Below are positions 1-35,696 of a stretch of 35,696 bases of DNA, one piece after another. Position 1 is the first letter of the stretch. Every line of letters starts with the position of its first letter. A model generated the notes under the pieces. It searched no databases and had not been told where the DNA came from. It worked only from the letters and a program-made list of their open reading frames with translations. The translations under genes were made by a program, and so were the position numbers. This DNA is from Lachnospiraceae bacterium (GTDB lineage Bacteria; Bacillota; Clostridia; Lachnospirales; Lachnospiraceae): positions 1 to 35,696 of the forward strand of contig JAFXXN010000081.1 of NCBI GenBank assembly GCA_017542245.1. Reading direction: 5' to 3'.

Positions 1-140
1 ATATCCCCCACCTCTTAGCGTAGCGAAGGTGGGGGGAGATCTTCGTTTCAGGCGGGGTTCAAGCCCCGACTGAAATGAGATGCGGAGCATCGTTTTGTTA
101 CCGAGGAAACGCAGAAGGCGTTTTCGAGGTGACATTGACT
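1..140 (+). repeat. Dispersed structured repeat, copy 1 (left end cut by window)
   Basis: Nearly identical to 7517-7657. It contains three potential hairpins: A, CCCCCACCT (5-13) with AGGTGGGGG (27-35); B, TTTCAG-g-CGGGG (46-57) with CCCCG-a-CTGAAA (64-75); C, GTTACC (97-102) with GGTGAC (128-133) enclosing GGAAACGC/GCGTTTTC and a GA/GA internal loop. It ends in CATTGACT, 46 bp before the first gene. Its function is unknown; it may be a transcribed leader element or a non-autonomous mobile repeat. Confidence 0.85.
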
Positions 141-186
141 AAAAATGACATGATATCTGTACAGTAAAAACGGAGGAAAAGAAATA

Positions 187-1218
187 ATGAAAAAAGTAGC
201 AGCAGTATTATTAATCCTTACCATGATCATGTCACTTGCGGCATGCGGCAAGAGTGAAGACAATGGAAAAAATGGGAGTTCGGACCAGATAAAAGTGGTT
301 GAGCAAACCACAAAGACGCCTGAGCCTACCAAGGAGGCAGAAACAACCAAGACTCCTGAAACAACCAAGGAACCCGAGGTGACCAAGGAGGCAGAGACAA
401 CACCTGAGGCTACACCTGAAGCTACGCCTACTCCTACGCCGGTTATAACAGAGGAACCTACTCAAGAAGAGGATGAATTCTATAGTGAAGGACATGGATT
501 TAACGGAACATGGAAGGCAGACGGTTGTACTCTGGTTATTATGGCTGAAGGCGCTGCGGATGTCATCTATGCCTGTTTCGAAAACACAGACCGTGAATCT
601 TTCGGAAGCTGGCATGAGATCTGGACAAATTATGATGAGGATAGGAGAGCATTTGTAGGTTCAAATGATCAGTATTTCTATTTTGCTAACGGTGAATTAC
701 AGTGTGATAACATTGAAAGTGTTAATACTTTCAATGCTAAGGGAGACAATATGTATTGGGTCGAGGAAGACTTGGGATTTAAAAGGACTTCTTATGAATG
801 TGAGGAACTTGTTTTTGTAGAAAAGGAAACAGAAAATGATTACTGGTATGAAGATGAATTTTATAATCCCGGCCATAGATACTGCGGAGTTTACAAGGGC
901 GACAGAGGCTGCCTTGATATAGACGGGGAGGATTATGCCATTATTATAAGAGTATGCCTTGACCCTGATGCAGATCCTTATGGTAACTGGAACGAGTATT
1001 ATGAATACTGGGTGGATTATTCGGAAGAGGAAAAAACTTTCAGATGCCAATCTGAATATGCAGCACGGCACAAGTTCATTGTTGACGATGAATTAATCAG
1101 CGAATATGTTGACACTACATATTTCGTTATCGATGACTCAGGTGAGACGCCTCTTATCGGATGGCCTATAGAACAGGCTGACTTTTTCCAGATTCGTAAT
1201 GATGGGTACGATTATTGA
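187..1218 (+). CDS. Secreted lipoprotein with duplicated domain, function unknown
   Basis: 343 aa. A type II signal peptide ends in the lipobox LAAC, with the acylated Cys near residue 20, so the protein is probably anchored to the outer face of the membrane. Residues about 35-95 form a Thr/Pro/Glu-rich low-complexity linker made of TTKTPE/TKEAE-type units. After it come two diverged copies of a β-rich domain of about 110 aa. The first begins FNGTWKADGC and the second YCGVYKGDRGC, and each is preceded by an acidic EDEFY-x-x-GH segment. A related segment (FLGSYQCDRCGIDI) lies at the C-terminus of the protein encoded at 4520-5779. The start is supported by GGAGG 10 nt upstream. It is the first of five closely spaced same-strand genes for exported proteins. 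I do not recognise the domain. Confidence 0.85.
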   Translation: MKKVAAVLLILTMIMSLAACGKSEDNGKNGSSDQIKVVEQTTKTPEPTKEAETTKTPETTKEPEVTKEAETTPEATPEATPTPTPVITEEPTQEEDEFYSEGHGFNGTWKADGCTLVIMAEGAADVIYACFENTDRESFGSWHEIWTNYDEDRRAFVGSNDQYFYFANGELQCDNIESVNTFNAKGDNMYWVEEDLGFKRTSYECEELVFVEKETENDYWYEDEFYNPGHRYCGVYKGDRGCLDIDGEDYAIIIRVCLDPDADPYGNWNEYYEYWVDYSEEEKTFRCQSEYAARHKFIVDDELISEYVDTTYFVIDDSGETPLIGWPIEQADFFQIRNDGYDY

Positions 1219-1259
1219 TGGCAAATTGATAAAATTTAAGGGAAAGGACGGAAGAAAAG

Positions 1260-2405
1260 ATGAAAGCTAACATCATAAAAAAGGTTATAATTCTAATCCT
1301 GATTGCAGCTTTTACAATAGGAACAATGCCTGGCTATATATCTGTATCGGCCGCCACAAAACCTGCCAAGCCGACGATAACTGTTAAGGTAACAGATGAC
1401 GGAGAATTTGCTAAGGTAACGATTAATAAGACAAAAAATGCAGAAGGTTATCAGGTAGCTGCAAAGCTTCCCGGGGCTGAGAAATATAAAAAAATAGCTA
1501 CGGTAGAGCTTAACGGAAAGAAGAAGAGAAGTATTACTTTGAAAAATCTTCCTTATGGAACTTGCTCCATTAAAGTCAGAGGATATACAGTAAGCGGCGG
1601 AAAAAAGGTTTACGGTAAGTACAGCAAGGTTAAGACCATCACTATAGAGAAGTCTGAAAGCATTATCACAACCGACCTGAACGAAGCTAAAACAGGTGAT
1701 ATTATCGAGTTTGGCGTTTATGAGCAGGACAATAACTTTGACAATGGCAAAGAACCTATAGAATGGGTAGTTCTTTCAAATAATGGCTCACAATTGTTCG
1801 TAGTCAGTAAATATGCCATTGAGGCGGGAGTTATGGGTAACAGTTATGTTGAGGCTGAAAATGAGGATGAATATGACATATTGTTATGGGCAGCCAGTCC
1901 TTTAAGAAAATGGCTGAATGACGAATTTATAAAAGCGGCCTTCAATGAAACAGAGACGGCAATGATCGCAGATACAGAACTTACTGATTCTCAAACTATA
2001 GATAAGGTTTTTCTGCTTTCAAAGGATGAAGTATCAAATCCTGAGTATGGATTTGTTGATTACAAGTCACGCAGATGTGGAGCAACAAAATATGCTAAAT
2101 CCAGCCATGACAGGGATGGAGACGGATATGAGGAGTACGTTTGGACCTGTGATCCATATTTGGACGGAAAAATTCACAAGACAAATGATGGAAAGTATGC
2201 GTGCTTCTGGTGGCTTCGGACCGTGTTCGGGGATGAGGAATATGGAGAATACGAATTTGGAATAGTTTCTGAAGTTGGTTATATAACAACGAATGATTGC
2301 TATGGTGATGAAATGGATACCGAGCATTATGACGAGGATGAGGATTTTGGAGCCGACGGTTTTGGTATCAGACCTGCAATAGTAATAAACATAACATCTG
2401 CCTGA
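1260..2405 (+). CDS. Secreted fn3-like / DUF6273 domain protein
   Basis: 381 aa. An N-terminal signal peptide ends near SVSAA (about residue 31). Residues about 34-130 form a fibronectin type III-like domain (KPAKPTITVKV, then AEGYQVAAKLPG, then KVRGYTV and GKYSKVKTITI). Residues about 140-381 match the DUF6273 pattern: GDIIEFGVYEQD, EPIEWVVL, PLRKWLNDEF, DKVFLLSKDEV, FWWLRTV, and the terminal GIRPAIVINI. No sortase motif or membrane anchor is visible, so the protein is probably released or held non-covalently. A role at the cell surface (adhesion or ligand binding) is inference; DUF6273 has no established function. It starts 41 bp after the preceding lipoprotein gene and is a close paralogue of the gene at 3204-4469. 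Confidence 0.88.
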   Translation: MKANIIKKVIILILIAAFTIGTMPGYISVSAATKPAKPTITVKVTDDGEFAKVTINKTKNAEGYQVAAKLPGAEKYKKIATVELNGKKKRSITLKNLPYGTCSIKVRGYTVSGGKKVYGKYSKVKTITIEKSESIITTDLNEAKTGDIIEFGVYEQDNNFDNGKEPIEWVVLSNNGSQLFVVSKYAIEAGVMGNSYVEAENEDEYDILLWAASPLRKWLNDEFIKAAFNETETAMIADTELTDSQTIDKVFLLSKDEVSNPEYGFVDYKSRRCGATKYAKSSHDRDGDGYEEYVWTCDPYLDGKIHKTNDGKYACFWWLRTVFGDEEYGEYEFGIVSEVGYITTNDCYGDEMDTEHYDEDEDFGADGFGIRPAIVINITSA

Positions 2406-2414
2406 CAATTTTAT

Positions 2415-2423
2415 TGCTATAAT
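2415..2423 (+). promoter_or_regulatory. Possible extended -10 promoter
   Basis: TGcTATAAT lies in the 67-bp gap before the next lipoprotein gene, 50 bp upstream of its ATG. No convincing -35 box sits at the expected distance, so it would depend on the TG extension. It may give internal transcription within the exported-protein run. Confidence 0.4.
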
Positions 2424-2472
2424 AATTTAAGATCTATAAATCAAAAAATATAAGCCGGGAGATATTTGTATA

Positions 2473-3150
2473 ATGAAAAAAATATTATTATTTTCTTTTG
2501 TCGTCATGTTAATGTTTTCTTTTTCAGCATGCGGTTCATCTGATGGTAAGAATGGATCCGGAGGTAAAACGGATATCAATATCGTGGATAATCCGTTTAA
2601 AAAAGATTCCGCAGGCAAAGACAACGACGAAGGCGGACAGGATAATAATGAATCCGATAACAGCATATCAGATGATAATATATCTGATACGGAAGAGAAC
2701 AACGTGGATGAAGTAATATATACATATTTCAGCGTAGATACATCTACCGATTTCTTCTACATGGATACAAGCTTTTTGGGAGTTTCTTACAGTGAATTCA
2801 CGAAGAAGCTCAGCTATTGTGAGCTGACCCCGATTGAGGACTGGCCTTGGTGGGGAAAGAATCTGGAGATAGTATATGTTACATATGATGATGAATCATA
2901 TAGCTGTCTTTTCCAGAACAGAAAGCTTGTGTATGTGTATCGCGACTCAAAGGATGAAAAACAGGGCAAGAAATATTCTACTGCAGTATCATATTATGGC
3001 GAACCTTCGAGCACATCAGATTATTGGAGCGGCTCAAAGGATTACATCTGGAATCTTGACGGCTGTCATTACCAACAGCATGTAGAGATTTATTCAGAGG
3101 GTGACGGGCATTACAGACAACAATATGTTTCTAATGCTTACGTCGAATGA
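2473..3150 (+). CDS. Secreted lipoprotein, function unknown
   Basis: 225 aa. The signal peptide MKKILLFSFVVMLMFSFSAC carries a lipobox (FSAC, Cys20), predicting a membrane-anchored lipoprotein. Residues about 22-75 are a disordered Asp/Asn/Ser/Gly-rich linker. The folded part (about 78-225) begins YFSVDTSTDFFYMDTSFLG and contains FLGVSYSEFTKKL followed by alternating β-strand-like segments (LEIVYVTYDD, YSCLFQNRKLVYVY). The arrangement of a short helix followed by a strand-rich portion is loosely reminiscent of small BLIP/SmpA-type folds, but this is only an impression. It lies between two fn3-DUF6273 paralogues in the same orientation, with gaps of 67 and 53 bp. Specific function cannot be assigned. 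Confidence 0.82.
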   Translation: MKKILLFSFVVMLMFSFSACGSSDGKNGSGGKTDINIVDNPFKKDSAGKDNDEGGQDNNESDNSISDDNISDTEENNVDEVIYTYFSVDTSTDFFYMDTSFLGVSYSEFTKKLSYCELTPIEDWPWWGKNLEIVYVTYDDESYSCLFQNRKLVYVYRDSKDEKQGKKYSTAVSYYGEPSSTSDYWSGSKDYIWNLDGCHYQQHVEIYSEGDGHYRQQYVSNAYVE

Positions 3151-3203
3151 TCATACCTAAAATTTTATTAGGATAAATTAAAGAAAGATGAGGAAAACAA
3201 AAA

Positions 3204-4469
3204 ATGAAAAAGAATGTATTAAAAAAGATTCTTGCAGTTGTTCTTGTATTAGGAATATTTATAACAATATTTCCGAAAATTGAGCAGATATCAGCAGCAA
3301 CCAAACCTGCAAAACCGAAGATAACCCTTAAGGTATCGGAAGACGGGGCATCGGCTAAGCTGACAATTAAGAAAACAAGCGGTGCTGAAGGATACCAGAT
3401 TGTTGCAAAATTACCGGGAGCAAAGAAGTACACAGAAATTACTACATTAAAACTTGATGGAAATAAAAAGAGAAGCTTTACTTTAGAGAATGTTCCCGGT
3501 GGAGAGTATTTTGTAAAGGTAAGAGGATATGCTGTACAGAATGGAAAGACTGTATGGGGTAAATATAGTAAGGTTAAGTCAGTAACGATAGAAAATAAAA
3601 TCACTGATATGGGAATAGAGAAAGGTGACATTATAACATTTGGATCTTTTGAACAGGACGGAGATCTTGAAAACGGCAGCGAACCTATTGAATGGATAGT
3701 TTTATCCAAAGAGGATGGCAAGCTGTTCCTTACAAGTGTTTATGTACTTGCACCCGGAAATATTGATGATGGGGTCGGATTAATCTCATACAATGATGAA
3801 GATGAAGATGAGGATGAGGATGACGACGATGAAGATACCGAATACTTCAAGAGTTGGAGTAAAAGCGGTATGAGAAAGTGGCTTAATGGCGAATTTCTTT
3901 CCAACTCTTTTAATGAGAAGGAAGCTGCTATTATAGCTGATACCGAATTAAAGGATGCAGGATGCACGGATAAGGTTTTCCTTCTGTCAAAGGATGATGT
4001 TAAGAATAAAGAATATGGATTCATCAGTGCTGCTTATCGTGCATGTGCTCCCACTCATCATGCTTTATGGTTTGAGCTGGTAGATGATTACGGAGACGAT
4101 TTTTATGATGGCGTCTGGACATGGGATGAAGGCGGATATTATGAAGTAAATGGCCGTACAGCTTGTTATTGGTGGCTGCGTACTATGGGAACCGGAACCA
4201 GTGAATATTATGTTGTAAATGACGACGGATCAATGGGAAAATCTTATGGTGATGGAATTGATTATTACGCCGGACATTCTGACTATGATGAAGAATTTTA
4301 TATTGAGAATGGCGGAATAGGTATCAGGCCTGCCCTGGTGATCAATATAACCGGTGATATGAAGAATTATATTACTAAGACCGGTAACACCATGCAGGAC
4401 GAATGGTCGACAGCTAAATGGGTAAGTGAAGATTATGATGATGACGATGATGATGAGGATGACGACTGA
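3204..4469 (+). CDS. Secreted fn3-like / DUF6273 protein with acidic tracts
   Basis: 421 aa. A signal peptide (to about residue 30, QISAA) is followed by an fn3-like domain at about 33-130 (KPAKPKITLKV, AEGYQIVAKLPG, KVRGYAV, GKYSKVKSVTI). A DUF6273 domain follows at about 135-390, with GDIITFGSFEQD, EPIEWIVL, MRKWLNGEF, DKVFLLSKDDV, YWWLRTM and GIRPALVINI. It differs from its paralogue at 1260-2405 in two acidic insertions: an Asp/Glu run at about residues 198-212, and a C-terminal tail made almost only of Asp and Glu after a short Trp-containing segment. Such tracts could bind divalent cations or act as a charged spacer (inference). The start is supported by GAGG upstream. The poly-Ser reading frame opposite the acidic tract is a shadow. 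Confidence 0.88.
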   Translation: MKKNVLKKILAVVLVLGIFITIFPKIEQISAATKPAKPKITLKVSEDGASAKLTIKKTSGAEGYQIVAKLPGAKKYTEITTLKLDGNKKRSFTLENVPGGEYFVKVRGYAVQNGKTVWGKYSKVKSVTIENKITDMGIEKGDIITFGSFEQDGDLENGSEPIEWIVLSKEDGKLFLTSVYVLAPGNIDDGVGLISYNDEDEDEDEDDDDEDTEYFKSWSKSGMRKWLNGEFLSNSFNEKEAAIIADTELKDAGCTDKVFLLSKDDVKNKEYGFISAAYRACAPTHHALWFELVDDYGDDFYDGVWTWDEGGYYEVNGRTACYWWLRTMGTGTSEYYVVNDDGSMGKSYGDGIDYYAGHSDYDEEFYIENGGIGIRPALVINITGDMKNYITKTGNTMQDEWSTAKWVSEDYDDDDDDEDDD

Positions 4470-4519
4470 GAATAGATATTTATGTTCTCGCTATTTTCAA
4501 AAATGATTCGGAGGGAAAA

Positions 4520-5779
4520 ATGAAATCAGGATTTAAGATGTTTACTAAGGTGCTTGTTGCATTAGCTATGGCACTATGCATAGTGTTTACGGTGCTTCCG
4601 GGATCGGATGTGCAGGCGGCCAAGAAGATGACAAACAAAAGTGCACAGAAGATCTTAAAAAAGAAGATTAAGAATAAGTTTTGCAGTTACACATTCGCAG
4701 ATATTGACAATGACAACATTGACGAAATGTTTGTTCTGAGATACAGCAGCAAATTTATTGACGGCGATGCGAAGATGAAGAAACTTATTGTTTATAAAGT
4801 AGTTAACAATAAGGCAAAGGCCATTTTTACTGATTCAATAGAAGGAGATATGTTCCACCCTACAATTACATTTGAATTGTTCAATGGTGATAATTTCTAT
4901 ATGACAGTAAACCACGATCATGAGGATTATGCGAGTTCTGTAGTGTATATGTATGGAGCTGACAGCTTTAATGAGATAGCCAGACTTGAAGCTGATTTGG
5001 CAAGCAATGAGGTAGAATTTCGTATCAGAGGCAAGGTGTGCTCGGAGGATGAATTCTTTGGGTTCATTAGTTCTGTTGATGCAGACCCCTTGGATTATAC
5101 TCTTGATTCCTGTTCCACAAAGGTTGCTAACAAGTATCTTAAGAAGATGTTAAAAGCAGAGTATAATTACAGATGCAAGACCGGTATTTATAATAAGAAG
5201 ACTTCGAGCATTGTATATAGTGATGAGGACGGTGACGGAATTGACGAACTTATAGTAAGGATAAATGCTGTAAGCGGCGAAATCCTTTATGCTATCCGTC
5301 CTAATGACAGTACAGGCGACTACTATGTTGACAGCATATCTTATGCTATCGAAGATGGGAAAATCGTATATGGTCTCCCTGTTGATTATGAAGGTGATGA
5401 AAGCTTGGGAGAATCTGACGGCGAACAGTTCCTTGGAAGCTATCAGTGTGACAGATGCGGTATCGATATAGTAAGAGAAGGCGAATCAGCTTTCGTATTT
5501 GATATTAAGTGGGGTTCAAGTGCATTTGAAACAGACCAGTGGATTTACTTCGCATTCTATCAGGGCGAAGATAATGAAGGCAACGCATATTTCGTTTGCA
5601 GCGGCGGCGGTTCACATGTCAGACATATTACTGATATGGATACAGAAGAAACAGTTGATGAAGTCATAGGAGATGATCTGGCAGCTGAATTTGTTTTCAA
5701 GAACGGTAAGCTCTACTGGCATGATCTTTCAGATAAGGACAGCAGTGTTTCCGATATGGAATTTGAGAAGATAAAATAA
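4520..5779 (+). CDS. Secreted protein with D-x-D-x-D motifs, function unknown
   Basis: 419 aa. A signal peptide of about 33 residues ends in VQAA. Two segments have a Ca-binding-loop look: DIDNDNIDEMFVL near residue 65 and DEDGDGIDELIV near residue 238. Both resemble the FG-GAP/VCBS-like 'D-x-D-x-D-G-x-D-E-L' pattern common in exported Lachnospiraceae proteins. The C-terminal region (from FLGSYQCDRCGIDI, about residue 305) resembles the duplicated domain of the lipoprotein at 187-1218, which suggests the two are functionally linked. GGAGGG sits just upstream of the ATG. It is the last gene of the exported-protein run, followed after 54 bp by a hairpin with a T-tract. No enzyme motif was recognised. 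Confidence 0.83.
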   Translation: MKSGFKMFTKVLVALAMALCIVFTVLPGSDVQAAKKMTNKSAQKILKKKIKNKFCSYTFADIDNDNIDEMFVLRYSSKFIDGDAKMKKLIVYKVVNNKAKAIFTDSIEGDMFHPTITFELFNGDNFYMTVNHDHEDYASSVVYMYGADSFNEIARLEADLASNEVEFRIRGKVCSEDEFFGFISSVDADPLDYTLDSCSTKVANKYLKKMLKAEYNYRCKTGIYNKKTSSIVYSDEDGDGIDELIVRINAVSGEILYAIRPNDSTGDYYVDSISYAIEDGKIVYGLPVDYEGDESLGESDGEQFLGSYQCDRCGIDIVREGESAFVFDIKWGSSAFETDQWIYFAFYQGEDNEGNAYFVCSGGGSHVRHITDMDTEETVDEVIGDDLAAEFVFKNGKLYWHDLSDKDSSVSDMEFEKIK

Positions 5780-5788
5780 AAAAAGTTG

Positions 5789-5817
5789 TTGACAAATGTA
5801 TAAAAATACGTTAATAT
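5789..5817 (+). promoter_or_regulatory. Sigma-A type promoter upstream of gdhA
   Basis: TTGACA (5789-5794), a 17-bp spacer, then TAATAT (5812-5817). Transcription would start near 5824, about 125 nt before gdhA and only some 10 nt before a terminator-like hairpin. Confidence 0.75.
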
Positions 5818-5833
5818 ACTTTTTGGCAAAGGC

Positions 5834-5874
5834 AATGGGGTCTTTGGGCACACGCCCGAAGACTCTGTTTTTTT
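5834..5874 (+). terminator. Rho-independent terminator or attenuator in the gdhA leader
   Basis: A stem of about 16 bp pairs 5834-5849 with 5854-5869 (core GGGC-acac-GCCC, then TCTT/AAGA with one G-U next to the core), followed by seven T (5868-5874). It may end the upstream exported-protein transcript. Because a consensus promoter lies just upstream, it would also terminate transcripts starting there, so it could work as an attenuator. A second hairpin, GCAGATT/AATCTGC (5884-5904), precedes the ribosome binding site. Confidence 0.75.
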
Positions 5875-5925
5875 ATGAAATACGCAGATTTCGAAGCAAT
5901 CTGCACAAAAAAATACATTTAATAA

Positions 5926-7296
<1,371 letters not shown>

Positions 7297-7298
7297 TA

Positions 7299-7364
7299 AT
7301 CTCAGAAATTTTAGCGAGAAAGCTTAAGCTTTGCTTAAGCGCCGCGTTAAGAAATTTCTGAGAT
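7299..7364 (+). terminator. Large inverted repeat after gdhA
   Basis: ATCTCAGAAATTT (7299-7311) pairs exactly with AAATTTCTGAGAT (7352-7364). Inside it is GCTTAAGC-ttt-GCTTAAGC. It begins 2 nt after the gdhA stop codon. It lacks a clean T-tract, so it may be a 3'-end stabiliser rather than a simple terminator. Confidence 0.55.
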
Positions 7365-7413
7365 AGTAAAAAATTTCTGAGACAGCAAGAAATTTTAGCG
7401 AAAAAGCTCAAGC
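7304..7413 (+). repeat. Imperfect 26-bp direct repeat downstream of gdhA
   Basis: 7304-7329 and 7388-7413 share AGAAATTTTAGCGA-(g/a)-AAAGCT-(t/c)-AAGC, differing at two positions. A smaller direct repeat, AAATTTCTGAGA, lies between them (7352-7363 and 7371-7382). This looks like partial duplication of the 3' flank of gdhA. Confidence 0.7.
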
Positions 7414-7440
7414 CCATACAACATTGAGTTTGTGATTTTG

Positions 7441-7472
7441 GGTGGCAGGTCTGAAAAGGCTTGCCACCTTGT
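7441..7472 (+). terminator. Probable terminator hairpin
   Basis: GGTGGCA (7441-7447) pairs with TGCCACC (7462-7468), followed by TTGTTGTGTGT. The T-tract is imperfect. It most likely ends the gdhA transcript before the repeat-rich purA leader. Confidence 0.5.
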
Positions 7473-7499
7473 TGTGTGTCAAAGGAAAAGCTCTTGACA

Positions 7500-7657
7500 A
7501 TATAACAAAATAGAAGATATCCCCCACCTCTTAGCGTAGCGAAGGTGGGGGGGAGATCTTCGTTTCAGGCGGGGTTCAAGCCCCGACTGAAATGAGATGC
7601 GGAGCATCGTTTTGTTACCGAGGAAACGCAGAAGGCGTTTTCAAGGTGACATTGACT
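7500..7657 (+). repeat. Dispersed structured repeat, copy 2
   Basis: 7517-7657 matches copy 1 with one extra G in the hairpin A stem and one A/G change near the end. The preceding ATATAACAAAATAGAAGAT (7500-7518) is shared with copy 4 at 13418-13436, so the full unit is about 158 bp. All three hairpins (A, B, C) are intact. TTGACA at 7494-7499 would be a good -35 box, but the matching -10 (ATATCC) is poor; if it works, the repeat would be transcribed as part of the purA leader. Confidence 0.87.
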
Positions 7658-7662
7658 CACAT

Positions 7663-7732
7663 GGCGACAGGGGACGGTTCTCTGTCGCCAAAACAAGAAC
7701 TTTTTGACGACAGAGAACCGTCCCCTGTCGCC
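7663..7732 (+). repeat. REP-like 25-bp perfect palindromic element
   Basis: The 25-bp arm at 7663-7687 is the exact reverse complement of 7708-7732, with a 20-nt loop between. The core GACAGGGGACGGTTCTCTGTC resembles REP-type sequences seen near RAYT (TnpA-REP) transposases in several phyla. No such transposase gene is in this window. It lies in the purA leader, 62 bp before the start codon. Confidence 0.85.
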
Positions 7733-7794
7733 GCATTGGAACCGCAGCAGGCACGGTATCCGATGTGCAGCATGCCTGCGATAAGGTATAAAAT

Positions 7795-9069
7795 ATGTCA
7801 AACTGTGCTATTGTAGGTATTAACTGGGGAGATGAAGGAAAAGGCCGTATGGTCGATTTAGTCACAAAGGATTATCAGGTTGTAGTCCGCTATCAGGGTG
7901 GCGGAAATGCAGGACATACTGTAATAAATGAGTATGGAAAGTTTGCACTCCATCTTCTTCCGTCAGGAATATTCAGAAAAGATACAATAAATATTTTAGG
8001 AAACGGTGTTGCGCTCGATCCCGAAAATCTGATGAAGGAAGTAGAGGAAGTAAGGGCAAAGGGTGTTGCCATTACACCCGAAAATCTTAAGATCAGTGAC
8101 AGGGCTTCACTGCTTCTGCCTTGGCACAGAGATCTGGATGGGCTTGAAGAGGCAAGACTTGCAGATAAGAAATACGGTTCGACCAAGCAGGGTATTGCTC
8201 CGTTCTATTCTGATAAATATCAAAAGAAGACTATACTTGCGGGTGAACTTTTCTATCCTGAAGAGTTAATGGAACATTTAAAGGATCTGATGGAGTGGAA
8301 GAATCTTACCCTTGAGAAGGTATATGGCGCAAAGCCTGTTACTATGGATGATCTTAAAGCATGGCTTGATGAGTACTGCGAAAAGATTAAACCTTTTGTG
8401 GCAGATACGGGTGAAATTCTTAAGGAAGCTGTAAAGAATGGAAAGAATGTGCTCTTTGAAGCACAGCTTGGTGCACTTCGAGATCTTGATTACGGTATCT
8501 ATCCTTACACCACTTCGTCTAATACACTTGCAAGCTTTGCACCCGTAGGTTCGGGACTTCCGGGAGCAAAGATCGATAAAGTTATCGGTGTTGTAAAAGC
8601 ATATTCTACATGTGTTGGCGAAGGTCCATTTGTATGTGAAATGTTTGGCGAAGAGGCTGAAAAGCTGAGAGCAGAAGGACAGGAGTACGGTGCTAAAACC
8701 GGAAGGCCGCGTAGAGTAGGACCTGTTGATATAGTTGCTACCAGATACGGTGTAGAGTGTCAGGGGGCTACAGAGATAGCTCTTACCAAACTGGATGTTT
8801 TAAGTTATATGGAGAAGATTCCGGTATGTACAAAGTACAAACTCAACGGAAAAGAAACCGATCGCTTCCCGTTCCCGGCAGCACAGAACCTTGCAGAGCC
8901 CGTTATTGAATATATGGACGGCTGGAACTGTGATATCTCAAAGGCAAGAAGCTGGGATGATCTTCCGGATGCAGCTAAGAAATATGTAACATACATTGAG
9001 AAAGAAATAGGCTGCTTTATTAAGTATGTATCGGTCGGACCCGAGAGGGAAAGCATAATTATAAGGTAA
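7795..9069 (+). CDS. purA: Adenylosuccinate synthase
   Basis: 424 aa, the normal length for the family. It catalyses the GTP-dependent condensation of IMP and aspartate to adenylosuccinate, the committed step towards AMP, in the cytosol. Signature: NWGDEGKGR at residues 10-18, with catalytic Asp13, and GGGNAGHTV at 36-43 with catalytic His41. The usual GDEGKGK motif ends in Arg here. KTGRPRRVGPVDIVATRYG and the Lys/Asp-containing TKLDVLSY near the C-terminal third are also typical. The Shine-Dalgarno (ATAAGG) is weak, and a 7-bp hairpin, GCAGGCA/TGCCTGC (7747-7779), ends 15 nt before the start. The whole leader is unusually rich in hairpins. A canonical terminator follows, so the gene is probably transcribed alone. 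Confidence 0.95.
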   Translation: MSNCAIVGINWGDEGKGRMVDLVTKDYQVVVRYQGGGNAGHTVINEYGKFALHLLPSGIFRKDTINILGNGVALDPENLMKEVEEVRAKGVAITPENLKISDRASLLLPWHRDLDGLEEARLADKKYGSTKQGIAPFYSDKYQKKTILAGELFYPEELMEHLKDLMEWKNLTLEKVYGAKPVTMDDLKAWLDEYCEKIKPFVADTGEILKEAVKNGKNVLFEAQLGALRDLDYGIYPYTTSSNTLASFAPVGSGLPGAKIDKVIGVVKAYSTCVGEGPFVCEMFGEEAEKLRAEGQEYGAKTGRPRRVGPVDIVATRYGVECQGATEIALTKLDVLSYMEKIPVCTKYKLNGKETDRFPFPAAQNLAEPVIEYMDGWNCDISKARSWDDLPDAAKKYVTYIEKEIGCFIKYVSVGPERESIIIR

Positions 9070-9080
9070 TTAAAGAATAG

Positions 9081-9113
9081 ATGACAGGAGGCAGGCTTCT
9101 CCTGTCATTTTTT
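9081..9113 (+). terminator. Rho-independent terminator after purA
   Basis: ATGACAGGAG (9081-9090) pairs perfectly with CTCCTGTCAT (9099-9108), an 8-nt loop between, followed by a run of T. It lies 11 bp after the purA stop. Confidence 0.9.
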
Positions 9114-9223
9114 CATGATAACAGGATGACTTTATTGTTAAACAGACTATTCAAAATAAAGAAACAGATTCCCAAAACATTATTACGTTTTCATTAAATG
9201 TATGTAAACTATTGGCTTTATGG

Positions 9224-9252
9224 TTGACGTTAAATAACTGATATGATATACT
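9224..9252 (+). promoter_or_regulatory. Sigma-A type promoter
   Basis: TTGACG (9224-9229), a 17-bp spacer, then TATACT (9247-9252). The start point would be near 9259, giving a leader of about 110 nt before the 9368 gene, which includes a mini-ORF. Confidence 0.75.
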
Positions 9253-9278
9253 ACCTTCACGGACGGGGGAAGACACCC

Positions 9279-9305
9279 ATGATAAAAAAACAGCAGTCCG
9301 TATAA
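9279..9305 (+). CDS. Possible 8-codon leader ORF
   Basis: ATG ATA AAA AAA CAG CAG TCC GTA TAA encodes MIKKQQSV. It is preceded by GGGGGAAGACACCC, almost the same ribosome binding segment that precedes the main gene at 9368 (GGGGGAGACACCC). ACGGAC (9259-9264) can pair with GTCCGT (9296-9301), folding the mini-ORF into a loop. It may be a leader peptide or a relic of duplication of the start region; expression is unproven. Confidence 0.35.
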   Translation: MIKKQQSV

Positions 9306-9367
9306 AGAACCGTGCCGTGTTTTATGATAGGCACATTATTTACAATTTAATAAAGGGGGAGACACCC

Positions 9368-10978
9368 ATGGAAAAAAACGTAACTATAATTGACACATCA
9401 GGCAGAAAGATAGGCGAAACTTATCCTAAAAGGGCAAAGGGGCTTATCAAAAAAGGTCGGGCAGAGTATGTCAGCGACTTTTGTATTAGAATGCCGGATA
9501 CTCATGTTCCGACCGTAGCGGATAATATAAAAACTATGGAGGAAAATAATATGAGTAAGGTTATAGGTTTTGAAGCAAGAGGATTTAAGATCGATCCTAC
9601 CTGCAAAGGAAATAATATTGCTAACAGAATGTTCGTTACCGATGCGCTCGGCAACAATGTAGAGGTTTATGAGATAGGTGATTACGGTTCAAACTGGACT
9701 CAGATATCTTATGAGATGCCGGTTGAAAAGAATGAGGACTATGAGTTCCTATTCGCTATGACGGGAGACATTGACGCACTTAATTCTCCCGGAGTAAAGT
9801 GTAATTTCATAATTATGCCCATACATGAAGAAGATTCTGATCAGGATTGGGACAATCGATATCAGTATAGTTTGCTACACAGAGACTATAGACCTGATAT
9901 GGAAAAGTTTTGGAACGGTTCAAGTATAAGGTTTTACCGCATACCGTTTAATACAGGTGATGCAGTAAAAATCCGCTTTGTATTTGTTGCATTCCAACGT
10001 CCTTACAAGGTTTTTCCTGTTAAGAATTTTGAAGAATACCGGTCTTTAGAAGATTTTAGGCAGGAATATAATGGTGGATGGCAGGCATTTAGGAAAGACT
10101 TTAAGCGTGATTTCAAGGGCAATCCTTGGAATTCTGACGGAAACAGAACTCAGAATTATAATTATAATGGACCTAAGGATTTCAAAGAAGCCGAAAAGAT
10201 AATGGGTAATATCGGAGCTGTAGTAAGTAAGGCCGTAAAAGAAGCTTTAGAAGGTCTTGATAAGATTCAGAAAGAAGGCTTTGGTAAATGGCAGAAAGAC
10301 GACAGGTCAAAACAAAAAGCAAACAGAAATTATTATTCTGACAGAAATTCAGATTATACGAGGGAACCGGATTGTGAAAAATCAGGCACTTCCGTCGGAA
10401 AGAGGAAAATCTACGCCGATCATCTTCAGGCAATTTTAAAAGGTCTGGAAGAAGATGATGAAAAGCTTGATCTGCAAGGCTGTGATATTGAAGGCGATAA
10501 AAATTTTATTCCCGGGAATGGAAATGATTCCTACACGGTTGACAGTATTACATTTGCTTTGGATAATTCTTCTATGGACGGTGACGCGTTCTGGAGGATC
10601 ATGGCTAAGGTTGGCGACTGCTGTACGGTAAACGGAAATAATGCTGTTTTAGGATCTTCAGAATACAGACCGGAACTTGCCGGAGCTTTTGAAAGCAGAT
10701 CAGACGATAGTAACTTTAATTTTGTGAATGCACAGATAAGTGAAGCTGCATTTATCAGTATACTGTCAAAGATTGGATGTTGTTGTAAGGTTAATTTCTC
10801 TAATGCCGACATTAAAGATTTTGAAGAATTTCCGGATCTTTCGGGCTTTTGCGATGAAGCTTTTGATGATACCGAAATCATTCTGGATAACACTACTATT
10901 TCCCAACGTCTCTATCAGGCACTTGTTAAGTGCATGGGAGAAGGTTCAAAAATATCAGGGAAAGCGGTTATAATCTAA
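9368..10978 (+). CDS. Unknown protein with RRXRR/PLMP-like N-terminus and C-terminal repeats
   Basis: 536 aa from the ATG with GGGGGA upstream; an in-frame GTG further upstream (9317) lacks a ribosome binding site. Residues about 4-36 (VTIIDTSGRKIG, TYPKRAKGLIKKGRA, FCIRM) match the layout of the RRXRR/PLMP domain at the N-terminus of IscB-type proteins: β-hairpin, then KRA(K/R)-x-L-x-K-x-GRA. No RuvC or HNH nuclease follows. A linker leads to an ATG at codon 62 (9551) with GGAGG at 9538-9542, so a shorter 475-aa form could also be made. About 65-230 is a β-rich region of unknown fold, and about 235-345 is charged and helical. The C-terminal 150 residues hold three similar units (LDNSSMDGDAFWRIMAKVG, VNAQISEAAFISILSKIG, LDNTTISQRLYQALVKCMG). 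No signal peptide, so probably cytosolic. The function is unknown. Confidence 0.85.
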   Translation: MEKNVTIIDTSGRKIGETYPKRAKGLIKKGRAEYVSDFCIRMPDTHVPTVADNIKTMEENNMSKVIGFEARGFKIDPTCKGNNIANRMFVTDALGNNVEVYEIGDYGSNWTQISYEMPVEKNEDYEFLFAMTGDIDALNSPGVKCNFIIMPIHEEDSDQDWDNRYQYSLLHRDYRPDMEKFWNGSSIRFYRIPFNTGDAVKIRFVFVAFQRPYKVFPVKNFEEYRSLEDFRQEYNGGWQAFRKDFKRDFKGNPWNSDGNRTQNYNYNGPKDFKEAEKIMGNIGAVVSKAVKEALEGLDKIQKEGFGKWQKDDRSKQKANRNYYSDRNSDYTREPDCEKSGTSVGKRKIYADHLQAILKGLEEDDEKLDLQGCDIEGDKNFIPGNGNDSYTVDSITFALDNSSMDGDAFWRIMAKVGDCCTVNGNNAVLGSSEYRPELAGAFESRSDDSNFNFVNAQISEAAFISILSKIGCCCKVNFSNADIKDFEEFPDLSGFCDEAFDDTEIILDNTTISQRLYQALVKCMGEGSKISGKAVII

Positions 10979-10999
10979 CTTTACTAATATAAAAAATTA

Positions 11000-11086
11000 A
11001 AGATATCCCACACCTTTTAGCGTAGCGAAGGTGAAGGGATATCTTCTTTTGTTACCAGGAAATGCTGAAGGCGTTTTCGAGGTGAC
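11000..11086 (+). repeat. Dispersed structured repeat, copy 3 (lacks hairpin B)
   Basis: It contains hairpin A, here extended to GATATCCC/GGGATATC around the conserved TTAGCGTAGCGAAGG segment, and hairpin C (GTTACC…GGTGAC), in which C has become T opposite G, keeping the stem. Hairpin B is absent. It fills the gap between convergent genes and runs to 5 bp before the end of the helicase gene; a T-tract follows (11085-11091), so it could also act as terminator for the 9368 gene. Confidence 0.8.
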
Positions 11087-11090
11087 TTTT

Positions 11091-13259
11091 TTAGCCTGTA
11101 AGTAATTTGATTTCATCCTCCGTATATTTTTTACGTATACGATCTATTTCATCTTCCATTATAGAATTGATGGTACTGTTATCAAGTTCCATATCTTTTC
11201 TTGCCGCGGCAGAATCATCGGCGAAGGTATTGAATTCTTCCTGTTTCTCATAAAGTATCTGCATGATCCGTTCTTCTATCGTATTTGTACAAAGCAGCCT
11301 GTGGACAAGAACATTTCTTGTCTGCCCCATACGGTATGCTCTGGAAATAGCCTGGCTTTCAACCGATGGTTTGTACTGAGGCTCACAGATTACAACAACA
11401 CTGGCAGTCTGGATATTTAATCCTGTCCCGCCTGATTGTATCTGCGCCGCCAGCACAGTTCCCGGACGTGCAGCGTCAAATTCATCTATGATTTTCTGCC
11501 TTTCGGCAGGAGGAACCGAACCGTTGATCACACCGACACAGCCCTGACCGAATATTGTCTGCACTTTTTCAAGGGTATCCAAGAAGAAAGAAAATATAAT
11601 TACCTTTCTTTCTTCCAATGTTGCATAATCAACGATTTCTCTTAGACGCTGTACTTTTACCGAAGAATTAAAATAATCCGGATTTCTCCAGGATACTCTT
11701 CTGACATCCATAATATTTTTGGCCACTACATCCTTGATATATTGAGCTTCATCCTCATGTGTCATCTCACACCAATCCTGCATTTGGACAAGTTCAGGAA
11801 GCTCTGCAAGTACATCTTCACGTTTGCGTCTGTAGTATACCGGAGATATCCTTTCTTTAAAATAATCGGCATATGCAGATGTACTTACATCCTTTGCCAT
11901 ATCGGCTATCTCGGGCTGAAGGAATCCTAACAGCCGTATCATCTCGGAAACATTGTTTTCAAGCGGAGTTCCTGTCATGAAGAGTATTCTTGAAGTATGT
12001 TCGCATAAATTTAAGACATTCTTGCTTCTTTTGGTAGTTACATTTTTTATATAATGAGCTTCGTCCACAACTACCATGGATATCCTAAAATTTACGGGAA
12101 TAAAGAAATTACCAGATAAAGTTTCGTAATTTGTTACAGCAACCCCTCCATTATCAAGCCACTGCTGGAGTGTTAGTTCTTTACCGTTTCCGTGAACTTT
12201 GTAAACATTAAGATCGCTTTTGGATGCGACTTCCCTGCACCAGTTGATAATAACACTTGCCGGACATACTACGAGAAAGTGATTTTCACCCTGATTTCTC
12301 AAAGCTACCATAGCAGCAATGGCCTGAACAGTTTTTCCGAGACCCATTTCATCACCAAGAAGCACTCTTTGCTGACGAAGAATGTATTTTACTCCCCAGA
12401 CCTGATATCCTCTTAATGTACAACATAGTCCTTCAAGGTTCAGCTGTGTACTTTCTATTTCATATCTTATATCATCACTCAGACCGTAGCCGTCATTTAT
12501 GGTGTTAAAATGCTCCGGGACTATGTTTTCGAGTGCATTGAAGAAAGAGACTGAGTCGGATGCGAAATGTTCCCAGGCGTCACTTGCCTGCAGATTCATT
12601 ATATTCTGTATTTTGTCGGATAAAGGTCCGGGATTGACTGCAGACATACCGTTTATAAGCCGGTTATATGCATCAATGGCTTCCAGCTTTTTGCTCTCGG
12701 AAACAAAAAGCCATTTGATAGGATTTGACGCCCTCTTGATGCTTTTTAAATCTATGTCTGCATTGGGAGGTATTTCATTGGCAAGTTCTTGACATTCAGA
12801 ACCGAGAGACACAGCATGTATATACATTGATACATTTTTTACGAGAAGCGAATATTCATCACTCTTATTATCAAGGTTTAGTTTCAGCTTTATATGTTTC
12901 TTTATGTCAAAAGCTATCCTTTGAGCGATGGTCATGGTTTTAAGAGCCATGTTTTCACCTATGCCGTATATAGATGCAATTCTTGGTTTGCCGGCATTTA
13001 GAACATCGTAAATACTATTTAAGCCATGTTCTTTTAGAAGTCCAGTTCTTATTCCTGATTTATCGACATTGATCTCTTCGACCGGAATAGTTTTAAGTAC
13101 AGAACCATATTCCTTTTCTATAACATGCTGAACTGCATCCATGACTTTCATGCGGGATTCGCTGATAAGTCTTGAGGCATCGTCTACCGTATTACGGGCA
13201 TTACGGACTCTTTCGGTTATATGTCTTATATCTGCCCGGCGAAATTCTCGTTTTGTCAA
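11091..13259 (-). CDS. SNF2-family DEAD/DEAH-box helicase
   Basis: 722 aa, cytosolic. It reads from a TTG start with AAGGAG 7-8 nt upstream. The C-terminal two thirds are a complete Snf2-type ATPase: GDEMGLGKT (302-310, motif I), VVDEAHYIKN (DEAH at 399-402, motif II), LFMTGTPLEN (motif III), QSGGTGLNIQTA (motif V) and QAISRAYRMGQTRNV (motif VI, 636 on). The family translocates on double-stranded DNA or remodels DNA-protein complexes. The N-terminal 290 residues include a possible helix-hairpin-helix segment (GLNSIYDVLNAGKPRIASIYGIG, about 79-101, split here by eye) and have no zinc-finger SWIM motif that I could see. No methylase or nuclease partner is adjacent; the convergent 9368 gene is the nearest neighbour. 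It could be a housekeeping repair ATPase or part of a defence locus; the sequence does not decide. Confidence 0.9.
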   Translation of the reverse strand: MTKREFRRADIRHITERVRNARNTVDDASRLISESRMKVMDAVQHVIEKEYGSVLKTIPVEEINVDKSGIRTGLLKEHGLNSIYDVLNAGKPRIASIYGIGENMALKTMTIAQRIAFDIKKHIKLKLNLDNKSDEYSLLVKNVSMYIHAVSLGSECQELANEIPPNADIDLKSIKRASNPIKWLFVSESKKLEAIDAYNRLINGMSAVNPGPLSDKIQNIMNLQASDAWEHFASDSVSFFNALENIVPEHFNTINDGYGLSDDIRYEIESTQLNLEGLCCTLRGYQVWGVKYILRQQRVLLGDEMGLGKTVQAIAAMVALRNQGENHFLVVCPASVIINWCREVASKSDLNVYKVHGNGKELTLQQWLDNGGVAVTNYETLSGNFFIPVNFRISMVVVDEAHYIKNVTTKRSKNVLNLCEHTSRILFMTGTPLENNVSEMIRLLGFLQPEIADMAKDVSTSAYADYFKERISPVYYRRKREDVLAELPELVQMQDWCEMTHEDEAQYIKDVVAKNIMDVRRVSWRNPDYFNSSVKVQRLREIVDYATLEERKVIIFSFFLDTLEKVQTIFGQGCVGVINGSVPPAERQKIIDEFDAARPGTVLAAQIQSGGTGLNIQTASVVVICEPQYKPSVESQAISRAYRMGQTRNVLVHRLLCTNTIEERIMQILYEKQEEFNTFADDSAAARKDMELDNSTINSIMEDEIDRIRKKYTEDEIKLLTG

Positions 13260-13604
13260 AGGGATATCTCCTTATAATTTTATTAAATTTGAATAGTGAC
13301 AATACATGAGTAATCTGTATTTTCATCCTACAACACGGTTATAACACTGTCAAGACAAAAAAAGCAGAACCCGGTTGTTTTATATGTTGATACTAAAGAA
13401 AAATATTAAAAATGCCGATATAACAAAATAGAAGATGTGGATTATTATTTTGTTACCGGGGGAAACAATGGAGGTGTTTTCAAGGTGGCATTGACTTATA
13501 TATTAGAGAAGTACAGTCCGGAACAAAAATTTATCTTTGGTTCCGCACCGGTGTTTAACAGGCAGGACATCGGTGTTTTACAAAGCCTGTAACAGGGATA
13601 TGGT
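13260..13604. other. Divergent intergenic region
   Basis: 345 bp between the helicase (-) and the transglutaminase-like gene (+). It holds repeat copy 4 (13418-13496). Downstream are hairpins GGAAC/GGTTCC-type (about 13518-13543) and ACAGGC/GCCTGT (13558-13563 with 13586-13591), and a short direct repeat (CCGGTGTTTaACA, TCGGTGTTTtACA). No consensus promoter was found for either gene. Confidence 0.5.
13418..13496 (+). repeat. Dispersed structured repeat, copy 4 (lacks hairpins A and B)
   Basis: It begins with the same 19 bp as copy 2 (ATATAACAAAATAGAAGAT) and ends with the same CATTGACT, but the middle is replaced by a short AT-rich segment. Hairpin C survives as GTTACC/GGTGGC and GGAAACA/TGTTTTC. 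Several base changes relative to copies 1-2 keep pairing, which argues for selection on, or recent mobility of, the RNA structure. Confidence 0.75.
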
Positions 13605-16166
13605 ATGAAGAAAAAATTAATGTATTTCATTGCGGTTCTATGTATTACCACAGGTTTGATCATATATACGGATAACGAAAGAACACTGGCGGGAGCATAT
13701 GACGAAACAGTCAGAAATGAATATGGATATACATCGCTAAATGATACAGAGAAAAAGGTATTTAACCTTTTAGGCGATAAGCTTGAAGATTTTATTCAGA
13801 GTGAACTTTATTTGACCGATCTTGATTCGGAAAACGCAAAACTAAAGATAGAGTTTACTATGGATCAAGGGGAAAGTATTACGGTAAAAGACCTGAACAA
13901 AATTGTAATAAGGTTTATATATTCAAATCCTAAGTACTACTGGCTTGAGAACGGTTTCTCTTATGGTACATCTGGGAATAATAAGTTTTTGGTAATGTTC
14001 AGGGTTCACCCGTATTATTATGAGTATCAGAGCAGAAAGAATACAGACGATGCGATAAACGGTCTGCTTGGTGAATGGGTGGAAATGATAAAATCAGAAG
14101 CTGTAAAAAAGGATGATTTTTATGCGGCCCTTTTAGCTCATGACCTTATTATCCGCAATATTGATTATACATATGATTCAACAGGCAAACCGGAAAGTTC
14201 TGTATGGGCACACTCTATAGCCGGTGTATTTACCGGAGAAGGCGCAGTATGTGAAGGTTATGCCAAAGCCTTTGAATATATCCTTGATCTTGCGGGAATT
14301 CAGAATATTTATATAGTCGGGAAAGGTGATGGAGACAGACATGCATGGAATGCCGTAAAATATAATGACGGATGGTATCTCTGCGATGTTACATGGGATG
14401 ACCCGAATGAAAAAACTGTTGTTGGATTAAAGGATTCAGACTATACTTATTTCTTTACTCCGAATTCTGTTTTCCGAAAAACACATTCGGTTTCATCGGA
14501 TACATCGGACTATCTGTATGATATGCCATCATTCTCGGATAATATGGATGAATCATACTATGGGCGGTTTAAATGCTATTCTGATATATCTGCATTTAAT
14601 GAGGAGACCGGAGCAGAATTTGCAAATCGTGTTCTTGCCAACCGTTACTATGGGAATGACTTTATCTTTATGGCTTTTCCAAAGGATGCTTCAAATTCGG
14701 TAATAAATTTCGTTGTACCTCAATTGGGAGTAGAAAAAAGTAATTCATATTCATTTACAGTGTCCGATTACGGATATATTTTAAAACTGAAAGCTCCGAC
14801 TATCGATAATCCGGCTCAAACCATCGGACTTGATAAGGAAGAAGCTTCAATAGATATTTCAGCATCGGTTACTGTAACAGCAGTGCTTCCTGAAGGCTGT
14901 GATGACAGGATTATCTGGACTGTTTCAAATTTTGACGAAAAAGAAACATTTTCTCCTTTACGGTTTATAAAACTTTTGGTAAAGGATGATAAAGCTACAG
15001 TTGAAGGATTAAAGAACGGAAAAATTATTCTTACCGCAACGGCATATAGTTCCGCTGAATCTGAAAATCCGGTTAAGGCATCCTGCATCATTACTATAGG
15101 AACCGGTGAATCGGGGGCGGATACTGTTATCTGGCAAAACGGTACAAAGACTTATAAAAAAGTAAAACTTGAAACCGAACTGACCGCACATGAGTGGAAA
15201 GACGGAAAAGGAAAAACAAAAAAAGGAAAGCTTGTGTGGTATGTAGCGGATTCACCTTTGGTTCCGAGTTTTAATTCTTCGAAACATTCTGTAAGCTTTT
15301 CATCACCAAAGTCAAAAAAGGCTTCTGTTAACGGAAAGGGAGAAGTAACTGCCAAAACGGCAGGTACGGTATACGTATATGTCTGTGATACCGGCAGTAT
15401 GGCTTTTGAAGAATATTTAGTGGAAATACTTGCAGCTCCTTCGAAGTTATATGTTACAGAGGTACCGGACAGTACAGACAAAGATGATATAGTAAAAAAA
15501 TACTATATGGATGCCGGGACCTCGGATTATCTGTACATAACTCCTTTTGTAAAGAACGGAACAGCAGATAAGAGCTGTACTTATACTGTCAGGATAGTAA
15601 AAGATGAACAGAAGAAATATGCGACAGTCGGCGATGTAATCCTGGATGATAAAGGGAACCCGTATTTTACGATTGATACACTTGATTTTGATCAGACAAA
15701 AAATAAAACTGTTTCTGTAAAAATTGAAGTTATTTGTAATGAAAGTAACAAAAAGGCTAACATGACATTGGTGATCGGGAATACGGTACTTGGTGCTAAA
15801 CTAATATCTGCCGGATCTTCGGAAACAATCCTGTCAAAGAAGGGCGATTCAGCATCATTTAAGCTGGAAATCTCAACCCTTCTGGGCAAGGACGTAAGTA
15901 CTACCGACAAAATAAAGATTTATGTAGGAAAAACTTCAGTCAGGCTGGATTCGGACGATAAAGTGATCGCCGACAAAGGAGCCAGAGTGAAAGTGAAATT
16001 TGATCAGAAAACAATGACACTTACACTTACTGCACAGGCTGATGCAGGAAGTACCGCGGTTATTTCGGTCGCATTTTTGAATCCGGTTAACAAGGAAGTG
16101 TTCCTCACAGAGCTGGCCAGAGTAGATGAAAATGGCATAATAAAGCTTACGGAAAAGACGTTATAA
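13605..16166 (+). CDS. Secreted transglutaminase-like protein with Ig-like repeats
   Basis: 853 aa. An N-terminal hydrophobic segment (residues 5-20) serves as signal peptide or anchor. Residues about 175-290 are a transglutaminase-like cysteine-protease fold with an apparent triad: Cys216 in GAVCEGYAKAFEYIL, His246 in DRHAWNAVKY, and Asp261 in WYLCDVTWDDP. The spacing fits the CYK3/YebA-type superfamily common in exported Firmicutes proteins. The remainder is β-rich and looks like several bacterial Ig-like (Big2-like) domains; for example, residues about 405-500 contain ASIDISASVTVTAVLP and about 570-590 KKASVNGKGEVTAKTAG. The protein probably acts on extracellular peptides or surface proteins; the substrate is unknown. 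The ribosome binding site (AGGGA) is moderate. It converges on the TgpA-like gene with an 11-bp gap. Confidence 0.88.
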   Translation: MKKKLMYFIAVLCITTGLIIYTDNERTLAGAYDETVRNEYGYTSLNDTEKKVFNLLGDKLEDFIQSELYLTDLDSENAKLKIEFTMDQGESITVKDLNKIVIRFIYSNPKYYWLENGFSYGTSGNNKFLVMFRVHPYYYEYQSRKNTDDAINGLLGEWVEMIKSEAVKKDDFYAALLAHDLIIRNIDYTYDSTGKPESSVWAHSIAGVFTGEGAVCEGYAKAFEYILDLAGIQNIYIVGKGDGDRHAWNAVKYNDGWYLCDVTWDDPNEKTVVGLKDSDYTYFFTPNSVFRKTHSVSSDTSDYLYDMPSFSDNMDESYYGRFKCYSDISAFNEETGAEFANRVLANRYYGNDFIFMAFPKDASNSVINFVVPQLGVEKSNSYSFTVSDYGYILKLKAPTIDNPAQTIGLDKEEASIDISASVTVTAVLPEGCDDRIIWTVSNFDEKETFSPLRFIKLLVKDDKATVEGLKNGKIILTATAYSSAESENPVKASCIITIGTGESGADTVIWQNGTKTYKKVKLETELTAHEWKDGKGKTKKGKLVWYVADSPLVPSFNSSKHSVSFSSPKSKKASVNGKGEVTAKTAGTVYVYVCDTGSMAFEEYLVEILAAPSKLYVTEVPDSTDKDDIVKKYYMDAGTSDYLYITPFVKNGTADKSCTYTVRIVKDEQKKYATVGDVILDDKGNPYFTIDTLDFDQTKNKTVSVKIEVICNESNKKANMTLVIGNTVLGAKLISAGSSETILSKKGDSASFKLEISTLLGKDVSTTDKIKIYVGKTSVRLDSDDKVIADKGARVKVKFDQKTMTLTLTAQADAGSTAVISVAFLNPVNKEVFLTELARVDENGIIKLTEKTL

Positions 16167-16177
16167 CAGAACACTTT

Positions 16178-18475
16178 TTACATCGAGATCATGAGATGAA
16201 GTCTGTGGATGAGGTAAGTTCTGCGGAAGTGTTTTTTCATCAGTTTAATAAACAGATTTTTTCGGTCTGACAATTCTTTCCGATCCTGTTCATCAGGATC
16301 GGAATTTCCGTATATAACAGATTCATAAGTACTCATAAAGTGCATATCGGAGATGCCTTCAAAATACTTTTTTAAATTGATTTTGCAGATGATATCGGAA
16401 ATATTTACTGAGCATCTGCGGGAGAACTCTTCTATGGTCTCTTGTTTTTCTCTTGTCAGCTTAAATTCTTCAAGAATATGAAGGACTTTATTGAACTCAA
16501 AAATATAAAGTTCTTTTTTTGTCATTTTTTTCTGCTTAAGATGTGAACGGATTATATTTACGGTAACCAGAAGAATGATACTGATAACTATGATTGCGGC
16601 AATAATCAGGATAAGAAGCCATGAAACCCGGCTTTCCGTATGCTCAAGTTCATATTCCGGATCTTCTACAGGTACTGGAATTTCTGTAGGTATAGGCGGA
16701 GTATATGTAAAATCATATCCTTCATAGTCATTAAAAGGACCTGACATTACTTTCCAGCCGGAATATCGTTTGATACCGAATCCGGGTGTGGGCTCAAATG
16801 CAATCCACCCTTTGTTCTCAAAGTATACTTCGGCCCATGTATGACCTGAACTGGCGGGAACCGATACAGTGGGGTCTGATTTGGGCGGCGCAAGGAAACC
16901 CTGAACAACACGGGATTTGTATCCAAGATATCGCGCAATAAGACAGAAAGCGGTAGCATAATGCACACAGTAACCGCTTCTTTTTTCAAGCAGGAAATAA
17001 TTCAGGAAGTCACCCTCAGAGTCAACATAGTCCGGAAGCTGTCCTCCTTCTAAACGATATTCCATACCTGAAAGCGCACTTTCTACAGCTTTTAGTTTTT
17101 CGTAATCGGTATTTGAACCAGAAACAATCTTTTCGATATAATTCTTTACGGAATCCCTGATTTCAGGTTTGGAAGAATAGGAAGCATTAATATAGTTACG
17201 ATATTCTTTCAGGTCATCAAGTGTAACTTCATTATAAAGATTATACAGATCGTTGCTCTTGACATAATTAAAGGCTGATTCCTTATCGGTCAGAACAGTT
17301 TTCATATACTCATTAAAAACCCTGCTGCCATAGTTTAACTGAAGATAATTGACGGAATATTCCGTACCGTAAGTTTTGACAGTATTAAACAGGATATGTT
17401 CATTTCGATAGTTGAGTTCTTTTTTTATGGATCTGTCTATAGAAGCCGTCTGCTTTGCCGGTGTAAAAAGAATAGAGGTGGCAAAATCGATATAGCGTAT
17501 TTTTAGGGTAGCAGTTTTAACTAGACCGTTTTTGGCTTCAGGAGTAAAATTTATAATACCGTAAGTGCTTTCCAATGCATCGAAACAAGAGTAATCCTTA
17601 TCGGATTTAAGAGTGTTTCTCCATTGTCCGCCGCTGAATTCATTGAAATACTCACCGTTAAGATAGATGCCTTCGCCGACTTGTCTGTTAGGAGTTATTT
17701 CCATGATAATATCATCGGTAATATTATTGTTGTCATAGATCATTTCATCATTCATTCCGAAATTTATGCTCAGGGAATCGGTACCTTCGGAAGATGAAAA
17801 TTTAATAGACAGCTCATGCCCGATTTCGTTTATTTTGTCTACAGCGTAGTCATAAAGTCTTTTGGCCCAGTCCCAACTGATAGGTGATTCGGGTTTGGGA
17901 ACGATTATAAGGCTGATAAGAATAACTGCCAGAAAGGGATAAAGATAGGCAATATAAGTACGTACCCGGGCTTTATCAGTTTCTTTAAGACCTTTTCTGA
18001 AGAAACGAGTAATGGAAAAAGCAACATAAAATAATCCTGGAGCCGGAGTTACGGGATGGATAGAGGTTCCTCTGAAGAGGGATATAAGCAGATAAGCGAT
18101 TATTCCGGCTGAAAGAATCAGATTTATCCTTACAGTCATATCAGAGATAAGAAACAGGATAAAAGAACCAAGCCCGATAAGGACAAGTTTAAAGAGCGTG
18201 CTGTTAAGGATCATTTCGGCATCTTCTGCGTCTATGATAAATGAAAAAACAGTAATAACAAGAAAAATTGCAGGGAAAATATAAAGATGGATCTTATGGT
18301 ACAGGATAATGAGGACATTAAAAGAAAGGCTTATCAGAAGAAGAGAAATAATATTTCCCTTTGTTATAAGCTCAGGATCATAGAAATTATAGATTTCCAA
18401 AAACAAAAATACCGCAATGACCGATGTTAGAACAAAGCGGTAAACCAAATCCGTAAGTTCTTCTCTGAATGTCAT
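16178..18475 (-). CDS. TgpA-like membrane transglutaminase (DUF3488/DUF4129 type)
   Basis: 765 aa from the ATG at 18475, which has GAGGAAAG upstream; a TTG nine codons earlier has no ribosome binding site. The N-terminal 200 residues hold about six membrane helices. A large extracellular part follows, with a transglutaminase core: Cys503 in KRSGYCVHYATAFCLIARYL, His545 in SSGHTWAEVYF, and GWIAFEPTPGFG, where the third triad position is Glu (561) rather than the more usual Asp. Then come a Pro-rich stretch, a single membrane helix (about 618-642) and a cytosolic helical tail of DUF4129 type. It is the third gene of a MoxR-DUF58-TgpA operon, a widely conserved trio thought to act in envelope protein processing; the actual substrate is not known. 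Confidence 0.92.
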   Translation of the reverse strand: MTFREELTDLVYRFVLTSVIAVFLFLEIYNFYDPELITKGNIISLLLISLSFNVLIILYHKIHLYIFPAIFLVITVFSFIIDAEDAEMILNSTLFKLVLIGLGSFILFLISDMTVRINLILSAGIIAYLLISLFRGTSIHPVTPAPGLFYVAFSITRFFRKGLKETDKARVRTYIAYLYPFLAVILISLIIVPKPESPISWDWAKRLYDYAVDKINEIGHELSIKFSSSEGTDSLSINFGMNDEMIYDNNNITDDIIMEITPNRQVGEGIYLNGEYFNEFSGGQWRNTLKSDKDYSCFDALESTYGIINFTPEAKNGLVKTATLKIRYIDFATSILFTPAKQTASIDRSIKKELNYRNEHILFNTVKTYGTEYSVNYLQLNYGSRVFNEYMKTVLTDKESAFNYVKSNDLYNLYNEVTLDDLKEYRNYINASYSSKPEIRDSVKNYIEKIVSGSNTDYEKLKAVESALSGMEYRLEGGQLPDYVDSEGDFLNYFLLEKRSGYCVHYATAFCLIARYLGYKSRVVQGFLAPPKSDPTVSVPASSGHTWAEVYFENKGWIAFEPTPGFGIKRYSGWKVMSGPFNDYEGYDFTYTPPIPTEIPVPVEDPEYELEHTESRVSWLLILIIAAIIVISIILLVTVNIIRSHLKQKKMTKKELYIFEFNKVLHILEEFKLTREKQETIEEFSRRCSVNISDIICKINLKKYFEGISDMHFMSTYESVIYGNSDPDEQDRKELSDRKNLFIKLMKKHFRRTYLIHRLHLMISM

Positions 18476-18525
18476 TTTAACTTTCCTCAATATGTCTGAC
18501 AATATTGCAAAATATTTGGTCCGAA

Positions 18526-19722
18526 TTACAATACCGTCTCAAGGTCATCTTCAGGATGTATAGGGATGACCCGGAGGTTCTGGAGCTCCATTATATCTTC
18601 CGTTCGCGGATTATAGCCTACATAATATACAACTATATTAATACCGAGAAGAGACAAGGCGTACAAAGCTTTATTAAGTTCCGCGTCAGCTCCTGTTATG
18701 ACCAGAAAGGCTACCAGGCAGTTTCCAAATGATGTACCATTGATGAGAGAATCAAGAAAAACGGCACTGTTTTCACCTGTCCTGAATTTAACATTTGATA
18801 CCGCCAGACGAAATTCCTCCATCTCATGAGCCATACTGCATGTTGCGGTGGAAGGCACAGATTGGTTGTAGTGGAATGTTACCGGTACGGAAAAAGTTGA
18901 AAAATAATCTGTCAGGGCAAGAATGATCTCGAGACATTTGTTTTCAACCGGAATAAAATCATATTCATCTTCACTTATTCTGTTTGTATCCAGAAAGAGT
19001 GAAATTCCCTGGCGCTGTTCTCCGTAAGTGAGCCTGCTTTTAAGCTTCCCGGTTTTGGCAGTTGCTTTCCAGTTAATACCTTTAAGCAAGTCGCCGGGGA
19101 CGTAATCTCTGACCGCAGCATCAAAATCTGTGGAAAGACTTGGATTTTCCTTAAAAGAAGAGAGGGTTATGTCAGGAATACTCTTTAAAGAATCCAGCTT
19201 GATTATCCTGGGAGAGACAACAGCATTTATCGGCTCAGGTACACGGTAGGTAATTTTGAAAAGCTTAAAAAAATCAATAATGGTGATTTCTTTTATTCCT
19301 ATAAAATAGTCGCCTCTGTATCGGCAGATAAGAGAGGTGTCATATCTGACGCTTTCACCGGGAAGAAGTTCATATTTTGAGGAAGTACCGGCAGCAGTCG
19401 AGGTCTTGCCTTTTTCCTGATCAAAATCTTCGATATAGGAAAAGGTGGAATACATATTTATACTTATATTGCAAAAGTTAAGCAGGTATTCATTCTGAAG
19501 TACAAAATAATACGGGACCGGCTCATATGCCGTAATGTGCTTGACTCCTATAACCTGATAGAGCCGAAAAAAAGCATATACAAAAAGCAGATATACAAGG
19601 GAAATAGGCGCTATAAGGAGCAGTCCGAAAAGTAAGGAGTAACTTACGGGACCGCCGTAGAAGCTTGCCAGCACGACAGCAGATATACAAAGAAGTAAAT
19701 ATATTATACGGTTTCTTTTCAT
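18526..19722 (-). CDS. DUF58 domain protein
   Basis: 398 aa. Two N-terminal membrane helices (about 7-22 and 28-52) are followed by a β-rich part and a DUF58 core with the signature DYVPGDLLKGINWKATAKTG near residues 206-225. After it comes a von Willebrand A-like segment beginning LFLDTNRISEDEYDF; the metal-site DxSxS appears as DTNRI, so classical MIDAS function is doubtful. The start codon lies 2 nt after the stop of the MoxR gene and no strong ribosome binding site is visible, which points to translational coupling. DUF58 proteins pair with MoxR AAA+ ATPases and membrane transglutaminases, exactly the context here. Confidence 0.92.
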   Translation of the reverse strand: MKRNRIIYLLLCISAVVLASFYGGPVSYSLLFGLLLIAPISLVYLLFVYAFFRLYQVIGVKHITAYEPVPYYFVLQNEYLLNFCNISINMYSTFSYIEDFDQEKGKTSTAAGTSSKYELLPGESVRYDTSLICRYRGDYFIGIKEITIIDFFKLFKITYRVPEPINAVVSPRIIKLDSLKSIPDITLSSFKENPSLSTDFDAAVRDYVPGDLLKGINWKATAKTGKLKSRLTYGEQRQGISLFLDTNRISEDEYDFIPVENKCLEIILALTDYFSTFSVPVTFHYNQSVPSTATCSMAHEMEEFRLAVSNVKFRTGENSAVFLDSLINGTSFGNCLVAFLVITGADAELNKALYALSLLGINIVVYYVGYNPRTEDIMELQNLRVIPIHPEDDLETVL

Positions 19723-19724
19723 GA

Positions 19725-20666
19725 TCAGTTTACAGGTACGTTTACTGTTGCGATAAGCGAACGGAGAATTGTTTCGGGATTATCGTGTGCCATACGTGCT
19801 TCAATGGACAGTGGCAGACGATGGAGAAGAACCGGAACATAGAGCTGCTTAATATCATCGGGCTTTACAAAATCACGGCCATCCATTAAGGCGTAAGCCT
19901 GTGCGGCACGTATAAGGGCAAGCATGGCACGGGGACTTGCACCTGTGCGGAAACGGGTTTCATTTCTTGTTGCGGTAATAATGCTGTGTACATATTCAAG
20001 GATATTATCTTTTATAGTTACCTTTTTTGCCATTTCCTCCAGTTCGCACACATCTGAGAGCGAACATACAGGCTTAAGACTTTCAGCGGTTTTATCATTC
20101 AGAAACATTGAGGCCAACCTTAATTCATCCTCTTTTTCCGGATAACCCAAAGAGAGTTTCATCATAAAACGGTCAAGCTGTGCTTCGGGCAGAGGATATG
20201 TTCCGGCAAATTCTATAGGGTTCTGGGTTGCAATTACCATAAAGAGTCCATCTATGCTGTGAGCGGTTCCGTCAACAGTGACTTTGTGTTCCTGCATAGC
20301 CTCTAAGAGTGCGGACTGAGTTTTTGGAGGAGTACGGTTTATTTCGTCTGCAAGGAAGATATTGTTCATGACCGGGCCGGGTCTGTATTCGAATTTTTTT
20401 GTCGCAGAATTATAAATAGTGATTCCGGTAATGTCGGACGGCAATGTGTCAGGTGAAAAAGATACTCTTCCAAAGGAACAGCTGATACTGTTCACCAGGG
20501 AAAGTGCGAGAGTAGTCTTTCCTACACCGGGAACATCTTCGAGCAGAAGATGGCCTCCCGAGATCAGGCAGCAGAGAAGCCGGTCTATTACAGATTCTTT
20601 TCCTGCAAATGCGATATTGATATTGTCTTTGATCTTTTTTATGAGTTGTGCAGCATCCTGAACCAT
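19725..20666 (-). CDS. MoxR-family AAA+ ATPase
   Basis: 313 aa, full length for the family, cytosolic. Walker A is VPGVGKTT (45-52), Walker B NNIFLADEINR (101-111), sensor 1 VIATQNP (144-150), and the C-terminal lid domain includes RTGASPRAMLALIRAAQ. MoxR ATPases act as chaperone-like remodelers, usually of von Willebrand-type or DUF58 partners encoded next door. AAGGAGA precedes the ATG. It is the first gene of a three-gene operon with the DUF58 and TgpA-like genes, read from a promoter at 20731-20759. Confidence 0.94.
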   Translation of the reverse strand: MVQDAAQLIKKIKDNINIAFAGKESVIDRLLCCLISGGHLLLEDVPGVGKTTLALSLVNSISCSFGRVSFSPDTLPSDITGITIYNSATKKFEYRPGPVMNNIFLADEINRTPPKTQSALLEAMQEHKVTVDGTAHSIDGLFMVIATQNPIEFAGTYPLPEAQLDRFMMKLSLGYPEKEDELRLASMFLNDKTAESLKPVCSLSDVCELEEMAKKVTIKDNILEYVHSIITATRNETRFRTGASPRAMLALIRAAQAYALMDGRDFVKPDDIKQLYVPVLLHRLPLSIEARMAHDNPETILRSLIATVNVPVN

Positions 20667-20730
20667 GTTGAAATCTCCTTATATGGACCCTGTCCGTAGC
20701 TTTCTTTTTTATTGGGAAAAGTACGCTTTT

Positions 20731-20759
20731 ATTGTATAATATTTGCATTGACGCGTCAA
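20731..20759 (-). promoter_or_regulatory. Promoter of the moxR operon with palindromic -35 region
   Basis: On the minus strand: TTGACG (20759-20754), 17 bp, TACAAT (20736-20731). The -35 box is inside a perfect palindrome, TTGACGCGTCAA (20748-20759), which could be an operator or simply give the -35 sequence on both strands. Confidence 0.65.
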
Positions 20760-20800
20760 GATAATTCTACCTTATGGTGTCCAACAAAACAGAAACAATC

Positions 20801-20847
20801 AAAAAGACGGTTCTATGATCGACTTACCTATCCATCATAGAACCGTC
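20801..20847 (-). terminator. Rho-independent terminator of the GH43 gene
   Basis: A 14-bp perfect inverted repeat (20806-20819 with 20834-20847, core GACGGTTCTATGAT) is followed on the minus strand by TTTTT (20805-20801). It lies 19 bp after the GH43 stop codon. Confidence 0.9.
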
Positions 20848-20866
20848 ACCCTAAACGATAAACTTC

Positions 20867-22618
20867 TTATTCAAATATCCAGTCAATTATTTCATAACCC
20901 TCGCCCTTAAAGGTAAAGAAGATGTCTTTAAGACCTGAAATGGAACTGTCAAGAACTGCCTCACAGACAGTTGTCTCGTTTCCGTCACTCTTAACAGGGA
21001 TGTAACCTGCAACTTCACCGTTTACCTTTCCGGTTGTTACACGGATAATACCGTCTTTCCCATTGGTCTTTACGGTTGCTTTTACTTTTGTTGCTCCCTT
21101 ATCGCCAAAGTCTGCTCCCTGAAGTTTAACATAGTCACCGTCATTGATAGCGGTAAGAAGGAGCTTGCCACATCCGTACTTTTGCGATATCTCATCGGCG
21201 GGTGCCGTATCAACACCTCCCATAGCGGCAAATGTAGCACCGTTTATGGTTTCAAAAGGATTAAGGGTTCCAACCTGTTTCCTTATATTTTTTGTCATCT
21301 TGATATCGCCTATTGTTCCGTCTTCACCCATTGTAAATTCATCTATACTGGTTGAACGGTAACCTTTGAGTATACCTTGAGCCTGTTCAAGAATACGTGT
21401 ATGGTAAGTAATGTACCACTGATCTTTAAACTTAAATACAGCGTGATGGTTATTTCCTCCAAGTCCGAAGAAATGTCCGGGATTTTTAAGAATCCTCTCT
21501 TTGAATGTGAACGGTCCTAAAGGATTCTTGCTCTCCATAACTATTATCTCGCCGTTCTCAAATCCGTATTCATCGGTTCCTGCTTTATCCACACTGAAGT
21601 TACTGCAATATGTATAATAGTAAGTATTATTATACTTATGGATTCCTGAATCCTCAAACAGATATGGCGCATCAATTGTAACAGGAACATCTTTAAGGCT
21701 CATCATGTCTTCTCCGAGTTCGGCACATCTGGCAGTCATGGGATGGGCCGCCTTGGGCTGTCCGTCTTCTCCTCTCGGAACGCCGCCTCCGAAATAGATA
21801 TAAGCTCTTCCGTCATCATCAACAAGTACTGCCGGGTCAAAGAGCCACTCTACATTACCGCAATTCTCCATATCTCTTCTGATAAGACCGTGTCCTAATT
21901 CGTCCACAAAAGGTCCTACCGGGCTGTCGGAACATACCACGCCTATTCCGCCGCCGTTATCTGCAAAATACAGGAAGAACTTAGGTTTGCCATCTATCAT
22001 TTTCCATGCGGCTGCGGGTGCCCATGAGTTATGTGCCCATTTTGTAGCTCCGTTTGTTCCTGCAATCGTTATCTCACCATGGTCGGTAAAATTTATCATA
22101 TCCTTGGTTGAAACCACATAAAGACTTCTGATCTGGCTGTAAGAATTTTCCTTTATTTCGCCTGCTGCGTCATATTCATAAGAATCGGCAGTCATATAAA
22201 AATACACTGTGTCTTCATATACAAGTGCAAACGGATCTGCTCCATAATGCTGCTCAATGATGGGGTTATTGTTGTTTACCCCCTTGTAACTCATAGAAAG
22301 TATCATTCCCTTAAATGCCTCTGCATAATCCATCGGTTCTTCCTCCTCACCGGCGGTTTCATTTATTCCGCCTTCACTGTCATCTTTTTCTTTAATCCCT
22401 GCTTCCCAGTCCTGTTCATTTCCGGAGACTTCCGTGCTTTCTGATAATCCGGGCGTTTCATTTTCTTTTCCGGATGTATCCTCTGCCACAGCCGGAGATA
22501 TTTCAGTTCCGGCATCAGACTCCGGAACCGGCTCCTGTTTGGTTTTGCACCCTGTAAGTCCTATGAGCCCCGCAATAATCAGAACAGTCACAGTATTTTT
22601 CAAAATTTTGTAAATCAT
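20867..22618 (-). CDS. GH43-family glycoside hydrolase lipoprotein with C-terminal CBM6-like domain
   Basis: 583 aa. The signal peptide ends in the lipobox LTGC (Cys24); residues about 26-95 are a Glu/Ser/Gly-rich linker. The five-bladed propeller of GH43 spans about 115-450. Likely catalytic residues are Asp128 (GADPFAL, base), Asp261 (LFDPAVLVDDDG, pKa modulator) and Glu322 (YLFEDSGIHK, acid). Residues about 455-583 look like a CBM6-type β-sandwich (ATFAAMGGVDT, NDGDYVKLQGADFG). The combination resembles arabinoxylan arabinofuranohydrolases, so removal of arabinose from xylan or cleavage of arabinan at the cell surface is plausible; exact specificity cannot be read from sequence. AAGGA precedes the ATG, and AT-rich -10-like sequences lie at 22640-22660 on the minus strand. 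It is monocistronic, with its own terminator. Confidence 0.9.
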   Translation of the reverse strand: MIYKILKNTVTVLIIAGLIGLTGCKTKQEPVPESDAGTEISPAVAEDTSGKENETPGLSESTEVSGNEQDWEAGIKEKDDSEGGINETAGEEEEPMDYAEAFKGMILSMSYKGVNNNNPIIEQHYGADPFALVYEDTVYFYMTADSYEYDAAGEIKENSYSQIRSLYVVSTKDMINFTDHGEITIAGTNGATKWAHNSWAPAAAWKMIDGKPKFFLYFADNGGGIGVVCSDSPVGPFVDELGHGLIRRDMENCGNVEWLFDPAVLVDDDGRAYIYFGGGVPRGEDGQPKAAHPMTARCAELGEDMMSLKDVPVTIDAPYLFEDSGIHKYNNTYYYTYCSNFSVDKAGTDEYGFENGEIIVMESKNPLGPFTFKERILKNPGHFFGLGGNNHHAVFKFKDQWYITYHTRILEQAQGILKGYRSTSIDEFTMGEDGTIGDIKMTKNIRKQVGTLNPFETINGATFAAMGGVDTAPADEISQKYGCGKLLLTAINDGDYVKLQGADFGDKGATKVKATVKTNGKDGIIRVTTGKVNGEVAGYIPVKSDGNETTVCEAVLDSSISGLKDIFFTFKGEGYEIIDWIFE

Positions 22619-22737
22619 ATCGTTCCTTATAAAAGCCTCCCAATATAATATACTTATTTATAATACACCATTATTCTTCAGAATTCTAATACATTATTGC
22701 TCATTTCATTGTGATTCATGCCGGACGGAATAAACTC

Positions 22738-23550
22738 TCATTCAGACTCCGGCATCATATCCTCTGGGTTATAGCTGATACTTACCAGTTTAAGCCCTTC
22801 GGCGGGAGCCTTGGGGCCGGCTGCCTTTCTATCACGGCTGTTCAAGATTTCTTTCACATGTTCCGGCGGATAAAAATGATAACCGACTTTACACAGAGTT
22901 CCGACTATAATGCGCACCATATTATATAGGAAACCATTTCCGCTGATCCTGATTTTTATGTCATGAGCGTCATAAGTCCGGCGGCTGTTTTCGCCTGTAT
23001 CATTCGCCTCACTGTTTTCACATATTATATCAAGAGAATAGATATTTCTGACCGTTGTTTTCACTTGTGCATGTGCTGAGCAGAAACTTGCAAAATCATG
23101 CTCACCTTTAAGATATTCTGCTGCCTTTCGCATCGCTTCCACATCAAGAGGCACATAAACAAAATACGAATATCTTCTTTTCAGCGGATCAGGATGAACT
23201 GCATTATATATGGAATATTCATAGGTCTTAATACAATCAGCATGTCTTGGATGAAAGTCCGGTTTAACCTCACAGCTTGACAGACAAACTATATCTTTGG
23301 GCAATCTCTGATTCAGAGCAAAACAAATCTTATCTGCCGGAATGCGGGTTTCCGTATCAAATACCGCTACATTTCCCTCAGCATGCACACCCGAATCGGT
23401 GCGTGAAGCTCCGGCTATAATAATATCTTCTTTAAGAAGCTCACTCAATGCCTTATTAATTACCTGTTCAACAGCTGTCCCATTCGGCTGCATCTGCCAT
23501 CCGACATAATCCGTACCGTCATATGCAATTTTCAGCATTATGCGTCGCAC
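22738..23550 (-). CDS. truA: tRNA pseudouridine(38-40) synthase
   Basis: 270 aa from a GTG start that lies 7 nt after AAGGAG; a TTG six codons upstream overlaps that site, and the ATG four codons downstream is too far from it. TruA isomerises uridines 38-40 in the anticodon stem-loop of many tRNAs. The N-terminal KIAYDGTDYVGWQ and the catalytic loop ASRTDSGVHAEG (Asp52) identify it; the loop's usual Gly before Arg is Ser here. C-terminal GNGFLYNMVRIIVGTL is also typical. It is the last gene after ecfA1-ecfA2-ecfT, the same order found in many Firmicutes, with a 39-bp gap from ecfT. Confidence 0.95.
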   Translation of the reverse strand: MRRIMLKIAYDGTDYVGWQMQPNGTAVEQVINKALSELLKEDIIIAGASRTDSGVHAEGNVAVFDTETRIPADKICFALNQRLPKDIVCLSSCEVKPDFHPRHADCIKTYEYSIYNAVHPDPLKRRYSYFVYVPLDVEAMRKAAEYLKGEHDFASFCSAHAQVKTTVRNIYSLDIICENSEANDTGENSRRTYDAHDIKIRISGNGFLYNMVRIIVGTLCKVGYHFYPPEHVKEILNSRDRKAAGPKAPAEGLKLVSISYNPEDMMPESE

Positions 23551-23589
23551 CTGTTCTCTCCTTTTCAACTTTTAAAACTATCCGAGTAA

Positions 23590-24381
23590 TTACGGAATAA
23601 ATACTGCTCCGACAATAAGCCCTATAAGTGCCAGATATGCAAAAAGATCACGCAGATGATATTTTAAGGGTTTCATTTTTGTTCTGCCGGCTCCGCCATG
23701 ATAACATCTGGCCTCCATTGCTTCTGCAAGATCTCCTGCACGCCTGAAAGCAGATAAGAATAACGGGATAAGTATCGGAACCATAGCTTTAGCTCTCTTT
23801 ATAACTCCGCCGGATTCAAAATCTGCTCCTCTGGCCTGCTGTGCTTTCATTATCTTATTAGTTTCTTCAAGTAATATAGGTATAAATCTTAAAGCTATGG
23901 ATATCATCATAGCCAATTCATGCACCGGTACTTTTATAACCTTCAAAAATCCAAATACACTCTCCATCCCGCTAGTAAGTTTATTGGGTGTGGTAGTATA
24001 CGTCATCAGTGAGGATCCAAATACCAGCATAATTAGTCTCAAGCCCATGAAAAGGGCGGCATATATACCTTCCTTCGTTACCTTAAATATCCACCATTCT
24101 CCTATTACCTCTCCCGGAGTCAGCAGAAGGTTGAATATCATCATAAAAAGCAGAAGGAACAATATCGGACGAATTCCTTTTAAGATATATTTTATCGGAA
24201 TCCTTGCCAGAATAGTTACTCCGATCACAAACCCTCCGCATAGCAGAAATCCCCAGAAGGTTTTAAACAAAAATACGGAAACTATGAACATAAGTGTTCC
24301 CAGAAATTTAGTGCGGGGATCAAGCCTGTGGATTACCGAATCGACCGGATAGTATTGTCCTAAAGTCAAATCTCTAAGCAT
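23590..24381 (-). CDS. ecfT: ECF transporter transmembrane component
   Basis: 263 aa, the usual size. It is the scaffold subunit of group II energy-coupling factor transporters, joining the two ATPases to interchangeable vitamin-binding S components. N-terminal YPVDSVIHRLDPRTK is characteristic. Several membrane helices fill residues about 28-145 and 240-262. The two cytosolic coupling helices carry the Ala-Arg-Gly-type motifs: QQARGADFES (ARG at 183-185) and MEARCYHGG (about 222-230, where Cys replaces Gly). It lies 25 bp after ecfA2. No S component gene is in the window, as expected for a shared module. Confidence 0.94.
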   Translation of the reverse strand: MLRDLTLGQYYPVDSVIHRLDPRTKFLGTLMFIVSVFLFKTFWGFLLCGGFVIGVTILARIPIKYILKGIRPILFLLLFMMIFNLLLTPGEVIGEWWIFKVTKEGIYAALFMGLRLIMLVFGSSLMTYTTTPNKLTSGMESVFGFLKVIKVPVHELAMMISIALRFIPILLEETNKIMKAQQARGADFESGGVIKRAKAMVPILIPLFLSAFRRAGDLAEAMEARCYHGGAGRTKMKPLKYHLRDLFAYLALIGLIVGAVFIP

Positions 24382-24406
24382 TTTTCTTCCTATTTATATA
24401 CAATAT

Positions 24407-25285
24407 TTATGATGTCGGGGGCAAAACCCTGTCTTGCTCCAAGCCAAAACATTCTTCTATAGAAGCAATTGCCTCTTCAACAGTCAGGCAGCTTTCATCA
24501 ACATCAAACCCGACAGATTTTAATTTTCTTACCAGTTGAGTACATTGCGGGATTTCCAATCCCATACTCCGCAGCTCTGCTTCATGTCCAAAAACTTTTC
24601 TTGGTTCATCGTCAAATCTTATTTCACCGTTATGTATAACTATTATTCTCTCAGCGTATTCAGCAACATCTTCCATGCTGTGAGAAACGAGAATTATCGT
24701 AATTTTCTTCTCTTCGTGCAATTTTTTCAGAAGATTTAAAATCTCCGTACGGCCTGCAGGATCAAGGCCTGCAGTTGGTTCGTCAAGAATAAGTATTTTA
24801 GGATTACATGCCAGCACTCCCGCTATGGCAACTCTCCTTTTCTGCCCTCCCGAAAGTTCAAATGGTGACGCATCGATCAGATCCTCTCCGATCCCAACCG
24901 CTTTTAAAGCATCATATGCCGCAACCTCTGCCTCAAGTTTAGAAAAGCCCATATTATTCGGACCAAAAAGAACGTCCTTAATGACAGTCGTTTCAAAAAG
25001 CTGGTGCTCAGGATATTGAAATACAAGTCCGACCTTGCGCCTTAACTCACGCATTTTGAAATCTTTGTCGTAAATATCGGCTCCGTTAAAATATATATTC
25101 CCCGATTCCGGTTTTATAAGTCCGTTCATATGCTGTATAAGTGTGGATTTACCGGATCCCGTATGACCGATGAGTCCGATAAACTCGTCATCCGGTATCG
25201 CCAAACTTATATTTTTCAAAGCTGCCGTTTCAAAGGCAGTCCCTTTTCCATAATAATAATTTATCTTATCGAGTATGAGAGACAT
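24407..25285 (-). CDS. ecfA2: ECF transporter ATPase A2
   Basis: 292 aa ABC ATPase. Walker A GHTGSGKST (40-48), Q-loop VFQYPEHQLFETT, signature ELSGGQKRR (LSGGQ at 144-148), Walker B ILILDEP (Asp168-Glu169), switch His in LVSHSMEDV. The C-terminal extension after about residue 225 is typical of EcfA and contacts EcfT. It forms a heterodimer with EcfA1, energising uptake of vitamins through many S components. GGAG precedes the ATG. Assignment as A2 rests on the gene order (second ATPase, next to ecfT) and the YYYGKGTAFETAALKNIS start. Confidence 0.93.
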   Translation of the reverse strand: MSLILDKINYYYGKGTAFETAALKNISLAIPDDEFIGLIGHTGSGKSTLIQHMNGLIKPESGNIYFNGADIYDKDFKMRELRRKVGLVFQYPEHQLFETTVIKDVLFGPNNMGFSKLEAEVAAYDALKAVGIGEDLIDASPFELSGGQKRRVAIAGVLACNPKILILDEPTAGLDPAGRTEILNLLKKLHEEKKITIILVSHSMEDVAEYAERIIVIHNGEIRFDDEPRKVFGHEAELRSMGLEIPQCTQLVRKLKSVGFDVDESCLTVEEAIASIEECFGLEQDRVLPPTS

Positions 25286-25310
25286 TTTTTATCAACTCCG
25301 TTTCGGTCAT

Positions 25311-26162
25311 TCATCCGGTAACTATCTTTTTTAGTCCTTCAGTCAGTTCATCAACAGTAAGTACACATTCGGGCAAGGGAAGCCCCGCTAATCTTAACCG
25401 GTATGCTATTTCAGTCACCTGAGGAACATCAAGTTTATATTCTGCCAGTTCTTCTACTTTTGAAAATATCTGTCTTGGAGTTCCCTGCATGACTACACTG
25501 CCTTTTTCCATAACAAATACCTTATCTGCCCCGATAACCTCAGACATATAATGTGTTATCAGAATGATTGTTATTCCCTCATTTTTGTTAAGTTCGGCTA
25601 TAGTTTGTATTACCTCTTTTCTTCCTTCCGGATCAAGCATGGCTGTAGGTTCATCAAGTACAATACAATCAGGTTTCATAGCCAGTATCCCTGCTATAGC
25701 CACCCTCTGTTTCTGACCGCCCGAAAGATTATTTGGCGACTTCTCCCTGTAAGCAGTCATTCCTGTTTTTTCAAGTGCTACCGCAACTCTCTCCCAAATC
25801 TCTTTTGTTGGAACACCCAGATTTTCGGGACCGAATCCAACATCCTCTTCCACAAGGCTGGCTATTATCTGATTATCCGGATTTTGAAAAACCATGCCTG
25901 TTTTTTCGCGAATGCTTAAAAGATTCTCATTCTCTTTAGTATCAAGATTTTCAATATAGACTGTGCCTTCCGTTGGTTTGAGTAAAGCATTTATATGTCT
26001 TGCAAGGGTTGATTTGCCTGAACCGTTAGCTCCCAGGACAGCTATAAATTCTCCTTTTTTTACATCAAGGTCTATCTCATTGAGAGCTTTATTAATGCTT
26101 TCAACATTTCCTTCCTCATCACGTCTTATGTAATCAAACGACACTTTGTCAAAATTAACCAT
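25311..26162 (-). CDS. ecfA1: ECF transporter ATPase A1
   Basis: 283 aa ABC ATPase. Walker A GANGSGKST (44-52), Q-loop VFQNPDNQIIASLVEEDVGFG, signature NLSGGQKQR (LSGGQ at 146-150), Walker B CIVLDEPTAMLDP, switch His in LITHYMSEV. The NPDNQ and VEEDV(A/G)FGPEN sequences are typical of the A1 type. It pairs with EcfA2 (25-bp gap) and EcfT. It is the first gene of the ecfA1-ecfA2-ecfT-truA operon, with a consensus promoter at 26217-26245. In many Firmicutes this cluster sits right after rplQ at the end of the ribosomal protein region; here it lies on the opposite strand upstream of the S10 operon. Confidence 0.94.
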   Translation of the reverse strand: MVNFDKVSFDYIRRDEEGNVESINKALNEIDLDVKKGEFIAVLGANGSGKSTLARHINALLKPTEGTVYIENLDTKENENLLSIREKTGMVFQNPDNQIIASLVEEDVGFGPENLGVPTKEIWERVAVALEKTGMTAYREKSPNNLSGGQKQRVAIAGILAMKPDCIVLDEPTAMLDPEGRKEVIQTIAELNKNEGITIILITHYMSEVIGADKVFVMEKGSVVMQGTPRQIFSKVEELAEYKLDVPQVTEIAYRLRLAGLPLPECVLTVDELTEGLKKIVTG

Positions 26163-26216
26163 AATTCCGCTCCGTATACACCATTCATCCCTGATCTTGT
26201 CTGATAATACTTCTAT

Positions 26217-26245
26217 ATTATGCTTATAGGCAGCTTGATTGTCAA
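26217..26245 (-). promoter_or_regulatory. Promoter of the ecfA1 operon
   Basis: On the minus strand: TTGACA (26245-26240), 17 bp, CATAAT (26222-26217), about 55 bp before the ecfA1 ATG. Confidence 0.7.
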
Positions 26246-26251
26246 GCTTTT

Positions 26252-26299
26252 TTAAAAAAGAAAAAACCGTACCTTACATATAACATGGAAAGTACGGTT
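26252..26299 (-). terminator. Rho-independent terminator
   Basis: AACCGTAC (26265-26272) pairs with GTACGGTT (26292-26299); on the minus strand a T-rich tract follows (26264-26252). It ends transcription of the 26314-27120 gene just before the ecfA1 promoter. Confidence 0.85.
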
Positions 26300-26313
26300 C
26301 TTGTTTAAAACAA

Positions 26314-27120
26314 TTACCAGTATATAGGATTTGCAACTATTACATTTTCCTTAAAATCTTTAACGTTGATCCAGCCCTTAACTCCACCGCTGGTCCTTAC
26401 GTATGCAGCAATAACGTTTCCTTTCTTATCCTGCCTTATCTTCTTTATGGTAAAGTCTTCCTTCTTTCCGAGTAAACCTGCAACAGAATCAAATTTTAAA
26501 CTGGTGTATATATTAGCGCTTACAACTGATGTATGCTTAGGCTTATATGTTGCAACAGAAGTATATGAAGTAAGTTTCAATTTCTGTGTTTTTGTACTGT
26601 ACTTATATACCTTTGAAACATATACGCACCCAAAAGGCCCGCCTACAGTTTCAATAAATGTTACACGGTTCTTTTTTGTCTGAGTTACAAGACAGTCTTT
26701 TGCAGAAACATGCTTTCCGGAGAATTCTGCTGAGAAAAGTTTAGTAAGATTTCCTTTTTTATCGTATCTGAAAACAGTAAAATCAGAGCCCTCACAATTA
26801 AACTCTACAACAACTTCCTTGTACTTATCCTTTGAATAAATATCAAGAACAGAAACCGTACACCGATCATAAGTCTTGCTTCCTGCAGAAAGTACAGCTA
26901 CTTCTTTTCCGTTTATCAGAAGCGTAGCCCTATCAACAGAATTTCCTTTTGTGGTATAAGTGACTCTTATAGATTCTTTCTTGCCGTTTCCGTTAATGTC
27001 CTTGTAAATTGTTTCTCCGGCCTCATACGCCGAAATCTTTACATTTCCAGCACTTACCAAACCGATCAATACTACTGTGAAGAAAGCCAGTAATAATGAC
27101 CATCTAAACTTTTTGTTCAT
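26314..27120 (-). CDS. Secreted protein of unknown function
   Basis: 268 aa. A signal peptide of about 32 residues (hydrophobic 8-24, end near KISA) indicates export. Residues 41-50 read KDINGNGKKE, like a single Ca-binding or VCBS-type loop (D-x-N-x-N-G). The middle (about 55-190) is strand-rich and alternates with Lys-rich turns; the final 60 residues, ending GGVKGWINVKDFKENV, look like a bacterial SH3-like domain. Such proteins may associate with peptidoglycan, but there is no direct evidence here. GGGAGG lies 8-9 nt before the ATG. The gene has its own consensus promoter and terminator, so it is monocistronic. Confidence 0.82.
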   Translation of the reverse strand: MNKKFRWSLLLAFFTVVLIGLVSAGNVKISAYEAGETIYKDINGNGKKESIRVTYTTKGNSVDRATLLINGKEVAVLSAGSKTYDRCTVSVLDIYSKDKYKEVVVEFNCEGSDFTVFRYDKKGNLTKLFSAEFSGKHVSAKDCLVTQTKKNRVTFIETVGGPFGCVYVSKVYKYSTKTQKLKLTSYTSVATYKPKHTSVVSANIYTSLKFDSVAGLLGKKEDFTIKKIRQDKKGNVIAAYVRTSGGVKGWINVKDFKENVIVANPIYW

Positions 27121-27152
27121 ATTTATTATCCTCCCTCAAATTTAGTTTCTAT

Positions 27153-27181
27153 AGTATACCTCAAAATCAGCTTTTTTTCAA
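27153..27181 (-). promoter_or_regulatory. Promoter of the 26314-27120 gene
   Basis: On the minus strand: TTGAAA (27181-27176), 17 bp, TATACT (27158-27153). A second CTTGAAAAAAA lies just upstream, so the -35 region is duplicated. Confidence 0.7.
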
Positions 27182-27266
27182 GTTTTTTTTCAAGACTATA
27201 TGACAAAAAACTATAAATTGAGGACCAAAGCTGTACGCAAAATACAAAAAGATAGACCAGATACTA

Positions 27267-27295
27267 TTGATATAAAGTGTGTATTATGGTATACT
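27267..27295 (+). promoter_or_regulatory. Sigma-A type promoter
   Basis: TTGATA (27267-27272), 17 bp, TATACT (27290-27295). It drives the frameshifted ORF at 27363 and possibly the two fn3/DUF6273 genes downstream. Confidence 0.65.
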
Positions 27296-27362
27296 ATAAA
27301 TATCTTTTATATAAAGAAAATGTTATAGCATTTAATAAAAAACGACGTAAGGAGGAGTTTAT

Positions 27363-27606
27363 ATGAGGCTAGATAGCTATAGGAAAAATAATTATAAGGC
27401 AACATGGTTTATTATGCTATGAGTATACTTTTGGTCCTTCAGGAGAAGAACGTTCGTTTGAATACTTTTTTAATAACGAAAGCTACTACTTTGATTTAAG
27501 TACCGGTAAGTATGAAATAGAATTTTCCTATGATGTTGAAAAATCCGGTATAGACGCATTTTATATAGAGATAAAAGAGTATGATTCTGAAAAAAGAAAA
27601 AGTTGA
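27363..27606 (+). pseudogene. Frameshifted small gene, function unknown
   Basis: AAGGAGGAG and an ATG open a 19-codon ORF (MRLDSYRKNNYKATWFIML) that hits TGA at 27420. Shifting frame there continues without a stop for 63 codons (YEYTFGPSGEERSFEYFF, then LSTGKYEIEFSYDV and DAFYIEIKEYDS) to 27606. Together they give about 81 residues with a coherent β-rich composition, like the ends of exported Lachnospiraceae proteins. No slippery heptamer is evident, so an inactivating indel is more likely than programmed frameshifting. A good promoter and ribosome binding site remain, which suggests recent decay or a sequencing error. The following 150 bp also read like decayed coding sequence in one frame with three stops. 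Confidence 0.6.
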
Positions 27607-27841
27607 TTTCTGTTATAAAGCAATATTATTCGGGGGAAAGAGAGGTCGAATAGAATATTCAAGAAAATAAAATTATTCAGCTGAAAGGTTTGCCTGAATG
27701 ATATGTATTTCGGAATCAGTGTGGTATAAATCTGAATCCGGAAAGAAGCAACTGAAGTTATAGGTGAAGAATGCAGGAAGGAGATACAGATTAATGACAG
27801 TAGACAGGGATAGTAATCGTAGAAAAAGAAAGGTTGATACG
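27607..27841 (+). other. Intergenic stretch, probably decayed coding sequence
   Basis: One frame reads VIKQYYSGEREVE, NIQENKIIQLKGLPE and YVFRNQCGINLNPERSN between stops, suggesting a relic. It also contains an imperfect inverted repeat, CGGAATCAG/CTGAATCCG (about 27711-27740), upstream of the next gene. Confidence 0.35.
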
Positions 27842-29596
27842 ATGAACAATATTATAAAATGTGTCTTAGTAACTATTATAAGTGTTTTTTGTTATGCATC
27901 TGTTTCTACTTTTGCTGACGAGAACATAAAAAAGGGTGACTTATTGCTTTTTGGAACCTATGAGCAAGATAATAATTTAAAAAATGGAGCTGAACCAATA
28001 GAATGGATCGTGTTGGATGTTGACGAGAATAAAGGAAAAGCATTGCTCTTCAGTAAATATGTTTTAGATTGTAGATTATTCAATGAAGTAGAAGAATCCT
28101 GTAATGTGACATGGGAATATTGTACTTTAAGAAAGTGGCTGAATAAAGACTTTTACAACATAGCATTTACAGACAAAGAGAAAGAATCAATAGCTCTTAC
28201 AAAAAATAAGAATCCAAAGACAAGTGGATTTACTATTGATGGAAATGACACTAAAGATAGAGTGTTCTTACTAACACTATATGATCTTTTAAACGAAGAC
28301 TATGGATTTTCGAAATTCTATAGCATTGAAGATGAAAATCGTAGATGTGCCGCGACTCCATATGCTGTTTCTTTGGGTTTGTTTACACTAAAATATCAAA
28401 AAACAAAAGATGGATTAGACACTTGTGGCTATTGGCTTAGATCATCGGGAGACAGCTTGCAAGACGTGGTTACGGTAAATGCAGATGGCTCAATAGAAAT
28501 AAGGGGGCAGTATGCGAATAATAATGAGCTGCCATTAATATATTCTCGCAATGGTGTAATAGAAGACAGCGATGCTTTTAAAAGATATAACTTTGTAGGA
28601 GTTCGTCCTGCACTTTGGGTAAATTTAGCTGATGGGTTTGACATATTAAAACATGAAAAGCCTACCCAGCCAATCATTTCTGCGACTCAAAAAAATGATC
28701 AAATTATTCTTTCAATAGATGAGGCGTATAATGCAGATGGATATATTGTTTATGCCAAAGTTCCTGGAAAGAAAAAATATAAAAAAATCAAAACAATAAC
28801 CGAAAAAGGAGAAAAGCATTATACATGTATAATCAAGAAAATAAAAAAAGGAACATACAGTTTTAAGGTTAAAGCATATCGCTATGTTAATGGAACAAAA
28901 ATATTAAGTGATTATAGTAAAGCAAAAAAAATAAGTATAAGTGAAAAAACTTTTGCTGATAGCTATAAATCAGTGAAAGAAGGGGATACAATAACTTTTG
29001 GTTCTTATGATCAGAATTTTAATCTATCGGATGATCCTGAGCCTATTGAATGGAAAGTGTTATCTGTAGACGATACTGGGATATTGTTACTAAGTAAGTA
29101 TGCTCTTGATACAAAAGAATATCAGGAATCTGGGATGGTAGATTCTAGGAAATTTACAGAGTGGGAAGAGTGCTCTTTACATACATGGTTGAATGAAATT
29201 TTTTATTATAAAGCTTTTAATTGTGATGAAAGAGCTTTGATAAAAGAATCAATAGTGGATAATTATGGGCAAATTTCAAAAGATAAGGTTTTTCTTCTTT
29301 CGTATGATGATATAACCAATTCAAAATATGGCTTTTTGGATAAGCTGTCCGAAGAAAATAAAGGACGTGTGTGTGTTCCAACACAATCGGTCATAGAAAA
29401 TAGTATATTATTTAGTAACTCTAATATAAAAGAATATACATGTCGTTGGCATATATTGAATCCGTATGGTCATGTTAGTGATGCTCATTATATTGACACA
29501 TTTGTAGAATTTAATGGTGTTGTCAACGTTGCAATATGTCATTTGGGAGATAATGAATATTGTGTTCGTCCAGTGATAAAGTTAGGTTTAGACTAA
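27842..29596 (+). CDS. Secreted DUF6273-fn3-DUF6273 protein
   Basis: 584 aa from the ATG at 27842, which gives a standard signal peptide (MNNIIKCVLVTIISVFCYAS, end near STFA). An in-frame ATG at 27794 with AAGGAG 10 nt upstream is an alternative that would lengthen the N-terminus by 16 residues. Domains: DUF6273 at about 30-260 (GDLLLFGTYEQD, EPIEWIVL, TLRKWLNKDF, DRVFLLTLYDL, YWLRSSG, GVRPALWVNL); an fn3-like domain at about 265-360 (KPTQPIISA, ADGYIVYAKVPG, SDYSKAKKISI); and a second, more diverged DUF6273 at about 368-584 (GDTITFGSYDQN, EPIEWKVL, SLHTWLNEIF, CVRPVIKLGL). Compared with the 1260 and 3204 proteins the domain order is rearranged and duplicated. Codon use is AT-richer than in most of the window. 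The function is unknown. Confidence 0.87.
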   Translation: MNNIIKCVLVTIISVFCYASVSTFADENIKKGDLLLFGTYEQDNNLKNGAEPIEWIVLDVDENKGKALLFSKYVLDCRLFNEVEESCNVTWEYCTLRKWLNKDFYNIAFTDKEKESIALTKNKNPKTSGFTIDGNDTKDRVFLLTLYDLLNEDYGFSKFYSIEDENRRCAATPYAVSLGLFTLKYQKTKDGLDTCGYWLRSSGDSLQDVVTVNADGSIEIRGQYANNNELPLIYSRNGVIEDSDAFKRYNFVGVRPALWVNLADGFDILKHEKPTQPIISATQKNDQIILSIDEAYNADGYIVYAKVPGKKKYKKIKTITEKGEKHYTCIIKKIKKGTYSFKVKAYRYVNGTKILSDYSKAKKISISEKTFADSYKSVKEGDTITFGSYDQNFNLSDDPEPIEWKVLSVDDTGILLLSKYALDTKEYQESGMVDSRKFTEWEECSLHTWLNEIFYYKAFNCDERALIKESIVDNYGQISKDKVFLLSYDDITNSKYGFLDKLSEENKGRVCVPTQSVIENSILFSNSNIKEYTCRWHILNPYGHVSDAHYIDTFVEFNGVVNVAICHLGDNEYCVRPVIKLGLD

Positions 29597-29650
29597 GTTG
29601 ATTTTTAGTCTTGTTTTCTAAATATATATTATGCGAGATGAGGATACTAT

Positions 29651-32005
29651 ATGAATAAAAGATATTTTTTAAGTATTGTTATGGTAATATTGATCGTCTT
29701 GGTAATGATACAAATACCTTGCTTAAATAATTATGATATATACGCTGGCGGCATACGACATGATGATGAAACTGGGGATGTCGGATTTGACGAAGCATAT
29801 AAAAAGCAGGTTTCCCAAAAATTGGAAAAGATATATAAATATTTTAGTAAAAAGTATTATACTAAGCTGGATTATGAAAAACTGACTCAGACCTATAAGG
29901 ATTGTGTTGCTGTGTTAAAAGAATGCGACTTTTGGGGAGATGTTGATGAAGTTTATTATAAATATAAGTCGGCGTTGAAGGACATTGAGCCAACTATTTT
30001 AGTTAAGTATCAGAAAAAGATTGAAAAGAGTTTAGATAAGACTTATACAAATCTTCTTAAGTCGAAAAATTATACCGATTATGCTAAGTTTCTTCTTGAA
30101 GACATAAAAAATGAGGGTGTATTTGATATATATAATGCAAACACTAAGAAGAAAACTAAAAAAGCAAAAACAGAATGTATAAATAAACTAAAAGCTGTAG
30201 CCACAAATGTTGAAGAACCTAAGTATATTACTGTTGAAGAAATAGAAGAAAAAATTAAGCGACTGTTAATAAAATACCCTGAATATCGCGAGGATGAGAT
30301 CAGGTGCTTAGTGGCTGCGGCTAATATGGATTTTGTTAAGGATGAAGATATATTTACTATATTCAATGTTAAGAATATAGAGGAATTAAAAGTTAAGGAA
30401 GAAGAAATAAAAAGTATTATTGATTTTACAATTGAGGCATACGCTGCTGAATTGTGTGAGTATTGTAATTCGCACGGGCCTGACTATTGCGATATTATAA
30501 GGACATATGAGTTATTTATTAATAAAGAGATGAAGAACCACGCAAGATTTATGTGGGATAATACAAATAAAAAAATAGAAGCGAAAAAAAAACATGGCGG
30601 AAATTGGCTTGATTATACATTTGAAGAACAAATTGAATCTAGATATTCGTTAGCATATTTTTATGGAATAAAATATTACGATGTAAGTGACTATTTTAAT
30701 TATGATGATATAAATTCAATTCCAATTAACGATGATAGATTAAATGGAGTTGGAGGTTACATAATAAATTCTCTACATCTTGAATCAGGAAGTATACATC
30801 ATTATATATTTCGTGAATTCTTTGATAGTGGGAAAAATTATGATTATGATACTACAAATTATTTAAAAAAATATGATGAATGCATAACAAATAGAGTAAA
30901 GAGATATTTAAAAGGTGATGAAGGAAAAGAAGTAGATATAACTACGATTATTCCCGAATTCACCCTAAAACCAATAAAAGAAAGTACAGGGTTCAAGATC
31001 AATATTGGAAAGACGGAATTTGCGGAAGGGTATGATATATCCATTTCAGTGGATTCAGATAATTCTGAGTATTATAATGGGTTTAAATACAAGGATGAAA
31101 ACGGTGAAATTAGTTTTGTAACAGAGGCTATAGAGCATATTGAAGAAAACGGGAAAGTCGAGAGGAGTATAACTCACAAGGATTTGCAACCTGAAAAGTA
31201 TAAAGTGAAAGTAAGATGCTGGTATATAACGAAAAATGGTATTAAGGTTTATAGTAACTGGAGTGATGAAAAAGAAATTGTCCTCAAGGAGTCTGCGACA
31301 ACAGGATATTTGGAGTCATATAATTTTTCAAAAGTAAAAAAAGGTGACATTATAAAATTTGGTTCATATGAGCAGGACCTAAATTATACTAATGGTAAAG
31401 AACCTATAGAGTGGATAGTATTGGATAAAACAGACGATTCTGTTTTCCTTTTGAGCAAATATGCGCTTGATCGTCTTCCTTATAATGATGAGTATGCTTA
31501 TGTTACATGGGAAACTTGTTCACTTCGAAAATGGCTTAATAGTAATTTTATAAAAAGTGCATTTAATAAAACTGAACAGGAAATGATAAAGACAACTAAA
31601 GTAAAAAATACAGGAAATAATGTTTCTGGTGGAAAGGATACAAAAGATAAAGTATTTCTTTTGTCTAGTCAGGATATGATTAACTCAAAATATGGCTTCC
31701 CGGCGGAATACATGAGTTATGATTATGAAAAAAATAAGAAACGTAAATGTGCATTTGCATGGAATAAAGGAATTAAATATATCCCGGATACTCATAATGT
31801 AGTTCAGCCAACAACTGATGGGGAAGAACCCTGCTGGTGGTATTTGCGTTCTCTGGGAATGGAAACGGATAGAGTACCATATGTAACTGCGGGAGGTGAT
31901 GTTTATACGTATGGGGCATCTGTTGATGATAACGGAGAAACGAACTATTATGGTGATCATAGTGGCGCAGGTGTTCGGCCTGTTATGTGGGTGAGTCTAA
32001 AATAA
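29651..32005 (+). CDS. Secreted protein: helical region, fn3-like, DUF6273
   Basis: 784 aa. N-terminal hydrophobic segment at about 5-24 (signal peptide or anchor). Residues about 45-430 are Lys/Glu/Tyr-rich and predicted mainly helical, with repeated 'Y-x-K-x-L/Y-x-K' segments; I do not recognise this part. Residues about 440-555 resemble an fn3-like domain (FAEGYDISISV, KYKVKVRCWYI, YSNWSDEKEI), and about 560-784 are DUF6273 (GDIIKFGSYEQD, EPIEWIVL, SLRKWLNSNF, DKVFLLSSQDM, WWYLRSLG, GVRPVMWVSLK). AGGA lies 8 nt before the ATG. The 54-bp gap from the preceding DUF6273 gene suggests co-transcription. Strong A/T preference at third positions sets the pair apart from the neighbouring operons, consistent with acquisition, but AT-rich surface genes are also common. 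Confidence 0.86.
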   Translation: MNKRYFLSIVMVILIVLVMIQIPCLNNYDIYAGGIRHDDETGDVGFDEAYKKQVSQKLEKIYKYFSKKYYTKLDYEKLTQTYKDCVAVLKECDFWGDVDEVYYKYKSALKDIEPTILVKYQKKIEKSLDKTYTNLLKSKNYTDYAKFLLEDIKNEGVFDIYNANTKKKTKKAKTECINKLKAVATNVEEPKYITVEEIEEKIKRLLIKYPEYREDEIRCLVAAANMDFVKDEDIFTIFNVKNIEELKVKEEEIKSIIDFTIEAYAAELCEYCNSHGPDYCDIIRTYELFINKEMKNHARFMWDNTNKKIEAKKKHGGNWLDYTFEEQIESRYSLAYFYGIKYYDVSDYFNYDDINSIPINDDRLNGVGGYIINSLHLESGSIHHYIFREFFDSGKNYDYDTTNYLKKYDECITNRVKRYLKGDEGKEVDITTIIPEFTLKPIKESTGFKINIGKTEFAEGYDISISVDSDNSEYYNGFKYKDENGEISFVTEAIEHIEENGKVERSITHKDLQPEKYKVKVRCWYITKNGIKVYSNWSDEKEIVLKESATTGYLESYNFSKVKKGDIIKFGSYEQDLNYTNGKEPIEWIVLDKTDDSVFLLSKYALDRLPYNDEYAYVTWETCSLRKWLNSNFIKSAFNKTEQEMIKTTKVKNTGNNVSGGKDTKDKVFLLSSQDMINSKYGFPAEYMSYDYEKNKKRKCAFAWNKGIKYIPDTHNVVQPTTDGEEPCWWYLRSLGMETDRVPYVTAGGDVYTYGASVDDNGETNYYGDHSGAGVRPVMWVSLK

Positions 32006-32111
32006 ACATATAATTTGGATTTGAAATAAAACATTATGATGAGATCATCGTAGAGAATGATTAGAGTTTAAGGTTTTACTTTATGATAAGTTACTTTTAC
32101 TATTTGTAACA

Positions 32112-32222
32112 ATGAAGTATATTGAAGAGTCTGTATCTTTTGCCTCGGTTAGGACGAGGTTAGAGATAACTGGTTTATTAGGTACATTAGCGTTACTTGC
32201 ACTTCCTATCTTAAATAAGTGA
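32112..32222 (+). CDS. Possible small hydrophobic protein
   Basis: 36 codons: MKYIEESVSFASVRTRLEI continuing into a hydrophobic segment (TGLLGTLALLALPILNK). No ribosome binding site is visible; the same frame is open upstream to 32061 but without ATG or GTG. Its stop overlaps the left arm of the terminator at 32221. It may be a remnant of a membrane protein gene or chance. Confidence 0.2.
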   Translation: MKYIEESVSFASVRTRLEITGLLGTLALLALPILNK

Positions 32223-32330
32223 AAAACCATGTTTTTCCAGACTGGGCGGTATTGCAGTAATAATTTTCTCAAAACGCTCACGAGGTTTTTGACAACTAAA
32301 AACCTTGAAAATACATGGTTTTTCTTTTTG
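32221..32330 (+). terminator. Terminator-like nested hairpins
   Basis: GAAAAACCATG (32221-32231) pairs with CATGGTTTTTC (32314-32324), followed by TTTTT. Nested inside is AGGTTTTT/AAAAACCT (32283-32290 with 32298-32305). It separates the DUF6273 genes from the S10 operon promoter. Confidence 0.65.
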
Positions 32331-32352
32331 ATTGAAAAAAATAAAAAAATGC

Positions 32353-32381
32353 TTGCATTTTACAAAAAACTGTGATATGAT
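32353..32381 (+). promoter_or_regulatory. Promoter of the S10 ribosomal protein operon
   Basis: TTGCAT (32353-32358), 17 bp, TATGAT (32376-32381). Transcription would start near 32388, leaving a leader of about 270 nt before rpsJ. Confidence 0.72.
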
Positions 32382-32387
32382 TGTTCG

Positions 32388-32658
32388 TGCTGTGAGTTGA
32401 TAGCGTAGAAGCGTGAGGTTGCTGCAGCGTAAAAGCTGCAGGTTTTCCGTGGAGCGAATGTCAAGTTTACAAAACTGACGACAAGTCACTGTACAATTAA
32501 ATTTCTGCCGCGAGCAGATAAACCGTGGGTAAATCACAGTTTCTTAAGCCAGGCAAAACCTGGTTTGAATTTTGGAAGAGGCATGAAACACACGGGTGAG
32601 TGTACAGTCGCCGCTTGTTGTACTTTTAAAAAAGTGCGAAAAGGAGGAGACTTTTTTT
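32388..32658 (+). promoter_or_regulatory. Structured S10-operon leader RNA, possible ribosomal-protein autoregulation
   Basis: It holds a hairpin CTGCAGC/GCTGCAG (32422-32441), then a multibranch domain. The domain is closed by ACAAG (32481-32485) with CTTGT (32614-32618) and ACTGTACA (32488-32495) with its exact complement TGTACAGT (32601-32608). Inside are hairpins TCTGC/GCAGA (32504-32518) and AAGCCAGG/CCTGGTTT (32546-32566). S10 operons are often controlled by L4 binding to the leader in other bacteria; which protein acts here is unknown. Confidence 0.6.
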
Positions 32659-32970
32659 ATGGCAAATCAGGTAATGAGAATCACTCTTAAGGCTTATGAC
32701 CATCAGTTAATTGATGCATCTGCAGCAAAGATCGTTGAGACTGTTAAGAAGACAGGTGCTAAGGTCAGCGGACCTGTTCCGCTTCCTACCAAGAAGGAAG
32801 TGATCACAATTCTTCGTGCTGTACATAAGTACAAGGATTCAAGAGAACAGTTCGAACAGAGAACCCATAAGAGACTTATCGATATCATTGCACCTACAGC
32901 CAAGGCAGTTGACGCTATGTCAAGACTTGAAATGCCTGCCGGTGTATATATCGATATCAAGATGAAGTAA
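32659..32970 (+). CDS. rpsJ: Ribosomal protein S10
   Basis: 103 aa, standard length, from the ATG 8 nt after GGAGGAGA (longer in-frame starts upstream lie in the leader RNA). The sequence is typical bacterial S10: [39 protein letters not shown] and the THKRLIDI loop. It is a 30S head protein that also serves in transcription antitermination (NusE). First gene of the S10 operon. The unusually long 202-bp gap to rplC contains tandem hairpins. Confidence 0.97.
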
Positions 32971-33026
32971 TTATATAATAAGTAACTTCGTCTTTAGTTT
33001 ATTAAAAAGCATGATAGTAATTTAGA

Positions 33027-33032
33027 TATAAT
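33027..33032 (+). promoter_or_regulatory. Possible internal -10 box before rplC
   Basis: TATAAT in the rpsJ-rplC gap; no convincing -35 box lies 16-18 bp upstream, so this is a weak candidate. Confidence 0.25.
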
Positions 33033-33081
33033 ATAGGAAAGAAACGTACCGGTAAACCGGAAAACAGACTCCTGTACGACC

Positions 33082-33157
33082 ATCTAGAATGACCGCGAAA
33101 GCGGTCCGCTGTAGATTACTATCTAGAATGACCGCGAAAGCGGTCCGCTGTAGATTA
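33082..33157 (+). repeat. Tandem pair of identical 37-bp GAAA-tetraloop hairpins upstream of rplC
   Basis: 33082-33118 and 33121-33157 are identical, separated by CT. Each folds as ATCTA-(internal loop)-GACCGC-GAAA-GCGGTC-(internal loop)-TAGAT. The second ends 3-4 nt before the AGGAGG of rplC. Perfect identity implies recent duplication or strong constraint. A role in translation control or mRNA processing between rpsJ and rplC is inference. Confidence 0.85.
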
Positions 33158-33172
33158 AAAGGAGGAAAACAA

Positions 33173-33808
33173 ATGAAGAAAGCTATTTTAGCTACGAAGG
33201 TCGGCATGACCCAGATCTTCAGTGACAACGGAGTTCTTACTCCCGTCACAGTCCTCGCAGCAGGTCCCTGTGTTGTAACACAGATCAAGACAACTGAGAA
33301 TGACGGCTACGAGGCAGTTCAGGTTGGCTTTGGCGATATCAGAGAAAATCTGGTAAGCAAGCCTAAGAAAGGACACTTTGCAAAAGCAGGTGTTGCTTCA
33401 AAGAGATTTCTTAAAGAGTTCAAGTTTGAAAATGCAGCTGAGTATTCTTTAGGACAGGAAATCAAAGCAGATATCTTTGCAGCAGGCGACAGGATCGATG
33501 CTACAGGAATCTCAAAAGGAAAAGGTTTCCAGGGTGCCATCAAGCGTCACGGCTTAAGCCGCGGACCCATGAAGCATGGTTCAAAGTATCACAGACATGC
33601 AGGTTCAAACGGTGCAGCTACTTCTCCCGGTAGAGTATTCAAGGGAAAGCACATGCCCGGACAGACAGGTAATGTAAAGGTTACCGTTCAGAACCTTGAG
33701 GTTGTCAGAGTTGATGTAGAGAACAATGTCATCTTAGTTAAGGGAGCTGTTCCCGGATCAAAGAAGGCTATGCTTGTTCTGAAAGAAACAGTAAAGAAAG
33801 CAAACTAA
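33173..33808 (+). CDS. rplC: Ribosomal protein L3
   Basis: 211 aa from the ATG after AAAAGGAGGAAAACAA; an earlier in-frame start at 33089 would translate the tandem hairpins twice (repeated [10 protein letters not shown]) and is not credible. Typical L3: [16 protein letters not shown], the globular β-barrel, and the extended loop [21 protein letters not shown] with [20 protein letters not shown], which reaches the peptidyl transferase centre. It is one of the early assembly proteins of the 50S subunit. 27 bp separate it from rplD. Confidence 0.97.
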
Positions 33809-33835
33809 ACGCTTTAAGAAAGGAGGTTACTTCAA

Positions 33836-34456
33836 ATGGCAACAGTTAAAGTTTACAATATGGAAGGCGCTGAAGTTGGTTCATTAGAGCTTAATGATGA
33901 AGTATTCGGCGTTGATGTAAATACACATGTAATGCATAAGGCAGTTGTTTCACAGCTGGCAAATAAACGTCAGGGAACACAGAGTGCCAAGACCCGTGCC
34001 GAAGTAAGCGGCGGCGGAAGAAAGCCCTGGAGACAGAAGGGAACCGGACATGCACGTCAGGGTTCTACAAGATCTCCTCAGTGGAAGGGCGGCGGTGTTG
34101 TATTTGCTCCGAAGCCCAGAGACTACTCATTCAAGATGAACCGTAAGGAAAAGGCACTTGCTATCAAGTCAGCACTTACATCAAGAGTAGTTGAAAATAA
34201 ATTCTATGTATTAGATTCACTTGCATTTGACGAGATTAAAACCAAGAAGATGGTTTCAGTGCTTGACAAGCTCAGCATTGACAAGGCTCTCGTAGTTCTT
34301 GCAGAAAAAGATGAGAACGTAATCCTTTCAGCAAGGAACCTTCCGAATGCTACAACAGTTACATCTAATGCTCTTAACGTATATGATATCCTTAAGTATG
34401 ACAAGATGATCATTACCAAGGATGCAGTAGCAAAAATAACGGAGGTGTACGCATAA
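33836..34456 (+). CDS. rplD: Ribosomal protein L4
   Basis: 206 aa. Typical L4 with the extended loop that lines the exit tunnel ([20 protein letters not shown], then [16 protein letters not shown]). In E. coli the protein also represses its own operon by binding the S10 leader; the structured leader here makes a comparable loop possible but unproven. AAAGGAGG precedes the ATG. The stop overlaps the rplW start by one base (TAATG), indicating translational coupling. Confidence 0.97.
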
Positions 34457-34752
34457 TGGCAGACTTAAAGTATTATGATGTGCTCTTAAAGCCCATCGTT
34501 ACAGAAAAAAGCATGGCTATGCAGGCTGATAAGAAGTATACATTTTCAGTAAATCCCGATGCTACTAAGGCTCAGATCAAAGAAGCTGTTGAGAAGATGT
34601 TCAAGGATGTTAAGGTTTTAAAGGTTAACACTATGAATCTTGAAGGTAAGCTTCGCCGTCGTGGAAACACCATGATATACGGAAGAAGATCAGCAGTTAA
34701 GAAGGCAATTGTTCAGCTTACAGCTGACAGCGCTGATATCGATCTGTTCTGA
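34456..34752 (+). CDS. rplW: Ribosomal protein L23
   Basis: 98 aa, standard length. Typical features: YYDVLLKPIVTEKSMAM at the N-terminus, KYTFSVNPDATKAQIKEAVE and VNTMNLEGKLRRRGN. L23 sits at the tunnel exit and is the docking site for trigger factor and SRP. It overlaps the rplD stop by one base and is followed by a 73-bp gap with a small CCCGT/ACGGG hairpin before rplB. Confidence 0.97.
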   Translation: MADLKYYDVLLKPIVTEKSMAMQADKKYTFSVNPDATKAQIKEAVEKMFKDVKVLKVNTMNLEGKLRRRGNTMIYGRRSAVKKAIVQLTADSADIDLF

Positions 34753-34825
34753 TAACAGATGCAGAAAAAACAAAAAATATTGCATCATACCCCGTATTTA
34801 CGGGTAATAAATAAGGAGAATAGAA

Positions 34826-35671
34826 ATGGGAATTAAGAAATACAACCCCTATACACCCTCCAGAAGAAGCATGACAGGATATGATTTCCAGGAAATCACA
34901 AAGACTGTTCCCGAGAAATCACTTACAGTTACACTGAAGAAGAATTCAGGACGTAACAATCAGGGTAAGATTACTGTCAGACATCAGGGTGGCGGATACA
35001 GAACAAAATACAGAATTATTGATTTCAAGAGAAATAAGGATGGAATCCCGGCAACCGTTAAGGCTATCGAGTATGATCCTAACAGAACAGCAAATATCGC
35101 ACTCATCTGCTATGCAGACGGACAGAAGGCATATATTCTTGCTCCTCAGGGTCTTAAAGTTGGCGATAAGGTTATGAATGGTGAGAATGCAGAAGCATTT
35201 ACAGGAAATTGTCTTCCTTTAAGCAAAATCCCGGTTGGTACTGAAATTCATAACATCGAGCTTTATCCCGGACGTGGCGGTCAGCTTGTAAGAGCAGCAG
35301 GAAATGCAGCTCAGCTTATGGCTAAAGAAGGAAAGTACGCAATCCTTCGTCTTCCTTCAGGCGAAATGAGAATGGTTCCGATCATCTGCCGTGCAACAAT
35401 CGGTGTAATCGGAAACGGAGAGCATAACCTTGTAAATATAGGTAAGGCAGGACGTAAGAGACATATGGGTATCAGACCTACCGTTCGTGGTGCAGTTATG
35501 AACCCTTGCGACCATCCTCATGGTGGTGGTGAAGGTAAGAACGGAATCGGTCGTCCCGGTCCTTCAACTCCTTGGGGCAAGCCTGCTCTCGGTCTTAAGA
35601 CACGTAAGAAGAACAATAAGTCAAACAAGCTCATCATTCGTCGTAAGAATGGTAAGGCTATAGCAAAGTAA
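34826..35671 (+). CDS. rplB: Ribosomal protein L2
   Basis: 281 aa, full length. Typical L2: [20 protein letters not shown], the SH3-like and OB-like core ([33 protein letters not shown]), and the C-terminal [21 protein letters not shown] loop, whose conserved His contributes to subunit association and peptidyl transfer. TAAGGAGAA precedes the ATG. It continues the S10 operon into rpsS. Confidence 0.97.
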
Positions 35672-35688
35672 GAAAGGAAGGTTGACAC

Positions 35689-35696
35689 ATGGCACG
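35689..35696 (+). CDS. rpsS: Ribosomal protein S19, first codons only
   Basis: ATG GCA CG at the right edge, after AGAAAGGAAGG. Only Met-Ala and part of a third codon are visible; the call rests on the invariant rplB-rpsS order of S10 operons and on the start fitting MAR. Confidence 0.75.

Follow-up and report, generated by a model that had tools for sequence, protein, structure and literature searches.

Four repeat copies in the window, by which we mean the whole 35,696-nt stretch of DNA analysed here from a Lachnospiraceae bacterium of the gut, belong to a repeat family that occupies 147 distinct places in its own genome. The family is probably a small, non-autonomous mobile element resembling the palindrome-associated transposable elements (PATEs), which would move as a single strand in the style of IS200/IS605 and without a transposase of its own. 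The units have sharp ends, hairpins and, in most copies, a TATAA on their left, together with tandem joints and junctions that are empty in relatives, and they have neither terminal inverted repeats nor target duplications.

The + strand carries all four copies, near the positions given in the initial annotation (Table 1), which had described them as built from up to three hairpins, A, B and C. As it stated, copies 1 and 2 have the long form with all three hairpins, and copy 3 retains A and C. Its bounds are close to ours, except that copy 1 is cut at its left end and copy 3 begins at 10988 rather than 11000, with the terminal sequence GTGACTTTTTTAG in place of GTGACATTGAC. Copy 4 had been read as hairpin C alone; it is in fact a complete example of the common form, with a left end, the small stem and hairpin C. 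The base changes named in hairpin C exist (a G-U wobble in copy 3, G-C to A-U in copy 4), and three copies in this window do precede genes while one lies between convergent genes. Copy 2 is located between a glutamate dehydrogenase-family gene and purA. Folding z-scores are -8.6 for copy 2, -6.7 for copy 3 and only -1.3 for copy 4. Contig C149, which carries copy 1, and contig C146 open at one identical internal base, and contigs C68 and C169 both begin at one shared internal base near the opposite end of the long form. Thus, the long form breaks the assembly.

Table 1. Repeat copies in the window and their parts.
Feature	Positions	Strand	Remarks
Copy 1, long form	1..139	+	left end cut by start of contig C149; TTGAC at 135-139
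TATAA left of copy 2, putative target pentamer	7501..7505	+	
Copy 2, long form, complete (hairpins A and B, small stem, hairpin C, right end TTGAC)	7506..7656	+	7501-7656 with TATAA counted
Hairpin A of copy 2	7513..7561	+	fold
Hairpin B of copy 2	7562..7593	+	fold
Small stem GATGC/GCATC of copy 2	7596..7608	+	fold; compensated cells 33 vs 13.7 (shuffles)
Hairpin C of copy 2 (GTTACC...GGTGAC)	7614..7650	+	fold
Copy 3, TATAA + A + C form, between convergent genes	10988..11086	+	run of T in place of right end TTGAC
TATAA left of copy 4, putative target pentamer	13419..13423	+	
Copy 4, diverged but complete core unit of 72 nt	13424..13495	+	TTGAC at 13491-13495

The search for more copies in the genome and its relatives, suggested by the initial annotation, finds the family in 15 of 24 genomes of the same genus and in 0 of 37 relatives from other genera; one genome that is 81% complete (G007) holds at least 77 family matches. 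The loop of hairpin A has 19 matches in the own genome at no more than one mismatch, versus 0 for a reversed control, and the left end has 75 versus 0; chance is therefore excluded. The common form measures about 72 nt and runs from [C/T]AAAA through the small stem and hairpin C to TTGAC, and the long form adds two extra hairpins. With unit lengths of about 72 to 151 nt, the repeats are too short to encode a transposase. There are subfamilies with different internal losses, as well as copies that keep the right part intact without the left part and others that are left-only. The left-end-only places are short remnants beside ordinary-looking sequence, and a long autonomous copy sought among them was not found. 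Phage and plasmid collections gave no match to the family, and carriage by such elements was rejected; in two hits on viral contigs only the 20-mer is shared, and the surroundings are unrelated. None of the titles and abstract openings examined describes this repeat family.

End logos of the units show no terminal inverted repeat, young copies beginning with TATAAC or CAAAA and ending with TTGAC, and folds and alignments place palindromes near the unit ends. The flanks of 69 full copies show sharp boundaries and no target duplication, the best flank match over the boundaries and lengths tested being 2 of 69. TATAA stands directly 5' of 72 of 80 near-consensus units at fixed spacing. Tandem copies join TTGAC to [C/T]AAAA, most clearly at L167, L182, L183, L187, L210, L043, L241 and L156, and sequence resembling a unit start follows 20 of 216 right ends, compared with a control mean of 4.0 and maximum of 10. 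With the anchor left free, 10 of 101 copies differed in TATAA and none in the unit start, although this anchor favoured an intact start; at fixed spacing the contrast is weaker, with 10 mismatched sites for TATAA versus 3 for the unit start, out of 400 each (p 0.09). There is moderate support for a moving unit that extends from [C/T]AAAA to TTGAC, with TATAA as the pre-existing target. TATAA is often the stop codon of the preceding gene. At thyA-DHFR and at L216, the upstream protein is unchanged in length and stops at TATAA; the upstream C-terminus differs between L203 and L138, and the stop in L203 may have been supplied by the element itself.

Several junctions are empty in relatives, all of these comparisons being between species. 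The gdh-purA junction lacks the element of copy 2 in 6 of the 6 relatives read (6 of 18 purA loci outside the own genome), the junction at a class II tRNA synthetase is empty in 5 of 5, and further empty sites are found at L104, L120, L138 and L137. A self-BLAST for base-perfect empty sites among the retrieved loci returned cross-species pairs only. The proposal in the initial annotation of a non-autonomous mobile element is supported by the 147 places, their differing internal losses, the tandem copies and the empty sites.

The copies have a pronounced orientation. In co-directional spacers, with gene calls from a simple custom script, sense copies outnumber antisense copies 98:5 in the own genome (one of the five, L095:8797 on the minus strand, is a reverse hit overlying a plus copy) and 54:1 in other genomes, so that 152 of 158 copies are sense; the median distance to the next start is 36 nt. 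Using a skew proxy on 18 contigs, which hold 81 of the 147 copies, 72 of 81 lie along the putative leading strand, as do 21 of 26 copies whose neighbours differ in direction. Among lead-oriented copies between co-directional genes, 47 are sense and 1 is antisense; hence, replication alone is insufficient to explain the strand. The frequency of TATAA, considered as a source of the sense bias, is likewise insufficient (105 sense versus 85 antisense in element-free co-directional spacers).

A different explanation is that the hairpins are cis-acting RNAs which, in leaders and intercistronic gaps, act on the translation, processing or stability of mRNA and have spread because they are useful. The sense bias and the short distance to the next start speak for it, as do compensated pairs, which exceed the shuffles in each of the stems, and, in diverged copies, the better retention of hairpin C than of the left part. 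For 177 unique core copies, aligned on sequence alone and tested against shuffles, hairpin C has 30 compensated cells versus 13.2 ± 3.3, with only a small drop in broken cells (216 versus 236). In the 60 copies at 60-80% identity, compensated cells number 18 versus 13.0 ± 3.0 (a value reached in 65 of 1000 shuffles) and pairing amounts to 84.9% versus 83.9% (32 of 1000 shuffles), only slightly above independent decay. A model-fitted alignment leans towards structure, with 51 compensated pairs versus 17.4, but only 3 of the top 30 pairs by corrected mutual information fall in stems. The covariation claimed in the initial annotation is thus significant but modest, and weaker in old copies; the functional RNA drawn from it is weakly supported, and a hairpin required for mobility would yield a similar signal. 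Further against a cis-acting role, the same junction is occupied in some relatives and empty in others, the genes at the sites (purA, thyA/DHFR, the class II tRNA synthetase) have no obvious common function, and Rfam at the gathering score has no match to the repeats (best E 1.8, copy 2). We regard this explanation as unlikely. The sole Rfam match in the window is an S10 leader, located elsewhere.

Two other routes of spread need to be weighed. In one, spread is RNA-borne: a reverse transcriptase or a similar enzyme inserts the transcript or a copy of it, giving sense copies in transcribed DNA and truncated copies. The strong sense bias, which is 19:0 in young core copies, suits such a route, as do the copies that lack either the left or the right part and the missing target duplication. 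Nevertheless, truncation affects both sides, and later deletion explains it equally well; neither the TATAA rule nor the replication bias is predicted, and we consider this route improbable. In the other, the repeats are classical MITEs that a DDE transposase mobilised and whose inverted repeats and target duplications have worn away; in size, copy number, hairpin content and location between genes they do resemble MITEs and the modular BOX repeats of pneumococcus. We find it very improbable, given that the ends of even young copies are not inverted repeats of each other, that the 69 flanks give no convincing match, and that a strand fixed relative to replication and transcription is unexpected of MITEs.

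For the PATE-like element that we favour, a transposase supplied in trans would bind the hairpins while the DNA is single-stranded, cut on the 3' side of both TATAA and TTGAC, and insert that strand; the proposed insertion of one strand only would then account for the strand bias. TATAA is met both as a stop codon, where it follows NTA, and in -10 promoter boxes, from which the location of units at stop codons and in leaders is proposed to follow. Selection would purge insertions within genes and most antisense ones, and aged copies would erode through point changes and partial deletion. Against this reading, at 15 Y1_Tnp and 14 TnpB loci from six incomplete genomes (about 1.5 kb around each hit), the hairpins and left end of the family are absent, with one-mismatch decamers, a lone GGTGATATTGAC in L261 and a 16-nt BLAST match in L269 set aside as chance matches. 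G007 has zero Y1_Tnp hits despite its family matches. A bolder and rather doubtful version is that these tiny mobile hairpins seek TATAA at stops and -10 boxes, enter only the strand exposed by replication forks and transcription, and fill operon gaps sense-wise, moved by an enzyme other than a known IS605-type transposase.

REP palindromes are short, reach high copy number and are moved in trans by a Y1 transposase, RAYT. The repeats here share the short palindromes and the copy number, and may likewise depend on a transposase in trans, but the RAYT-like genes encountered adjoin other repeats, of the GGGGACGGTTCTCTGTC and GGGGTCAGACCCC types. The right end of ISDra2 is TTGAC. ISDra2 inserts 3' of TTGAT and carries tnpA (PMC2806898); the likeness lies in hairpins, in a presumed insertion 3' of a fixed pentamer (here TATAA), in a presumed single-strand logic and the lack of duplication, and the difference in the pentamer and the lack of a gene. 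PATEs of Haloquadratum (PMC3119063) similarly have no inverted repeats or target duplication, palindromes near their ends, many copies and a length without room for a transposase (one form is 52 bp); their ends, however, resemble IS605-type transposons, whereas no such transposon was found here, and our repeats have a putative TATAA target and a modular layout. The BOX repeats of Streptococcus pneumoniae, according to PMC3049150, are also modular (A/B/C), intergenic and tandem in their modules, and often supply the stop of the preceding gene (36 of 58 overlapping CDSs); they differ in having inverted repeats and target duplications, and pneumococcal repeats are over-represented in spacers between convergent genes, unlike the mostly sense copies in co-directional spacers described here.

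Within a single uncultured bacterial genus, these repeats make up a plentiful class of gene-less, probably mobile DNA, which breaks assemblies and can mimic riboswitch-like RNA. Their TATAA rule and sense orientation make it testable how a gene-less element spreads in operons without silencing them, and whether transcription, besides replication, opens the strand that is entered.

The four repeats of the window were read and aligned to each other, and the dispersed, modular hairpin family described in the initial annotation is borne out; it is larger than first seen, occupying 147 distinct places in its own genome (4.72 Mb, 203 contigs). The hairpin A loop pattern gives 19 matches there versus 0 for the reversed control, and in a BLAST search with copy 2 the majority of copies are of the short form. 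A covariance model built from 12 short copies yielded at least 147 matches in this genome at E≤1 (150 of 3,989 candidates scored). On fetched loci, it yielded 138 matches from 100 sources and 16 from 20 at E≤0.01, which merge into the 147 distinct places (L numbers below denote fetched loci, of this or of other genomes); the two sets of 147 overlap and are not identical, and one of the places is a reverse match over a plus copy.

Coordinates of repeats and other features in the window
Feature	Position	Strand	Remark
Copy 1	1-139	+	long form
Copy 2	7501-7656	+	long form
Copy 3	10988-11086	+	
Copy 4	13419-13495	+	short form, about 72 nt without TATAA
Region of the T run of copy 3	11080-11095		TTTTTTT after hairpin C, convergent genes either side
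Palindromic repeat	7661-7735		contains GGGGACGGTTCTCTGTC, directly behind copy 2
Ribosomal protein leader	32398-32484		Rfam S10-Clostridia, 83.8 bits
Secreted-looking proteins	1260-4469 and 27764-32005		several, segments alike by eye
Protein scanned	1260-2405		DUF6273

At E≤1e-3, the model matches 15 of 61 genomes; all 15 belong to the 24 that share the window's genus, and the 37 from other genera give none. Three relatives (G000, G007 and G013) hold at least 77 matches each, and G022 and G001, whose PurA is 98% identical to that of the window, hold 5 each. In a family-wide draw of 397 genomes, at E≤1e-6 and with 11 candidates scored per genome, only the window's own genome matches. Among the matches listed, named records carrying the core motif belong to Lachnospiraceae, for example the assemblies Tb.RUG.194, Tb.RUG.456 and RUI091 and an assembly from goat omasum; RUG stands for rumen uncultured genome.

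Copy 2 folds into hairpins A and B, a small stem and hairpin C (-72.5 kcal/mol, z -8.6); the folding z is -6.7 for copy 3 and -1.3 for copy 4. Copy 1 is truncated at the contig start, where its contig (C149) and C146 begin at one common internal base; C68 and C169 begin at another. By eye, the core unit reads [C/T]AAAA[C/T]WGAAGATGCGRAGCATCRTTTTGTTACCGAGGAAACGCNGAAGGCGTTTTCGAGGTGACWTTGAC, and the long form is this unit with A and B carried inside, at GAT. Variants include a subfamily close to 93 nt in length that has half of A (L104, L106, L107, L113, and L212 from another genome), hairpin C immediately 3' of TATAA(C) (L142, L185), a different hairpin replacing the small stem (L215), and a long form lacking C with its right end kept (L378). 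In L238 (3933-4085), small stem and hairpin C units stand in tandem, with the stem TAATAAAA/TTTTATTA altered jointly. The hairpin A loop is broken by one common foreign sequence in L379 and L380 (ends of contigs C80 and C47) and by a different end in L018, which looks like an insertion sequence preferring hairpin A. Other copies are nested within another palindromic repeat (GTCATCC...GAAGGAT / ATTCTTC...AGAATGACA; L050 at about 1440-1630, L147 at about 1520-1660).

Filled and empty sites were found at several junctions. At the gdh-purA junction, which carries copy 2, none of the 6 relatives read has the unit (judged from alignments for G022, G001 and G007, and by eye for G003, G019 and G006), and at a tRNA-synthetase junction (L083:9518) it is missing in 5 of 5. 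At three further sites near the latter, the relatives shown are likewise empty; the alignments there are poorer. Other filled/empty pairs are L104/L171, L120/L243, L138/L203 and L137/L203; there is also a reverse pair, in which L203 is filled and L138 of the own genome is empty. At one and the same junction, L095 and L216 carry copies at different positions and L215 carries none.

The conserved stretch begins TATAAC and ends after TTGAC, with no target duplication in 69 full copies, and TATAA may be read as target or as part of the element. At tandem joints, TTGAC abuts [C/T]AAAA (20 of 216 right ends when two mismatches are allowed; control mean 4.0, maximum 10), clearly so in L167, L182, L183, L187, L210, L043, L241 and L156. 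Five right ends match the whole TATAACAAAA, which does not exceed control (mean 3.3, maximum 7); among these, L090 alone could be a second left end. At thyA-DHFR and in L216, the upstream protein is unchanged in length, with its stop located at TATAA. These joints and unchanged lengths argue for TATAA as the target. A weaker argument comes from fixed spacing: 8 of 80 near-consensus units have a deviant pentamer and 2 of 80 a deviant unit start, with mismatched sites at 10/400 versus 3/400 (p 0.09); a freer anchor gives 10 of 101 versus 0, although this anchoring is biased. Against the target reading, L203 and L138 differ in the C-terminus encoded upstream, and at the tRNA-synthetase junction the frame ends in GTATGA, exceeding that of four relatives by one codon and falling short of that of G022. 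Among 111 own copies preceded by a gene on the same strand, the stop of that gene falls in the TAA register at 18 (as exactly NTATAA at 13); in other genomes it does so at 15 of 43 core copies.

None of the 147 own places lies within a called gene. Ninety-eight sit between two same-direction genes read as the copy and 5 between two read oppositely, one of these being the reverse match on a plus copy; 27 are divergent, 12 convergent and 5 have one neighbour missing. The gap to the next same-strand start has a median of 36 nt (n=129). In other genomes, 82 of 125 copies have both neighbours, the co-directional ones at 54:1, and one lies within a called gene. Young core copies stand at 19:0 sense to antisense, and TATAA itself at 105 versus 85. 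By third-position skew in 18 contigs, 72 of 81 copies run along the putative leading strand versus 201 of 259 genes near copies, as do 21 of 26 copies whose neighbours are unlike in direction (two-sided binomial 0.0025, hand-calculated). Between co-directional genes, sense copies outnumber antisense ones by 47 to 1 in the lead orientation and by 3 to 1 in the lag orientation; hence, transcription or selection acts beside replication.

Across 177 unique core copies, aligned from sequence alone, each stem has more compensated cells than the shuffles (hairpin C 30 versus 13.2, small stem 33 versus 13.7, outer stem 14 versus 5.3), while broken cells in hairpin C fall only from 236 in shuffles to 216. 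In 60 older copies the excess is lower (hairpin C 18 versus 13.0, its inner part 12 versus 6.7, 15 of 1000; small stem 23 versus 18.2), so the covariation signal is weaker but still present. A model-fitted alignment gives 51 versus 17.4. Hairpin C is kept better than the left part; the model may favour detecting C, and left-only remnants exist. With its T run, hairpin C of copy 3 may act as a terminator, although the terminator scan gave no entry for it.

The enzyme for mobilization was not found among the Y1_Tnp/TnpB loci of six genomes, and RAYT-like genes (REP-type Y1 transposase genes) accompany other repeats; the GGGGACGGTTCTCTGTC motif also adjoins one in L268. We regard the family as PATE-like (palindrome-associated transposable element), not as a proven PATE, because testing revealed no link to an IS605-type transposon. 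The GTTA that precedes hairpin C can pair with TAAC on the left and TGAC on the right, and we infer that this pairing could act as a guide. The hairpins, the strand bias, the tandem joints and the TATAA rule, as well as the lack of duplication and of inverted repeats, fit an IS200/IS605-like element that moves as a single strand and is directed by a pentamer. The interpretation of the repeats as a mobile element in the initial annotation holds; the functional RNA proposed there does not follow.
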